IMG/VR virus record: IMGVR_UViG_3300010885_015247
Coordinates: 16,837-80,836 of that record
Origin: a virus
Reading direction: 5' to 3' (one strand)
Length of the DNA stretch: 64,000 nt
Below the pieces are notes generated by a model. It worked only from the letters and a program-made list of their open reading frames with translations. It had not been told where the DNA came from and made no database searches. The position numbers and the translations under genes were made by a program. Every line of letters starts with the position of its first letter. Within the stretch, counting starts at the first letter, position 1. Of the stretch, positions 1 to 64,000 are shown in pieces.

Positions 1-1
1 T

Positions 2-1303
2 GGAAAGATTCGTTTCGGCTTTAAGACAACTAATGGTCAAGTACAGTATGTCCACGAGTTTGTTCACAATAACAACTTGTTTGAATCATACCTTCGCTCT
101 GGTAACTTACCAGCTCGCTATGAAGTAGTTACATACAACAATCCTACATATATTCCATTCCTCTTCCACTGGGGAACTTCTGTAATGATGGATGGCCGCT
201 TTGATGATGACAACGCCTACCTGTTTACAGGTTCAAGCCAGACTCTTAATATCCCAGGAACTACAGCTAAGTCCTTTGCTTCAACTGGTATTAATTTAGC
301 TACAGATCTGTTTACAGTTCAGAGTCACGGATTTACTACTGGAGAAATTCTACAGTTCCAATCAATTGGATCTAATGCTCTTCCAGGAACAAATACGCTA
401 AATCCAGCTACACAGGTAGTAGGTTCTAATACATTGGCATACCTAACTAACAACACTAAATATAAAGCTTTTGTTAACTCAGCTAACTTAATCCACTTAA
501 CTCCTCTCAGTTCGGTCATCACTGTTGGAGCTACAGTTGAGCGAACAACTACAACAATACAGGTGACAACAGCAGCTGCCCATGGGTTGACTACAGGAAT
601 GTATGTAGGAATCTATGGTATGACTGCTACAAATATTCCAAATGGTCCTTTTACAGTTACTAGAGTCAGCGATACAGTATTTACATATACCGCTACAGGG
701 TCCTTTACAGTAGCTAGTATTGCTCAGCCAGGTGCTGCTATTGCTGAAGTTATTAATTTTACAACTCAAGGAAATACTCAATACACATACTTCTTGTATC
801 CAGATGGATCACTCAATAATACATCTGGACCTAACTATCAGCCTCTACTCTCAATCCGCCTGAGTCCATCGGTTTCTTCTGGTTTAACAGGTAAACTTGG
901 TGATCGAGATGTTATTAACCGCATGCAGTTGCGTTTGAAAGAAATTGGTGTATCTACTACTCAGTTAGTAGACGTAAAGATTCTTTTGAATCCTCGTCTT
1001 AACAACCTCAGCTTTGCAGGTGTAGATTCTCCTTCACTTACACAAGTGGTTGAGCATACATCTGCAGATACTGTATCTGGTGGAGTTCAGGTTTATAACT
1101 TTAGAGCTTCAGGTGGATCATCTGGTGGTGAAAATACTACAGTAGTAGATGTTAGCTCTCTGTTCGAGCTTTCAAACTCAATCCTTGGTGGAGACTCAAT
1201 CTTCCCAGACGGACCTGATATTCTTACTATTGCGGTATCTCGTTTGACAGGTAACCCAACACTCGCATCAGCTAAGCTGTCATGGTCTGAAGCACAGGCA
1301 TAG
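2..1303 (+). CDS. large structural (tail/baseplate) protein, C-terminal part, 5' end outside window
   Basis: The reading frame is open from base 2 with no start codon or ribosome site, so the gene begins before the window; a TTG at 77 is only an internal codon. Two segments (around 320-370 and 545-700) carry the HGF/HGL..TG beta-module that recurs in the tail proteins of the minus strand. The C-terminal third (GDRDVINRMQLRLKEIGV and the Gly/Ser-rich stretch after it) resembles the end of large structural proteins of T4-like cyanophages; this is recalled family likeness, not a search. The stop is followed 9 bp later by the collagen-like fibre gene, so it is the upstream member of the fibre operon. 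The exact virion position is unknown. Confidence 0.75.
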   Translation, partial: GKIRFGFKTTNGQVQYVHEFVHNNNLFESYLRSGNLPARYEVVTYNNPTYIPFLFHWGTSVMMDGRFDDDNAYLFTGSSQTLNIPGTTAKSFASTGINLATDLFTVQSHGFTTGEILQFQSIGSNALPGTNTLNPATQVVGSNTLAYLTNNTKYKAFVNSANLIHLTPLSSVITVGATVERTTTTIQVTTAAAHGLTTGMYVGIYGMTATNIPNGPFTVTRVSDTVFTYTATGSFTVASIAQPGAAIAEVINFTTQGNTQYTYFLYPDGSLNNTSGPNYQPLLSIRLSPSVSSGLTGKLGDRDVINRMQLRLKEIGVSTTQLVDVKILLNPRLNNLSFAGVDSPSLTQVVEHTSADTVSGGVQVYNFRASGGSSGGENTTVVDVSSLFELSNSILGGDSIFPDGPDILTIAVSRLTGNPTLASAKLSWSEAQA

Positions 1304-1312
1304 GAGGGCAAG

Positions 1313-2998
<1,686 letters not shown>

Positions 2999-3042
2999 TC
3001 TAGGTATAACTCGTACCATAACTCGAAATAATAGGAGAAAAA

Positions 3043-3372
3043 ATGGCAACAGTATCAAAGCTACTAGCAAGAACGGTATTAACGGTTACTAACTCAACTG
3101 TTATATACACCGTTCCCGCTTCAACAACAACAGTACTTACAAATATTATTATAAGTAACGTTACTGCTACTTCGGCATCATTTAATTTAACGTTACCAGA
3201 TGCAACTGGCACACAGGTAGCGTTTGCTACATCGGTAGCTGTTCCAGCAAACAGCATTGCCTCATTTGATCTTAAGCAGGTACTTGGCGGATCTGGCACA
3301 CAAACAGTGATCGGATGGGCATCTACTGGCTCAGCACTGACAGCACATTTAAGTGGAGTTGAGATATCCTAA
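3043..3372 (+). CDS. small beta-rich virion-like protein
   Basis: 109 residues, AGGAG 6 bp before the ATG. It is rich in Thr, Ser, Val and Ala with alternating hydrophobic residues, has no charged core and no signal peptide; this looks like a small all-beta decoration or fibre-tip protein. It lies between a collagen-like fibre gene and four tandem small fibre-associated genes, with only 1 bp separating its stop from the next ATG, so it is translated in the same operon. I do not recognise a named family. Confidence 0.75.
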   Translation: MATVSKLLARTVLTVTNSTVIYTVPASTTTVLTNIIISNVTATSASFNLTLPDATGTQVAFATSVAVPANSIASFDLKQVLGGSGTQTVIGWASTGSALTAHLSGVEIS

Positions 3373-3373
3373 A

Positions 3374-3754
3374 ATGTCAAACAGCACATATCCAGTAGTC
3401 TCTTCAACTATTAAATCAGTTCAAAGAGGCTCCACTGCGTCTGCTGGAAATGTAACCATATCTGCAATAAATACATCTAAATCTTTTATAAGCTCATTTT
3501 CAACAGGTTCTGCTGGAAGTGTGCGGACAGACAGCATCACAACGGGAACATACACTCCATCTGGAGGAAATATCGGACAATACTCTCAATCTTTTAATCC
3601 AGGAAGCGGTTCCTACCCAAACTTGATTGGAACAAGAAGTTTTAGTGGAGGGTCTACTTCTCTAACTTCAGCAGCATATGGAGCATATATAGTCGACTCT
3701 ACAACAATAACTGTCTCGGGTGCTTGCCGCTGGGAAGTCGTGGAGTATTCATAA
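3374..3754 (+). CDS. tandem fibre-associated paralogue 1 of 4
   Basis: 126 residues. The ATG at 3374 is chosen over an upstream in-frame GTG at 3353 because the paralogues all begin at the equivalent Met. Shared framework: IKS[IV]QRGSTASAGN, then NTSKSF...FSTGSAG, a variable Gly/Ser/Pro loop, then GTRSFSGGSTS, YGAY and a C-terminal GACRWEVVEYS. The variable middle against constant flanks looks like a family of diversified surface or tip proteins. The stop overlaps the next start (TAATG), and the codons for VVEYS supply a GGAG ribosome site for the next gene. Function unknown. Confidence 0.8.
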   Translation: MSNSTYPVVSSTIKSVQRGSTASAGNVTISAINTSKSFISSFSTGSAGSVRTDSITTGTYTPSGGNIGQYSQSFNPGSGSYPNLIGTRSFSGGSTSLTSAAYGAYIVDSTTITVSGACRWEVVEYS

Positions 3755-4131
3755 TGGGATCTAAAATGTACCCGTCAAGAGTGGAAACAATTAAATCTAT
3801 CCTAAGAGGTACTGCTTCTTCAGCAGGTAATATTACAATTTCATCAGTTAATGCAAACAAATCATTTGTTACATCATTTTCTATTGGATCAGCTGGAACG
3901 GTAGCTGGAACTGGTGATACATCTGGAACTTATACTCCAAGCGGTGGTTCGGTTGGAGCTCCTGGAGGAAACTTAAACACGTCTGGATCTTTTCCAACAT
4001 ACTCTGGAACAAGAAGCTTATCTGGTGGAACTACATCAATAGCAGCAGCAAAATATGGCGCATATCTAACGAATGACACGACATTAACAGTGACTGGTGC
4101 CTGTAATTGGCAAGTTATAGAGTATTCATAA
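3754..4131 (+). CDS. tandem fibre-associated paralogue 2 of 4
   Basis: 125 residues, starting at the ATG of a TAATG overlap with paralogue 1, so it is probably translated by reinitiation. It keeps the SI.RGTASSAGN, NKSF and GTRSLSGGTTS blocks and ends GACNWQVIEYS. The centre (TYTPSGGSVGAPGGN) differs from the other copies. No motif for catalysis, membrane insertion or metal binding is visible, and I cannot name a family; a structural role is inferred from the fibre operon. Confidence 0.8.
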   Translation: MGSKMYPSRVETIKSILRGTASSAGNITISSVNANKSFVTSFSIGSAGTVAGTGDTSGTYTPSGGSVGAPGGNLNTSGSFPTYSGTRSLSGGTTSIAAAKYGAYLTNDTTLTVTGACNWQVIEYS

Positions 4132-4517
4132 TGTCGATCTCTTTGTTTCCATTAAGTGTTTCTACAATTAAATCTATTCAAAGAGGGTCTACTGCTAGTG
4201 CAGGAAATATATCAATATCCTCCGTGGATACTAATAAATCTTTTGTTAGATCCTTTTCAACTGGATCTGCTGGTTCAGTCCAACTTGCAGGAGACGAGAC
4301 TGGAACACTAAGCCCAAGTGGGGGAGGAATTGTTGGACCTGGCGGCGGAGGCGGAGCAGTAGCTGGTGGAGGATCATTTGCAAATTATTCTGGAACTAGA
4401 TTCTTTAGTGGAGGAAGCACCTCTATTACAGTTCAAGAATACGGGGTATATATAACAAACTCTACAACAATAACAGCTACAGGTGCTTGCCGCTGGGAAG
4501 TCGTGGAGTATTCATAA
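4131..4517 (+). CDS. tandem fibre-associated paralogue 3 of 4
   Basis: 128 residues, again coupled through TAATG to the preceding gene. Its central loop is the most Gly-rich of the family (GGGIVGPGGGGGAVAGGGS), a likely flexible segment. The last coding bases, TGCTTGCCGCTGGGAAGTCG onward into the TAATG, are identical at nucleotide level to the end of paralogue 1 (about 3722-3757 and 4485-4520), which points to recent duplication or gene conversion. Confidence 0.8.
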   Translation: MSISLFPLSVSTIKSIQRGSTASAGNISISSVDTNKSFVRSFSTGSAGSVQLAGDETGTLSPSGGGIVGPGGGGGAVAGGGSFANYSGTRFFSGGSTSITVQEYGVYITNSTTITATGACRWEVVEYS

Positions 4518-4894
4518 TGTCAATACAAGTATATCCTGAAGTTGCTTCTGGAATTAAATCAGTTCAAAGAGGCTCAACTGCGTCTGCTGGAGCTATAACA
4601 GTTTCATCTGTAAATACTGCAAAATCTTTTGTTACTTCTTTTTCTACAGGTTCTGCTGGAACAGTAGCAACAAATAGCTCAGAGAGCGGCACGTTAACAC
4701 CTTCTGGAGGATCGGTTGCAACGCAAGCTAATGGCGCAATGGGTGGAGGCATATTTCCCAATTTTATTGGAACAAGAAGTTTAAGTGGGGGGTCTACTTC
4801 TTTAACATCGGCAGAGTATGGAGTAACATTAACAAACTCAACAACATTGACAGCAACAGGTGCTTGTCGATGGCAATTAGTAGAATACAACTAA
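4517..4894 (+). CDS. tandem fibre-associated paralogue 4 of 4
   Basis: 125 residues and the last copy of the array, coupled by TAATG to paralogue 3. It has the same framework as the others (IKSVQRGSTASAG, NTAKSF, GTRSLSGGSTS) with its own central segment, and ends GACRWQLVEYN instead of VVEYS. It is followed not by another coupled start but by a fresh AAGGAG and the next gene, consistent with the array ending here. Confidence 0.8.
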   Translation: MSIQVYPEVASGIKSVQRGSTASAGAITVSSVNTAKSFVTSFSTGSAGTVATNSSESGTLTPSGGSVATQANGAMGGGIFPNFIGTRSLSGGSTSLTSAEYGVTLTNSTTLTATGACRWQLVEYN

Positions 4895-4905
4895 AAGGAG
4901 AAAAA

Positions 4906-5259
4906 ATGACTAACTGGGTACAGCTAAAAGACGGCGTGGCATTTGCATATGTAAATTCGCCAAATTTTGTTGATAATTCTATTGCAGTAGAGGATTCTGT
5001 TGACCCGAACACGTTGATGGCAAAAAAGTATGTTGACGGCCAATGGGAGGAAGCTCAGCTAATCTATTTTGTAGAGGAGATGCTTGGTAACAAGGTTCTT
5101 AGAGTAAATTCAACAGTATTCTCATCAGATGTAAAAGGGGATATTATTGGATCAGAAGTAAAGCCAATGTGGACTAAAAATGAAAACGGAGAATATATTC
5201 CTCCAGCTTCAATTGCAGAAGCCACAATTTATGACGAGGGTTTATTTACACAGCCGTAG
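4906..5259 (+). CDS. small hypothetical protein of the fibre operon
   Basis: 117 residues. The ATG at 4906 is preceded by AAGGAG (4895-4900); an upstream in-frame ATG at 4864 lies inside paralogue 4 and has no such site. The sequence begins with a segment like a virion or baseplate attachment domain (NWVQLKDGVAFAYVNSP) and is acidic overall. No named family recognised. Position suggests a fibre-associated or chaperone role; that is inference only. Confidence 0.7.
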   Translation: MTNWVQLKDGVAFAYVNSPNFVDNSIAVEDSVDPNTLMAKKYVDGQWEEAQLIYFVEEMLGNKVLRVNSTVFSSDVKGDIIGSEVKPMWTKNENGEYIPPASIAEATIYDEGLFTQP

Positions 5260-5280
5260 GTCTTTAGTATAGAATGTCTA

Positions 5281-5289
5281 TGGTATAAT
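5281..5289 (+). promoter_or_regulatory. candidate extended -10 promoter
   Basis: TGG followed by a perfect TATAAT (5284-5289), an extended -10 arrangement, with no good -35 box. A start near 5296 would give a short leader that carries the AAGGAG of the gene at 5313. It sits in the only non-overlapping gap between the first fibre set and the second. Confidence 0.4.
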
Positions 5290-5312
5290 AGGAAAAAAGG
5301 AGACGCAGTAAT

Positions 5313-5557
5313 ATGACGCTGGAGACTGTAGGTGACTTTGAATGGAAGGCAGAAGAGAGCGGAAACGCCTCCCTGCTCAACCTAACTATTAAAAAAATTT
5401 CTGAGAACAAGACCGTGCTTATTTCTGATGTAGTGTGGGCAACTGGACGTGAAGATTTTCTTGAAGGCGTGTATAGTGCAGCTATTGAAACCCTCGAAGG
5501 GGCAGATAATTGCTGCTTGGGTGAAGGAAAAGTTACTTTAGTAGATGGTGGTCAATA

Positions 5558-5558
<1 letters not shown>
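5313..5558 (+). CDS. small acidic hypothetical protein
   Basis: 81 residues with AAGGAG about 10 bp before the ATG. Mixed alpha/beta composition, Glu/Asp-rich, with a Cys pair near the C-terminus (NCCLGEG). It is the first gene after a candidate promoter, and its stop overlaps the ATG of the second collagen-like fibre (TAATG). Such position-coupled small proteins are often fibre chaperones or tip attachments, but nothing in the sequence proves this. Confidence 0.7.
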
Positions 5559-7347
<1,789 letters not shown>

Positions 7348-7348
<1 letters not shown>

Positions 7349-8907
7349 TGAGTGAACTGTATCCTTACACGGTAACTACAGAGGGTATAGAGGATACAGA
7401 CTCACTGTGGGACGATCTATTAAGTAGTTCTTCAACTCTAGACACTATCCCAGATAGAGTTGTAGAGGTTGCAAACGAGAGAGCTGTAAACCCTAGAAAT
7501 ACTACATACCTACTTACAGAAGCAGAAGCTCAAAAACTAAAGGAAGACCCACGAGTTCAAGATGTAGCAAATATAGAAGTTCTTGTACCTACTAAATTTG
7601 CTTTTCAAGATGGAGCTTTCAATAAAACAACCGTATCCGCTGGAGAAAAACAAAACTGGGGCCTACTTCGTCACACAGCTGCGACCAACGTGTTTGGAAC
7701 AAGTACAGCAGATCCAGGTGGGACATATGATTATGTGCTAGACGGCACTGGTGTAGATGTAGTTATTATTGATAGCGGTATTCAGGCAGATCATCCAGAG
7801 TTTCAAGATTCTTCTGGTGCAAGCAGGGTTCAACAAATAAATTGGTTTACTGCAAGTGGAGTTCCTGGAACTATGCCAACTGGTCACTACACTGATTATG
7901 ACGGTCACGGGACCCACGTTGCTGCAACAGTGGCTGGTAAAACATTTGGCTGGGCTAAAAATGCAAATATATACTCAATTAAACTTAGTGGACTTCAGGG
8001 TACAACAGACCCTAATGGCGGAATAAGTGTATTTGATGCTTTTGACTGCATACTGGGCTGGCATAACGCAAAAACAAATGGACGACCTACTATTATTAAT
8101 AATAGCTGGGGATATAATATTTACTGGGATACTTCTTTAAATCAGATGAGTCAGAACCAAGTAAATTATTTTTCAATAACTGGTGGTTCTTATAGAGGAA
8201 CTCCTTGGTCTGGAACTACTAAAGATACGGCTAAAGGACACACTGGATCCCAGCGTTCAGCAACCTTATTTGAGTTTGAATACAACATTCCTTCTATAGA
8301 TGCAGATGTGAGTTTACTAATTGCAGCAGGAGTTATTGTATGTAATGCTGCTGGAAATAGTGGTATGAAAGCTGATGTTTTTGGCGGAGTAGACTATAAT
8401 AACTTTATAACAGTGACAAGCCTAGGAAATATCTACTACCACAGAGGATCATCTCCTAACTGCGGTACAGGGAATGGTTTCGATGTTGGTTCCATGGGAA
8501 CTGCTTTTGTCTCAACGACTGAAGCAAGAAGTTCTTTTAGCGTTTGCGGCCCAAATGTGGATATTTATGCCGCTGGACAAAACATTATGAGTGCTATGAG
8601 CAATACAAACGAACATGGAGCATCTACTAGTACTTATTATTTAAATGCTTCATATAAACAAGCAGTGATTAGCGGTACATCTATGGCATCTCCTCAGGTA
8701 GCTGGCATATGTGCCCTACTTAAGCAGGTATATCCAGATTGGACTGCAAGTCAGATAAAAAGGTGGATACTGGCTAATTCCCAATCCATCTTATACACTA
8801 CTGGTCTAGTCAATGACTATACAAGTACCGTAAGTGTTCAAGGTGGGGATGTAAAAATAATCAATATGCCTATGAAAGGGCAGAAAAAGTATATAATTTC
8901 AGGATAG
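7348..8907 (+). CDS. subtilisin-like serine protease (S8 family)
   Basis: 519 residues starting with GTG that overlaps the previous stop (TAGTG). The catalytic triad is complete: D142 (VIIDSG), H187 (DGHGTH) and S445 (GTSMASP), with oxyanion-hole N337 (AAGNSG). There is a 100-residue N-terminal region like a prodomain or virion anchor, no signal peptide, and no membrane segment. Phage subtilases of this type are carried on tail structures or act on virion proteins. Here it is coupled directly behind a collagen-like fibre gene, so fibre processing, or digestion of host surface protein during adsorption, are the likeliest roles. Family assignment is firm; substrate is inference. Confidence 0.92.
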
Positions 8908-8933
8908 ATCCTTATATAACGAAAAGAGATAAA

Positions 8934-9518
8934 ATGACTGAAGACTATGTAAACTGGTTTAAAAATGATGGACAGACAAATTTTGCTACATTTCTTTTAA
9001 AAAACTACGTTCCCGGTAAGCCAGCTAAGTATCTACAAGTCGGGGCATATACAGGGGATGCATCCCTTTGGATGTATGAGAACCTTCTTAAAAACTCAAA
9101 CTCTCTTCTAATAGATATTGATACATGGGAAGGCTCAGATGAACCTGTTCATCGTCAAATGAATTGGAAAACTGTGGAGTCCTTGTATGATGAAAAGGTT
9201 GCAGAAGGACTAAAAGATAAAAAGATTGTTAAGTTCAAAGGCACTAGCGACGAGTTTTTTAAATCTAATACCGAAAAGTTTGACTTTATATATGTTGATG
9301 GTGACCATACCGCTTACGGTGTCCTCAAAGATGCGGTTGCCGCATACGAATGTCTAGAGGTTGGGGGTATTATTGGATTCGATGATTACGAGTGGTCTGC
9401 TGGTTTAGGGGTTCGAAAAGAGCCAAAGATGGCAATTGATGCGTTTAGCAACATTTATGGTGATAGAGTAGTGGAGATATTAAAGGGTTATCAGCGCTGG
9501 TTTAAGAAAATAGGATAG
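8934..9518 (+). CDS. class I SAM-dependent methyltransferase (Methyltransferase_24-like)
   Basis: 194 residues with AAAGAGA before the ATG. A Rossmann motif I is visible (LQVGAYTGDAS, 35-44), an acidic strand-2 end (LLIDIDTW, D61/D63), and the FDFIYVDGDH block with the following helix and GGIIGFDDY that characterise the small-molecule/sugar O-methyltransferases grouped as Methyltransferase_24. These often methylate glycans. With two glycosyltransferases and a halogenase nearby, modification of a fibre glycan or host-surface mimic is plausible, but the acceptor cannot be read from the sequence. Confidence 0.85.
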   Translation: MTEDYVNWFKNDGQTNFATFLLKNYVPGKPAKYLQVGAYTGDASLWMYENLLKNSNSLLIDIDTWEGSDEPVHRQMNWKTVESLYDEKVAEGLKDKKIVKFKGTSDEFFKSNTEKFDFIYVDGDHTAYGVLKDAVAAYECLEVGGIIGFDDYEWSAGLGVRKEPKMAIDAFSNIYGDRVVEILKGYQRWFKKIG

Positions 9519-9530
9519 ACTGTTTATAAT
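9502..9530 (+). promoter_or_regulatory. candidate promoter TTAAGA-N17-TATAAT
   Basis: A perfect TATAAT (9525-9530) lies 17 bp after TTAAGA (9502-9507). The predicted start falls almost on the ribosome site of the gene at 9546, leaving a very short leader, so the assignment is weak. Confidence 0.3.
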
Positions 9531-9545
9531 AAATAAGGAGAAAAC

Positions 9546-9746
9546 ATGGAAGAAACCACAGAAGACACTAAAATTCAAGCAATAGAAGTAAAAACACATT
9601 GCTATTCATACAAAGTAGAGATGGTTGTTTCAGTTCTTGCTAGTAATGCTGAAGAAGCATTTGGTATGCTAGAGAATCAAGGTGGTTATGTGAACAAAAG
9701 AGAAGTCACTTTGATTAGTGATAAAGAAATATATAGTCAGGAATAG
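9546..9746 (+). CDS. small hypothetical protein
   Basis: 66 residues, AAGGAG 5 bp before the ATG. It begins with an acidic, Thr/Glu-rich stretch and continues with a beta-alpha-beta pattern (CYSYKVEMVVSVLASNAEEAF) reminiscent of small phage ferredoxin-like proteins of unknown role. It precedes the Cys-rich gene with an 8-bp gap. No family is recognised. Confidence 0.65.
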   Translation: MEETTEDTKIQAIEVKTHCYSYKVEMVVSVLASNAEEAFGMLENQGGYVNKREVTLISDKEIYSQE

Positions 9747-9753
9747 TTTTATT

Positions 9754-9990
9754 ATGTTTAGTGGAAAAAACGGAATGAGGGGAGCACGACCTTGGGACCT
9801 TATTACACCGACGATAGGAAGGGTTTCAGAGGTAGTAAGAAATGAGAGATACTCTATCTGTGAAAGCTGCCCTCTTCTTCATCCTATTATGAAAATTTGT
9901 TCGGCATGTAACTGCTTTATGGCTCAAAAAACTAAACTACCTAATGCTAGTTGTCCTAAAGGCAAATGGGGGGAGCATGAAAAGGAATAG
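9754..9990 (+). CDS. Cys-rich zinc-ribbon-like small phage protein
   Basis: 78 residues from the ATG at 9754; an in-frame GTG at 9718 lies in the previous gene and is less likely. The motif CESC...KICSACNCFM..K..L....CPKGKW, with six cysteines in a characteristic pattern ending in CP.GKW, recurs in small proteins of marine and freshwater phages. Two CxxC pairs suggest a structural zinc site. It lies in the modification cluster with the methyltransferase and glycosyltransferase. The role is unknown. Confidence 0.75.
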   Translation: MFSGKNGMRGARPWDLITPTIGRVSEVVRNERYSICESCPLLHPIMKICSACNCFMAQKTKLPNASCPKGKWGEHEKE

Positions 9991-10026
9991 TTTAGTAAGA
10001 TTTACACACTACTACTAAGGAGAGAT

Positions 10027-10377
10027 GTGACAAAAAACTATAAAGACCCGAACTTCTTCACTAACGCAGAGGTATTTGATGGAAATGTAAAGAAGCATTT
10101 TCAATGGATCACTGCCTTAAAAACAATGGGCACTAAAGAATATTGGAATATACCTAACACTGTTGAATTTCTTGCTTTTACAACAAAGGCTCTTATTATC
10201 ATTCCAGGACTACTTTTTGGTATCTCCATCTGGTGGTTGTATATATTTGCTTTTATAACAAGTGTTCTTCTTATTTGGTCAGCCACTATTAAGACTTTGC
10301 CAACTATTATATGGTTTAATATTTTGTGGAGTATTCTTGCAGCAACTTTTCTTACAAAACATTTTTTAAATATTTAA
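10027..10377 (+). CDS. small integral membrane protein
   Basis: 116 residues from GTG at 10027. The ATG two bases earlier runs straight into a stop, so GTG with AAGGAG (10018-10022) is the start. After a 45-residue polar N-terminus there are about three hydrophobic segments (residues about 46-65, 66-86 and 90-112) rich in Trp, Phe and Ile. No lysis motif or holin dual-start is evident, and no family is recognised. It could sit in the host inner membrane during infection. Confidence 0.7.
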   Translation: MTKNYKDPNFFTNAEVFDGNVKKHFQWITALKTMGTKEYWNIPNTVEFLAFTTKALIIIPGLLFGISIWWLYIFAFITSVLLIWSATIKTLPTIIWFNILWSILAATFLTKHFLNI

Positions 10378-10406
10378 TACAAACTAGAGATAAAGAAGAG
10401 GCATAA

Positions 10407-11489
10407 ATGAAGGTAGCTATTTATACAATTGCACTCAATGAGCGTCAGTTTGTTGATAAGTGGTTTGAGGCATCTAAAGATGCTGACTACTTAATGATTG
10501 CAGATACTGGATCGACAGACGGCACTATAGAGCGTGCCAGAGAGCTCGGGATTGTAGTTCATAGTATTAAAAACATGCCTTGGAGATTTGATGATGCACG
10601 AAACGCTGCATTAGCACTCCTACCTGAAGATATTGACATGTGTATCTCTTTGGATATGGATGAAGTAATTACTCCAAATTGGAAGCCAGTTATAGAAGAA
10701 CTATGGAGCCGAGGAGTTACACGACCACGATATAAACATATTTGGTCGTTTAATGATGATGGAACTCCCGGTCTTGAGTTTAGCTACGATCACATCCATG
10801 CTCGTAAAGGCTATAGATGGCGTCACCCAGTTCACGAGTGTCTATATAGTTATGGAATTGAAGAAAAACAAGAGTGGACAGATGGACTTGCAACTCACCA
10901 TCATCCTGATCCAAGTAAGTCTCGTTCTCAATATCTACCGCTTCTTGCTCTTTCAGTTAAAGAAGATCCATACAATGATCGCAATGCTTTTTACTACGGG
11001 CGAGAGCTGTATTTCTACGGGAAGAATGAAGAAGCAGCTAGAGAGCTTAAGCGTCATCTAGATCTACCAACAGCACATTGGGCGCCAGAGCGTGCCGCAT
11101 CCATGCGTTTTATTGGTAAGTCACTCCCAGAAGAGGCAGAGATCTGGTTTAGAAAAGCAATTGCACAAGCACCTGGTCGCAGAGAACCATGGGTAGACCT
11201 TGCAAAGCTTTACTACGAAAGAAATGACTGGACTAACTCTTTAGAGACAGCCAAAGAAGCGTTAGCTATTGTAGAAAAACCCCTCGAGTATCTCTGTGAA
11301 GCAGAAGCTTGGGGTGCTGCACCGTATGACTATGCAGCTATAGCTTGCTATAACCTAGGAATGTATAAAGAAGCATCCGAGTATGCTCAACAAGCTTATG
11401 ACTTAGAGCCAAGCAATGAAAGGTTGAAAAACAATTTAGATTTTTGTTTAATGAAATCTGATTTAGTAAAGAAAAAAGGAAAAAAGTGA
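10407..11489 (+). CDS. GT2-family glycosyltransferase with TPR-like C-terminal half
   Basis: 360 residues. The N-terminal 220 residues are a GT-A domain: MKVAIYTIALNE opening strand, D33 (IADTGSTDGT), and a metal-binding D83-M-D85 (SLDMDEV). Conserved His/Trp blocks (HPVHECL) follow. The C-terminal 130 residues form helical TPR-like repeats (EAEIWFRKAIAQAPGRREPW, AIACYNLGMYKEASEYAQQA). This architecture is common in enzymes that glycosylate peptides or proteins. Placed in an operon with Thr-rich collagen-like fibres, it is a candidate for decorating those stalks. The next gene overlaps its last codons by 4 bp. Confidence 0.88.
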   Translation: MKVAIYTIALNERQFVDKWFEASKDADYLMIADTGSTDGTIERARELGIVVHSIKNMPWRFDDARNAALALLPEDIDMCISLDMDEVITPNWKPVIEELWSRGVTRPRYKHIWSFNDDGTPGLEFSYDHIHARKGYRWRHPVHECLYSYGIEEKQEWTDGLATHHHPDPSKSRSQYLPLLALSVKEDPYNDRNAFYYGRELYFYGKNEEAARELKRHLDLPTAHWAPERAASMRFIGKSLPEEAEIWFRKAIAQAPGRREPWVDLAKLYYERNDWTNSLETAKEALAIVEKPLEYLCEAEAWGAAPYDYAAIACYNLGMYKEASEYAQQAYDLEPSNERLKNNLDFCLMKSDLVKKKGKK

Positions 11490-13012
11490 ACATAGTTATT
11501 TGTGGAGGCGGGACAGCTGGTTGGCTGTCCGCTTTTATAGTAGCTCGAACAAATCCAGGACAGCACAACATAACAGTTATAGAGTCTTCCAAAATTGGGA
11601 TTGTCGGTGCTGGCGAGGCTTCTAGTGGTTTAATTATTGATATTCTAAGCGGATACTTTTTTCATAATAATAATAAACTTAATACAAATAGCGATATTGC
11701 AGAGATCGATATCTTAGATTTTATTGATAAAACAGATGGTATCCCGAAATATGCCTTAAAGCATATCAACTGGGCAAAAGATAAGGGATCGTATTTTGCT
11801 CCAGTTTCTGCTTCTGAAACAACAAGACACTCCCCTGATCAGCTTTTTAACTATGTCATATCAGAGTATGGTTTGGATAAAGCTTATCTTTGTAGTGCTA
11901 TAGGACAAGCATACGATAACAATAAATTCCCGATACAAAAAGATTTTGGATTACATTTTGATGCCTTTAAAGTTGGAAAATATATTAAAGATTACTTAGT
12001 TAAATACTACAGTGTTAAATCTGTAGATTCAGTTATTAAAAACATTAGGATTAAATCTAATGGAAACATAGAAGGAGTTCTTCTTGAAGACGGCTCAGTT
12101 CTAGAAGGAGATTTTTTTATAGACTGTACTGGTATGCAAAGAATACTAGCTAATAAACTGGAAATTAAATGGCATTCATATAAAGATTATCTTCCTGTAG
12201 ATAGAGCTATGCCTTTTCTTGTCCCATACAAGGAAGATAAAATAGTACAACCAGTTACTGAAGCCGAAGCTTTATCTTCTGGTTGGATGTGGAGAACACC
12301 TCTTCTAAGTAGAAGAGGGTGCGGCTACGTTTACAGTAGTAGTTTTATTTCTGAAGACGAGGCTCAAGCCGAAGCAGAAAAAATTATGGGGCATCCTATA
12401 GAACCTATTAGACATCTTAAGTTTGACTCTGGTCGGTTAGAAGAGGTCTGGAAGAAAAATTGTCTTGTTACTGGTCTTGCAAGCTCTTTTATTGAACCAT
12501 TAGAGGCCACATCTATCCATGCAACTATTGCTCAAGTATATTCATTCTGTCTAGAACATCTAACAAATAAAATTGAAACTACTGTTACAGAAGCAAATAT
12601 TAAAAATTACAATAAAAATATGATAAAAATGTATGAAAATTTATTAGACTTTACGGTCCTACATTATCAAGGTGGGCGTGATGATTCCGAGTTTTGGAGA
12701 TACATTAAAAATGAAAATTTAGTAACTCCGACTGTTCAAAACTATATTGAAAAAGCAAAAATTAAGATTCCAACCTATTTATATGACTCAGAGGAGCAGT
12801 GGGGAGCTAATAATCTTTGGAAGTGGAGTCTAGCTGGTCTAAATCTTATAGATCCAGAACTAGCAAGAGAAGAGCTTCTGCAATTTGACATGTACGAGTA
12901 CTCTAGAAATCACTATAATTTTTTTAGAGATGGTATTAAAAAAGACTTGTTAAATCAAAATTTACCTTTTGAGATTGATTTAAATAATCCTATTTCTTTT
13001 TATTTGTCTTAG
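11486..13012 (+). CDS. flavin-dependent tryptophan-halogenase family protein
   Basis: 508 residues from a GTG start that overlaps the previous stop, with AAGGA upstream. The FAD-binding GGGTAGW (7-13) opens the protein and GAGEAS follows at 41-46. K88 in PKYALKHINW aligns by eye with the catalytic lysine of PrnA/RebH (K79). A GWMWRTP segment corresponds to the diagnostic WxWxIP motif, with Thr in place of Ile. The length is normal for the family. A halogenase of this family (VirX1) is known from a cyanophage. No flavin reductase is seen nearby, so a host reductase would be needed. The substrate is unknown; free tryptophan, a peptide or a fibre component are all possible. It is the last gene of the plus-strand arm. 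Confidence 0.88.
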   Translation: MNIVICGGGTAGWLSAFIVARTNPGQHNITVIESSKIGIVGAGEASSGLIIDILSGYFFHNNNKLNTNSDIAEIDILDFIDKTDGIPKYALKHINWAKDKGSYFAPVSASETTRHSPDQLFNYVISEYGLDKAYLCSAIGQAYDNNKFPIQKDFGLHFDAFKVGKYIKDYLVKYYSVKSVDSVIKNIRIKSNGNIEGVLLEDGSVLEGDFFIDCTGMQRILANKLEIKWHSYKDYLPVDRAMPFLVPYKEDKIVQPVTEAEALSSGWMWRTPLLSRRGCGYVYSSSFISEDEAQAEAEKIMGHPIEPIRHLKFDSGRLEEVWKKNCLVTGLASSFIEPLEATSIHATIAQVYSFCLEHLTNKIETTVTEANIKNYNKNMIKMYENLLDFTVLHYQGGRDDSEFWRYIKNENLVTPTVQNYIEKAKIKIPTYLYDSEEQWGANNLWKWSLAGLNLIDPELAREELLQFDMYEYSRNHYNFFRDGIKKDLLNQNLPFEIDLNNPISFYLS

Positions 13013-13469
13013 TTTTCTGTAGTTTATCTTCTTTGTAAGATTCAACAGCATTTGCACTTGTACGACTTCTCCATGAAAAATTACACTCGGTGCAGGTAAC
13101 AATTTTTGCTGTTGTCCATCTACCACCGTTTGGTAGCTCTTCTATAGAAGTATCAAGCTTAGAAGGACGAGCAGTGCAATATGGACAATTAGGTACTCTT
13201 CTTCTTTTTGTTTCCTCACCGTTGTAGGATACGGAAAGAGTTCTACGAATGTCAACTTCATCTCTTCCACCCCAAATACCCCAAATTTGTCTATGTTCTA
13301 AGGCCCACTGCAGACACTGAGATCTGACAGGGCATTCAAAGCACATATTTTTAGCTGCATATTTTTTTGATGAATCGGTAGAAAAGAACCAATCAACAGA
13401 CTCTTTGTTTTTAGGATCGGCGCATAAAGCGTCTTTTTGCCATTCTAGGTTGTCTGCTGGTTTCCACAT
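12990..13469 (-). CDS. WhiB-family Fe-S regulator fused to a zinc ribbon
   Basis: 159 residues. WhiB signature: C16, then C43-x2-C46-x5-C52 (MCFECPVRSQC) for a 4Fe-4S cluster, and GIWGG at 64-68 preceding a basic stretch. Phage WhiB proteins act with or against the host primary sigma factor and are restricted to actinobacteria and their phages. The C-terminal 70 residues add a second metal site, C95-x2-C98 and C126-x2-C129, which standard WhiB proteins lack. The gene is the last of the minus-strand arm, and its 3' end overlaps the halogenase gene by 23 bp in convergent orientation. Confidence 0.92.
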   Translation of the reverse strand: MWKPADNLEWQKDALCADPKNKESVDWFFSTDSSKKYAAKNMCFECPVRSQCLQWALEHRQIWGIWGGRDEVDIRRTLSVSYNGEETKRRRVPNCPYCTARPSKLDTSIEELPNGGRWTTAKIVTCTECNFSWRSRTSANAVESYKEDKLQKTKTNKKK

Positions 13470-13470
13470 A

Positions 13471-13520
13471 TAGACTATATTAGACTATATAGTATAAAAC
13501 CGCTCTACTATAGACTATCT
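13471..13520 (-). promoter_or_regulatory. direct repeats TAGACTATAT upstream of whiB
   Basis: The decamer TAGACTATAT occurs twice in tandem (13471-13490), and a third near-copy TAGACTATCT lies at 13511-13520; the 50-bp gap is otherwise AT-rich. On the minus strand TATACT (13491-13496) could be a -10 for the WhiB gene starting at 13469. Tandem 10-bp spaced repeats fit binding by a regulator, possibly WhiB itself. Confidence 0.45.
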
Positions 13521-13521
13521 A

Positions 13522-13857
13522 CTATATTTCTACCCATGTAGTTGCGAGTGCTACCCCTACAACATCTCCGTACTCTGTCTCCCCTGAATCATCGCAAACA
13601 GTAAACTCTAGCTCATCCTTTATAAGTCCAGACCATCCGTGCATTGGAGTAGCTTTATCTATCATATTAAATCCATCGCCTAGGGAAACTGCAACACCGT
13701 CTCTTTGCAAAGCCGAGGCAAGAGCTCTCCGCACTAGATCGTTTTCTAAATCAATATGATCAAAAGTGTAATAAACAACGGGGGATGTAAGTTGTTCGTT
13801 GTAGCCATTCCCACCCCACTCAGACCAGAGATGCTGACCATGTCTTTCGTCTTTAAT
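13522..13857 (-). CDS. hypothetical protein with apparent ATT start codon
   Basis: 111 residues if it starts at ATT (13857). From a stop at 13861-13863 the frame is open and reads KDERHGQHLWSEWGGNGYN, and so on, before the first conventional start (GTG, 13734), which lacks a ribosome site. AAGGAG sits 6 nt before the ATT, ideal spacing. The peptide encoded between 13735 and 13857 looks like real protein rather than noise, being rich in Trp, His and Tyr. The remainder includes DGFNMIDKATPMHGWSG. No family is recognised. A sequencing error hiding an ATG or GTG is the alternative. Confidence 0.7.
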   Translation of the reverse strand: MKDERHGQHLWSEWGGNGYNEQLTSPVVYYTFDHIDLENDLVRRALASALQRDGVAVSLGDGFNMIDKATPMHGWSGLIKDELEFTVCDDSGETEYGDVVGVALATTWVEI

Positions 13858-13867
13858 ATGTTACTCC

Positions 13868-14167
13868 TTAGTTTGGATCTTCTTCCGTACTGTCTAGAGG
13901 AACCTCAAAAGTTTCTTCAAATAGTTCTTTCATAAAATATACTTCACTTGAAAGTTTTAGTTCAAATATACCTGCAATAGTAAGATTGCCACACATGACA
14001 CAAACCTCAACAGACCCTCTATTTACTTTTTCAGGGACATCTACTCCTTTAAGGCGCATAAGAATTTTCCCTTTTTCATCTACACTCTCAGGCTCCCACT
14101 TAGTGTGGTTTTCTAGCCAGCATGATTCACACACTGGCATAGGACTTATGACAGGCTCTGCGGCCAT
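13868..14167 (-). CDS. small protein with two CxxC pairs
   Basis: 99 residues, ATG with an AGGA-type site. The N-terminal half has CESC (13-16) and CVMC about 40 residues later, a probable zinc-binding pair of knuckles; the C-terminal half is acidic (FEETFEVPLDSTEEDPN). It belongs to the accessory cluster downstream of the replication genes. Function unknown. Confidence 0.7.
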   Translation of the reverse strand: MAAEPVISPMPVCESCWLENHTKWEPESVDEKGKILMRLKGVDVPEKVNRGSVEVCVMCGNLTIAGIFELKLSSEVYFMKELFEETFEVPLDSTEEDPN

Positions 14168-14210
14168 TTTTTCCTACCTTCAAGTAGATCTGTATGGCTC
14201 AAGTCTACTC

Positions 14211-14531
14211 TTATTGCTCGGAAGCAATCTTTCCAACTTCATAGCCGCAGCCAGCATAACCTGCAATATCAATCCAAGTATCTGGCTGAAAACCAGACCC
14301 GTGAGCAAAGCGTGCCATTTTAAGGCCAACCATCATCATTGCAACCTGCTCGTTTGTTATATCCTGCCCAAGGATTACAGACCAGATCTTTGCAGTCCGT
14401 GAAAAATTTTCTTCTGGACCACCATAGCTGGTATTTCTATCCTGAGTGGTAATTTTAGCTGCTTCTCTAAGAGCTTCAACACGATAAGGCGTGTCTGAAA
14501 CTTGTTTAACATACTCATTTTCGCTAGTCAT
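14211..14531 (-). CDS. DUF6378-like phage protein
   Basis: 106 residues. The pattern RNTSYGGPEENFSRTAKIWSV followed by QVAMMMVGLKMAR, and D..IDIAGYAGCG, matches the widespread small phage protein family I know as DUF6378, whose members are often encoded near nucleotide-metabolism genes but have no assigned function. Assignment is from memory of the motif. It overlaps the upstream gene by 8 bp, so it is translationally coupled. Confidence 0.8.
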   Translation of the reverse strand: MTSENEYVKQVSDTPYRVEALREAAKITTQDRNTSYGGPEENFSRTAKIWSVILGQDITNEQVAMMMVGLKMARFAHGSGFQPDTWIDIAGYAGCGYEVGKIASEQ

Positions 14532-14745
14532 GCGTATTTCTCAATCTGGCGGAAACTTCTCCAGTAAAAATTGGAAGACTAACTCCATCATCAGAGCTTT
14601 CATACACTGTTATCTCGTAGTTTAACTTGTCTTTAATCTCTTCTAATTCAATTTCAAAAAAATTAGAAAGTTTTTTCTCTGCCTCAGCTACAAGACCTTT
14701 GTATGTGGTTGCTTTTATTAAAGATTTTACATGAACAGTTTTCAT
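14524..14745 (-). CDS. small hypothetical protein
   Basis: 73 residues. A basic N-terminus (MKTVHVKSLIKATTYKG) is followed by an amphipathic helix with Glu/Lys alternation and a beta-rich C-terminus. The start codon overlaps the stop of the gene upstream (TAATG at 14743-14747) and its own end overlaps the next gene. No family recognised. Confidence 0.65.
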   Translation of the reverse strand: MKTVHVKSLIKATTYKGLVAEAEKKLSNFFEIELEEIKDKLNYEITVYESSDDGVSLPIFTGEVSARLRNTHD

Positions 14746-15185
14746 TACGGGACTCTCTTCTCTAATTGTTGTGGAGTGTAGTGGAACCCCTCTAGTACAG
14801 GCTCCTTACCATCTGTTGTTTTTACAATAATGTCACCATATCTAATACTTACAATCTTGCCACGACGTCCGTTATGGATCTTACCTTTTTCACCATCAAA
14901 GGCATTCCACTTAACACGAACCTCATCTGCAACTACAAGATCCCCCGCCTGTGCTGGGTTCCAGTTCTCGTTTTTGTTTTCTTTTACAATGGCATGACCA
15001 AGAGCAATTTTGCTAAAGAGCTCAACGACCTGATTTAGATTTGCTTGATCTTTACTTGGATCTGGGTCTGTGTTTTTAATTTCAATCCAAGTATTGAGGA
15101 GCTTGATAACGGAATCGCCAACTACCCTCTTAGTCTTGTTCTCTGTGAGTTGTTGTTTAACCCAGTTCATATCTACTTCTGGCAT
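14745..15185 (-). CDS. hypothetical protein with KOW/SH3-like C-terminus
   Basis: 146 residues from ATG at 15185, preceded by AAAGGA. Longer in-frame starts up to 15407 would lie inside the upstream glycosyltransferase gene and are rejected. The N-terminal half is helical. The C-terminal 65 residues (AGDLVVADEVRVKWNAF, RRGKIVSIRYGDIIVKTTDG) look like a small beta barrel of KOW or SH3 type that could contact nucleic acid. The function is not known. Confidence 0.7.
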   Translation of the reverse strand: MPEVDMNWVKQQLTENKTKRVVGDSVIKLLNTWIEIKNTDPDPSKDQANLNQVVELFSKIALGHAIVKENKNENWNPAQAGDLVVADEVRVKWNAFDGEKGKIHNGRRGKIVSIRYGDIIVKTTDGKEPVLEGFHYTPQQLEKRVP

Positions 15186-15211
15186 CTTAATGTCCTTTCT
15201 GACAGATGTGC

Positions 15212-16240
15212 CTAGATTACTAACAGTAAGCTCTGGTTGTCCAGTGCTTCTACTGTTTTTTGCAAAGATTCCTCCCGTGAGGGAGTTGCATCTCTGTAAA
15301 AATCTTTCTGACTTTGTGCCACGATAAGCCGCTGACTCGGGCTCATCTCTTCCACTGTTGAAGGTAAAAACGCCCATTCTGCTCCTACCCAAGATGTATG
15401 ACGCCAATCAGTAACCACAGGGACACCAACCGCAACCGATTGAGATATCGCTATAGACCACCAAGGGTCGTTGTTTTTGTATGTACTAATCAAAGTTCCC
15501 ATAGAGTTTTCTATGCGACTTAGAATCTCGTTGCTCTTATCGTACTTATGAAGTCGTATGGGCATCACTTCTGAAGTTAAACTCTTGACAACCTTCTTAG
15601 TCCAGTCACTCTTTGGTGCATCAGCACACCAGTAGTTACCTTGTGAAGGCTCTATACGATCTACAGAGCTATCAATAAGCTCTCTGTCATAGCAGATACC
15701 GATCACATCTTCAATTTGAATGTTTCTTATTGAGTTAGAAACAATCTCTCTAGAAAACCACGGCATACTTGGGACAATAACTTTGCCCCACTTTTCCGTA
15801 TAGAGGTGCTGAAGAAAACGATAGATTGGCTTAGCATATTTATGATCTTGAGCCTCTAAATAATTATCTCTACGTCCATAAAAAGGCTTAAAAAGTTTTT
15901 CTGGATTATCATTGCAATCTCTAATTCCAGACCATATCCAATATGGATCTGGTGCATCAATAAGAAGTCTAAGTTTACCAAGTTCTTTTGCTTGGCTGGC
16001 TACCCAAAGTCCTCCGTATACATAATTAGCTGCCATACTATGAGGCGAAGCAAGGCCAACTACTATCAAATCATATTGATCTAAATATTCTTTGCTCATA
16101 CTGAGCTGTGGTTTTTCCCAAGTAACATTGCATTGGAGTTCATCTAAAGCATTTTTAAATAGTCCAGTAAAAGTAGACAAGCGATTATTTACATTCTCAG
16201 AGCACTGAGATGCTGTAAACCCTGTAACTAATACCTTCAT
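15212..16240 (-). CDS. putative GT-B-type glycosyltransferase
   Basis: 342 residues, AAGGAA before the ATG. The start MKVLVTGFTASQ and a later SQSVAVGVPVVTDWRHTSWVGAEW resemble the nucleotide-sugar binding half of GT-B glycosyltransferases. An alternating alpha/beta layout and an internal LRLLIDAPDPYWIW are also consistent. No canonical EX7E motif could be placed, so the activity is tentative. Its position between replication genes and small accessory genes may point to modification of DNA bases or of a virion glycan; neither is shown by sequence. Confidence 0.6.
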   Translation of the reverse strand: MKVLVTGFTASQCSENVNNRLSTFTGLFKNALDELQCNVTWEKPQLSMSKEYLDQYDLIVVGLASPHSMAANYVYGGLWVASQAKELGKLRLLIDAPDPYWIWSGIRDCNDNPEKLFKPFYGRRDNYLEAQDHKYAKPIYRFLQHLYTEKWGKVIVPSMPWFSREIVSNSIRNIQIEDVIGICYDRELIDSSVDRIEPSQGNYWCADAPKSDWTKKVVKSLTSEVMPIRLHKYDKSNEILSRIENSMGTLISTYKNNDPWWSIAISQSVAVGVPVVTDWRHTSWVGAEWAFLPSTVEEMSPSQRLIVAQSQKDFYRDATPSREESLQKTVEALDNQSLLLVI

Positions 16241-16269
16241 TTTATTTCCTTAGAATTAGTAGAGAGCCA

Positions 16270-16288
16270 CCCAATGTTTTACGTTGGG
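16270..16288 (-). promoter_or_regulatory. stem-loop between SSB-like gene and glycosyltransferase
   Basis: Arms CCCAATGT (16270-16277) and ACGTTGGG (16281-16288) form an 8-bp stem with one G-T pair and a 3-nt loop. On the minus strand it follows the SSB-like gene but has no T-run, so it may be an mRNA-processing or attenuation element rather than a full terminator. Confidence 0.4.
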
Positions 16289-16309
16289 CAGCCCCCTACA
16301 ATTATTTTA

Positions 16310-16873
16310 TTAGAACGGAGCAGACGGTGCTGCTGGAGCAGGAGCTGGTGCTGCTGCTACTGGTGCGGGAGCAGGAGCTGGTGCTGCTGCAGGAGGTGGA
16401 GATGCTGGTGCTGGTGCTGCTGCCTGAGCAGGAGCTGCAGTATCACCTTGCATTGCTGCAATAGTTGCTGCACTTGGAAAATAGTTACGGATTTCGTTCT
16501 TCTTAGCACCGTTATATAAACGACTACCAATCTGTGCACGGAATCTGCGACCAGTTAGAGTCGCTTCAATCTGTGCGTTAGTTGGGTTTGTATCAAAGTA
16601 ATTACGACCAATACCCATTGCGTGAAACTTTTTAAACAACATACCAAGTGCTGCAGGACTGTCTGGTGTTACAACCAAGTTATCCCATACAAGACGCTTG
16701 TTGTAGGGTCCACCTTCAACCTGTGCCTTTAGCTTGAACATTGTCTTACCAGATTGCGATGTTGTTGCAGTTGCTTCTACTACCACTAGATCAAAATCAC
16801 CATCAGGTAGTGGTTCGTAACTGCCAGTTTCACCAGCATCCTTAATTAAGTCAGACCAATTTTTGGTACTCAC
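16310..16873 (-). CDS. single-stranded-DNA-binding-like protein (DUF669-like)
   Basis: 187 residues. Residues 1-130 contain the pattern GSYEPLPDGDFDLVVVEA, KTMFKLKAQVEGGPYNKR and a helical FHAMG segment seen in phage proteins (DUF669 and relatives) encoded next to Sak4-like ATPases, thought to act as SSB. The last 45 residues are an Ala/Pro-only linker ending in APSAPF. Bacterial SSBs end in a linker plus a final Phe (DDIPF), so the tail may be a partner hook, although it lacks acids. It is 3 bp from the ATPase gene. Confidence 0.75.
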   Translation of the reverse strand: MSTKNWSDLIKDAGETGSYEPLPDGDFDLVVVEATATTSQSGKTMFKLKAQVEGGPYNKRLVWDNLVVTPDSPAALGMLFKKFHAMGIGRNYFDTNPTNAQIEATLTGRRFRAQIGSRLYNGAKKNEIRNYFPSAATIAAMQGDTAAPAQAAAPAPASPPPAAAPAPAPAPVAAAPAPAPAAPSAPF

Positions 16874-16876
16874 CTA

Positions 16877-17665
16877 TTATCCTTCTTTCTGTGTTGTTGT
16901 TTCAGCTGCTGCGGCCGCCGCTGCTGCTTGTCTCTGTCCGAAAACAATGTCTAACATTCTTTCGATAGAGAGATTTTCTTGCTCAACCACTTTTCCAAGG
17001 CGTCCCTGTACTCGCTCACCAGCTTCATGTTGATTCGTCCTCTCAACATACATACGGCGAACCTTGTAAGGCGGTTGTGTTGGATCTGGATTGTGACGTT
17101 CCTCAACGGTAATCGCACCCAGAATGTCGTAGAAGTAAGGAGCTTGAATTGCAAGCTGACCTTGTAGGTATGGACGATAACGACCATCCTTATCAAGACG
17201 AGCCATTGCAGTTAGAACTACTGCTTCTAATGGATTTGTTGCATGCATTGTTAGGTCACGCAGATCACGCAAGAGTCCACCCATATGGCGAAGAAGTTCT
17301 CCCCATTGTTGTTGTGTCATCTGATTAACACCTGCAATGTTCTCCAAGCACTTAACTTGAAGTTCAGATACAGAGTCGATAATGAGACTCTTGAATTGAT
17401 GCTTACCTAGTTGTAGCCATTGGTATGTCTTAAGAACAGTGTCATAGTCACGAACTGTGACAACACATGTATCCCAAGTTCCATCAGCTACTGGTGGCTC
17501 CTCACGAAGAGGATCCCAATACTTAACGATGATAGGGAGGAAGCGGTGTCCGCCCTCAACATCGAGCATCAGGCGTGGATAAGGCGCTGTGACAGCAAAA
17601 CTGGATTTACCAACCTTACTCTCTCCATACACCATAACTGTAAGAGAACGTTGAATATCGCTCAT
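16877..17665 (-). CDS. Sak4-like RecA-fold ATPase
   Basis: 262 residues. Walker A GESKVGKSS (14-22) and a Walker B strand ending FKSLIIDSVSEL are clear; the segment PRLMLDVEGGHRFLP is typical of the AAA_24/Sak4 single-strand annealing ATPases of phages. The C-terminus ends in an Ala run and TTTQKEG. With the SSB-like protein, nuclease and helicase it forms a recombination-dependent replication set. Genes are spaced by 3 bp on each side. Confidence 0.85.
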   Translation of the reverse strand: MSDIQRSLTVMVYGESKVGKSSFAVTAPYPRLMLDVEGGHRFLPIIVKYWDPLREEPPVADGTWDTCVVTVRDYDTVLKTYQWLQLGKHQFKSLIIDSVSELQVKCLENIAGVNQMTQQQWGELLRHMGGLLRDLRDLTMHATNPLEAVVLTAMARLDKDGRYRPYLQGQLAIQAPYFYDILGAITVEERHNPDPTQPPYKVRRMYVERTNQHEAGERVQGRLGKVVEQENLSIERMLDIVFGQRQAAAAAAAAETTTQKEG

Positions 17666-17668
17666 ACG

Positions 17669-18595
17669 TCACTCACTTCCTTTTTTGTCGGTTTCGTAAT
17701 ACGCATAAGGATCTGCTTCCTCATACGAATCGCTAAGTGCTTGTTCAGCGGCGCTTCCGTCATCGAACATTGGGCATATAGCGAAAAATTGACACTTCCA
17801 TTTGCAGTCACGAGTTGGTGTCGGATATGCAACAAATGAATGATCAGAACCTGTGTCTAAAGCTCTACGAACATTCATAAGATCAGTGATTGTTCCGTGG
17901 ATTCTATTCCAAAAAGAACGCATTGTAAATACATTGTGATGGACTTCTACTTGATCGTAGAAAGGCGGGCGAGCAGTTGCTGTGCGCTTTACCTTTTTAA
18001 GAAGAGTAAACAGTCCGCCGTCTGAGCGATGCTCTTCATCAGCCTTTGTAGCCTCAAGAAGCATGTAGGTCATAACTTGCTCGTTCATATGAGCAAGGTT
18101 TCCAAAATCTGCTAGAGAGCCACCAACAGTTTTAAAGTCACGGAACATACGAACGCCATCAATCTTACGGCGAACACGCATATCAAGCTTGCCTTGTAAT
18201 TCAACTTCCCCGTTAAACAATGGAGCAATAATTGTTTCTTCTGTAGAGATCATCTCCAGCTCTGCATCAATTCCTTCTTCTGATACCCACTGCTCATACC
18301 CTTCAAGCATTATGCGACCCATCTCTGCTTCTGCTTCAAGGTTAGATACATCTAAAAATTCTGCAAGAAGGATTTCTTTATCAGCAATAACAAGTTTTGA
18401 GTGCGCCTCAAGCAGTGGAGTTCCATTTGCATAGTGATCATCTAACGCTGCGTGAATACGGCTACCAAAAGCTAAAGCTCCAGTCTTATCACGAAACTTT
18501 GGTTGTAGACGGCGATAGTAAGCAAGCCACCACTTACGACGACAATCTTTAAATGTCTGTAGCTCCGAGTTAGATAGTCTTATTACACCACTCAT
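17669..18595 (-). CDS. Cas4/RecB-like PD-(D/E)XK nuclease with Fe-S cysteines
   Basis: 308 residues. Nuclease core: H48 (GSRIHAALDD), D138 (LQGKLDMRV) and D153-F-K155 (RDFKTVG), followed by the QxxxY-type helix (NEQVMTYMLL). Four cysteines, C18 near the N-terminus and C264, C268, C274 near the C-terminus, have the split arrangement that holds a 4Fe-4S cluster in Cas4 and AddB nucleases. The likely role is end resection feeding the Sak4-like annealase next to it. No cas genes or repeats are present, so a CRISPR role is not indicated. Confidence 0.88.
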   Translation of the reverse strand: MSGVIRLSNSELQTFKDCRRKWWLAYYRRLQPKFRDKTGALAFGSRIHAALDDHYANGTPLLEAHSKLVIADKEILLAEFLDVSNLEAEAEMGRIMLEGYEQWVSEEGIDAELEMISTEETIIAPLFNGEVELQGKLDMRVRRKIDGVRMFRDFKTVGGSLADFGNLAHMNEQVMTYMLLEATKADEEHRSDGGLFTLLKKVKRTATARPPFYDQVEVHHNVFTMRSFWNRIHGTITDLMNVRRALDTGSDHSFVAYPTPTRDCKWKCQFFAICPMFDDGSAAEQALSDSYEEADPYAYYETDKKGSE

Positions 18596-20394
18596 AGAAC
18601 ACCTGCCTTATCATCCCTGAGCAACTTCATCAGTTGATCTTTGTCTCGAACAATCTGTTCGAAGTTATCTGACTTTGTTTCTAGTACTTGTAAAACTCTT
18701 TCTTCAATTGTTCCCTCTGTTACATAATCCATAATCAAGATAGAGTCGTGAATTTCGCTACCGATACGGTGCACACGATCTAAAGCCTGACGATGATCAA
18801 CTAATGACCAAGGTCGTTGTAGCATAACAAGGCGACGAGCAGCAGTCAACGTGATACCCACGCCACCTGCCTGAGCGGTAAAGAGAACCCATTTAATGTT
18901 TCCTGCTTGAAAATCATCTACCGATCTCTGACGCTCATCTTCATTTTGAGCACCAGTAATTAGTCCGTGTTTAATTCCAGCCTTAGTAAGTTCTGCGCTC
19001 AAAAGGTCAATTAACTGACGAGATACGGCACAGACTGCCACAGAGTCATCTCCAAAGTCACCATTCTTAATATCATCCATAAGCGAGTCCACCTTACAAG
19101 ATGGTCCAGCAAGAACTGTCTTCATCTCCCCTGTTGACTCATCGACTTCCATAGTTGCGTAAGAACTAGCAAACTGAAGCAGTCGGGTTGTTTGAGTCAA
19201 AATACTTGGAGCAGTAACTGCATCTCCGTTTTCAAGCTCAGCAATCATCGTGTCACGCATCTGATCGTAAGCCTTCTTCTGCTTAGTTGACATCTCAACA
19301 TCACGACGCTCGTTCATTACAGGTGGTAACCAAGGAAGCACAACCTTTTTCAGCATACGACGCATTACGGGGTTTACGCTCTTATGGAATTCATCTTCCA
19401 TATGTGGCTTAACGCCAATAACCATCATTCCACCAAAAGCGTTGAGCATGATGTCAATCATTCGATCAATCCACTTTGTTTTTGATGGCCAATCAATAGG
19501 AGATAGCCAATGAAGAATTGACCAGAGGTCAACAACATCTTTAGCAATTGGAGTACCAGTAAGTGCAAAACGAATAGGGGCATCTCCAGTTGCAGCCCAA
19601 AGAGCTCTAGTTTGCTTAGATTTTGGTTCTTTAGATCGGTGGATTTCATCAGCAACGACTGCCTTAAAGTCAATCATATTAAGTTCACGAGGATGAACCT
19701 CACAACGAGTCTCTGTAACGCTTGGATCTTGTCCACCCATTTCAACACACTTAACTAAAGCGATAGAGCCGTAACCAGAAAGCCGTGAGTGTGAGCGAAG
19801 TGATTCCCAGTTAATAATAAATACTTCTGCTTCTTCGTTAGCAAACTGCTTTTTGCGTTGAACTGCAGAACCCTTGATAACTTGAGTCTTTACTCCCGGC
19901 CACCACTTCTCAAATTCTCTAGCCCAGTTCTTCTTCAATGTGTTAGGGCAGACAATAAGTGCAGGGAATACATCTTCTCCATTATCTTGAAGTCTCTTAA
20001 GAGCACGGATTGCTTGAGCAGTCTTACCAAGGCCGGGCTCATCGGCTAGAAGTGCACGCTTTGCGGTGCTAAGAAAGGCTACGCCAGCCCTTTGGTGCGG
20101 GAAAAGGTCTTCATCACCCTCATAGGTCTCGAGCTCCCTAAGAGCATTGGCAGGGGCAATTCTATTATTGAGTTCGTTGGTCGCCCACTCGGTTAGAGCA
20201 GGTCCAACAAAGAGATCTTCCTTGAATGTTGAGCGTAGAGCGAGGCAAGTTGTCCAGCTAAGTGGAACAGTCCAGACCTGCTCCTTAGGGCTCCAGGAAG
20301 CCCCTGGAAGGCTCTTACAGAGCTCTTTGAAGCGCCAGTCAGCAGTTATGAGGATGTTGTTCTTCTCTGGATTTATGTCTACTGTTACTGCCAT
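18592..20394 (-). CDS. SNF2-family DNA helicase/translocase
   Basis: 600 residues from ATG 20394, chosen because AGGTGG lies 5 bp upstream; an in-frame ATG at 20418 lacks one. Walker A DEPGLGKT (118-125), a DEIH box (VVADEIHRS), and helicase motifs V/VI (AQAGGVGITLTAA, QALDRVHRIGS) show a complete SNF2 motor. The first 60 residues (NNILITADWRFKELC, W..KEQVWTVPL) resemble the small accessory domain of SMARCAL1-like annealing helicases. It is probably involved in fork remodelling during phage replication. The stop overlaps the nuclease start by 4 bp. Confidence 0.92.
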   Translation of the reverse strand: MAVTVDINPEKNNILITADWRFKELCKSLPGASWSPKEQVWTVPLSWTTCLALRSTFKEDLFVGPALTEWATNELNNRIAPANALRELETYEGDEDLFPHQRAGVAFLSTAKRALLADEPGLGKTAQAIRALKRLQDNGEDVFPALIVCPNTLKKNWAREFEKWWPGVKTQVIKGSAVQRKKQFANEEAEVFIINWESLRSHSRLSGYGSIALVKCVEMGGQDPSVTETRCEVHPRELNMIDFKAVVADEIHRSKEPKSKQTRALWAATGDAPIRFALTGTPIAKDVVDLWSILHWLSPIDWPSKTKWIDRMIDIMLNAFGGMMVIGVKPHMEDEFHKSVNPVMRRMLKKVVLPWLPPVMNERRDVEMSTKQKKAYDQMRDTMIAELENGDAVTAPSILTQTTRLLQFASSYATMEVDESTGEMKTVLAGPSCKVDSLMDDIKNGDFGDDSVAVCAVSRQLIDLLSAELTKAGIKHGLITGAQNEDERQRSVDDFQAGNIKWVLFTAQAGGVGITLTAARRLVMLQRPWSLVDHRQALDRVHRIGSEIHDSILIMDYVTEGTIEERVLQVLETKSDNFEQIVRDKDQLMKLLRDDKAGVL

Positions 20395-20478
20395 TTGCCA
20401 CCTGCTCCTTAGTGTCACTACATCAAGTAAAACATACTACTGAAGATATTGCAAGCTAAAAGTTTTCTAATAGTATCT

Positions 20479-20946
20479 CTAGTCTAGCAGAGTTCTAGGA
20501 ACCCAGCCAGTTTTAACCAATCTTAGTAAGGCGTGTCGCATCGCATCATTTGCATGGCCTTCCCCGCCCACATGCCAAGTCCCGAGCTTCTTCAGGGTTG
20601 GGTTGGGAAACATGTTCTTGGCATCTGCTGGAGACTGAAAAACAATCTTTTCAGGGTCATACATATTGGTACGACAGAGATGTTTAAGCACTCCTATCTG
20701 CTCAAGGCTGTAAGGCGCCTGAGAGTTACGGACTGTTTGAGCATTGATGGTAAAACGCTCGCATACAACTGTGAAGTTACTTTCTTGCTTTTGAATATTT
20801 AATATTGTTTCAATAGTCATAGCAAATTCTTCTGGTTGCACTTCTTTTGAAATAATTACGTTTGGAACTGGGTCTTCCCCATTCCAAGACATTAAAACAA
20901 TGCCAGTTGCCTTCCCGGGATCCACTGCTAAAACATATTTTGTCAT
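20479..20946 (-). CDS. RuvC-like Holliday junction endonuclease
   Basis: 155 residues. RNase H-fold acidic residues D9 (LAVDPGKATG), E63 (VCERF) and the H131-x2-D134 pair (GHANDAMRHAL) match RuvC-type resolvases; the length is close to that of bacterial RuvC. It would resolve branched replication or recombination intermediates before packaging. The start overlaps the PolA stop by 4 bp (ATGA), indicating translational coupling. Confidence 0.85.
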   Translation of the reverse strand: MTKYVLAVDPGKATGIVLMSWNGEDPVPNVIISKEVQPEEFAMTIETILNIQKQESNFTVVCERFTINAQTVRNSQAPYSLEQIGVLKHLCRTNMYDPEKIVFQSPADAKNMFPNPTLKKLGTWHVGGEGHANDAMRHALLRLVKTGWVPRTLLD

Positions 20947-22781
20947 GCGTATTTTTCTCCCCAGTTATTCATAGGACCGTCAATACCTGCGGTTAGCGGG
21001 ACAGCCCAACCTTCGGTAGTGGTCATACACTCTTGAACAATTCTCTTGAACTCTTCAACTTGATCTTTTGGTGCTTGTAGAACAATCTCATCGTGCACTG
21101 GAACAATAAGATGCTCGGTTAAGTCTGCTTGATCTAGTCTAACAAGGCTACTCTTAAATACTTCTGCAGCACCACCTTGGATAAGATAGTTAACAAGAGT
21201 GTAGACACGCTCTTCATCGCAAGGGATACGGCGACCAGTCCAAGTCTTTACATAACCTTGACCTTCTTGGCGAAGTCTAGTCATTCCAATGTTTTCAATC
21301 TGCTTTTGGAACTGCATCATTCCTGGATAGTTAGCATCAAAAGAATCAGATACAGAGCGCATCTGAGGTTCTGACACACCAGCAGTCAAAGCTTGCTTAG
21401 CAACTCCTGCACCGTAGAGTCGTCCGTAGACAACACCCTTGATGAGGTTACGACGCTTGTCTGACTTTTTCATATCTGGTTCTTGATAAACCTGACGACC
21501 AATTTCGGTAAAAGGATCCGAGCCAGTCGCATCTGCCTTATGAAAAAGAGAGATGAGGTTTGGATCTTGAGATAGAGATGCAAACATACGAAATTCAACC
21601 TGATCTAAGTCAGAAGAAATAATCAGATGGTCTGGGTCACGAGGTAAGAACGCCCTGCGTACTGTCTCATCTCCCTTAGGAAGAGTCTGTAGGGCTGGAT
21701 CTGTGATTGACATACGAGATGTGCGAGCACCAAGAGTTTTTACAGAAGGATGCAAGATGCCGTCAACATTTTTGTTGAGGAAGTTAAGGAAATAAGTGTT
21801 AGCAAGTTTATCTGCCTTGCGTTGCTTAAGAACAGTCTCTGCAAGGTTTTTAACCTCTTCGTTACCGTTAATTGTCAAAAGCTTTAGCTGATCCTTACTT
21901 GCAGACTTTGCTCCAGATGGAGTTGTCTCCGTGATGTCAGCACCAAGCTTTTCAAACAAACGAACTAGTTGAATATTGCTCGTGATACTTGCTCCACCAT
22001 AAGTTTTTGCTGCCCAGTCTTTAACAGAGTCTGCATAAGATAAAAGCTCTTCGTACTTTTTCTTAGAGTAATCAAGATCTACACGAGCACCATTAATTTC
22101 CATACGAGTAACAATCTTGCGTGTTGCCATCTCAAGCTCATAAGCACGATTGTATGGACCCTGTGGGCCACACTGCTGATAGAACTGCTCCCATAGGCGC
22201 ATTGTAAGAACTGTATCTAAAGCACCGTAAATCCAATAAGGCTCGTAGTTAACTGGAACTGTTCCCCAAGTCCAGCCATTCTCAATAAGACCCAAGTCAA
22301 GACTCTCTTGCATTGCAACAGCCTTGCCATCTACATAACGAGCAGCAAGAGGCTTAAGACCACCGACACCAAGTGGATCAATGATGTGAGCCATAATCAT
22401 TGTGTCGTGTGCACGCTGCCAAGGCATTTCCCACTTAGATTTAATTGCAAACCAACGAGCTTCGAAAGCAATATTGTGGCAAACAATAGGACCTTCAAAT
22501 TTCCTCATTGCTTCGTAGAAAACTCCGTTCCATTCTTCCCAAGGAATAGCCCAGCCTTGCATTCCATCTCCTACTTGAACAAGACGCAGGTCTCCATGCC
22601 AAGGGGATAGTGCATCACTACGCTGACCTCCGAGTTTTTCACCAGTTTCAGTATCGATTGCAATTGCGTCATAGGGACGTCTTTCACCAAGCCAAGTAAT
22701 AAACTGACCAGCTTTTTCTACAGAATCAACAAGGTGAAGTTTTACATCACCTAATCCTTGCGTCGTTTGGTTGTCGCTCAT
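20943..22781 (-). CDS. polA: family A DNA polymerase with 3'-5' exonuclease
   Basis: 612 residues, the compact phage form without a 5'-3' exonuclease. Exonuclease: D43-x-E45 (AIDTETG), HNIAFEARW (102-110) and D189 (GALDT). Polymerase: motif A D391 (SSDLDQVEFR), motif B R444-x3-K448-x3-Y452-G (KGVVYGRLYG) and motif C H563-D564-E565 (VPVHDEIVL). The aromatic residue of motif B equivalent to E. coli 762 is Tyr, as in T7 polymerase. It is the replicative polymerase candidate; no helicase-primase is visible in the window. Confidence 0.95.
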   Translation of the reverse strand: MSDNQTTQGLGDVKLHLVDSVEKAGQFITWLGERRPYDAIAIDTETGEKLGGQRSDALSPWHGDLRLVQVGDGMQGWAIPWEEWNGVFYEAMRKFEGPIVCHNIAFEARWFAIKSKWEMPWQRAHDTMIMAHIIDPLGVGGLKPLAARYVDGKAVAMQESLDLGLIENGWTWGTVPVNYEPYWIYGALDTVLTMRLWEQFYQQCGPQGPYNRAYELEMATRKIVTRMEINGARVDLDYSKKKYEELLSYADSVKDWAAKTYGGASITSNIQLVRLFEKLGADITETTPSGAKSASKDQLKLLTINGNEEVKNLAETVLKQRKADKLANTYFLNFLNKNVDGILHPSVKTLGARTSRMSITDPALQTLPKGDETVRRAFLPRDPDHLIISSDLDQVEFRMFASLSQDPNLISLFHKADATGSDPFTEIGRQVYQEPDMKKSDKRRNLIKGVVYGRLYGAGVAKQALTAGVSEPQMRSVSDSFDANYPGMMQFQKQIENIGMTRLRQEGQGYVKTWTGRRIPCDEERVYTLVNYLIQGGAAEVFKSSLVRLDQADLTEHLIVPVHDEIVLQAPKDQVEEFKRIVQECMTTTEGWAVPLTAGIDGPMNNWGEKYA

Positions 22782-22799
22782 TTATTCCTAACTTATGTA

Positions 22800-23591
22800 T
22801 TAACTATTTTTACTTCTAGGAAGTTGGTGATCTTTAAACTTATTTCCTCTGATATCCATACCTTTGTAATATAGACCATCTTTACCTTCTTTGGTTGTAT
22901 ATAGCTCTATTCTTTTATCCGAATGCTCCCTTACTACTGCCTTTTCTTCCTCTATAACCTCTTCGTCAAAGATATCATAAGCACTCTTTAATTCAAAAGA
23001 ATCGCAAAAATATCTTGGTATAGGTATGATGCCTACTAATGGAGAGTTCGGGAGAACTCGTATTACCGTGTTTGGTATGTCTATTTTTAAATTTAAAGTA
23101 AAACCAAAACGTATATTGTCAGACTCTACAACTCCTGTCATAGCGCTTACTCCAGGCATTGGATAGTTAGGAGGAGATATAGTCATTAAATTAACCATAG
23201 GTGGTGTTTTTAATATGACTGGGTAGTGAATGGTAAGAACTCCATGACCAAACTCAGAGTTCGGGTATATAAAATTTAGATTTCTATATGGTTCAAAGTC
23301 GTCGTGATAAGTTATGGTTATATCTTCTGCAGAATCTCCACCATTCCAGATAACATCAAATCCGTATGGAATACTGAATACAAAACCTTGCATATTTCCA
23401 ATTGCTAAAGGTAGACACTTATAGAAATTGGGAGAGAACCACCCTCGTTTATGATCTGTATTCAGAGGGTTTAAAAATAAACCTATATCTTTTAAATCAA
23501 AAGGCTTAACACCTTCACTAGGGATTATAGGAAAGAATGCAATAGTTTTATCTGGAACAACAAGATTTTCGTCTTGGTTCACTATTGTCAT
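22800..23591 (-). CDS. DUF6065-like protein
   Basis: 263 residues, AAGGAAAAG upstream of the ATG. The pattern RGWFSPNFYKCLPLAIGNMQGFVFSIP, VIWNGG and the later HYPVILKTPP resembles a phage/bacterial family I recall as DUF6065, which has no known activity. All-beta character in the first 200 residues is followed by a charged C-terminal tail. It lies between tail genes and PolA, as in other phages that carry such genes with structural modules. Family call from memory; moderate certainty. Confidence 0.65.
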   Translation of the reverse strand: MTIVNQDENLVVPDKTIAFFPIIPSEGVKPFDLKDIGLFLNPLNTDHKRGWFSPNFYKCLPLAIGNMQGFVFSIPYGFDVIWNGGDSAEDITITYHDDFEPYRNLNFIYPNSEFGHGVLTIHYPVILKTPPMVNLMTISPPNYPMPGVSAMTGVVESDNIRFGFTLNLKIDIPNTVIRVLPNSPLVGIIPIPRYFCDSFELKSAYDIFDEEVIEEEKAVVREHSDKRIELYTTKEGKDGLYYKGMDIRGNKFKDHQLPRSKNS

Positions 23592-23609
23592 TTGTCTTTT
23601 CCTTAGTCT

Positions 23610-24080
23610 CTAGGGAATCATCTCCACTCTGTATATGGAGTCTATCTTCTCGTCATTCAAAGCCGCTTTTTCAAGAAGCCGTTGAGCAACATTAGTAAGG
23701 TATCTTGCCCCACCTTGGTCGTATTTGTAAAGTGCATCTAGTACGGGAGTAGGATCTTCGCTTACCTGAGCCCAGTTGCGGTCTGTTTCTGGGAAAATAA
23801 CAGGCAAATCTCTAGATGGATCACATTCTTCGCATGGGATAGAGTCTTTTGTTAAGCAGTCTGTATCAGACTCTTTTAGGTAGTATCTCTTAACAAGAGG
23901 GCATGCTGCTCCGTGGAAGACAAGTGATACACCAACGCGAGAGAGGATATAGGAGCCATTCTCTGTCTTAAAAAGCTTAAACTCAATCCAGCGTGTTGAG
24001 CCACGACGCCAAGAAGAGGATTCTCCTAAGAGACGCCCGTTGAATTGAAGGGTTCTAGACCCGTCTTTGACTTCAAACAT
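23610..24080 (-). CDS. hypothetical protein of the tail-tip region
   Basis: 156 residues. A beta-rich N-terminal half (LQFNGRLLGESSSWRRGSTR, W.EFKLFKTENGSYILSRVG) resembles hypothetical proteins found widely in actinobacterial genomes. A Cys pair follows (CEEC), then a helical C-terminus. The gap to its neighbours is 9-18 bp, so it is part of the late operon. No enzymatic motif is seen. Confidence 0.65.
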   Translation of the reverse strand: MFEVKDGSRTLQFNGRLLGESSSWRRGSTRWIEFKLFKTENGSYILSRVGVSLVFHGAACPLVKRYYLKESDTDCLTKDSIPCEECDPSRDLPVIFPETDRNWAQVSEDPTPVLDALYKYDQGGARYLTNVAQRLLEKAALNDEKIDSIYRVEMIP

Positions 24081-24089
24081 TTTAGAAGT

Positions 24090-24476
24090 TTACCCTTCTT
24101 CCGAAGGTGCAGTAGTGTGCTCACCCGTAACTGGGTCGTGGTAATGGTCGGACTCATCTGTCTCTGGTCTGTAGCTTAAGAATGTCCACCAAGAAACAAT
24201 TTCTTGAAAGATATCGCTTAGCTGAGGCCATTCTGGGATAATATGCGTTGTTTGATGACTTGCTGTAGGAATAATAGAAGAGGATGCAGCTACTTCTTTA
24301 AAATATAGAAGTAGATTGCCGAGGTGCTCAGCAATAATTTCATCTGTTAGAAACTCTCTTTCTTCAAGACTATAGAAATTAACACCAGTAGATACAAATG
24401 TCCCATCTACAGTCTCAACAGTCTTTTTGATTGTAGCTGGTTTACCTAGCTCATAGTGTGCTGAATAGACAATCAT
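24090..24476 (-). CDS. hypothetical tail-associated protein
   Basis: 128 residues. The ATG overlaps the fibre gene stop (ATGA), and AAGGAG is embedded in the fibre's last codons. The sequence is acidic with a His/Asp-rich tail (DESDHYHDPVTGEHTT). A Trp-rich helix (IFQEIVSWWTFLSY) stands out. It could be a fibre chaperone, judging by coupling to the fibre gene; there is no direct evidence. Confidence 0.65.
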   Translation of the reverse strand: MIVYSAHYELGKPATIKKTVETVDGTFVSTGVNFYSLEEREFLTDEIIAEHLGNLLLYFKEVAASSSIIPTASHQTTHIIPEWPQLSDIFQEIVSWWTFLSYRPETDESDHYHDPVTGEHTTAPSEEG

Positions 24477-25969
24477 TTGTTCTCCTTAAGTCGCTTAATC
24501 TCTTCTGAGAGTAAGTTTATCTCATTTTGTTGTTTTTTGACGAGCTCTAAAACAAAGACAGAAAGAAGACCGTAGTTGATGCTATCTACTTCTCCTTTTT
24601 CATCATATCCAAGAATCTCTTCTACACCAAGCTCTAAAGCCTCTTCTGCAATATATCCATAATCCCACTCGCGGTTCTTACTAGCATCTTTTGCTTGATT
24701 ACGATATTTAAATCTTTTTGGTTGAAGAAGAAACAACTTATCTAGATCTATGTTGTAATCAGATATTTCTTTTTTAAGTTTTCTAGATGAGATTGTTGTA
24801 AAGTGGGTGTGGCCTCCGTGCCCAACGTGGCTACCAGCAAAAGAAGTATCGTATCTGCCAGTAGGAGCATAAGCGCTGTGGGTGTGGTTAGCCAAAGCAT
24901 ATCCAGAGCCAGCAAAAGTAACTGTTCTAGTTCTTCCAGAACCAGAGACTGTTATGCCAGATCCAGCATTAACATCTGTAAGAACGTCACTTGGAAGTCG
25001 ATTGATACTTATAGTGCCAGTAATAATTGTTCCAGCGTCAACGCTTGAAATCTTTCCATTTGTAATACCGCCAGCAAGATGATAATTCTCAATTGTTCCA
25101 ACTGGAATTTTAAGTCCAGTAACTGATCCAGCTCTAAGCTTATCCGCCGTTACAGCTCCATTAATTATTCTACTCTCTAGGACAGCATCAACACCAAGAC
25201 CTTGATTGGTCACAGCTCCAACTGCAATTTTGTACTGATCTACTGCTTGACTGTAGATTTTTCCAGTAGTAATTGCAAATGCCGCTATGTTTCCTTCTGC
25301 AACAGCAAGTGACCCAATTTTTGCACCATTAACAGCACCATCAGCAATTTTTCCGTTTGTAACAGCACCATCAGCAATTTTTCCGTTTGTAACAGCGCTA
25401 TCAGCAAGTTCTGCACTAGCAACAGTTCCGTCAACAATGAGGCCACCTTGAATACCTCCAATAATCTTAGAGCCTTCAATTCCAGCTATCTGACTATTTT
25501 GAATCTCACCAATAAGTTTAGAGCTAGACATTCCAGCAATCTTTGAGTCTGGGATTGAACCAGCAAGCTCGTTTGTTCCAACGGACCCATCTGCAATCTG
25601 AGTAGAGGTTACAGAATTAGCTCCCATTTCAGTGGATGTGATAGTTCCAGGTGCAATCTCGTTAGCAGTAACAGAGTCTTGAATTATTTGTGCGGTTCCA
25701 ACCGAGTCCACAGCCATTAAACCTTGCGTAACAGCACTCGCTTCAATTTGAGCGGTACCTACAACACCTGGATTTAAAGACCTTCTTAAAATAGCAGAGT
25801 CAGCAATTAGCTCCTGACCTACGGCGCGAGGTGCTATGTTTTTTGAGACAACAACCTTGGAAGCAAGCTGTGTAGGTGCTGGTCTAGTTTCTAGATATCG
25901 AAGACGTTTTTGGACATCCGTGATATTTCCAGCAATACTTTTTCTTCTAGATCTTCTACGAGTAGCCAT
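24473..25969 (-). CDS. tail fibre protein with S74 intramolecular chaperone
   Basis: 498 residues. An N-terminal coiled-coil-like stretch (RRRSRRKSIAGNITDVQKRL) is followed by about 20 short repeats of the form S-V-x-x-x-x-I-x-D-G (residues about 70-320, for example DGAVTNGKIADGAVTNGKI), a trimeric stalk pattern. The last 105 residues are a peptidase S74 chaperone: SSRKLKKEI (S394-S395 and Lys as the self-cleavage site), LFLLQPKRFKYR, DYGYIAEEA and a terminal coiled coil. The chaperone trimerises the fibre and then cuts itself off. TAATG coupling to the tail-tip gene upstream. Confidence 0.9.
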   Translation of the reverse strand: MATRRRSRRKSIAGNITDVQKRLRYLETRPAPTQLASKVVVSKNIAPRAVGQELIADSAILRRSLNPGVVGTAQIEASAVTQGLMAVDSVGTAQIIQDSVTANEIAPGTITSTEMGANSVTSTQIADGSVGTNELAGSIPDSKIAGMSSSKLIGEIQNSQIAGIEGSKIIGGIQGGLIVDGTVASAELADSAVTNGKIADGAVTNGKIADGAVNGAKIGSLAVAEGNIAAFAITTGKIYSQAVDQYKIAVGAVTNQGLGVDAVLESRIINGAVTADKLRAGSVTGLKIPVGTIENYHLAGGITNGKISSVDAGTIITGTISINRLPSDVLTDVNAGSGITVSGSGRTRTVTFAGSGYALANHTHSAYAPTGRYDTSFAGSHVGHGGHTHFTTISSRKLKKEISDYNIDLDKLFLLQPKRFKYRNQAKDASKNREWDYGYIAEEALELGVEEILGYDEKGEVDSINYGLLSVFVLELVKKQQNEINLLSEEIKRLKENK

Positions 25970-28044
25970 TAGTTTCCTCCTGTTGTCTTTTTAAGGCCAG
26001 CTTCTTCTCCAGATTTATCAACTTTCCAGTCAGTAACTAGGTCTAAGTCAACTGTTTCTGGAAAAGAAGGAGCGTCTGGCACAGATACTTTATATCCATT
26101 AATTTTTCTGACAATAATGTCATTTCTTGGCTCTTGATCACTTTCAAGTCTTGCAAGTACAAATGGATCGTCAATAATTAATGAACACCACTGGCCAGGA
26201 ACGTATGTTCCTACTACAGGGGTTAAAGATCCGTTGACGCTAATATTAAAATCCCCCATTGGAGGCTTCGACTCATATAGGTACTCCTGTGCGTAAGAGT
26301 ATAAAACCTCTTCGTCAGCAGTATTGTTTACCATCTCAACTTGATCCAATAGAGGCCAACTCTTACCTAAAGGATTATTTAGTAACGAAATATCTGCTGC
26401 AACAGCATATGGTTGACTTGCCGCATCTGATAGATCAGTAATATTTCCTTCTACAAAGAAGCGAGTTGCTGCATCTTCAGCACTTTCTTCTACAGTAAAA
26501 GTAGAGATGCTACCGGGAAACTCAAATACAAGATTATTAAATCCTAATCTCTCTTCATCAGACATGTCAGGACTTTCCGTAACCTCATTAGGGTTCTCTA
26601 TGTTTAAAAGAACTAAAGTCCTAGTAAAAGATGCTGTTGTAAAGTCATAGTCGCAATCAATACGATACTCGAAACCGTCAAGGTTGTTGGAGTAGTCTTC
26701 TAAAATCTCTCCAAAACTTTTTAACTCGTAACCTCGAAGATACTGCGTGTCTTGATATAAGCCACTAGTTTTATTCGAGCCAACAGTGATACCTAGATCG
26801 GAGTTGCTAGTGTAGGGTCCAAATGTTCCATACACGGCTTTACTTCCTACTGTCACAGTTCCACCAGAAACTGTTACTTCTGCAATGTCTGGGTAAAGCC
26901 TTCCCTCTGGACTTGGTTGATTGTATGTAAATGTAGTTGATGTAGGAGTAGATGTTATTAAATATCTACCGTTAAAGTTCTCGTCTAGTCTTTGACTGAA
27001 GAAAGAGTCGACGTTATTTATTACAACTACTTGACCAGTAGTTGCACCGTGAGGTATGTGTGTTGTCAGTGTTGCCACATTGGATTGTAGTTTTTTCTTA
27101 GTTACATAAAAAGTCTGAATTCCCGGTAAAGTTGTTTTAGATACATTTGAACCAGAGAGTTCAAAAACTATACTGTTATTGTCTGGTACTTCAGTGACAG
27201 AATGGTACCCGTCCAGACCAGATCCAACTTGAATGATTTCAAATTCTTGACCTGGAACCAAACTGTGCTCTTCTAGAGTCTCGAGGACTACTCTTCCATT
27301 ATCTCTCTTTTTAGAGATAATTGAAACTTCTTGAACAGAGGCTGGCTCAATAACATCATTTGCAAAATTTAAACCAGACATATCTGTGGAAAGTTGAAAC
27401 ATAAGATCTCTTACAAAATCATATGTATCAATTAGCTTTCTTACTGCTCCACTAGTTATAGCTGTAGATGTGATGTTTGCATAGTCAACAGCAAAGGTAA
27501 AACTATTAGCCGAAGGAATACTTATGATCTGATGAGTACCGTCAACTACAGGGTTTGTAAAAGTAACTTTTACATAGTTTCCTACTCTAAATCTTACTGG
27601 GTCAATACTAATAGGCTCTTCAGTAACAACTGTTGCAATTTTATTTGTAATAGAGAAGGAAGATATTCCAATAAAGTCAGAGCCATATAGAAGTGTTTGC
27701 CATACGTTTCTATGATAAAAATAGCTTGTAAACTCTGATGCATCAATAGTTACTGTTTTGTTTGCTTGGTCGTATTTTCTACCCCAAACAATCCCTCCCC
27801 AAACGCATACGTCATTACGCATCACATAGACGCCAGTTCTTCCTGGCATTGTTGCATCGTAAATGTTTAATCTATCGGTTGCTGCAATTAGAGGAATGCT
27901 GCCAGTAAAACTTCCTGCTTTTCGAAGAACTCTCTCATAAGAGACACCAGTGAAAGGTAGTTCTGCAATTACAGAGTTACTAACTAAATCGGTTAAAAAA
28001 TACCTATACGTTACATCTGTTACAAATGAATCGGACGATGTCAT
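25969..28044 (-). CDS. tail-tip/minor tail protein (ReqiPepy6 gp37-like)
   Basis: 691 residues. The opening YRYFLTDLVSNSVIAELPFTG and VCVWGGIVWGRKYDQ is the pattern of the Tal-type minor tail proteins of actinophages. Three beta modules of the NGTYTIT..PT.TTF type are inserted (residues about 130-200, 235-305, 310-390), the last being clear (FNGRYLITSTPTSTTFTY). It would form the tail tip and hold the fibre encoded downstream. Position after the Dit-like gene fits. Confidence 0.8.
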   Translation of the reverse strand: MTSSDSFVTDVTYRYFLTDLVSNSVIAELPFTGVSYERVLRKAGSFTGSIPLIAATDRLNIYDATMPGRTGVYVMRNDVCVWGGIVWGRKYDQANKTVTIDASEFTSYFYHRNVWQTLLYGSDFIGISSFSITNKIATVVTEEPISIDPVRFRVGNYVKVTFTNPVVDGTHQIISIPSANSFTFAVDYANITSTAITSGAVRKLIDTYDFVRDLMFQLSTDMSGLNFANDVIEPASVQEVSIISKKRDNGRVVLETLEEHSLVPGQEFEIIQVGSGLDGYHSVTEVPDNNSIVFELSGSNVSKTTLPGIQTFYVTKKKLQSNVATLTTHIPHGATTGQVVVINNVDSFFSQRLDENFNGRYLITSTPTSTTFTYNQPSPEGRLYPDIAEVTVSGGTVTVGSKAVYGTFGPYTSNSDLGITVGSNKTSGLYQDTQYLRGYELKSFGEILEDYSNNLDGFEYRIDCDYDFTTASFTRTLVLLNIENPNEVTESPDMSDEERLGFNNLVFEFPGSISTFTVEESAEDAATRFFVEGNITDLSDAASQPYAVAADISLLNNPLGKSWPLLDQVEMVNNTADEEVLYSYAQEYLYESKPPMGDFNISVNGSLTPVVGTYVPGQWCSLIIDDPFVLARLESDQEPRNDIIVRKINGYKVSVPDAPSFPETVDLDLVTDWKVDKSGEEAGLKKTTGGN

Positions 28045-28072
28045 TGTCTATTGTCTCTCTTTCATCTTTTTT

Positions 28073-30658
28073 TTATCCTAACCAAGCAGACCTATAATAA
28101 ACTTTAAGCAAAGATTTGCTTACAGAGTTCTTCTCATCAAAAAACTCAATTGAGTTTGCACCAGGTTGTAAAAAGAAAAAATCAGTTAATACATCTAATT
28201 TTGCTCTTGCATTTTCATAGCTTCCATTTAAAAATACGTCTCTTGTAAGAGTGTTTATTTCTAAAACGTCTGGCCCGAAGTCGACAGCTGCACCAGAAAT
28301 ACCAGGAGTAAAGACAACTTCTGTTTTTCTAATAGCTACTCCAGAGCTTTCAATTTCTCCACCTGTCTCACTTAAAATATCAGCAGATACAGATGCAGAT
28401 CCACTAACAGCAGTAAATGGAAGACTTCCTGATACGACAGCAGATCCTGCATCAGCGGTGGATGCTATGGATCTAGAAGCTAAAGCAAATCCACCAGTTG
28501 CATATGGTGTTGCCCCCTGTGGTGCTCCAGCTACAATAGTTGCAGAAGTTGCAACTGTATAAGTAAATGTTGTTGAACCTGTAACACTAACTACATATGT
28601 TCCATTTAGTGCGGATGCAGCAGAGTCCATATTATTGATTGTTACATACTGTCCACTACTGAAGTTGTGAGCAGAGGATGTAATAATAGTTGCTGTAGTC
28701 CCAGACTGTGCTCTAGAAGATATACCACCTCCAGCAACACCAAAAGGAACGTTTGTACCTGCTTTACTGTAGGTAAATGTGTTTGTATCTGGAACAGATG
28801 TAATAACATACGATCCATCGAAAGATGTTCCAAGAGAAGAAACAGTGACGCTTTCTCCAGTAAGAAACCCGTGTCCAGAAGATGTAGTTAGGGTTACAAC
28901 TCCTCCAATAAGCTGCCTTGCAACAACGGCTCTTTTAATTGGAATTACTGTTCCAGTAGTTACCAAAATTGCTGTTTCATCTGCAGCAGCTTTAGCGTAG
29001 CTAAATGTCGTGCTTGAAGGTATTTGAGTAACTGTGTATGTTCCATCATAGTTAGCACCTACATCAGATACAACTACCTGCTCTCCAAGACTAAAACCAT
29101 GTTCGGAAGCCAAAGTAATTGTTGCAACTCCAGAGAAAATAGATCTAATAGAGGCAGTATTTACTGTAGATCTTTCAATTTTGTATGTAAATGTTGTTGT
29201 TGTTGGAGTTGAAACTATTTTATATACTCCATCAAAAGTATCATCTAAACCAGATATAGATACGTTTTCTCCAGCAACAAACCCGTGGGCAGATGCCATA
29301 GTTATGCTTGCAACATCTGTAGACATTTGCTTTGTTGTTATAGCTTTACTGTTTGTTCTTGTAAGGGCGTAACTAAAGGTTGTAGGTGAACCTATGTTAA
29401 CAATTGTGTAAGTTCCGTTATAGTTAATATTTATGCCAGATATAGTTACTAACTCACCCTCAATAAACTGATGAGCCTCGGTAGTAGTAAGAGTTGCAAT
29501 ATTGGAAATTAAAATAGCTCCAGTAATGACTCTAGGGGGGACTCTATTTTTTGCATAAGTAAAGCTTGTTGCCGTAGGTGTAGAGGTAATCGTATAAGTT
29601 CCGTTAAATACAGTATCTACATCTTGAATAGTTATTGACTGGCTAGTTAAAAAATTATGGCTTGTTCTAGTCTGTATTGTTGCAATATTATTTTGTAGTT
29701 TTTTAGATACAATACTTTCAATAGAAGATATGTTAGGGAACAAGCTAAAAGAAAAAGTAGTATTTGTTGGAACAGCTGTTACAGTAAAGTCTCCATTTAG
29801 GTATGACTCTGACATTCCGCTGATCTCTACAAGATCTCCTACAAATAGTCCATGATTAGTTCTAGTTGTAAGAGTTGCAACATCCTCTAACGTTTCTGGG
29901 TTAAAAGATACTTGCTTATTTTCTATAGAAGAGTTGAGTCTTCCTCTTAGTGAAGAAACTATATACAATAATTTATCAGTAGTTCTGTTATAAACTCGAG
30001 CAGGTCCAGTAATAGGGCCATTTATTTCTAGCTCAATTGGTGTGTCTACATTTCCATTATTTGTAACAGTTACTATACCCGTGGCAGAAGTGTCACGGTT
30101 TGTAGCGGGGATTTCAATAATATCGTAACCATCTGGTTCTGCATCGTTCCAAGAAAACTTAAGAGGATTTGCTGCCTTTAATCCTATAGAGAACTCTGTT
30201 TTCCCTCTTGCAGTTACTGTTTGAATTTCAGGTGCACCACTAAGACGAACAAAAGAAGTGCGCTTAGCGTCACCACCTGTTTTTAACCATGCTCCTTTAT
30301 ATACAAGATTAGTAGCAGCAACAAGACGATCACGAGCTGCTTCTACTAGATCTGGGGTAGGTGTTAGAAATGCCCCTGTAAGAGTTAAAATTCTTGCTTG
30401 ATATCTTCCCTTAATATCGTAATCACCATCACCAAAACCACGAGGAATTGATGGCATATCTGGTTCAGGGTGCTGCCACCAGCCAGCAATATCCGTGATA
30501 ACCCAAGTAACGCCAAACTCATCAATAGTATTAAAGACAAAATCGCCAAGGACAATGTCTGCCTTGAGCTTCATACCAGTTAGGTGCGGCTGTGGAAGCG
30601 GGGTTAGCCCACGGTCTACATAATTATTTTCTTGTGCTTGATTGTAAATTTCGCTCAT
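28073..30658 (-). CDS. distal tail (Dit-like) protein with seven inserted beta repeats
   Basis: 861 residues. Residues 1-240 match the distal tail protein pattern of siphoviruses (WVITDIAGWW, GDYDIKGRYQARILTLTG, VRLSGAPEIQ). Residues about 250-705 are seven tandem 60-65-residue repeats with the consensus ATLTT..HGF..GE.VTISG....FNGTYTIT..PT.TTFTY. The last 150 residues return to Dit-like sequence (AKLDVLTDFFFLQPGANSIEF). Repeats of this kind in phage proteins are often flagged as FCCH or Ig-like and are thought to decorate the virion and bind surface carbohydrate. Confidence 0.82.
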   Translation of the reverse strand: MSEIYNQAQENNYVDRGLTPLPQPHLTGMKLKADIVLGDFVFNTIDEFGVTWVITDIAGWWQHPEPDMPSIPRGFGDGDYDIKGRYQARILTLTGAFLTPTPDLVEAARDRLVAATNLVYKGAWLKTGGDAKRTSFVRLSGAPEIQTVTARGKTEFSIGLKAANPLKFSWNDAEPDGYDIIEIPATNRDTSATGIVTVTNNGNVDTPIELEINGPITGPARVYNRTTDKLLYIVSSLRGRLNSSIENKQVSFNPETLEDVATLTTRTNHGLFVGDLVEISGMSESYLNGDFTVTAVPTNTTFSFSLFPNISSIESIVSKKLQNNIATIQTRTSHNFLTSQSITIQDVDTVFNGTYTITSTPTATSFTYAKNRVPPRVITGAILISNIATLTTTEAHQFIEGELVTISGININYNGTYTIVNIGSPTTFSYALTRTNSKAITTKQMSTDVASITMASAHGFVAGENVSISGLDDTFDGVYKIVSTPTTTTFTYKIERSTVNTASIRSIFSGVATITLASEHGFSLGEQVVVSDVGANYDGTYTVTQIPSSTTFSYAKAAADETAILVTTGTVIPIKRAVVARQLIGGVVTLTTSSGHGFLTGESVTVSSLGTSFDGSYVITSVPDTNTFTYSKAGTNVPFGVAGGGISSRAQSGTTATIITSSAHNFSSGQYVTINNMDSAASALNGTYVVSVTGSTTFTYTVATSATIVAGAPQGATPYATGGFALASRSIASTADAGSAVVSGSLPFTAVSGSASVSADILSETGGEIESSGVAIRKTEVVFTPGISGAAVDFGPDVLEINTLTRDVFLNGSYENARAKLDVLTDFFFLQPGANSIEFFDEKNSVSKSLLKVYYRSAWLG
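28560..29900 (-). repeat. seven tandem ~195-bp repeats encoding HGF/FNGTYT modules
   Basis: Each unit encodes an about 65-residue beta module. The units are diverged at nucleotide level but strongly similar in protein. Isolated copies lie in the major tail protein (about 37020-37200), the tail-tip gene (about 26880-27080) and the plus-strand structural gene at 1-1303. Confidence 0.85.
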
Positions 30659-33600
30659 TATGCGGCACCTTTACGAAGTTGGAATGCAAGTTGACGAGAT
30701 ACAAGTGCGGCGAGCTCACGCTCATCCATTCCTGGGGATGGGTTAACAGTTATATTTATACCGCCAGCAGGTCCAGCAAGCATCTCGATCATAGCTCTAT
30801 CACGCTTAGATAGCCCGCTGGAGTCTAAAGGCTCTACACGTTCTGAACGACCAGCTTCACCGATCATTGCAAGCATTCCACCAGTAGTAGCTGGAACGAT
30901 TCCACCAGCAGCAAGCCTTTTTATGTTTGGAGTGCTAAGTGTTGGTCCTTCAAAAGCAGGAATAACTGTTTTACCAAGAACTTTTAGACCTTCAAAACTA
31001 GGTAGTTTCCATGAAAGATTGTTCCATCCATCAATTACATAGTTAATAGCTCCTTTAAAGCTATCTTTTATTCCACTAAAAATATCACCAATACTTAGTT
31101 TACCCATACCTGTAAAAATTTCTTTTACCTTGTCATAAAATTCAACAATTTTATCTTTAGCGCTGCTAATTTTTGTAAATATACCACCAATTAATTCAAT
31201 AAACTTTACAATAATTCCTGTAACTATGTCAATAGCCGCTACAAGAGTAAATTTAATAAGAGGAACTAAAGTTACTGCAAGGAAATCACCAATCATTTTA
31301 AATACATCGCTCATTTTGCCCATAAAAGGAAGAGCCTTCTCGATTGCATCTTTTATTTTCTCGAAAGACTCCATGAGCTTGTCTTTAACAACAGCAACCA
31401 TATCAGCAATTGCTTCCCTAAGCTTTTCGCTCTTTTGATACGCCAAGACAAAGATTGCAACAATAGTTGCAATAACCGCTACTGCAATAAGAATAGGAGC
31501 TGCAAGTGCAACCATTTGAGCTTGAAGTGCCATAACAGCAAATCTTAGTTTGTATACTAAAGCGCTCTGCTGAGGAAGTCTAGCTAAAAGAACCTTGTCA
31601 ATTTTAGTTATAGCGCCAACAAAAACTTTTCCAAAAAACCCTGCAGTTTTAGTTACAGTTCCTATTGCAAGACCAAAAGCAACTATTAAACCAGTTCCAG
31701 TAATTACTGCCCTCATAAAATCATTATCAAGAAGGAAAATAAGTCCTTGAAGAACAACATTTAATGTCTCAAAGAATACTTTAATAGATCCAGCATCAAA
31801 GAAAATTTGTATAAGCTCTGCCATTTTTTCAATAAATCTTCCAACAGCTGGAAGAGCACCGTTAGCAATCTCTAAACCAATACCGTTAAATGTTGTAGCA
31901 GCTTTGTTGATGCTATCCATAAACTCACCGAAGCCCTTGGATGCCCCAATATCAAGCATTCCTTTTATGATAAGACCTAGGGTTGTGAGAACTTTAGTGA
32001 AGTTCTTACTGAGCTGAAGTAGGTATGCGTCAAGAGTTCCGTTTTCATTTCCAAGTTTAGTAAACTGCTCCCACTTCTCAGTTACAGTTTCAAGCCAGTC
32101 AAGGAAGTACCAGCCTCCTCCGCCTTCGCTGAACTGAGCCTTAATTGTGTTACCAATGCCACCAATAAAGTTTCCAAGTGATCTCCATAAGGAGTCCATA
32201 ACATCAGCAGCTTGTTTCATTGTTGCTTCAAGCTCGCCTGTTTTTTCTTTGTTCTTTAGTGTCTCAATCCAGCCTTCAGTAAGCTTTTCAACATGCTGTG
32301 CCCATTTTGTAGCAAATGGAGCAAATGCTGCAAGAAGAATTGTTGAAGCTCCAGCTAAGTTAGCAAAAGCTCCACCAATAGCCTCAATAAGAGGGCTCAT
32401 CTCTTCAAATATTTTTCTAACAGCGTCAACTATTTCAGGATCAGTAAATACCTTTGCAAATTTTTCTGCAACAATTCCTAAAGATGTAGCAATTTTTGGA
32501 AGAAGCTCTTCCATAAGCGGAAGATATGTTTCTACAAGTAGTTTAACTGCAGGGGTAAATTTTTCAAAGAAATTTTCTTGAAGCTTTAGTCTTAACTCTT
32601 CAAGTCTTTCTTTAAGAGAAATAATATAATCTACAAACTCTTTTGCAGATGGAGATAGGTTAACAGAAGCTTCTTCAAGTGCAGTGTTATACTCTTTACG
32701 AGCCTTGGCTGCATCTCTTTCTGCATCTGCAACAGCTCTAGCGGCAAGCTCTCTTGCTCTAGCTTCTTTTCTAGCTCTTTCAGATGTAGGAAGAAGATCG
32801 TTTTCTGCTTTCAAGAGATCAGCTTGCGCCTGAGTAAGAGCTTTTACTGCCTTAAATGCTGCAATCTCTGCATCTTGTTGTTTGTATTTTGAGTCAGCAA
32901 GTTTAGCCTCTGCAGCTAGAACATTTTTATTTCCGTTTATTCCTTCTTTGTTTGCTTTTGTTGTTGCTTTGCGAAGATCCCCATTTTTATCGATAGCACG
33001 ACGAAGGTTAAGATCTGCTTCAGCAAAAGCAAGCTCAGCTTCACGGCGAGCACGGGAGTTGGGTGGAAGGTCTTGAACACGTTGTAGGGAATCACGAGCT
33101 TTTTCAAACTCAAGTCGTGCTTTCTTCTCGGAGATAACTCCGCCTTCAAGCTCAAAACGAAGTTGCTGGATTGCTTCTTTAGCATCTTCACGAGCCTTTG
33201 TTACATCTTCAAGTGCTTTTCCAGTATCTTTTACAGAGTCTTGATAATTACGCTCTGCTTTTTCAGAAGCATATGCTGCGTCTGCTACTGCATCAGCAGC
33301 TTTATCTCTAGCTGTTTCTAGAGCTTTAAGATTTGCAGCTTGATCTTTTATAAGTTCGTTATATGCGTATGTGGCATCTTTAACCCTGAGCTCTGCAGCA
33401 GCAAGACGATCTGCAGCATCTGCAGATGCATCAATACCTTTCTTTCCATTAGATATTGCATCCCCTACGCCTTTAAATACCTGTCTTAAAATTCCAGCAG
33501 AAACAGCAACTGCGCCAAAAATATTAATAAGACCTAACAAAACTGGAGAAGCTGCTATAACAGTATTTATTAAAATACCAATTCCGCCTACTAAAGCACC

Positions 33601-33891
33601 AATAACACCGCCTAGAGCAACAACAGCTGGAACTACAGCAAAAGATGCTCTTTGTAGACTAGCAAACTGCTCTCTTGCTGCTTCTGCTTCTCTAATAAAA
33701 TTTCCAGCTTTAAATAGATCAGATATTCCATTGCCAGCAGTACGAGAAAAACCTCTAGAAAAACTTTTTCCTACTGAATCTCCAGAGTCATTTCCAACTC
33801 CATCAAGACCACTGAGTTGTCTTTTTATATCATCTTTAAAGCCAGTGGTGATGGCTCTAACAACTATCTCTGCACTACCTACTACTGCCAC
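30658..33891 (-). CDS. tail tape measure protein
   Basis: 1077 residues starting with GTG behind a strong GGAGGTGAT. Long helical, Ala/Lys/Glu-rich region (about 160-430) of coiled coils, preceded by a hydrophobic segment (VVPAVVALGGVIGALVGG) and followed by others (LIVAFGLAIGTV, PILIAVAVIATIVAIFVLAY), all typical of tape measures. The C-terminus has GGIVPATTGGMLAMIGEAGR, seen in many actinophage tape measures. At the usual 0.15 nm per residue, the tail would be about 160 nm. It follows the tail chaperones directly, the canonical order. Confidence 0.93.
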   Translation of the reverse strand: MAVVGSAEIVVRAITTGFKDDIKRQLSGLDGVGNDSGDSVGKSFSRGFSRTAGNGISDLFKAGNFIREAEAAREQFASLQRASFAVVPAVVALGGVIGALVGGIGILINTVIAASPVLLGLINIFGAVAVSAGILRQVFKGVGDAISNGKKGIDASADAADRLAAAELRVKDATYAYNELIKDQAANLKALETARDKAADAVADAAYASEKAERNYQDSVKDTGKALEDVTKAREDAKEAIQQLRFELEGGVISEKKARLEFEKARDSLQRVQDLPPNSRARREAELAFAEADLNLRRAIDKNGDLRKATTKANKEGINGNKNVLAAEAKLADSKYKQQDAEIAAFKAVKALTQAQADLLKAENDLLPTSERARKEARARELAARAVADAERDAAKARKEYNTALEEASVNLSPSAKEFVDYIISLKERLEELRLKLQENFFEKFTPAVKLLVETYLPLMEELLPKIATSLGIVAEKFAKVFTDPEIVDAVRKIFEEMSPLIEAIGGAFANLAGASTILLAAFAPFATKWAQHVEKLTEGWIETLKNKEKTGELEATMKQAADVMDSLWRSLGNFIGGIGNTIKAQFSEGGGGWYFLDWLETVTEKWEQFTKLGNENGTLDAYLLQLSKNFTKVLTTLGLIIKGMLDIGASKGFGEFMDSINKAATTFNGIGLEIANGALPAVGRFIEKMAELIQIFFDAGSIKVFFETLNVVLQGLIFLLDNDFMRAVITGTGLIVAFGLAIGTVTKTAGFFGKVFVGAITKIDKVLLARLPQQSALVYKLRFAVMALQAQMVALAAPILIAVAVIATIVAIFVLAYQKSEKLREAIADMVAVVKDKLMESFEKIKDAIEKALPFMGKMSDVFKMIGDFLAVTLVPLIKFTLVAAIDIVTGIIVKFIELIGGIFTKISSAKDKIVEFYDKVKEIFTGMGKLSIGDIFSGIKDSFKGAINYVIDGWNNLSWKLPSFEGLKVLGKTVIPAFEGPTLSTPNIKRLAAGGIVPATTGGMLAMIGEAGRSERVEPLDSSGLSKRDRAMIEMLAGPAGGINITVNPSPGMDERELAALVSRQLAFQLRKGAA

Positions 33892-33912
33892 AAGCCATCA
33901 CCTCCTCTGGTA

Positions 33913-34374
33913 TTATTTTTCTAGCGGGGAATCTAGTAAATCGCCAAAAGGCTTTACTAGATTTACATTAGGTTCCATCGCTGGGACGTAAGATTTTGTT
34001 GGTCCTTTTAGTGGATCTTCTGGCTCACTAGAGTCAAAAGGAACTAGAGGATCGCCAATATCTGTTCCATCAGCACTGATGTTCGAGTAGTCTGGTTTAG
34101 AATCGTTTCCAAACTTATACTCTCTATCGTAGAAATTTTTATAGATTGTTTTTCTAATTTTTGACTTGGCTTCAACTTGTTCAGATGCGGAGAAGTTGTA
34201 GTCTTCTTCCATGTAGTAGTGCAATACATCTAACATGTCAGACATCTCCATTTCTGCTAGTCGTAATCCTTGAGTCAAAGCCTTGCCATTTACATATGGC
34301 CAGAGGTCTATTGACCACTCACAGATTGCTCTGGCCCCGATATGGGACGGCCTGAGTACTGTTCTACTAGCCAT
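33913..34374 (-). CDS. tail assembly chaperone, downstream frame
   Basis: 153 residues if started at ATG 34374, but it overlaps the preceding chaperone by 67 bp in the -1 frame and is placed exactly where the frameshifted GT part of tail chaperones occurs, just before the tape measure. No convincing ribosome site precedes the ATG. Residues 35-110 are helical and acidic; the end is Pro/Asp-rich. It is most likely made as a fusion with the upstream chaperone by -1 frameshifting, and binds the tape measure during tail polymerisation. Confidence 0.75.
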   Translation of the reverse strand: MASRTVLRPSHIGARAICEWSIDLWPYVNGKALTQGLRLAEMEMSDMLDVLHYYMEEDYNFSASEQVEAKSKIRKTIYKNFYDREYKFGNDSKPDYSNISADGTDIGDPLVPFDSSEPEDPLKGPTKSYVPAMEPNVNLVKPFGDLLDSPLEK

Positions 34375-34658
34375 CCAGCAATCTCTGCAAGAGACTCTAC
34401 AGAAACAATCTTGTCTGGGTCGTCAAGAAGTTTTTGAAAGCGGTCATAGCTTTCTTCTTGTAGTGCCCTTGCAAAAAATGTATTGATAGCCGAAGCCGCA
34501 TCTCCTGCCTTTTCTCCAGAACTTAAAGCTGCCATTTCAAGAATAGCTTTACCTTGAAGAGCTGTACGGCACTCGAAATCCTCGCCATAAAGTTTAAATG
34601 AGACTGGCTCGGTGGTTACTAAGCCACCAGTACCAAAATCTTTAAATCGTGTTGTCAT
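34308..34658 (-). CDS. tail assembly chaperone, upstream frame
   Basis: 116 residues. Helical, acidic protein with the look of siphovirus gpG-type chaperones (VSFKLYGEDFECRTALQGKA, LLDDPDKIVSVESLAEIAGW). Its last 22 codons overlap the next frame. Lies between connector genes and the tape measure. No enzymatic motif, as expected. Confidence 0.8.
   Translation of the reverse strand: MTTRFKDFGTGGLVTTEPVSFKLYGEDFECRTALQGKAILEMAALSSGEKAGDAASAINTFFARALQEESYDRFQKLLDDPDKIVSVESLAEIAGWLVEQYSGRPISGPEQSVSGQ
34332..34338 (-). other. candidate -1 frameshift site (GGGGCCA)
   Basis: In the upstream chaperone frame the codons read TCG GGG CCA. A P-site GGG can re-pair one base back on GGG, and reading then continues in the downstream chaperone frame. 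The A-site re-pairing (CCA to GCC) is poor, so this is a non-classical site. It is the best candidate in the window of about 34332-34430 where the -1 frame is open. Confidence 0.4.
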
Positions 34659-34693
34659 GTATTATTTCCTATTCTGTCGTTGTTATTGCTGTA

Positions 34694-35086
34694 TTATTTT
34701 ATCACTTTACTTAGTTGGTCAGAAAGATATCTATTAGCTCTAGTACCTTTTTGAACAACCTTTTGGGCATAAACTACTTGCCCTTTAGAGACAAACCTAA
34801 GAGCTTTTGCTCTTTTAGGTACAATCACCTGAGGACCTCTTCCTTGGTGATGTACTAATGCATACCTCACGTCAGAACCGATCCACATTTGTTGCCCTCT
34901 AGGGTCTCTAAAATGTCTTTTATGTGCAATGGAAGCTTTTAATCTTCCCGTTCTAACACCTACCTGTGCCTTTGCTAAACTGATGATTGCATCGCCTTTA
35001 ACTCTTAAATATCTTCCGACATCACCATCAGGATCGTATAAAAGATTGTTAATTGCTGGTTTAAACCATTGAATTTTTACAGCCAT
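34694..35086 (-). CDS. HK97 gp10-like head-tail/tail completion protein
   Basis: 130 residues. Conserved pattern of the gp10-like family: early LRVKGDAIISLAKAQVGVRTGRLKASI, then YALVHHQGRGP and the basic C-terminal half. Such proteins sit at the head-tail interface. Its ATG overlaps the stop of the gene upstream (TAATG). Order after the connector and terminator genes is as expected. Confidence 0.85.
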   Translation of the reverse strand: MAVKIQWFKPAINNLLYDPDGDVGRYLRVKGDAIISLAKAQVGVRTGRLKASIAHKRHFRDPRGQQMWIGSDVRYALVHHQGRGPQVIVPKRAKALRFVSKGQVVYAQKVVQKGTRANRYLSDQLSKVIK

Positions 35087-35595
35087 TATGGAACCGCAAC
35101 AGTTATAGTCATTGTAACTGTTTGAAAACCGCCTTCAGGAGCACCTGTCTCAACTGTGGCAATCACTCCTAAACCAAAAGAACCACCTGTTGCCCATTGG
35201 TCTAAAGCCCGTGAACTATCAAGAAGAATCCATGCATCATATGCAGAGATTTCTGAGAAAGCTTGAATATCATCTGCTGCTGGAGCTTTACCATTTATAG
35301 AGACAGTAGGAACTTCTCTAGATACAGAAACAATTAAAGTCGCACTGCGTGGATCATTACAACGACGAGGCTCTGTTGCTTCATCTCCTGGAGAGCCGAT
35401 ATACATCTGTAGCATTGAAACTACAACCTGCTCGCAATCCACTGAAGGCTCGCCAAGAGTCCAATATCTACGACCCGGTAGTGGCATTGTGTATGATGCG
35501 TATGTGCTAATAACGGAGTCAAGAACTCCTTGCATAAGTGCAGCTAAATTTTTAGCTCCCTCATCCACAGTTGCCGTATTAATAAGTGTAGCCAT
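35086..35595 (-). CDS. tail terminator-like protein
   Basis: 169 residues, GAGGAC upstream. A helical N-terminus and then beta strands (CEQVVVSMLQMYIGSPG, SATLIVSVSREVPTV, TVTMTITVAVP) resemble siphovirus tail terminators, which cap the tail tube. Its place between the connector and the gp10-like gene supports the call. Confidence 0.7.
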   Translation of the reverse strand: MATLINTATVDEGAKNLAALMQGVLDSVISTYASYTMPLPGRRYWTLGEPSVDCEQVVVSMLQMYIGSPGDEATEPRRCNDPRSATLIVSVSREVPTVSINGKAPAADDIQAFSEISAYDAWILLDSSRALDQWATGGSFGLGVIATVETGAPEGGFQTVTMTITVAVP

Positions 35596-35623
35596 AGTGT
35601 CCTCTTGTCTTTAGGTTGTCGTA

Positions 35624-36757
35624 TTACACAGTATAGATTGGAATTGTTCTTTCCCCCAGTTGAACGATTACGTTACTGGAGACTAAGTGAACAACTTCAT
35701 TGACTGCTGCGTTTCCAAGACTTGGTCTAACTGCGTAAAGGTCCAAAACTCCTGGATCGCGAGGACCTATAATAGAATTAATCTGTGTAAATGTAGCGCT
35801 TACTCTAATTGTATTTTCTGTACGATCAATAACAGCAGCGTTAGGGATTTCAGTAGTTGTGTTGTTATTGATATCTGAAACATTAGTCAAGATTGTCCAA
35901 GCGTTATCTCCATCAAGGAACTCGGATGCAATCTCTGAGAAATAATAAATATTAGATGTTCCCTCTGCACCAACATAAAGATCGTTTGCGCTAAGAGGAT
36001 AAAGAGGTGATGCGCCAGTAATACGGCGAGCACGAGGAATATCTGGAGAGAAGACACGAGAACGAGCACGAGCCTTATCTGGATTAGCAGTTTTGAGGAA
36101 TAAATCGATGGCATAGATGCCAGTGCGAAGTTCATCAATAAAGTCTTGACTATCAAGAAGAGTGTATGAGACTCCTTGACGAGAGATAGATGTTACACGT
36201 TGTGGTAAAGCGCAGGTATCGTCACCTTCATATAGTTTTACTAGCTCTGTAGCTAAAACACGAGCAGCGGCTCTCCCAGCTGTTGGTGGAGGGCTTCCAT
36301 AGGTGTATGTAACCTCAACACGAGATGAGAACCAGTTGGCTCCTGCAACTCCAATAAGAGTTGAATGATCTGCAAGATAATACTTGCTTGGGTCAATAAT
36401 TTCGCCATCTAAGTTTCTAACGGTGTGAATCTTTACAACCTTACGACCACGCAGTCTTAGGCGAGATGAAGATGTTGTTCCATCTCCTTGATAATCTTTA
36501 TCGTATCCAAACCCTACATATGGAACGTTTTCTACATTTCCATCAACAAGCACTGGAGCGTAATTAAAGTCTGAACCAGCGGTTCTTAAGTACGGGTCAA
36601 ATGAAGATACATAACGCTCTGTGACAGTTGTAATCCCTGAAAATTTACGGCCAGACATTCCCCATAAAAGATAAGAAGCAGTCTTTGCAGCATCATAGGC
36701 ATAGTCAGACCCAGCATGTTCGCCAAGCTCTTCTGGTGTTACCCATAGATTGCTCAT
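35624..36757 (-). CDS. head-to-tail adaptor with C-terminal beta domain
   Basis: 377 residues. Residues 1-235 follow the adaptor (gp6-like) pattern: LWVTPEELGEHAG, helix, LRLRGRKVVKIHTVRNLDG, VEVTYTYGSPPP and a long C-terminal helix pair (RAAARVLATELVKLYEGD). The last 120 residues form an extra beta domain (DLYVGAEGTSNIYYFSE...) not usual in adaptors. It is the first gene after the terminator at 36779-36828, so read-through or a separate promoter is needed for its expression. Confidence 0.8.
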   Translation of the reverse strand: MSNLWVTPEELGEHAGSDYAYDAAKTASYLLWGMSGRKFSGITTVTERYVSSFDPYLRTAGSDFNYAPVLVDGNVENVPYVGFGYDKDYQGDGTTSSSRLRLRGRKVVKIHTVRNLDGEIIDPSKYYLADHSTLIGVAGANWFSSRVEVTYTYGSPPPTAGRAAARVLATELVKLYEGDDTCALPQRVTSISRQGVSYTLLDSQDFIDELRTGIYAIDLFLKTANPDKARARSRVFSPDIPRARRITGASPLYPLSANDLYVGAEGTSNIYYFSEIASEFLDGDNAWTILTNVSDINNNTTTEIPNAAVIDRTENTIRVSATFTQINSIIGPRDPGVLDLYAVRPSLGNAAVNEVVHLVSSNVIVQLGERTIPIYTV

Positions 36758-36778
36758 ACTTCTCTCCCGTCTCTAATA

Positions 36779-36828
36779 GAAAAAGCGGGCAACGTTTCAA
36801 CGGTATATACCATCGGTACGCTGCCCGC
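36779..36828 (-). terminator. rho-independent terminator after the major tail protein gene
   Basis: On the minus strand an 11-bp GC-rich stem (arms 36818-36828 and 36785-36795, GCGGGCA core, one G-T pair) closes a loop containing a second small palindrome (GGTATATACC), and is followed by TTTTT at 36784-36780. It begins 16 bp after the stop of the major tail protein gene. Confidence 0.8.
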
Positions 36829-36843
36829 CTCCTATTTATTGAA

Positions 36844-37890
36844 TTACGCTGTTGGATCCTCAGCGGATGCGATAATGAAGTCAATTGCATTATCTGCGTT
36901 GTAATCTGAGTTTCCTGGTACGTTGTACGCAGTTGTTGATCCTTGTGATGTAAAGTCTGTAACCGCTAGGTATCCACGGTTACGAAGTACTGTACCTGTT
37001 GGTGAGACTGCTGCAGATGCAACATCTGTTGCTGTCTTTGCATAACGGAATGTTGTTGTTGTTGGAACTGCAGTAATTGTGTAAGTACCGTTGAAGGTGC
37101 TATCCACGCCAGCTACAGTTACGCTCTGACCAGCTAGGAAGCCGTGGGCTGTTCCAGTTGTCAAAGTAGCAACATTTGATGTTAGAGACTTATTTGAGAC
37201 TGTGTTAGTTGCTTCATCAAACCAGCGGTAGAAGCCCTTAAGACCTGTTGGCGCCCATGATGCACGAGCATATGAGTATGAACGCTCAGATGCTACTGGG
37301 AACTCCCAGCGGCCATCTAGACCTTGACCGAATGCAACGTTTCCAAGGCCATAGCCTTCGAATGTTGTAGCAAGCATACCGTTTTCAATTACACGGTCGC
37401 CTGATTGACGTAGCTTGACGTATGGGAAAACCCAGTGGAAGTATGGATTTGATGCTGCACGACGTCCGTCTGCAACAGCAAATGACCAAACTTCTAATGC
37501 CACGCCATTACCTGTTGGGTCATCGCCAACAGATGGTGCAGCCCAACCAACAGACTTATTGTTTGGTGATGCGAAAGAACCGAAGTTCTTACGAAGCAAC
37601 AAACCGCCTGAGATTAGTTGTGAAAGTTCTGTATCTGGTTCGCAAATTGCGAGTTCCATTGTGATGCGCTTAAGAGTGTCAGGGGCTTTGTATGACACGC
37701 ATACAGTGCCGTCAGCTGACTTCTCTACAATTTCGTCACCCTCTTCGTATTCAGGTGTAAAAGATGTGCGGAGGAACGCCGAAGTTGTGTAGCTGTCCCC
37801 TGCTCCATTGAGCAAGTTGCCAGCGGCGTCCAGTCTGGTGACTCGGATCGACACACCTTGGACGCTAGCCGCGTATTCTTGAGTGGCCAT
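36844..37890 (-). CDS. major tail (tube) protein with inserted beta module
   Basis: 348 residues, AAGGAG before the ATG. Residues 1-225 match siphovirus major tail proteins (SIRVTRLDAAGN, SFTPEYEEGDEIVEKSADGT, LKRITMELAICEPDTEL, WSFAVADGRRAASNPYFHWV). Residues about 228-290 are a single HGF..G..VTVAG..STFNGTYTIT module, which probably projects from the tube surface. Placement before the connector genes is unusual; together with the terminator behind it, it is grouped with the capsid genes in one highly expressed unit. Confidence 0.85.
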   Translation of the reverse strand: MATQEYAASVQGVSIRVTRLDAAGNLLNGAGDSYTTSAFLRTSFTPEYEEGDEIVEKSADGTVCVSYKAPDTLKRITMELAICEPDTELSQLISGGLLLRKNFGSFASPNNKSVGWAAPSVGDDPTGNGVALEVWSFAVADGRRAASNPYFHWVFPYVKLRQSGDRVIENGMLATTFEGYGLGNVAFGQGLDGRWEFPVASERSYSYARASWAPTGLKGFYRWFDEATNTVSNKSLTSNVATLTTGTAHGFLAGQSVTVAGVDSTFNGTYTITAVPTTTTFRYAKTATDVASAAVSPTGTVLRNRGYLAVTDFTSQGSTTAYNVPGNSDYNADNAIDFIIASAEDPTA

Positions 37891-37918
37891 TCCAGTGTTC
37901 TCCTTCTATTGTTTTTGC

Positions 37919-38800
37919 TTAGGTGGTTGGTAGTGCTAGTCGTACTGTGTAATGAATCGATGGATCAAAGTATACCGCAGCTGCACGAACGGCTTTAACC
38001 GTAAGGGTATTAGTGTTAGTGCTTACTGTGAGTCCTTGTCCAAGGTTTTCGTTTACAACTTCAGGCTTGCTTAGATGTACGTCAACAGGTCCAGTTGCAA
38101 ACATCCACTTATTTGAAGCAGACGCTGTGGTGTTGGAATCGCTAATGCGACCAGCACCTGTGTAACCAGAACCAATAACTACCTCTGTACCTAAACGAGT
38201 CATAGCCTTGCCTGTTTTTCCGCCATCTGCTGGTGAGTAGATGAGGCGTGATCCAAGGATCGACGCAACATCACGAGTCATATGGATGACTCCATTTGTA
38301 CCTGCAGGTGAGCTAGAAATCGCTTGTTCCAACAGCATTAACGCTGTTGCTGGAGCCAGTGCACCGCTATTTACTACGGTTGCTGCTGACGCTTCTCTTA
38401 AAAAATCATTCCCGTTTGTTTCAGCTAGTGCTGCTACGCCTTCCCAAAGTTCGAGCTCTAGTGCCTTCTGTGATGCTACTTCTAACTGCTTAATAGCAAG
38501 TTTAAAGCGATCTTCTCCAGTTAGACCAAGTGTAGAACGTGTGTCTGTTACTTGAATAAAAAATGGATCATATTCTTTGAATTGAGGAAGAGTTGAAGTT
38601 CCAGTAACTCCACCAGTTACTACTGCATCATTTACTGTAAAAACTTCTACTTCTGGTTGAGAATCAAATTCGTAGCTAAAGCCACGAACCCAACGCTCGT
38701 CATACTCTGCGCCGCCGTGAGTCATTACACGAGCGACACTCAGAAGCCCACAAGGGGCAGGGGTCAGATCTGGAGCTGAGTAGATTCCTCTAAACGCCAT
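37919..38800 (-). CDS. second HK97-fold-like capsid or capsid-associated protein
   Basis: 293 residues, AAGGAAAAG upstream. A long helix (RFKLAIKQLEVASQKALELELWEGVAAL) followed by beta strands and VIHMTRDVASILGSRL resembles the spine helix and P-domain layout of HK97-type shell proteins. No scaffold region and no hTASA-type motif, unlike the neighbouring major capsid gene. It could be a pentamer/minor shell subunit, a decoration protein or a divergent tail-completion protein; the capsid-like fold is my reading, not a search result. Confidence 0.6.
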   Translation of the reverse strand: MAFRGIYSAPDLTPAPCGLLSVARVMTHGGAEYDERWVRGFSYEFDSQPEVEVFTVNDAVVTGGVTGTSTLPQFKEYDPFFIQVTDTRSTLGLTGEDRFKLAIKQLEVASQKALELELWEGVAALAETNGNDFLREASAATVVNSGALAPATALMLLEQAISSSPAGTNGVIHMTRDVASILGSRLIYSPADGGKTGKAMTRLGTEVVIGSGYTGAGRISDSNTTASASNKWMFATGPVDVHLSKPEVVNENLGQGLTVSTNTNTLTVKAVRAAAVYFDPSIHYTVRLALPTT

Positions 38801-38869
38801 TTTTCTTTTCCTTCTTTCTTCTGAGTGTCGACTCGGGTAATTAACTACTAAGGATTATCTGGGTACGGT

Positions 38870-40963
38870 TTAGTACTCGATAGCCGCTGCTGATGCGCCA
38901 CCTGTTGTGTCACGGAGAGCTGCTGCTACACCGTTCACTGAGATGGTTGATGTGACCTTGAGTGACTCAACGCCAACCTTTGCAACACCTTCGAAGGTTT
39001 CAACGAACATCTTGTAGTCGTTTGTACCAACGAGGGTAGAATCGCGGATAACACCGAGATCCAATGTACCGCCATCTAGGAACAAGAATGTTCCTTCAGC
39101 GAAGATGTACCAAACAAATGTATCAGGGAACTCGTTAAGAGCACCTGCACTTGCTGCAGTTGCGAAGTCATCAATGTGGTAAGTGATATTGATGCTACGA
39201 GCTGCAAGATATCCATCAATCTCTGCATATGCATTGAGAGTTGAATCTCCTGGCATTGCGATAGCTAGATCTGCTGCCATTGCATCCTTGATCCAGAATG
39301 GAGCAAGTACGCGAAGTGGAGCATCTGCACCTAGGCGATGACGACCACGGTAGTTGGCTGCTGCGCGACCTAGTTGTACTAGGAAGTCACGAGCTACACC
39401 AATTAGTGATGTTGAAGTCATTGCTGTTGATAGTGTGCTTAGGCGAGATAGAATTTGCTCTTCTGCCTCACGAGCGTGCTGAATTAGACCAAGCTCATTG
39501 TGACGAGCGATCAATTCTGGGTATGCACGAGACATCAAGTTACCGAACTGTAGCTGTAGTGTTACAGCATCAGTAGCAACTGTGTTCTCTGATGCAGCAG
39601 TAACTGTCAAGCTTAGCTTTGAAGCTGGGCTTGGTGTTTCAGCTGAATCGTTTGCTGCAGTCCATACACCAACAGCCGAAGCATATGATGAAAGAACTGG
39701 TGGGGTTACGAAGCGGATACCACCACGATCAGCTTGGAACTTAGGTAGAGCGTCGCGTAGTGGACGATCTGTTGTTCCTAGACCGAAGATGTCGTACTTA
39801 ACTTCGAATGGTGCTGAGTGGCCGCCTGAAGCAACAAGTGCTTCTGGACCAGTTACAGCTTGAACTTTTGCCCAGTTTGATTCTGCGTCCTGTGTAAGAA
39901 CGCGAGCTTCTGGGTAATTTGTGGTGATAGAAGCAACAATGTGTTGTTCTCCATCTCCACCGTTAACACGACGAAGAGCGTGTAGACGCTTCTCCATCGC
40001 TACTGAAACATCGGACATTGAGTCCATTGAGCTTCCAGCCGTATATCCAGGAATGTCTGCGCCCGCTGTGATTGCCACAGCTGCGGCAGAAGTCTCTGTG
40101 ATAGGACGACGATCGGCCGGGACCTCAATGTTGAGGTTATCTGCGCTTGCAGTCACGGGTGCCTCCATACTTTCTTGAGTCATTGACTCGGTTGGGATTG
40201 CTTCTGGGGTTACTACTGAAGCTTCTGCACCATCAGCAACATCAGCTGCTGCATCTGCAACATCAGAAGCTACTGCTTCATCTGCTACAACTGCTTCTGC
40301 TGGTGCTTCTTCTGATACTGGGGCTTCTGCTGCTGCTGCTGCATCTGCAACAACTTCAGCTGCTACTGCTGCTTCTGGCTCGGAACCATCTGCAACAACA
40401 GCTTCCTCGGCTACGGCTGCAGCTTCGGTAAGATTTGATTCTGTTGAGAACTCTGCGGTCTTATCCGCTTCGGTTGACGCTTCAGACATTTTTTCCTCTT
40501 CCTTTTTCTTTTCCTCGTCCATCGCTTCGGATGGTGCTTCTTCTTCTGCTGGCATTTCTTCTGCTACAGGAGCTTCGGCTGCAGGAACTTCCTCAGAAGG
40601 TGCATCTGCTGGCTTCTCTTCTTCAACTGGCATCTCTGCCATTGCTTCAGTTTCTGCTGGCATTTCTTCCTTCTTATCTTCGGAATCGGCTTCCTTGTCT
40701 TTCTCGCCGTCTTCACCGTATACGCGAGAAGCTGCCTCAGCTGCTCGTTGTGCGAGCTCCTGTGCTGCTGCCTCACGGCGCTTGAATTCACCGCGAACGG
40801 TGTCAAGCATGTCGGCTAATGACGACATTGCGTCAACTGTCTGGGGAGTTGGATCTTCCTTCTCAACGGACTCAAATTCCTTGATGATCTGGTTTTGCAG
40901 GTCGGTAACTTGATCGCTATCGAGATCTGCTAACTGGTCCATCATGTCTTTGATTTGGTCCAT
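38870..40963 (-). CDS. major capsid protein with fused N-terminal scaffold
   Basis: 697 residues behind GGAGG spaced 7 nt from the ATG. Residues 1-100 are coiled coil, and 100-270 an Ala/Glu/Pro-rich low-complexity region, together a built-in scaffolding (delta) domain. V270-T-A-S-A274 and I298-T-A-G-A302 mark the likely boundary. Residues about 305-697 are the shell domain (GGIRFVTPPVLSSY, LEVLRYPELIARHNELG-like helix, APFWIKDAMAADLAI). The protease gene is immediately upstream. A structured leader and probable promoter precede it. Confidence 0.92.
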   Translation of the reverse strand: MDQIKDMMDQLADLDSDQVTDLQNQIIKEFESVEKEDPTPQTVDAMSSLADMLDTVRGEFKRREAAAQELAQRAAEAASRVYGEDGEKDKEADSEDKKEEMPAETEAMAEMPVEEEKPADAPSEEVPAAEAPVAEEMPAEEEAPSEAMDEEKKKEEEKMSEASTEADKTAEFSTESNLTEAAAVAEEAVVADGSEPEAAVAAEVVADAAAAAEAPVSEEAPAEAVVADEAVASDVADAAADVADGAEASVVTPEAIPTESMTQESMEAPVTASADNLNIEVPADRRPITETSAAAVAITAGADIPGYTAGSSMDSMSDVSVAMEKRLHALRRVNGGDGEQHIVASITTNYPEARVLTQDAESNWAKVQAVTGPEALVASGGHSAPFEVKYDIFGLGTTDRPLRDALPKFQADRGGIRFVTPPVLSSYASAVGVWTAANDSAETPSPASKLSLTVTAASENTVATDAVTLQLQFGNLMSRAYPELIARHNELGLIQHAREAEEQILSRLSTLSTAMTSTSLIGVARDFLVQLGRAAANYRGRHRLGADAPLRVLAPFWIKDAMAADLAIAMPGDSTLNAYAEIDGYLAARSINITYHIDDFATAASAGALNEFPDTFVWYIFAEGTFLFLDGGTLDLGVIRDSTLVGTNDYKMFVETFEGVAKVGVESLKVTSTISVNGVAAALRDTTGGASAAAIEY

Positions 40964-41126
40964 TACTGTCCCTCCTCTGGGTCAGTTGCGACAGGTATGA
41001 ATAACCTGTCTCGCTTATCAGTCAAAGGCCGAGGGACTCGCAGACGCATTAGATGCGTGGAGGCACTCCACCTAGTTATATATTACATTACTTCTTATTT
41101 AGTTATTTGTACGATTTTTGATCAAC
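40964..41126 (-). promoter_or_regulatory. promoter and structured 5' leader of the capsid gene
   Basis: On the minus strand: TTGATC (41125-41120), 18 bp, TAAATA (41101-41096), then an AT-rich stretch and three hairpins: GTGGAG/CTCCAC (41057-41071), ACGCAT/ATGCGT (41044-41058, sharing bases with the first, so mutually exclusive) and GACAGGT/ACCTGTC (40990-41010). GGAGG for the capsid start is at 40971-40975. Two overlapping hairpins could act as a switch or protect the mRNA. Confidence 0.55.
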
Positions 41127-44100
41127 TTAGGTAAGTAACCTAAGAAGCTTTGCCATCTGGGATGAGATCTCTGATTGGTTGTAGAGCTCGCTCCCTGAGA
41201 TGAATGTCTTGAGTTCGGCAGTAGCAATATCAGCATCTTCCTTGCCAATCTTTGCTTCTACCTTTTCGATCATATCTGTCATAAGGTCACGAAGAGCAGG
41301 GGGAACATCAGAGAAGCGAATCTTCTGTGCTTCCTCGCCAAAAGCAAACGGTAGGTTAGCAATAACCTTTCCAAGTTCTCCAGCACTATTACGGACGTTC
41401 TCTAAAGATTCAGCATTTAGTGCTCCAGAGTCCAATCGGTCAATAATTCCGATCAAATCTGTAGCTGCTTTGGCTGCTCCAGCGTAATCGCCAGTGCTAT
41501 CAAAGTTCTCTGCTTCCTTAACTTTATCGAGTACATTCTGAAGACCAGAGGTTCCTAGGTCTTGCTTGATACGAGCTAGAACTGTTCTAAATTTTCCTGC
41601 TACGTCACGAGGTTGGGTATCGGCTGTGTACTTAACACGGCCGTCAGCATCTCTCTCTGGAGGAGCTTCGCCATCAGTTACTCTACCCTCTTCACGAGCC
41701 TTGGATTCTGCCTTCAAAGCTTCAACTTCTTCAGGGGTTAGATCAATAATTTCCTCTGTAATTTTCTCTGCAAAAACTGCTTCAGAATTGGTTGCAAAAT
41801 CTGATCCAAGACGAGTTCCATACTCTTCAGTACGAGACTTCATTGAAGCAACGATCTCATCTAGGTTAGAAGCAGCACCCTTCCAGTTCTCTGGAATCAT
41901 CTCTTCTTTGCCAAGGCCAATAGCACGTTTAATAATGTGACGCTTTACCTTGCCACGGCTTCCTGGCTTTGCACGGCCATAAGCCTGAATTGCATTCTTT
42001 AGGTCCCCAGCGTTTCTGATTGGGAATGAACCATCGTTTAGAGCCTTACCTTCTTGGGCTAGGCGTTCACGAACACGGCGAGAAATAACAGTAAGTTCTG
42101 TCTCTGGGTTCTCGTCAAAATTTTGAATCATGTAGTCAATATCTTGATCTACATCTTCTTTTACTTTCTTAATTTTTGCGGCAAGCTCTACTCTTTTAGC
42201 AGCAAGAACTTCCATGCGATTTGTCTCAAAGCGAGCACGGACATCGTTAGCAGATGCAACTAACGCCATCTTCTTATCTCCTTCGAGATCAGAAAGACGA
42301 GCATTAAGCTCTGCAAGTGGGTCATGCTTTAACATTGCAAGAGTGCTTGCACCTGCTGCAACCAAAGCCATTACCTGACCTGATGCAACACGAGCACGAG
42401 CAATAGGGAATCCTGGAACGTTTACTTGACATACAGCAACTAGTTCTAGGGAATTCTTAATTGGGCGCCAGTCACCTGATGGTGCTGATGCACGAAGTGC
42501 ACGGATTTGTTCTGGGGTTGATCCTGGACGAACAGAACCAGCTACCCAAATACCATAAGCATCTTCTCCAGCATGGACATCTGCAATAGCAGATGCTGTA
42601 TCGTCATAGTGACGAACTGCTTCGGAAGCTGATGCTTCTAGCCCAGCGTGTCCCCCCGCAAGAGTTAATTGACCGACAGGAACATCAGTTCCGTTATCAG
42701 TGCGAACTACTCCAGTATGGAAGTAGGCATATTTGCTACGGCTACGAGGAGGCTTAGTTCCCGCTGTCATACCAATATGGTCGACGTGCCATGCAGCAAT
42801 GTGTCCGAATACTCGGCCATCATCATCTACAGTAAGAGGTGTAGGTCCCTTAAGCTGTGGGTCGTTAAACCACTCTGTTGGTGGATTTACTGGAATTGCT
42901 CCAGCAATCATTCCACAAGCAACTAGAGCCGAAGCTTCCAGAGCATTAACTCCCTCGACGTAAACTCCGTCAGGAATATTCACTTCATCCTCCTCAACGC
43001 TTGCAGCATCTGCAAGCTGAATTGTGCACTCTTGGAAAGCAGGTTTAGGCACGATAGTCACAGCCATGACTCGTGCTTTCGTGATAGTAATTTTACCTGC
43101 ATCTACCTTAGTGTCAGATCCGTTTTCATCATCTTTGCGCTCATCGTCGGCTTCAAACTGATCTAGGTCAGCTGACACTCCTCTGATGAAACCTCCACGC
43201 ACTAGGCGCTCGGCTTCCTTACCATATTCTCCAGTATCGAAGTGACCCTTGGCATTTCCAATACCACTATCAATTCTTTCCATACTAGTAATCTGACCAA
43301 CTACGACAGAACCATCATGTCCTTCGCCTGTTTTAATCTGCCATAGAAGAGGTAGAGGAAGTTCTCTCATATCAAGAGCACCCTTTCTCATAATTCTTCC
43401 ATCGCCAGACTCCATACCTTCTGGAATAACAAGAGGGATTAGGAACTCTGCTCCTTGAGATTTTGCTGTCTCGTTTGTCTCGTAGGCACCAGCAGTTAGA
43501 ACTCTAGATCTAGCGTCTGCTGCCTTTGCTCTCAAAACAAAAGTGCTCAGAAGTTCATCATAAGAGTGCATAGTATTCACTGAAAAGTCAGACTTGTTGT
43601 TGTTCTTACGATCTCCTGGCCAGTAGCCATTCATCTCCTTGTGGCGAAGAGCGCAGTAGCCCTTTGCGCGAGGACCCATATATTTAGCAAGTTGCTTATA
43701 GCAGCGAGTCCAATCTCCGGGGGTCTTCCAACGAATCTTGGCTGCACCCTTGCCATAAGTCCAATAACGACGAAGCTTCTCTGCTTGTCCACGGTTACGA
43801 TCTGCACCACCTGCTGCCGTAACTGGTTCTTCTTTTTTATCTGGTTTCTTATTATCAACCTGCTCCAACACATCTACCAAGTTAGTGTCATCAAGGACTA
43901 CTACTGGAGGCGGCGTTGCACTACGAAGATCTAAAAGAATCTGTGGTTCTGCAATCCATTTACCATCTTTACGAGTAAAGGTTGTAGGAGTGGTACTTAC
44001 ATCTGTTGATGGAACCAAAGCAACTAAATCCATAACCGCCTGTGGGTCATCTGGAGAAACAATAGCCATATGAACGATTGGTACATCTGAAGTTTCTGGT

Positions 44101-45908
44101 GTCATCTCGACAGGAGCTTCAACAGATGCCTTCAGTGGGTTTCCATTTTTATCTAACCAACGATTCTTAGCACCTTTAGGTTCTATATATCTTTTAGTGT
44201 CTGCTGGATCAAAAAATGGATTTGCTGTTCTAAGACCGTTTCTATCTCCTTCTAAATACTTCTTTAAAACAGGAATGTTGTATGCATTAATTGATTTTTC
44301 TGGAGCACCAGATACCTGAGGATAATATTTAGCAAGAGGGTTTGCACTTCTAGCAGGAGCTGTTTGTGTACCTGCTGGTGTAGTTGTAGTTCCTGCACCT
44401 GTACCTGTTGATTCTGCAGTATCTGCAGATAGTCTTTGATCAGCTACCCATTGAGGGTAGTTTGTAAGCATTGAGTTTAAGCTCGCTGCATTAAGAGGGG
44501 GTAGTGTTCCCGGCATACGAATCGGTGAATCCATAGGAGTACGAGGCTCCCCAAGAATTCCGTTTGTATCTAGCTCTCCTTCAGCAAAACCTTGAGGAAT
44601 CGGTGTGTAAGTATCTAATGGCTCTGTAAGCTTTGCATTAACATCGATCATGTTGCCATTATCAAGTTCTACCTTGACATTGCCTGTTGCATTATCGATA
44701 GAGCGAATGTTTCCTTGATAGTTTGGACGACCACCGATTACTACTCGGCCACCCATCTTTGCAAACTTACCTGTCTTATCACGAAGCTGTGCTCCAGCAT
44801 TAGCTGAGCGCTCTTCGGGAGTGTAGTTTCCATCGTTACTAGTTGGAGTTTCCCCAGCTGCAGTTAATGAGTCATCCATATCCCACATAGATGATGCATC
44901 ATCATACATAATAATGTCATCTAGAAGTTTCCAGTCAATTTCAGGCTGAGCATCAATCATCATCTTGTGCTCTTCTGGTTGAAGCTTGTCAATACGATGA
45001 GCAATAAGAGGTTCGTTGTCTAGAAGAGCAGCAACAAGTAATGCTGTTTCTGTATCAACAGGCATGTGTGTCTTAACAACAACATCTTCAATATCATCAA
45101 GCATCTTGTCATAGCTAGTATGATCGTTATCTGGGTTTCCCATATCATCCCAGTTGCCGTCATCCCATACATACATCAAACCATTTGGCTCAATTCGGTA
45201 TAGACGATCAATACCAGATCCATCCATACGGATGCGAACAAAAAATTCAATTACATTATCTTCAGGCATTGTCTTTGAAGTAATGAAAGAGTCGTAATCA
45301 ACTGCCTTTGGCATCTCGTGCTCGTATGACTCGTAGCCGTATGCAAGCATTGCATTTGATTTTGCTGCTTTATTTTCACGCTCTACAATTGCTGATGCCC
45401 AACGCTCTGCGGCATCTCCACCCCATAAAGCCCAAGCAATACGGCCATTAGATGGGTAATTCTTTTGTCCCGGCTTATAGCCAGTTCCCTTTTTATCTAC
45501 TTGATGACGCGGGAAGTATTTTGCAATATGACGAACCTTGCGAATACCGATTTGTCCACCACGAGCAAGTGTGCGAGCGGTATTCATACCTACTGAAGTG
45601 CCGCCACGGTCTTCCTCTTTGCGCCAAGCAATTCCACGCTTTGCCTCTGCAATAACAGAGTCTGGAATTGTGTACATGCGGTCGTTATTTGAAAATACTT
45701 TGATGTCAAGAGATGTTAAAGCAGCGGCTGCAAGCTCTACTGCTGTATCGGTAGGACGATCTCCCTTAGAGTCCCACTCAAAGGATGCTAGAAGAGGCTC
45801 TTTAATATCTACAGCAGAAACAATGTTCATAGAGTCGTCTACAACAACACCCTTATCTTCTGAGACAAAGAGGGCTCTAGTTCCGTTACGACCAATGAAC
45901 TCCATCAT
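41127..45908 (-). CDS. multidomain head polyprotein containing the capsid maturation protease
   Basis: 1593 residues from ATG 45908, which overlaps the previous stop (ATGA) and has AGGA upstream; an in-frame ATG at 45977 is inside the upstream gene. Parts in order: a domain at about 115-175 (GIRKVRHIAKYFPRHQ..YPSNGRIAWALWGGDA); LTAAG 348-352 and QLRDKTGKF 374-382; VTAAG 696-700; a Cys/Trp module 730-765 (AKGYCALRH...GYWPGD); LTAGA 804-808; an HK97-type protease with H864 (GEGHDG) and S912 (GVSADL), 48 apart; an AAWHVDHIGM domain (about 1035-1190); then a helical C-terminus with PRDVAGKFRTVL. It is several times longer than an ordinary prohead protease. Confidence 0.85.
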   Translation of the reverse strand: MMEFIGRNGTRALFVSEDKGVVVDDSMNIVSAVDIKEPLLASFEWDSKGDRPTDTAVELAAAALTSLDIKVFSNNDRMYTIPDSVIAEAKRGIAWRKEEDRGGTSVGMNTARTLARGGQIGIRKVRHIAKYFPRHQVDKKGTGYKPGQKNYPSNGRIAWALWGGDAAERWASAIVERENKAAKSNAMLAYGYESYEHEMPKAVDYDSFITSKTMPEDNVIEFFVRIRMDGSGIDRLYRIEPNGLMYVWDDGNWDDMGNPDNDHTSYDKMLDDIEDVVVKTHMPVDTETALLVAALLDNEPLIAHRIDKLQPEEHKMMIDAQPEIDWKLLDDIIMYDDASSMWDMDDSLTAAGETPTSNDGNYTPEERSANAGAQLRDKTGKFAKMGGRVVIGGRPNYQGNIRSIDNATGNVKVELDNGNMIDVNAKLTEPLDTYTPIPQGFAEGELDTNGILGEPRTPMDSPIRMPGTLPPLNAASLNSMLTNYPQWVADQRLSADTAESTGTGAGTTTTPAGTQTAPARSANPLAKYYPQVSGAPEKSINAYNIPVLKKYLEGDRNGLRTANPFFDPADTKRYIEPKGAKNRWLDKNGNPLKASVEAPVEMTPETSDVPIVHMAIVSPDDPQAVMDLVALVPSTDVSTTPTTFTRKDGKWIAEPQILLDLRSATPPPVVVLDDTNLVDVLEQVDNKKPDKKEEPVTAAGGADRNRGQAEKLRRYWTYGKGAAKIRWKTPGDWTRCYKQLAKYMGPRAKGYCALRHKEMNGYWPGDRKNNNKSDFSVNTMHSYDELLSTFVLRAKAADARSRVLTAGAYETNETAKSQGAEFLIPLVIPEGMESGDGRIMRKGALDMRELPLPLLWQIKTGEGHDGSVVVGQITSMERIDSGIGNAKGHFDTGEYGKEAERLVRGGFIRGVSADLDQFEADDERKDDENGSDTKVDAGKITITKARVMAVTIVPKPAFQECTIQLADAASVEEDEVNIPDGVYVEGVNALEASALVACGMIAGAIPVNPPTEWFNDPQLKGPTPLTVDDDGRVFGHIAAWHVDHIGMTAGTKPPRSRSKYAYFHTGVVRTDNGTDVPVGQLTLAGGHAGLEASASEAVRHYDDTASAIADVHAGEDAYGIWVAGSVRPGSTPEQIRALRASAPSGDWRPIKNSLELVAVCQVNVPGFPIARARVASGQVMALVAAGASTLAMLKHDPLAELNARLSDLEGDKKMALVASANDVRARFETNRMEVLAAKRVELAAKIKKVKEDVDQDIDYMIQNFDENPETELTVISRRVRERLAQEGKALNDGSFPIRNAGDLKNAIQAYGRAKPGSRGKVKRHIIKRAIGLGKEEMIPENWKGAASNLDEIVASMKSRTEEYGTRLGSDFATNSEAVFAEKITEEIIDLTPEEVEALKAESKAREEGRVTDGEAPPERDADGRVKYTADTQPRDVAGKFRTVLARIKQDLGTSGLQNVLDKVKEAENFDSTGDYAGAAKAATDLIGIIDRLDSGALNAESLENVRNSAGELGKVIANLPFAFGEEAQKIRFSDVPPALRDLMTDMIEKVEAKIGKEDADIATAELKTFISGSELYNQSEISSQMAKLLRLLT

Positions 45909-46627
45909 GCTTTTCCTGACTCCTCGGTTACGGGTCCGCCAGCTACCCATGCATCGCATGTACGAGATGATGCACATTTAAAGTCGAATGCTTCACAATA
46001 CCCTAGATCGCCAGCCTCGATTGAGCCCCAAGCGTCATTTCCAGCCTCGTTTCCAAGTCCAGAAGCAATACAGTCAAGCATTTTTGGTGTTTGAATGAAT
46101 ACAGCGCAGTTGCCACAGCGTGATTTCTTAGCATCTTCAACTGGAACAGTCCAGCGATCTGCTTTTGCTTGCCAAAAAGTGTTATTTGGAAGTGCTGGAT
46201 TCATTGGTCCGTAACCAGCAGTTTTGATAGCACCTTCTCTATTTTTTAGATTTACAGCAATGTCTGAAGTAGCAGGAGGACATCCTTCAGATGTCTCGAC
46301 TGCAGCCGTCATAGACTTGCCGCTCTCCTCAAATGCATAAAAAACTTCGTAATCTTTTACCTGATCATATTTAACATAAGTTTTAGCCTTCTGAGCTGTA
46401 TCAAACATATCCGTAACTACTTTGTAGTCGGAAGGAAGAATGTCCATAATTGAAAGGTTCTCAAGGCTTGTATCTTCTGGAGACAAGGCAAGCCATTGGC
46501 CATTTACTCTTGTAAAGGTGCCAAACTTTTCTGTAGAAAATATAGCCTGATAAACAACATTCTCACCGTTTGCATAGATTAAAGACATGCCTTCAAGTGG
46601 ATAGGACTTAGCGCTAGACAGTCTCAT
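45905..46627 (-). CDS. Cys-rich head-operon protein
   Basis: 240 residues. The N-terminal half is beta-rich (YANGENVVYQAIFS, GTFTRVNGQWLAL). MTAAV occurs at 106-110. The C-terminal half has six cysteines, C171-x2-C174, C186, C211, C218 and C224 (GYCEAFDFKC.SSRTC), suggesting a metal or Fe-S site; the 325-residue protein of this operon has a similar four-Cys module. It overlaps genes on both sides by ATGA junctions. Probably a virion or capsid-cargo component. Confidence 0.75.
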   Translation of the reverse strand: MRLSSAKSYPLEGMSLIYANGENVVYQAIFSTEKFGTFTRVNGQWLALSPEDTSLENLSIMDILPSDYKVVTDMFDTAQKAKTYVKYDQVKDYEVFYAFEESGKSMTAAVETSEGCPPATSDIAVNLKNREGAIKTAGYGPMNPALPNNTFWQAKADRWTVPVEDAKKSRCGNCAVFIQTPKMLDCIASGLGNEAGNDAWGSIEAGDLGYCEAFDFKCASSRTCDAWVAGGPVTEESGKA

Positions 46628-46749
46628 AGCTTTTCCTCATCCTCAGGCTCGTATGAGTCAGCATTAGGGTCAACCTCTGCTAGCTCAATAATCTTGCGGT
46701 AAGCAGCAACAACAGCCTCGTTGTATTGCTCTTTATCTGACTTAGCCAT
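46624..46749 (-). CDS. 41-residue small ORF
   Basis: ATG at 46749; the TGA overlaps the ATG of the Cys-rich gene (ATGA junction), the same coupling as elsewhere in this operon. The peptide begins MAKSDKEQYNEAVVAAYRKI and ends in an acidic tail EPEDEEKL. TATAAT lies just upstream of the ATG (46756-46751), and the only ribosome-site candidate is GAAGAG about 14 nt away. Real gene likely because it fills the gap exactly; function unknown. Confidence 0.55.
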   Translation of the reverse strand: MAKSDKEQYNEAVVAAYRKIIELAEVDPNADSYEPEDEEKL

Positions 46750-46751
46750 TA

Positions 46752-46871
46752 TTATACCGTCTTCTCTTCAATGGCTTCTGGATTGGCCACAAGACCTTTT
46801 TCGTTTAAAAGAGGCATTGCATCTTTTGTCTCGGTTACTTTACCTATTTCAAGTTCAGGGATTGATAACAC
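46752..46871 (-). CDS. 39-residue small ORF overlapping the end of the giant gene
   Basis: GTG at 46871 with AAGGAG and 6-nt spacing, both inside the last codons of the 3810-residue gene (out of frame with it). The peptide is MLSIPELEIGKVTETKDAMP and continues to EEKTV. The stop is 2 bp before the next ATG. An alternative is that the frame extends the giant protein through frameshifting at its end. No function can be given. Confidence 0.5.
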   Translation of the reverse strand: MLSIPELEIGKVTETKDAMPLLNEKGLVANPEAIEEKTV

Positions 46872-49800
46872 CTGTGTCTCCTTCGTCTAGTTTTCCAATA
46901 GCCATTTCAAGAATATTGGCTTGCTTTGTAAAACCCTCTGATCTTAGCAGTGCTACCCAAGTTGCGTACCACACTGAATTATGTCCACCGTCTCCGTTCG
47001 GGTTCTTCCAGTTAGCTTCCATCAGATGTGCAATCTCGTGAAGCAAAGCAACCTTGGTAGTTCCTCTACTTCTTACTAAAACAACAGGAAGATCTTTATC
47101 TTTAAATGGGTGAGAATCTGGCAAGCTTTCTGTAGTACCACGGGAAACTGCTGCCTCTACATCATTATGTTCTGGGTTCTCCGCAAAGAACTTGTCAGAG
47201 TTAGCCATACTAAGATTAAATACTCTATCCCCGTATCCATACTTAACTAGCATATCTGTAATATATTTTCCAACTTCAGCTTCATCAGAAATCACTTCTT
47301 GATCTTCCATAATGCGCTTGAACATAACACCAGAACCACCCTCGATGCGCCAGTCACTCTTGCGCTCTGGGTCGTATGTGACATCGTTCCATACGGTATG
47401 CATCTTTGATCCATACTTAATTTTTTCTGCTGTTACATTTGGATCAATGTTCTTTGGAGTCTTAGCTGTAGCAGCGAGTTCTTCTCCCGTTGTTCCCTCT
47501 TCGCCAACGTTAGCTTCTGGAGCTGTCTCTGGCTTTAATCCTGCATCTTCTGCGATCTGATCACCAGTCTTACCTTCGCTACCAACACCTTCGCCAACAG
47601 GCTCTACAGGATTTCCTTCTTCATCAACTTTTGCTGGCTCTTCTTGCTTGCCTAACATATGGTCTACAGCCTTCTGTGCTTGCTTGGCTGCCTTGATAAT
47701 CATCTGTGGATCGTTCTTAAGAGCTCCAAGCCATGACTTTGCATATGATGCAACATTACCGAAGTCAATCTCAACGCCTAGACGTGCTGCAACAAGTGCA
47801 ACAGAAATCTCTGCAATAAGTTCTTCCTCACCACGGCTAGCCTTGTGAGTTCCGTAGTTGTCTGTGAGATCTTTACGATTTACACGAGATGTATGTCCCG
47901 TGCTGTGTGCAAGCTCGTGAACTATAGTTTCAAAGATATCTTGCTCTGCACCGAACTGCTCACGGAGTGGCAAATGAATAGTGTCAGTTACTGGTGAGTA
48001 GTAAGCGCTGTCTTGAGACTTGTAGAAAATCTCTGGACGATCTTTATATGTATCAAGAAGAGTCTGCTCTCCTTGGCTTACTGGAACTGGTTCGCCTTTA
48101 ACTAGTGGTGGAAGGTTAATGCCTTCTGCTTGCTCTACGTTAAAGACGTTAATAATCTTTGGCGGTGTGTATACAAATACTTTTTCTGTGGTTCCATCTG
48201 GCTGCTTGACATCTTTAAACTTTGGAGTCCAGTGGATAATTGAAGTTGCCTTCTCGCCACGCTTAATGTTTCCACCAAGCTTTTCTGCTTGCTTATATGT
48301 AAGCCAGCGATTATCAGACCAACCATTACGCTCCTGAGCTGCCCAAAGTACGAGGACGTTTGTTCCTTCATACATTTTGCCAGTTGCAATACTAGTTGGG
48401 AGGAATCCTCCACCAGTCCAAGGCTTACGCCAAGGAGCAGTTCCATTTTCAAGAGCTTCAATAATTGCATCTGCAATTTTCTGTGTTGCTGGGTCAATCT
48501 TTTTTGCAGTTTCCTGTACTTCATTATCAAACTCTTCTGGTGTAACAGGAACTGGGTCTGTTTCAATCTTAGACATTGCTTGTAGAGTAAAAGATGGAGC
48601 AATAGCTTGCTCGTCTTCTTCAGATGTGTAGTCGTTAACCCAGCTGAGAGGTCCTAGATAAACTTCTTTCTGTGCACGAGTAATTGCAACATATGCAAGT
48701 CGAAGTTCTTCTGGTGCTGGCATATCAATCTCGCCAGTTTCCTTGTTAAACTTTGGACCCCAGAAGTCATCGTAGATTCGAACCTTGTTCCATTGCAAAC
48801 CCTTTGACTGATGTGCAGTAGTAATAACAACATCTGCCTTTACTGGCTCGATTACTCCTTCAAGAATTTTCTTAAGTTGATTGAGCTTATCTACTTTCTT
48901 AAGATCATCTTCAATAGTTATACGACGATCTTTTGCCCAGTTGCCGTCAGCATCTTTTCTTGCCTTAAACCCTGCTTCTTTAAGTTTTTCATTGTTATAT
49001 TTAAAGAATCCAGTAAGAACAACATCATCACCTTCAATAGTGTATGTGACACTACTATCTAGCTTTCCAGTAGAACCGTCCTCTACCTTGTCTAGAGTAA
49101 GAGGCTTGTAGTTCTTAAGAGCAATCTTGCTCTCTGCAGTTTCTTCACGCTCTACAACAACACGATCTAAAATCTCACGGATGCTTTGCATCCCATTCTG
49201 TGTTACCAAGTCGTAGAAAGCCTTAACTGGACGAGCTTTTCCTTCTCGGACTGCAGTTGAAAGTTCTTCCCAAGAGTCATACATTCCAATTTCTGCGTTG
49301 TACTTAGCTGGCTTCGAGCCTTTCTTTCCGCCCATAAGCCAACTTGTTGTATCAATAACTTCTTCAAGTCTTGTTTTAGTTGATTGACTAATTCCAACAA
49401 TCTTGCCTTGCTCAAGATACTCAAGCATTGCCTTAAATCCGCCACCATTTGTGCGAACAAGAACTGCATCTGGGTCTGGCATTTCATCTAAGCTCTCTAC
49501 AACTTTACCTTGATCTTTTCCAGCACCGATAACTTTCTCTGGCTTTCCAGCAACAGCAAGGAAACGGTTAGCAGGTGCTGCAATGTTTGGACCAAATCGG
49601 AATGATTCGTTGATTTGAAGCTTCTCTGCTCCTTCAAGAGTATCTAGTTGATCTTTAGCTCCACGGAATCCATAAATAGACTGATTTCCATCGCCAACAA
49701 ATACTTTTTGTACATTCTGCTTACGGACCCAATCGCCAGCAACATCATTAATATCCTGCGCTTCATCGAAGAAGATAATGTCTGCTGCAGGAATTACTTT

Positions 49801-52800
49801 GTCTGGGCTAGTAGACTCTGAGTCTGGTGACATTGTTACATCAATGCCATTAAGTTGAACATACTTTTCTGGGAAAGATTGATTCATCGACAAGCGACCC
49901 TTAGGACTTGAAATATCATCCCACCAGCGATTTGCGTAGTCGATAAATACTTCAGGAATGTCTACAAAATTATCTGTAAAGTGTTGAGGCATAATCTTCT
50001 CGTCTGCACTCTGTGCAAATGCTGTTACTGCTTGACGAACAACAGCAACTACTTCTCTGCTTGATAGATTTGCTTCTACCTTTGTTCCATCTTTTTTGAT
50101 CTCTACAACTTTAACTGGTCCTATTTCAAGATGATCTGCAACTTCTGTTGGAAGTCCAATAGATGTTTTATCAAAACTACGCTTTTGCATCCAAGTAGGT
50201 GAATGGTGCCAAGCAACCTGTGTATTGGTTCTTGCAATCATATTTGAAGGTTTGTCAGGATCAGCATTAAGTTCTGCAGCTACAGCCTTGTTAAATGCAA
50301 TATAAAGAATAGTTTTGTCTGGATCTTTTTCTGCAACGGCCTTTGCAGCCATCTTAAGTGTGCTGGTTTTACCTGTTCCAGCAAGAGCCTGAACAATTAC
50401 ATCCTTACCAGCAACTACAGCATCAATAACTGCTTGCTGTTGTTTAGTTGGCTTGATGCCCTTAGGTTCTGCATCTTCGCTATCTGAAACAAAATCTGGG
50501 TCTGGAGTTTCATCAGGGCTTCCAGTTGCATCTTCTGGGAACTCTTGATCAAGCGAGATCATTCCCATCTTTTGAAGATTAGGTTTCTCTCCTAAAGGAA
50601 GAGTGAACTCGTCTTGCTTTTCAATAGCCGTATATAGATCTGGAGATCTAACACTAAAGTTCCAATTTGGTGCAGCTGGATTATCAAAGTAAAGAATTTT
50701 TCCATCTGACTTAATAATTGCCTCGGTATTGTTAGGACCGATCATAACGATAATGTCGTCTGCTTCCATATCTTCACGGCGCTCAAGATCTTTTTTACTT
50801 GGCTTTACAAATGTAAACTTTCTTTCTAGAGGTGCACCAGTAGAGAGATTTGGCATAAATCCTGTAACAGATCTTTGATGACCCTTATCGTACTGAGATA
50901 TATCTTGAACTGCGGCTGTAAGTGCTTCTAATGCTTCTGGACTTACTTGACGATAATTAAGGTCCAGTGCGTATTTCATTCTTTTTTCTTCGTTTTCTTT
51001 CCAAACTCTGCTTCGCTCTTCAGCATCCATAACTACAGGCTCTTCTGGGACTTCAACCGCAGGAGTGTTATCTGTAACGTCTCCAGTAAGAAGTGAAGTA
51101 AGTTCTTCTGTAGACTTTGGAGTCTCGTTAGGGTTTACTGGCTCTCCAGTTGCAGGAGGAGTTGGATCTGTAAAGAACCCGCCGCCATCATCTGGATTAA
51201 TAATTTGTAGTGAACCTGCCGAGATGTTTTCACGCTTCTCGGCATCATCAAACTTTACCTTGACATAATTTTTGTATCCGCGAGGACCGTATGTTGTAAG
51301 GAGTGCTCTAACTTCACCCATACGTCCGTGCTTAGTACCACGAACTCTGTCGCCAACCTTGAGAGCAACACCATCTGCTGAAAGATGATTGATAGATGCA
51401 TCTGGGCGATCTGCAAGAACTACAGACTTAACAGTGTCATCTAGTGGAAGACCCTTGACTGCTTCCTCAACAGTTGCGTCTGATTTAGCACCAGATGTAA
51501 TTGTTTCGATTGCATCGGAGACAACACTCTGAGTCTCTTCTGGAGTAATTGACTTCTTACCCTTAGGTGTAGGAGTCTTATCCTTTGTCTTAGGTTCTGG
51601 AGCAACTACTACTGGCTTAGATGCTAAAGCTTTAACTTCTGCAGGTGTCTTACCAGCAAGTTCATTACGACGACGAAGTGTTCCCTTAAGAACCTTGCCG
51701 TTAGACCAGCCAATTCCAGGTGATTTCTTCTCTGTAACTCGTGTGCTATAAAGCTCACCGCTTGAAACAATCTTGCGAACAACAATAGTTCCGTTTGGAT
51801 CTTCTGGGTCTGCAATCAGATCAACCACTTCGTGGTATCCGCCACCCTCGGCTGGTACGAAGTCACCAATCTTAATATCTCCTACAGTTGCTGCACCTTC
51901 GTCAACAACAAAAGTGTTTTCATCATCTTCGATCCAAGTGTCATTAATCTTTCCACCAAAGATTGATTCATATGCGTACTCTTCAGCAGAATCTGTGCTT
52001 CCTTCAGGACCAAAAGTAGATGTTGTCTTGGTCTTACCAAGCATCTCGTCAACTGATACTTGCTCTCCAGACATACCACGCTTGACTGCTTCAGCCATAG
52101 CTAGTTCTGCTTCTTGCTTCTTAAATGCTTCTAGCTTCTCGTTGTATGAAGAACGCTTAGCCTCAAACTCTGCAAGACGAGTTGCAGCATCAAACTCTCT
52201 ATTGTCAGGCTTCATATCGCCAAGCAAACCTTCTAGGATTGCTGGAAGAACCTCTGAATCAGTTCTGGCATCATGCCACTCTTCATCTGTCTTCTCAATA
52301 CCGTAGCGCTTAGCAACTTGACCAAGCTTGTTACCCTTAGGAGTCATGCTTTTTGCTAATTCAAGAGTATCAATAACTCCATCCATGTTGTAATCAATAC
52401 CAAACTTCTTAGCCCACTTCTCAAATGTATTTGTATCAAACTCAGCGTTGTGTGCAACAAAGATTGCATCTTGTCCAGCAAACTCTGCAAATGCACGAAG
52501 CTGATCTTCAATAGATGGCTGAGTTGCTAAGAACGCATCGTCAACTGTTTGACCATCAAAGCTGAGTAGCTTCTCTGGATCAAGAACTTTATTTCCATCT
52601 GCATCTGTCTTGTAGTAGTAGTCTCCAAGAGGCTCTCCTGGATTGATGAACAGGTTGATTTCTCCAACCTTCTCTCCACCTTCCCAGACAGATGCTGCAA
52701 CCTGAATAGGTGCATCAGGATTATCGTTATCAAACTTTCCAGTTCCTACTGTTTCAAAATCAAAGTAGACAACTCGCTTGCCCTTAAGAGCATCTGAGAT

Positions 52801-55800
52801 TGCTTTTCCATCTTTAAGGTTTGCAAGTTCTGCAGCTTTACCAAAGAACGCTGGACGATTTCCACGATTATAGCTATTAGGCTTTTCTACAAGTACTGCA
52901 GGGATTTCTGATGCTGTTAGATCAGGAGTGTATGCCTTTCCAGCTTCTTTTCTTAATGCTGCAATTTCCGCGTTCTTATCTTTATAAGCCTGACCCTTAA
53001 GAGTTCCTGGCTCAATACTATCAATTGCTGGCTTGTCACCCTTAGCAGGAATCTTCTCTGCCTTTTCTCCACGAAGAACTTCTACAGATGTACCAGTCTT
53101 CCAAGACTTAACTTGTGATTCGTGTCCTGGATAGTATCCACGGATTTGAACCTTCTCTTCTGCTGGCTTTCCATCTGCACGAGGGACCATAACTGTGCCT
53201 GGTAGAACTTCTTCGATAACAAAGAACTCACTGAGTTCGCCATTCTCGTCACGACGGAATGCAATATCATTTGGCTTCAAATCTCTACCAAGTGCGTTAA
53301 CAACGTGAAGAGTATTCTCGGGTGTAAATTCTTTTACAGTAGGTTCAACTTCTGGAGCATTCCACAAAGCCTTCTGTGTAGATAGTTGCTCTTGGTACTT
53401 TTCCATATCTTGTTCAAATTGCTTTTGCTCAGCTGGGTCTTTTAGTTCCCAGTCGCCATTGACCTTTGTAAGCTTTCCGTAGTCGCCCATCTTTGGCTGA
53501 TTAAGTTCTGGTAAATCTCCCTTTGCAGGAGGAGTTACATCACGATATACATCAAAGAGAACATCGTCTGCCCAAAGTTTGCTTGACTGCTCTACTCCGC
53601 CAGGATAATAACCACTTACACGAGAAGCTGGGACCATTTCCCCGTTTCGCTTCTTTTCAAATCCTTCTTCTACATTTGTAACTGTAAAGAAATCTTTAGT
53701 CATAACATCGCCAGGTTTAAGATCTGTTGTCTTAGCTGTCGCAATGCGTGGGTTTGTTACTACTACAGCATCTTCAATATCTGATTCGTTAGTTGCGCTT
53801 GAGGTTTGTTCTGATTCAGTAGTAGTTGGATCTTCCTTGACTTCTGGTGAATCTGGAACTACCTCGGCATCAACAATATCTGCTTCTGGTTTAGTTTGAT
53901 CGGAAGGAGTCCCTTCAGACTCGACAGTAACATCGCCGGGCTTTGATGGGCCCTTCTTGCTACGGAAGAAGTTCCAACCAAGTTCTTCGTTAAGTCTTCT
54001 ACCAATCTCTTCTAATTCTTCAGTAGTTAAACTATCTAAAATATCTGTGAATGCTTTAATTGTTGAACGATCAGGGTTCTCTAGTTCAAGAGCGCCAGGA
54101 CCAAACTCTGTGAAGATCATCTTGAGGATAAGTTCCTTGCGACGCTTTGCTTCTTTCTTTAGCTCCCTCTTGCTCTTTTTAGAAGTAGGATCTTCTTTAG
54201 TGTCTTGATCTTCAGGCTCTTCGTCTTTTTCTTTTTTAGCTCTAGAAATGTCGTTATCTGATGTAAGAGCATCTGTAGGCACTTCGTTGACAATCTGATC
54301 GATCTTCTCATTCATTTCATCACGCATCTCAACGAGTGCGTCAAATTCTTCTGGTGTTAAGCCGTTTGCTTCTGCATTTTTAATTGCCTCGTTTGCAATC
54401 TTGCGATCTTCAACAAGTTGTTTAAGAGTTTCTTTTGCATACTCCTGAGAGGCAGGGTTTTCTGGATCAAAGGTTGCTTCTTTTATCTTTACCTTTGGCT
54501 CTTTAACATCTTCAGTAGGTGTGGTATCTGCAGGAGTTCCTTCAGGGAACTCTGGAGCTGGCTTACCCTTAAGATTTTTTTCGTAGTAATCAAATGCTTC
54601 TTGAGGAGAGTTAAACTCCACTGTTTGATCTAGACCATCGCCAATAAGGAACCAATACTTAGCTCCTGGCTGGTCAACAAGATCGAGAATAGTTCCATCT
54701 TCATTCTTAGCAAGAGTTGCAGACTCTGGATCCTTTGACCAACCTTCTGGCAAAGTATCTGGAAGTGCATCAGCAATGTCTGTCTTATCTTTTGAAACCT
54801 CTGGGCCAGCAACATCTTTAGTCTCTGGTGCTACTTCTTCGCCCTCTGGTGTTTTAGGGGCTGTACGAGTCTCTACAGACTCATCTTTAGAATCAAGATC
54901 AATTGGTGGCTGTCCTTCTCTTGGAAGAAGGTCGATACCAAACTTATCTCTTAGCTCACGAAGGAACTTCTTAGCACTTGCCTCATCCATGCCAGACTTT
55001 GTTTCAGCCTTAGCATCTGGGTTCCAATCAAAGCCATTGTCATCTAAGAAGTCTTTAACTTCTTGCATTCTAAATGGAGCCTTCTTACCAGAGCGAAGAT
55101 CTAGACGATCTCCTGTGAGTTTGTAAGAAACTTGAGGAGCAATCGCGTCTTCCTCTGCTTTTTTGTTGTCTTTTTCAATTTGCTTATCTAGCTTTGCAAT
55201 TTCTTTTGCAAGAGTTGCACGAACAGAGTCGATTGCTTTATTTTCAATAACATCTGTCTCGTCTAGATCCTCTTTAGCAAGACCAAGTTGGTCATCGGCT
55301 GCTTTAAGGATATTTCTAACATTCTCGTTTGAGCGCTCACCTGTTTGCCAGTCTTTAAAGCCACCACGAATTGACATTGTTGGATCTTGTAGAAGATCAA
55401 GTGCGTATTGAACACGACCTGAAGGTCCTGGCTCGAAACCATACTCTCCCATATCAATTGCAGATACTTCATCTCCAGACTCAAAGCCTTCCATTTCTTT
55501 ATCTTGATAATCAGATAAGAGAGGGCTGTTAAATGTAGGATCGTTAAAGAAAGCTGCAAGTCTTGTGAAATCTTTATTTTTAGTAAGCATTTCATGGAAA
55601 CGCTCGTCTTTACTTACACTAGTAAGCCATTCGTCAGCTGTCCATCCTTCTTTAATAGGATCTTTACCTGACTTGGAACCTTTGCCATCAGCTGGCACTT
55701 CTGATGTAGGAGTATCTGCTACAGGCTCTTCTTCTTCTGTTTCTGGCTGTTCTGGAAGATCATCTGGATCAATAATGTCTTGAGTTTCCTTATAAGAATT

Positions 55801-58287
55801 AATAACATCTTCAGCAATTTGACGAGCTTCTGCTTTATTCTTTGCAGGATAGTTTTCTTCGGCATCTATTCCACGATCAGGAGAGAGTCTAACTGCATCT
55901 GCTGACCAATTTCCGTCTTCGTCTTTTCCATATGAAACAATAGTATTGTTATCTATGTCGTATTCCATACGACCTGTTTCTTTATTCTTTTTAAACTTTA
56001 TTGGATCCTTTTCTTCTACAGGATCATATGCACCATTTAATACTGCTCCGTTGACCTCATCCATATTGTAGTCACGCAACTTGATTGCATCACGAAGGAC
56101 TTCACTCGGAATCTGAACAGTCTGTACTTCATTATTCTCGTCTTCAATACCAAAAGGTGCAGATCCGTTTTCGTCAAAAAGATTTTTAACAGCGCCGTTA
56201 TATGATTCAATTAAATCATCATCTGATAGTTCTGAGTTAGCGAGCTCTAGTGCTTGCTTACGCTCGTCTTCACTAAGAATTCTATCTTGAGGAGGTGTAG
56301 AGCCTTCTGGCCACTCGACAGGTCCATCCTTTGGAAGATACGGGGTGTAGTCACCGTTCTTTTGAAAATCTGCTTTTTCTTCTTCTGTAAGTCCATCAAG
56401 AAGTGCTGGAAGTTTAGATGGTTCTGCATCTTCAGTGATTTCTGGGAGCTCTGCAACAGGAGTTTTCTCTTCTGCAGGTGCTTCTGGCTCTGGAGCTTTT
56501 GTTACTTCATCAAATACTTCGCCAAGCTTCTTTGGCTTACCAATCTTTCCTTCTTTATCTGCTTCACGTTGTGCAGCAAGTGCATCTTCGTTTTCGTTTG
56601 TTCCAAGACGCTTATCGTAGGCTTGAGCAAGTGCAAGTTCTGCATCTCCGCCTTTTTCATCAATTGCTTTAAGGATTGCTTCTGCTGGAACTTCTTGTTC
56701 TCCACCAGTAGGTTCTCCATCTGAATCTGTTCCATCTGGGAATGTTAAACGGCCAAGACCAGTATCGAGTGCATCATCAAGACCTTCAACAAGTTCATCA
56801 CCTTGGAACATATTTGCAAGAGATGCAGGGTCGTCATACTCGGAGACTGATCGGTATGGCGCAGTTGGGTTTGTAATCTCGTATGTATCTTCTGGAACCT
56901 TGTATTTAAACTCTGGTGATGCTCCTGCAGGTGCTTCTGGCTCTGAAAGACGTGCAATCTCTTCTTTCTTAAATTTATCTTGCTGATCTACAAGTGGAGT
57001 TTCGTCCTCTGGAGTGTTGTCATCTTGTGTGATTCGTGCAAGAGGTGTACGACCCTCTTCTTCATCAAGGAATCTTTGATCTGCTTGAATTCTCTGCTGT
57101 GCATCGTTCCAATTCTGTGTATATGCAAAAGGAGTTCCGCCACGACGTGAAACTGCATAGATTGGTTTCTCTGGATCCCAGAACTGCTTACCTGAATCTG
57201 GATCTGTCTCGCCTTGCTTATCAACTGCAGCGTCATCTAAATCACGCTCTGCTCTAAGTTTGTTTGTTTCAGTAAGATCTGCAAGAGCACGCTTATTGTC
57301 GTCAAACTTAACTACATCATAAGCTTGGTCTGTGTACTTAGTTGTTCCCTGCTTGCTTCCTCTCTCATCTTTTTCAAATGAGCTAGGGCTTTCCATAAAT
57401 GTAAGATCTGCTTCATCAATAATTGGATCATCCATATCATCTGCTGATGAGCCAGCAGGTGTGAAGCCATCTTTCTTTGCTGCAGGACTTGGAAGAAAGT
57501 TACTTCCTCTTGCCTGACGGATTGGCATTGCAACGATGCGTCCATCTTCTAATTCAACATCTGCAAGTTGTGGACTAAAGATGTTCTGACCAACTGCACG
57601 ACCTGAAAGCGACTGTGTACTTCCATCACGACGTTTTACCTTGATACCAAGGCCACCAAACATCTCGACCCAGCGGCCGATACGATCACGAAGCTGGAGA
57701 GCAACACGAGCACGCTTTGCAGCAGCAGAGTTTCCTCCGCCATATGCTGCAGTCATCGCCTCTAATGGAACATGACCTTGTGGAAGGTTCTCAAGACGTG
57801 TAATTGCATAAAGTTTTTCTGGAGAGTTAGCTGGAGCAAGCATTGCAGATGCAATAAGTGCTTTAGCATCTTCATTTGTAATGCGTGGATCATCTGTAAC
57901 CCATTGAACGTGTGTGCGAATCATCGCTGAAGCCGTCATAGAGTGTGCACGGGTTGAACGTGGGTGTGTGAGAGGAAGAAGATCGGTATTAAATGCTGTT
58001 AAGCCAACTACCTTGTTGTGTTTTGCGAGTGCGATGTAGTTTGAGAGCTCTGTGAGCGCTTGATGCTTTCGAACCGAAAATGGCAAGCCTTCAGAAGAAT
58101 GTAAAGACCTAGAGATGACACGAAAAGCTGAGCGACGATTAACTCTACGGGTGTTAGTTGTAAATTCATTAGCTGCCTCAATCATTTGTAGTGCTTCACT
58201 TCGAATAATGCGTGCCTGTTGACGAGTACTGAAGGTAGTCTCGCTTTGAGAAAGAACGTGAAGCTGTCTCTTATCTTTCTTAGACAT
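46855..58287 (-). CDS. giant polyvalent protein (exonuclease, helicase, ArdC-like and metallopeptidase domains)
   Basis: 3810 residues, one uninterrupted frame. N-terminal module 1-121 with DLLP (102-105), HPRST (108-112) and MTASA (117-121), like the 325-residue neighbour. A QLRDRIGRW element is at 198-206. Residues 300-1830 are a long acidic region with small beta modules, two of them with GYYPG. About 1835-2020: DEDDh exonuclease (YFDFET, HNAEFD, HDARTD). About 2615-3220: UvrD-like SF1 helicase (AGTGKT, DEAQD, GDGNQSIYGFRG, THQSKG-like AHQSKGL, AITRAQ). About 3262-3540: ArdC-like domain with HELAHSTGH. About 3670-3810: second metallopeptidase (HEIAH). Such polyvalent proteins are known in large phages and plasmids and are thought to be delivered into the host with the DNA. 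Confidence 0.88.
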   Translation of the reverse strand: MSKKDKRQLHVLSQSETTFSTRQQARIIRSEALQMIEAANEFTTNTRRVNRRSAFRVISRSLHSSEGLPFSVRKHQALTELSNYIALAKHNKVVGLTAFNTDLLPLTHPRSTRAHSMTASAMIRTHVQWVTDDPRITNEDAKALIASAMLAPANSPEKLYAITRLENLPQGHVPLEAMTAAYGGGNSAAAKRARVALQLRDRIGRWVEMFGGLGIKVKRRDGSTQSLSGRAVGQNIFSPQLADVELEDGRIVAMPIRQARGSNFLPSPAAKKDGFTPAGSSADDMDDPIIDEADLTFMESPSSFEKDERGSKQGTTKYTDQAYDVVKFDDNKRALADLTETNKLRAERDLDDAAVDKQGETDPDSGKQFWDPEKPIYAVSRRGGTPFAYTQNWNDAQQRIQADQRFLDEEEGRTPLARITQDDNTPEDETPLVDQQDKFKKEEIARLSEPEAPAGASPEFKYKVPEDTYEITNPTAPYRSVSEYDDPASLANMFQGDELVEGLDDALDTGLGRLTFPDGTDSDGEPTGGEQEVPAEAILKAIDEKGGDAELALAQAYDKRLGTNENEDALAAQREADKEGKIGKPKKLGEVFDEVTKAPEPEAPAEEKTPVAELPEITEDAEPSKLPALLDGLTEEEKADFQKNGDYTPYLPKDGPVEWPEGSTPPQDRILSEDERKQALELANSELSDDDLIESYNGAVKNLFDENGSAPFGIEDENNEVQTVQIPSEVLRDAIKLRDYNMDEVNGAVLNGAYDPVEEKDPIKFKKNKETGRMEYDIDNNTIVSYGKDEDGNWSADAVRLSPDRGIDAEENYPAKNKAEARQIAEDVINSYKETQDIIDPDDLPEQPETEEEEPVADTPTSEVPADGKGSKSGKDPIKEGWTADEWLTSVSKDERFHEMLTKNKDFTRLAAFFNDPTFNSPLLSDYQDKEMEGFESGDEVSAIDMGEYGFEPGPSGRVQYALDLLQDPTMSIRGGFKDWQTGERSNENVRNILKAADDQLGLAKEDLDETDVIENKAIDSVRATLAKEIAKLDKQIEKDNKKAEEDAIAPQVSYKLTGDRLDLRSGKKAPFRMQEVKDFLDDNGFDWNPDAKAETKSGMDEASAKKFLRELRDKFGIDLLPREGQPPIDLDSKDESVETRTAPKTPEGEEVAPETKDVAGPEVSKDKTDIADALPDTLPEGWSKDPESATLAKNEDGTILDLVDQPGAKYWFLIGDGLDQTVEFNSPQEAFDYYEKNLKGKPAPEFPEGTPADTTPTEDVKEPKVKIKEATFDPENPASQEYAKETLKQLVEDRKIANEAIKNAEANGLTPEEFDALVEMRDEMNEKIDQIVNEVPTDALTSDNDISRAKKEKDEEPEDQDTKEDPTSKKSKRELKKEAKRRKELILKMIFTEFGPGALELENPDRSTIKAFTDILDSLTTEELEEIGRRLNEELGWNFFRSKKGPSKPGDVTVESEGTPSDQTKPEADIVDAEVVPDSPEVKEDPTTTESEQTSSATNESDIEDAVVVTNPRIATAKTTDLKPGDVMTKDFFTVTNVEEGFEKKRNGEMVPASRVSGYYPGGVEQSSKLWADDVLFDVYRDVTPPAKGDLPELNQPKMGDYGKLTKVNGDWELKDPAEQKQFEQDMEKYQEQLSTQKALWNAPEVEPTVKEFTPENTLHVVNALGRDLKPNDIAFRRDENGELSEFFVIEEVLPGTVMVPRADGKPAEEKVQIRGYYPGHESQVKSWKTGTSVEVLRGEKAEKIPAKGDKPAIDSIEPGTLKGQAYKDKNAEIAALRKEAGKAYTPDLTASEIPAVLVEKPNSYNRGNRPAFFGKAAELANLKDGKAISDALKGKRVVYFDFETVGTGKFDNDNPDAPIQVAASVWEGGEKVGEINLFINPGEPLGDYYYKTDADGNKVLDPEKLLSFDGQTVDDAFLATQPSIEDQLRAFAEFAGQDAIFVAHNAEFDTNTFEKWAKKFGIDYNMDGVIDTLELAKSMTPKGNKLGQVAKRYGIEKTDEEWHDARTDSEVLPAILEGLLGDMKPDNREFDAATRLAEFEAKRSSYNEKLEAFKKQEAELAMAEAVKRGMSGEQVSVDEMLGKTKTTSTFGPEGSTDSAEEYAYESIFGGKINDTWIEDDENTFVVDEGAATVGDIKIGDFVPAEGGGYHEVVDLIADPEDPNGTIVVRKIVSSGELYSTRVTEKKSPGIGWSNGKVLKGTLRRRNELAGKTPAEVKALASKPVVVAPEPKTKDKTPTPKGKKSITPEETQSVVSDAIETITSGAKSDATVEEAVKGLPLDDTVKSVVLADRPDASINHLSADGVALKVGDRVRGTKHGRMGEVRALLTTYGPRGYKNYVKVKFDDAEKRENISAGSLQIINPDDGGGFFTDPTPPATGEPVNPNETPKSTEELTSLLTGDVTDNTPAVEVPEEPVVMDAEERSRVWKENEEKRMKYALDLNYRQVSPEALEALTAAVQDISQYDKGHQRSVTGFMPNLSTGAPLERKFTFVKPSKKDLERREDMEADDIIVMIGPNNTEAIIKSDGKILYFDNPAAPNWNFSVRSPDLYTAIEKQDEFTLPLGEKPNLQKMGMISLDQEFPEDATGSPDETPDPDFVSDSEDAEPKGIKPTKQQQAVIDAVVAGKDVIVQALAGTGKTSTLKMAAKAVAEKDPDKTILYIAFNKAVAAELNADPDKPSNMIARTNTQVAWHHSPTWMQKRSFDKTSIGLPTEVADHLEIGPVKVVEIKKDGTKVEANLSSREVVAVVRQAVTAFAQSADEKIMPQHFTDNFVDIPEVFIDYANRWWDDISSPKGRLSMNQSFPEKYVQLNGIDVTMSPDSESTSPDKVIPAADIIFFDEAQDINDVAGDWVRKQNVQKVFVGDGNQSIYGFRGAKDQLDTLEGAEKLQINESFRFGPNIAAPANRFLAVAGKPEKVIGAGKDQGKVVESLDEMPDPDAVLVRTNGGGFKAMLEYLEQGKIVGISQSTKTRLEEVIDTTSWLMGGKKGSKPAKYNAEIGMYDSWEELSTAVREGKARPVKAFYDLVTQNGMQSIREILDRVVVEREETAESKIALKNYKPLTLDKVEDGSTGKLDSSVTYTIEGDDVVLTGFFKYNNEKLKEAGFKARKDADGNWAKDRRITIEDDLKKVDKLNQLKKILEGVIEPVKADVVITTAHQSKGLQWNKVRIYDDFWGPKFNKETGEIDMPAPEELRLAYVAITRAQKEVYLGPLSWVNDYTSEEDEQAIAPSFTLQAMSKIETDPVPVTPEEFDNEVQETAKKIDPATQKIADAIIEALENGTAPWRKPWTGGGFLPTSIATGKMYEGTNVLVLWAAQERNGWSDNRWLTYKQAEKLGGNIKRGEKATSIIHWTPKFKDVKQPDGTTEKVFVYTPPKIINVFNVEQAEGINLPPLVKGEPVPVSQGEQTLLDTYKDRPEIFYKSQDSAYYSPVTDTIHLPLREQFGAEQDIFETIVHELAHSTGHTSRVNRKDLTDNYGTHKASRGEEELIAEISVALVAARLGVEIDFGNVASYAKSWLGALKNDPQMIIKAAKQAQKAVDHMLGKQEEPAKVDEEGNPVEPVGEGVGSEGKTGDQIAEDAGLKPETAPEANVGEEGTTGEELAATAKTPKNIDPNVTAEKIKYGSKMHTVWNDVTYDPERKSDWRIEGGSGVMFKRIMEDQEVISDEAEVGKYITDMLVKYGYGDRVFNLSMANSDKFFAENPEHNDVEAAVSRGTTESLPDSHPFKDKDLPVVLVRSRGTTKVALLHEIAHLMEANWKNPNGDGGHNSVWYATWVALLRSEGFTKQANILEMAIGKLDEGDTGVINP

Positions 58288-59257
58288 TGTCTTCTCCCTC
58301 TTTAGGCAGTAGATCTGAATCTAAGCTTTCATAACCTAGTGAAGCAAAGTTAGATGCTCTTTTAAAAGGATTTTCGTTGTTACGAACTCCACGAAGCCAA
58401 GATGCACGAACTGCATGCTCTGCTTCATAACCAAACCCAGAGAACTCGGCTAAAGAAAGAATAGCGTGCTCTGGAGAGTCGTAGTCTTCTTCATTTCTAA
58501 GTTCTACAGTAAGCTCTTGTTCGAAACGATAGTTCTCTGCAAGCTCTTGAAGCTCTTCTACTGTTTGAACTTCTCTTCCGAGTTTTTCGCCTTCGAGAAT
58601 TCCGACATCAACGACCCCATCTGGGATAACCGCGAAACGACACTTCCCCTCGTCCTCGACTTCGGTTTCGATGATTCTGCACGAGCCATTACCCATGTAT
58701 AGAACACATGAAGAGCACTTGACTCCGATTCCCTTGTATTCATTTTTTTCTGCGGGGGTGTATCCTGCCCAGATTCCTGTTGCATCTTCATTAAACTTTC
58801 CGTACTTATCGGCAATTTCAATAAGTGCTTCTGCTAGGTCCGCTTCTTCTGGGACTAACCCAGCTGAAGCAGTGATTGAGTTGCTTTTCTTTGTTGAACG
58901 AGGGTGCTTTGCTGGAAGTAAGTCATTGTCTGACTTGTATGCTGAGTTTGCTGGCTTCCCAGACTTCAACATCTTAAGAAAAGCATTAACACGAGCCATG
59001 GCCCAACCATTGCGAGTCATTCCTGGCCGATGTGATACCGAGTATGCACCAGCACCACGGCGATAAACTGCTTTAAGCATTCCTAGAGTTGCACGACGGC
59101 CTTCTCTTGCTTTTTCGTTGTGAGTTGTTACTTTTTCTTGCAGAGATTTCTCTACTGCTTTAGAAAAAACTACTTTACGAGATCCTGATGCAGATCCTTT
59201 AGAGTTTTTCTTAGAACCTTTAATTTGATCTTTCTTAGGAGCCTTAGCGTCAGACAT
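58280..59257 (-). CDS. head-associated protein with N-terminal module shared with the giant protein
   Basis: 325 residues from ATG 59257 behind GAGGGAAC; longer starts lie inside the portal gene. A Lys/Ser-rich N-terminus is followed by VYRRGAGAYSVSHRPGM and WAMARVNAFLKML (64-96), DLLP (112-115), HPRST (118-122) and ITASA (128-132). The DLLP..HPRST...TASA block recurs at the same place in the giant protein. A four-Cys module (C181, C184, C193, C206) may bind metal. Probably packaged in the head; the N-terminal part may be a capsid-targeting segment removed at TASA. Overlaps both neighbours by 8 bp. Confidence 0.75.
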   Translation of the reverse strand: MSDAKAPKKDQIKGSKKNSKGSASGSRKVVFSKAVEKSLQEKVTTHNEKAREGRRATLGMLKAVYRRGAGAYSVSHRPGMTRNGWAMARVNAFLKMLKSGKPANSAYKSDNDLLPAKHPRSTKKSNSITASAGLVPEEADLAEALIEIADKYGKFNEDATGIWAGYTPAEKNEYKGIGVKCSSCVLYMGNGSCRIIETEVEDEGKCRFAVIPDGVVDVGILEGEKLGREVQTVEELQELAENYRFEQELTVELRNEEDYDSPEHAILSLAEFSGFGYEAEHAVRASWLRGVRNNENPFKRASNFASLGYESLDSDLLPKEGEDNV

Positions 59258-61013
59258 TCTCTGTTCCCTCAGGTGCTGTCTCTGCATCTGGGGATTCGGC
59301 AACGTTTCCTGTTGCTTCTGCACCTGCAGATGCTTGCTGAAGTGCTTGCTCAACCTCTGGAGGTAGTGGGGCAACGGAAGCTGCTTGTTGTGCACTGCGA
59401 ATTGCATTCATAACATCTGGTGCAACTGCTCCGAGCATTGCTTCTGTAAGTTCTGGTGTAAGGGCTCCACGCTCTGAGAGCATGCGGATTGCCATCTCTG
59501 TTGGAGTTGGTGCATCTTGGTCTGAGAAGCCGTGAGCACGACGCCATGTGTCGTAAGAAATTGCGCCACGATCAAATCCTGAGTCAGCATCTGCTGCACG
59601 GTCATTGCGAGTTGCAATTGCTGATGGGTCATACCAAACTACAATGCGGTTTACATCTGTATCCGTAAATCCACTTGCAATAAGGTATGGACGAAGATAA
59701 ACAACAGTAAGTGCATCTGCAATAAGCAACATCATTGGTTCGATGTGTGACTTGTAAAGAGTTTCATCAATTTGAAGTGCATTTGAGTACTTAACATTTG
59801 CAAGACCAGTTACAACATCCTTTGGAACATCTAGTCCCTGAAGGATTCGCTCTAGTACGCGATCAGAACGCTCAGCTAACGCTGGGTCGAATGAACGCTC
59901 GAACTTAAATTGCTTAATCTTGTCGCCAAGTTCTGCAGGGCCACGAATGATAAGAGGAACAACTGCTGATGCGGACTCTTCGTCACGGATCGGAGTTGTC
60001 ATTGCATCCATTAACTGCTCTTCGAACTCATCTTCTGCCTCTTCAGCAGTAAAGCCAGCACCGATGCCGTCTTCAGAGTCGTATGGATAGTCTGGATCCG
60101 CTTGAGCAGCAACAGAAAGACCATCAGGTAAATAAAGGGCACCAGCATTAAGGCGAGAGCGAGCAGTTGCACGGAATGTCCTGTTCAATAGTAGGAGTTC
60201 AGCGCAGAGATCGAGAAGACCACGCAGTGATGAATCTGCTTCATCTGAGTAACGAGGATGTGAACGCCAGATGCGTCCTACGAATGCATTCTTTGAAAGC
60301 TTTGTAGATAAACCATTATTAGATTGCTGTCCAGCAGCACCTTGCTCACGACGACCAATAACATTGAATCCTCCTCGAGGATCAGTTGTTACTTCATCAA
60401 CAGAACGAATATCCCAAGACTCGGGTAAACCAGCTCCAGCTCTAGCTGGCATTTGAACGAGGTAGCATTCGCCAGTAACCGATAAGTTAAGTGCTGCATC
60501 TTTAAGTAAACCTGCCTGTCCTCCGTATGCGGAATTTAAACGATCAAGTGCACGCTCTGCTGCTTGAGCTAAACGATCATCAACTCTGTCTGAGTTGCGA
60601 ACAGATACTGGAGACTCTGCTGGATCATCAATAACTGCTGCATAAATTCTAATTCGTGAAACTACTGATGCAACTAAGTTGAATGCATATTTAACTTCAC
60701 CTATTGCGTCGTAATATTCCCAAGCTTCTGCTTGCCACGCACTCGACCCTGCTGAGCGACGAGCTCTAAACTGCTCGTATTCACCTTTGTCATTAATCTT
60801 TAACTGAGCGGCCGCTGCAGTAAGAGAACGAGGTGTCGAGTAGCTAACTGATTGAGCTTGATTTGTTGTAAAGATAGATGAGATAGATGTAGGAGTTGGA
60901 GGTGAGGCAATTATTTGAGTTGATCTAGAGAATGTTGATCTTGTTCTTTTAGTAGCAGCATTTTTAGGCGCAGGAGTCGGCTCGACTGATTCGTCGTTGG
61001 TAAAAATTCCCAT
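59250..61013 (-). CDS. portal protein
   Basis: 587 residues. The core pattern of siphovirus portals is present: AWQAEAWEYYDAIGEVKYAF, LLKDAALNLSVTGECYLVQM, WDIRSVDEVTTDPRGG, the tunnel/wing region (LLDLCAELLLLNRTFRATARSR) and LERILQGLDVPKDVVTGLA. The first 60 residues are Pro/Ser/Thr-rich and disordered, ending in LTAAA (64-68), the same type of motif found in other head proteins. The Ala/Glu-rich C-terminus is typical. Starts the head gene block. Confidence 0.93.
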   Translation of the reverse strand: MGIFTNDESVEPTPAPKNAATKRTRSTFSRSTQIIASPPTPTSISSIFTTNQAQSVSYSTPRSLTAAAAQLKINDKGEYEQFRARRSAGSSAWQAEAWEYYDAIGEVKYAFNLVASVVSRIRIYAAVIDDPAESPVSVRNSDRVDDRLAQAAERALDRLNSAYGGQAGLLKDAALNLSVTGECYLVQMPARAGAGLPESWDIRSVDEVTTDPRGGFNVIGRREQGAAGQQSNNGLSTKLSKNAFVGRIWRSHPRYSDEADSSLRGLLDLCAELLLLNRTFRATARSRLNAGALYLPDGLSVAAQADPDYPYDSEDGIGAGFTAEEAEDEFEEQLMDAMTTPIRDEESASAVVPLIIRGPAELGDKIKQFKFERSFDPALAERSDRVLERILQGLDVPKDVVTGLANVKYSNALQIDETLYKSHIEPMMLLIADALTVVYLRPYLIASGFTDTDVNRIVVWYDPSAIATRNDRAADADSGFDRGAISYDTWRRAHGFSDQDAPTPTEMAIRMLSERGALTPELTEAMLGAVAPDVMNAIRSAQQAASVAPLPPEVEQALQQASAGAEATGNVAESPDAETAPEGTENV

Positions 61014-61053
61014 TCTTACTCCTCGTCAATTCTGCTGCGGAACATGAGGGCTG

Positions 61054-61350
61054 TCACTTATCCTCATATGCGGTCAACAATCCTGCAATAGCAGACAACG
61101 CTGAAATGGTTGCAACTATGTAGGTTACTTCAGGGATAATGATAGCGGATACTAGAAAACCTGATCCTACCCAAACGGAGGTGCACCATTCGCAGGTCAG
61201 CAAATATCCGATAAAAGATTTCTCTGGCGGACACTTCTTCCAGATCCAATTACGAATCGGATTGAAAAGGGTATCTCTAGTAAAGAAGCGAGTTCCACGA
61301 TATGTGGCAAGAGCTAGGAGGATGAATTGCCAAGTTGAGATCTGACTCAT
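61054..61350 (-). CDS. DUF1360-like membrane protein
   Basis: 98 residues from ATG 61350, which overlaps the previous stop (ATGA). The pattern ALATYRGTRFFTRDTLF, KSFIGYLLTCEWCTSVWVG (CxxC before a Trp-Val-Gly) and two hydrophobic segments (WVGSGFLVSAIIIP, ATISALSAIAGLLTAY) matches the DUF1360 family, common in actinobacteria and their phages. Role unknown; possibly membrane-associated lysis or cell-envelope function. Located just upstream of the portal. Confidence 0.8.
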   Translation of the reverse strand: MSQISTWQFILLALATYRGTRFFTRDTLFNPIRNWIWKKCPPEKSFIGYLLTCEWCTSVWVGSGFLVSAIIIPEVTYIVATISALSAIAGLLTAYEDK

Positions 61351-61715
61351 TCGACTGGATCCGATGTCGAGAATACTGAACTGTTCTGCCCATAAGGGTT
61401 CCAAGTGCGTAAGCGTGATCCACAACCGCAATTCTCATCCTTGGTAAAGGCGATGACCTTACCTGTGTCGGTTTTAATCGTGTTGGTCTTCCCATTTACT
61501 AAGCGAGATGTAAAACCCTCTCTAAAGACCAACTTAGGGCCTTCTGGAGAGTCTTGAGCAATAAGTATGTTGTTTCCTAGCAGCACTACTCGAACTCGGT
61601 CGATCTTACGAGTTCCTTCTGGGCTAGGACCACTTGTAGCAAGCTCGGAGAGAGATACAGAGTTGGGTGGGGCAATCCAAGCGACCGCTGGAAAGACATC
61701 TGCGAGAGAACGCAT
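61347..61715 (-). CDS. hypothetical protein of the head operon
   Basis: 122 residues, AGGAGAC before the ATG. Beta-rich with a C-terminal Cys pair (NCGCGSR). ATGA junction with the DUF1360-like gene. Similar small genes often lie between terminase and portal in actinophages. No function readable. Confidence 0.65.
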   Translation of the reverse strand: MRSLADVFPAVAWIAPPNSVSLSELATSGPSPEGTRKIDRVRVVLLGNNILIAQDSPEGPKLVFREGFTSRLVNGKTNTIKTDTGKVIAFTKDENCGCGSRLRTWNPYGQNSSVFSTSDPVE

Positions 61716-61717
61716 AA

Positions 61718-62059
61718 CTAGTCTCCTATGTTTGTGTATTCGGTAGGTATGTAAAACTCATCCCAGCCGAGATAAGACTTAGCTAGAGGCAACGGAACTA
61801 GTATAGGGGTTTGTCTTGAAGTTGCGCCTATCAATGAATCGATATCTTCTGGACTCTTAACAACCTTAAACTTCTTCCAAGCATGGTGAGAGATTAGATG
61901 AGAGATTGGGAAAGCCATTGGATAAGCGGATCTAGGGCTAGTCATAGTCTCAAGACGGCGTGAGTGAGGACGTTTAGAGATTTTAGGGTTGCTCCAAATA
62001 ACTACTGCAAGATCTTCTTCGCTGTAAGTTCCAGATGCTGTTGCATATGTTCTACCCAT
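61718..62059 (-). CDS. hypothetical protein of the head operon
   Basis: 113 residues; the ATG overlaps the last 8 bp of the HTH gene (ATGGGTAG), so it is coupled. Basic, with SKRPHSRRLETMTSPRSAYP and a His-rich centre (FPISHLISHHAWKKF). No motif assigned. Confidence 0.6.
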   Translation of the reverse strand: MGRTYATASGTYSEEDLAVVIWSNPKISKRPHSRRLETMTSPRSAYPMAFPISHLISHHAWKKFKVVKSPEDIDSLIGATSRQTPILVPLPLAKSYLGWDEFYIPTEYTNIGD

Positions 62060-62552
62060 TACTCAACCGCCGTGCCATAGCTCGGTAGGTGACACCAGCG
62101 GCCTCTGCTATAGCTGCGGTAGGGACCCCACGGCCGCGAAGTTGCTGAGCAAGCTCAGTCAACTCTCTGTTGGCAACTGCCAGTGGGCTAGTGGGAGAAG
62201 TCTTGGCACGATAGCGCTTTGATAGGGCCGAAAGCTCTTGGAGTTTAATTCTCAACTCGGTAGGGACCCCAGGAGATACGGATCTTAGGCGAGGGGCATT
62301 CTTGGTAGGAACGGAAGTTGTAAGAGATTTTGGAGGAGGTAGAGGGACAGCTCTGAACTGTTTTGTATCTTCTGCTCTACGGACCCAGAAGTGAATCGTC
62401 GTCTTAGGACGCTTTGGGTTGAGGGAGTCTCCAATAATTGCAAGGGACCAACCAGCTTTCCACAGCGCTCTCAGGCGTGCTTCCATCTCAGCTCGAGTAA
62501 GGGAGGAGACATAGGTAACTTCATCTATAGGAAGTTTTGGCTGGTTAATCAT
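62052..62552 (-). CDS. helix-turn-helix protein, possible small terminase or regulator
   Basis: 166 residues, ATG 7 nt after a TAGAAT box with no ribosome site, suggesting a leaderless message. Two HTH-like segments: residues about 20-55 (AEMEARLRALWKAGWSLAIIG, then a TTIHFWVRR recognition-type helix) and the C-terminus (LRGRGVPTAAIAEAAGVTYRAMARRL). Two DNA-binding segments and the position upstream of the portal gene would suit a small terminase subunit; a transcription regulator is the alternative. No large terminase is in the window. Confidence 0.7.
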   Translation of the reverse strand: MINQPKLPIDEVTYVSSLTRAEMEARLRALWKAGWSLAIIGDSLNPKRPKTTIHFWVRRAEDTKQFRAVPLPPPKSLTTSVPTKNAPRLRSVSPGVPTELRIKLQELSALSKRYRAKTSPTSPLAVANRELTELAQQLRGRGVPTAAIAEAAGVTYRAMARRLSNG

Positions 62553-63072
62553 GGATCTTATTCTACAGGCTTTTGAAAGAGTCGTTCAGAAAGCTAGAGG
62601 GGAAATCGTATTGTACGAAAGGGGAGAATATATGAACCTTTACATAAATTGCTTTTGACCTGCGAGAAGGGTACGGGTTGTTTTTGGCTTTTTCAAAATC
62701 GTTCCGGGCTTTTTTTTCTAGAGTTTTTACCCCCTTTTTTATTTATCTTTTTTATTGTTTTTTATTTCAAAATCACTCTAAAAAATCTTACATAAGGCTA
62801 TCTTTTTATTTTTTGTTAAGAAATCGATCAAATGAAAAACTTTTTATTTATTATTTTCTATCTAGGAATCTTCTTTCTTTTCTTTACTACTTCTTCTTAT
62901 CTAAAGTCCTTGAACTTAAATGACCAGTCTTGTTTAATCTAGATAGGTCACTTGATACAAGACTAGTCACCTACCTACCTGCCTAGTTACTGCCTAGTAA
63001 CTTAGGCTCATGTCTTGAAAGTGGTCAGAAATCTAGGTCTAAAAGTGTGACTGGTCATCTGCCTATTATGTC
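62553..63072. other. noncoding divergent region with inverted repeats and a T-rich tract
   Basis: No gene is seen. 62690-62880 is strongly pyrimidine(T)-rich on the plus strand. Arms GACCAGTCTTGT (62922-62933) and ACAAGACTAGTC (62957-62968) are inverted with one mismatch; TGACCAGTC (62921-62929) is inverted again as GACTGGTCA (63050-63058); GTTACT-GCCT-AGTAAC (62986-63001) is a perfect small palindrome. The layout suits an operator cluster or replication origin between divergent operons. Confidence 0.55.
62560..62565 (-). promoter_or_regulatory. candidate -10 box TAGAAT for the leftward head operon
   Basis: TAGAAT on the minus strand ends 7 nt before the ATG at 62552, placing the start site at or next to the A of ATG. 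Leaderless messages are common in actinobacteria. The -35 region (about 62583-62588) is poor. Confidence 0.45.
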
Positions 63073-63108
63073 TTGACAAAGTGCAGGAAGGTCGTGTATC
63101 TTTATCTT
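63073..63108 (+). promoter_or_regulatory. promoter, copy 1 of 3
   Basis: TTGACA (63073-63078), 18 bp, TATCTT (63097-63102), with a second TATCTT directly after. The block TTGACAAA.GTCAGGAAGGTCGTGTATCTTTATCTTA is nearly identical to the one at 63488. Confidence 0.85.
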
Positions 63109-63129
63109 ATTGGAACAGGGAGTTCCAAT
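63109..63129 (+). promoter_or_regulatory. 5'-leader hairpin with AGGGA loop, copy 1
   Basis: ATTGGAAC - AGGGA - GTTCCAAT, a perfect 8-bp stem starting 7 bp after the -10 box, so it forms the very 5' end of the transcript. The loop is identical in copies 2 and 3 while the stems differ. Confidence 0.8.
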
Positions 63130-63149
63130 ACATACAAAGGGAGAAACAA

Positions 63150-63410
63150 ATGTCATACGGAGTTCAACTTACAGTTAAATACACAGAAGCAACTTCAAAT
63201 GGAACAGTCACTACAGAAAGAGATTATTCTTTCCATGTTGATACCGCATCAAATGCATGCGATTTAATTACTGAAACCGCAAAGAATGCAAAGGAAATGG
63301 GAGCAACCGTATTAAAGGTTAAGGTAACTGAAGAGAATCCAAACTCTTATGAGAACCCTTACCGCAACCTTTCAGATAGCGAAATCTTGGACTTACTCCT
63401 AACCAAGTAA
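63150..63410 (+). CDS. small early protein
   Basis: 86 residues from ATG 63150, after AAGGGAG; an in-frame upstream ATG or GTG lies in the promoter region and is rejected. The sequence is beta-alpha in pattern (YGVQLTVKYTEATSNG, ATVLKVKVTEENPN), with no metal-binding or membrane motif. It forms a complete single-gene unit: promoter, 5' hairpin, gene, terminator. Such short, separately promoted genes next to an intergenic region are often early host-takeover proteins. No family recognised. Confidence 0.8.
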   Translation: MSYGVQLTVKYTEATSNGTVTTERDYSFHVDTASNACDLITETAKNAKEMGATVLKVKVTEENPNSYENPYRNLSDSEILDLLLTK

Positions 63411-63422
63411 CCGCAAAGAATT

Positions 63423-63454
63423 AGCCCCCCTATCCAAGGGGGGCTTTTTCTTTT
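63423..63454 (+). terminator. rho-independent terminator
   Basis: AGCCCCCC (63423-63430) pairs with GGGGGGCT (63438-63445), 7-nt loop, followed by TTTTCTTTT. Confidence 0.93.
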
Positions 63455-63487
63455 CCCGACACGCCGTAAAGCTTTTTCTTTTATAGT

Positions 63488-63517
63488 TTGACAAATGTCA
63501 GGAAGGTCGTGTATCTT
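63488..63517 (+). promoter_or_regulatory. promoter, copy 2 of 3
   Basis: TTGACA (63488-63493), 18 bp, TATCTT (63512-63517). The spacer contains GTCAGGAAGGTCGTG as in copy 1, conserved well beyond the two boxes. Confidence 0.85.
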
Positions 63518-63525
63518 TATCTTAA

Positions 63526-63542
63526 CGGTTCAGGGAGAACCG
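63526..63542 (+). promoter_or_regulatory. 5'-leader hairpin with AGGGA loop, copy 2
   Basis: CGGTTC - AGGGA - GAACCG, 6-bp stem, 9 bp after the -10 box. The stem sequence is unrelated to copy 1 yet fully paired. Confidence 0.8.
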
Positions 63543-63564
63543 CAAAACAAAAGGGAGAAACAAA

Positions 63565-63834
63565 ATGACAACACTAGCAATGACCGCAACACTAGCGATC
63601 AACCCAATTCAACTATCTCTAATCGAGACAGCACTAGAGATTGAAATCAAGACATACAGCACAAGCAAAATGAAACTCACTAGAGAACCTGCTCTCCGCA
63701 CTTTTGCTCGTCTTATCGGTGACCCTCTACACCTTCCAAAGTTTAGAGGACTACAAGGACGCAAGGACGCACTTGCAATCGTTAAAGACTTCCTCGCACA
63801 ACTTGAGGACGGCAGGGCTACCGTAGTGAAGTAG
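63565..63834 (+). CDS. small early protein
   Basis: 89 residues with AAGGGAG upstream. Mostly helical and basic in the middle (KMKLTREPALRTFARLIGD, KFRGLQGRKDALAIVKDFL). It could be a small nucleic-acid or protein-binding factor, but nothing specific is seen. It has its own promoter, hairpin and terminator, like the gene before it. Confidence 0.8.
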   Translation: MTTLAMTATLAINPIQLSLIETALEIEIKTYSTSKMKLTREPALRTFARLIGDPLHLPKFRGLQGRKDALAIVKDFLAQLEDGRATVVK

Positions 63835-63850
63835 CCAACTCCCTAAAGAA

Positions 63851-63876
63851 CCCCTCGAGAAATCGGGGGGTTTTTT
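63851..63876 (+). terminator. rho-independent terminator with GAAA tetraloop
   Basis: CCCCTCGA (63851-63858) pairs with TCGGGGGG (63863-63870) around GAAA, followed by TTTTTT. Confidence 0.92.
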
Positions 63877-63889
63877 ATTGGGCGTGTCC

Positions 63890-63918
63890 TTGCAAATGTC
63901 AGGAAGATAGGTTATAGT
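63890..63918 (+). promoter_or_regulatory. promoter, copy 3 of 3
   Basis: TTGCAA (63890-63895), 17 bp, TATAGT (63913-63918). It keeps CAAATGTCAGGAAG of the other copies, with one base lost in the -35 region and a different -10. Confidence 0.75.
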
Positions 63919-63924
63919 TCTTTC

Positions 63925-63945
63925 ATAAGCACAGGGAGTGTTTAT
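63925..63945 (+). promoter_or_regulatory. 5'-leader hairpin with AGGGA loop, copy 3
   Basis: ATAAGCAC - AGGGA - GTGTTTAT, 8-bp stem with one G-T pair, 7 bp after the -10 box. It is a third stem sequence with the same loop. Confidence 0.8.
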
Positions 63946-63966
63946 AAAGAACTAGGGAGAACTAAA

Positions 63967-64000
63967 ATGATAAGCGATTTCTTCGGTAACACAATGGATA
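63967..64000 (+). CDS. small early protein, 5' end only
   Basis: ATG after AGGGAGAACTAAA; 11 codons (MISDFFGNTMD) before the window ends. It follows the third promoter and hairpin, so it is the next member of the single-gene series. Identity cannot be judged. Confidence 0.55.
   Translation, partial: MISDFFGNTMD

Follow-up and report, generated by a model that had tools for sequence, protein, structure and literature searches.

The leaders described here belong to an uncultured group of actinobacterial phages and are best explained as modular leaders of early-type gene cassettes, in which a 5'-terminal hairpin would protect the mRNA; on the sequence evidence, we give this reading a probability of about one half. 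The window, the whole stretch of 64,000 bases analyzed, covers positions 16,837 to 80,836 of an 80,836-base IMG/VR virus record, and its right edge is the end of the contig. By its portal protein, the virus is closest to Actinomycetia phage DSL-LC01 (74% identity), whose 129-kb genome comes from a lake-water assembly (PMC10611076); large Microbacterium phages come next. Because of this kinship, and because WhiB, an actinobacterial family, occurs in six of seven phage records, the host is probably an actinobacterium. In the window, the WhiB-family match (6e-19; 13251-13442, minus strand) adjoins a tryptophan halogenase gene (11486-13012). Also encoded in the window are four tandem overlapping paralogs of ∼135 residues (TIKSxxRGSTASAG..., 3353-4894, plus strand), each in a new frame, within a collagen-like tail-fiber region, and a single ORF of 3810 residues (46855-58287, minus strand) in the head gene region, between the portal and major head protein genes.

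Three times on the plus strand, the window repeats a unit of promoter, short leader and small gene. Promoter 1 (63073-63102) joins TTGACA and TATCTT across an 18-nt spacer with a CAGGAAG box. It is followed by hairpin 1 (63109-63129, ATTGGAAC-AGGGA-GTTCCAAT, predicted +1 at 63109), a ribosome-binding site (RBS) in the AAGGGAGAA region (63137-63145) whose AGGGA core is identical to that of the loop, gene 1 (63150-63410, 86 residues) and an intrinsic terminator identified by the terminator scan (63423-63445, 9-bp stem and U-run). The second cassette contains a TTGACA-18-TATCTT promoter with the CAGGAAG box (63488-63517), hairpin 2 (63526-63542, CGGTTC-AGGGA-GAACCG, predicted +1 at 63524), an RBS again in a AAGGGAGAA region (63552-63560), gene 2 (63565-63834, 89 residues) and a likely terminator at ∼63853-63876 (CCCCTCGAGAAATCGGGGGG, then a U-run), recognized by eye and absent from the scan output. 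In the third, a TTGCAA-17-TATAGT promoter with the CAGGAAG box (63890-63918) precedes hairpin 3 (63925-63945, ATAAGCAC-AGGGA-GTGTTTAT with one G-U pair, predicted +1 at 63925), the RBS AGGGAGA (63954-63960) and the start of gene 3 (63968-64000, MISDFFGNTMD...), which is cut because the window stops at the contig end; the full gene encodes 52 residues in relative L004. The cassette order is repeated in relative L039, with terminators behind the first two genes. Gene size and arrangement suggest that the cassettes carry early genes. Gene 1 is conserved in the relatives and has no Pfam or PHROG match; no relative was found in bacterial genomes or in named phages, and comparison of its predicted structure (pLDDT 77) with the PDB gave nothing significant. 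Shortly upstream of the leader-1 promoter, a palindrome (TGACTAGTCA / TGACTGGTCA, 63048-63057) is present in nearly all relatives (L012:5889-5898 and equivalents); together with ATGACCAGTC/GACTAGTCA sites at 62920-62969, also upstream of this promoter, it is the probable operator of the first cassette.

The original prediction had placed three hairpins directly after homologous promoters, and all three are found there. Hairpin 1 has 8 bp plus a ninth pair (63108/63130), hairpin 2 has 6 bp and hairpin 3 has 8 bp including the G-U pair; the loop is AGGGA and the closing pair C-G throughout. Although AGGGA occurs 37 times on the plus strand of the window and 34 times on the minus strand, a stem of at least 4 bp surrounds only these three sites, which occupy the same place behind the three homologous promoters. 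Counted on the sequence, the CAGGAAG box and the loop lie 26 nt apart in all three copies. By our own estimate (∼0.38 per standard pair), chance would yield ∼0.2 stems of 6 bp among the 71 sites, and such stems would not need to sit in phase with a promoter. When the segment from +1 to about +26 was folded, hairpins 1, 2 and 3 gave -8.9, -8.1 and -6.7 kcal/mol (z-scores -4.3, -3.3 and -7.1), with the hairpin starting at predicted positions +1, +3 and +1, respectively.

Relatives were gathered from IMG/VR using promoter patterns and gene-1 protein searches, yielding ∼70 loci, several of them on the same contig. A promoter weight matrix and anchored folding were then applied, with 77 distinct promoter-leader pairs picked by promoter alone. 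The pattern recurs two to eight times in each of 13 relative records, whereas the reversed pattern has one match across all 13. A CAGGRAR box is conserved within the -35/-10 spacer (window promoters and loci L003-L079) and may be read by an activator; no sigma-70 region 4 gene, and hence no phage sigma factor to account for the box, was found in seven phage records. The predicted +1, the base 7 nt past the -10 hexamer, is an A in 70 of the 77 pairs, and the base before it is a pyrimidine in all 77. An A preceded by a pyrimidine is a typical start-site signature, although the start sites themselves are predicted from the promoters. The call is supported by a small gene (MKFLPDSAV...) whose ATG falls exactly on the predicted +1 in L004 and L043 (minus strand), as expected of a leaderless mRNA driven by a promoter of this family; in L011, L021 and L040, the ATG of this gene likewise lies at the predicted +1. 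Since some promoters of the family drive short hairpin-less leaders or leaderless genes, the hairpin is not obligatory. The family also precedes a distinct structured leader of ∼80 nt (L060:3300-3400, plus strand; also L025, L039, L040, L041, L042, L043, L053, L062 and L073), in which a closing stem of ∼10 bp (ACTTAGTAGGG/CCCTACTAAGT) encloses a conserved core, GTCGCTGGTCACCTGAACG...GGTCGGAAACAATACGAC, followed by an RBS and a gene. With double changes at 5 of 21 predicted pairs and no Rfam match, it is a candidate riboswitch-like element.

Folding and covariation in the relatives bear out the claim that the changing but paired stems reflect selected RNA structure, as does the consistent predicted start site. 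The leaders fold far better than their shuffles (49 of 77 within the lowest 5%, compared with 9 of 77 for a downstream control), and the first paired base in the 65 folded leaders is +1 in 25 and +2 in 21 (46 of 65 together). For gene 1, 11 distinct leaders were aligned, most of them by protein similarity and L003, L004/L009, L005 and L008 by promoter-and-loop pattern. In this alignment, 98.9% of pair cells are paired, and double changes occur at 6 of 8 pairs. Double-changed cells number 19 against a shuffled mean of 6.4, and the covariation score is 0.775 against 0.344 (sd 0.053), while in slid controls paired cells drop to 26-46%; because the leaders are related, these shuffle counts should not be read as probabilities. 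A set of nine leaders from different genes, all with the loop AAGGG, is 100% paired with double changes at 6 of 6 pairs (covariation score 1.370 versus 0.372); these were picked as hairpins, which makes the gene-1 test the less biased of the two. Among 37 distinct leaders selected only by the promoter and an AGGG at +4 to +20, 27 have 5-8 contiguous pairs around the loop, compared with ∼6% when the arms are re-dealt. Maintenance of the stems in related phages, which had been set beforehand as the test, was thus found in both orthologous and AAGGG-loop leaders. The description of the stems as fully compensated holds for the pairing itself, with the qualification that G-U wobbles are included. 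Mixed leaders aligned with MAFFT gave no structure in RNAalifold, because this aligner matches AAGGG to AGGGA by sequence and shifts the stems; alignments of orthologs and of a single loop class took their place. Scanning IMG/VR for the exact hairpin (TCGCTAAGGGAGCGA) was also discarded, the matches being mostly chance occurrences inside genes.

According to the preferred reading, a cassette consists of a promoter with the CAGGAAG box, a short leader, one small gene and often a terminator, and its transcript would begin at, or 1-3 nt before, a hairpin of 5-9 bp. Located at the 5' terminus, the hairpin would shield the message against decay that depends on the 5' end (pyrophosphohydrolase, RNase E or RNase J) and leave the RBS downstream free, which would let short transcripts last; the purine AGGG loop core, echoed in the AGGGA RBS, probably contacts the 30S subunit or a protein in addition. 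This reading is preferred because the hairpin lies at or near the predicted first nucleotide, the RBS is about as open with it as without it, and the stem-loop can be swapped before the same gene. Being located outside the stem, the RBS is predicted to be about equally accessible in both states. In the MKxAIKLT... gene family, the AAGGG hairpin of one phage (L060-7225) is replaced in others (L039+8028 and L022+3772) by a stem of 4-5 bp with an 11-nt loop, which keeps its place at the 5' end, as expected if the terminal stem itself matters. Both 5'-terminal stem-loops and polypurine/SD sequences are established mRNA stabilizers, including those of phage SP82 and T4 gene 32 (PMC7509114, PMC3997798, PMC8948821), and mycobacterial katG mRNA is stabilized by a polypurine RBS (PMC2358910). 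This reading is weakened by DSL-LC01, the nearest named genome, in which a different repeated promoter is followed mostly by unstructured leaders: of 31, 7 reach a folding energy of -5 kcal/mol or better, and at least two (36658 and 40138) begin with a hairpin at +1. Terminal hairpins may therefore be optional add-ons across these phages. The repeated promoter of DSL-LC01 (GATTCTAAAGATGTTATAATAGAATC; L049, OQ999401:24300-43400) has a dyad around the -10 and precedes ∼30 small genes sharing a GACGAAAGGACAA leader.

Counting against a pure stabilizer, a conserved loop is unneeded for protection, yet AAGGG or AGGGA is found on ∼20 stem variants. The same AGGGA loop had been predicted for all copies, which holds in the window; in the relatives, AAGGG is commoner (26 leaders, 14 stem variants) than AGGGA (10 leaders, 7 variants), and AAGGGA (4 leaders, 4 variants), an 11-nt class resembling GAAACCAAGTA (9 leaders) and the rarer AAACG, AATCAC, AACAAC and AAACA also occur. 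The loop is not invariant, yet the AGGG core returns on stems with little common sequence and appears to be under selection of its own. Behind these leaders, AGGGA serves as the RBS in 43 of 53 distinct cases; among 48 other long ORFs it does so in 2, AGGAG or AAGGA being more frequent there. This link between loop and RBS is the strongest hint that a reader recognizes the sequence itself, although shared descent of the cassettes could also explain it. A tentative alternative is accordingly a protein operator, in which a phage or host RNA-binding protein would read AGGG in the loop and AGGGA at the RBS, with a two-site logic like that of CsrA/RsmE, and would repress or activate translation of the early mRNAs as a set. 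Besides the conserved core and the RBS bias, it draws on the loop-to-RBS distance of ∼21-22 nt in the window and on the AGGGA and AAGGG loops, both of which fit the same core into 5 nt but in different register; neither AAGGA nor AGGGG was seen as an intermediate. However, CAAGGGGC, AAACG and the 11-nt class lack GGA, and the bound phage protein of the original prediction is kept as a rival; the search for a candidate, including the fold comparison for gene 1, found none. CsrA was rejected as a general loop reader, with no CsrA gene in eight phage records, which are possibly incomplete. That a dedicated phage or host factor reads AGGG in both places, making the early-cassette mRNAs a post-transcriptional regulon, is rather doubtful.

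It is unlikely that the loop serves as a ribosome dock, touching the 16S 3' end (standby or STAB-SD) and handing the 30S subunit to the RBS ∼22 nt downstream. Loop and RBS share their core, and with an anti-SD of the actinobacterial type AGGGAG and AAGGGG pair at -6.8 and -6.2 kcal/mol, as computed in isolation. Full-length pairing of a pentaloop with rRNA is nevertheless impossible unless the stem opens, AAACG and other loops have no complementarity (-1.1), and the stronger SD core AGGAG was never found in a loop. The proposed SD-like loop may apply to some leaders, in that the core equals the leader RBS and pairs with the anti-SD on paper, but it does not hold for the family as a whole: an SD core is missing from AAACG and other loops, and steric constraints make a loop of 5 nt ill suited to such pairing. 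Action of the nascent hairpin on RNA polymerase, through pausing, escape or put/nut-like antitermination, would suit the fixed position relative to the promoter and the resemblance of the CAGGRAR spacer box to the loop core; it is very improbable, given that a terminator and a new promoter directly behind gene 1 make antitermination unneeded and that the loops are not GNRA-like, unlike boxB. Inverted repeats near promoters are often operators, so chance or a palindromic DNA operator was weighed as well and is scarcely credible: the arms differ in sequence between copies, slid and shuffled controls fail, and the tolerance of G-U pairs fits RNA better than DNA.

As 5'-terminal hairpins, these elements are of a known kind, and several described systems share some of their features. 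The 5' stem-loops of ompA and T4 gene 32 likewise place a stem at or near the predicted 5' end with the RBS outside it; here, in contrast, an AGGG loop core is kept on freely changing stems, dozens of copies occur in one phage group, and stabilization is proposed by inference. Polypurine/SD stabilizers (Bacillus phage SP82, aprE, cry and mycobacterial katG) also combine a purine-rich SD-like sequence near the 5' end with an RBS, whereas the purine motif here lies inside a hairpin loop. T4-type CUUCGG hairpins are short, stable intergenic or leader elements with variable stems and a constant loop; unlike them, the present loops are AAGGG or AGGGA with no UUCG and occur with a single promoter family, at the 5' end. 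CsrA/RsmE sites present ANGGA in a hairpin loop with a second site at the RBS, which AGGGA loops fit and CAAGGGGC and AAACG loops, lacking GGA, do not. The GNRA-like pentaloop of lambda boxB/nut is not matched by AAGGG, AGGGA, AAACG or the other loops. The SAS/ESAS elements of cluster K mycobacteriophages likewise recur in the leaders of many small actinophage genes, and some contain inverted repeats (PMC3203893), but ESAS repeats have a consensus sequence and the stems here have none; no site resembling the SAS motif GGGATAGGAGCCC was found in the window with up to 2 mismatches allowed. Rfam gave no match above the gathering score in the window or five relatives. A T4 RegB-type nuclease (PF10715) had no match in the phages, in a search whose positive control had no match either. 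In the open-access literature, we found no family that combines an AGGG loop core, drifting stems, a fixed promoter distance and a matching RBS, and no data on how short messages are maintained or marked in these actinobacterial phages.

The leaders thus reveal an uncultured phage group in which many small genes carry the same type of 5' RNA hairpin, and the sequences give evidence that both the pairing of the stem and the core of the loop are selected. They provide a testable handle on how actinobacterial phages preserve short messages or mark them for control. If a dedicated AGGG reader exists, the hairpin family would represent a new class of RNA operator in actinophages. The leaders could also double as compact expression elements in actinobacteria.
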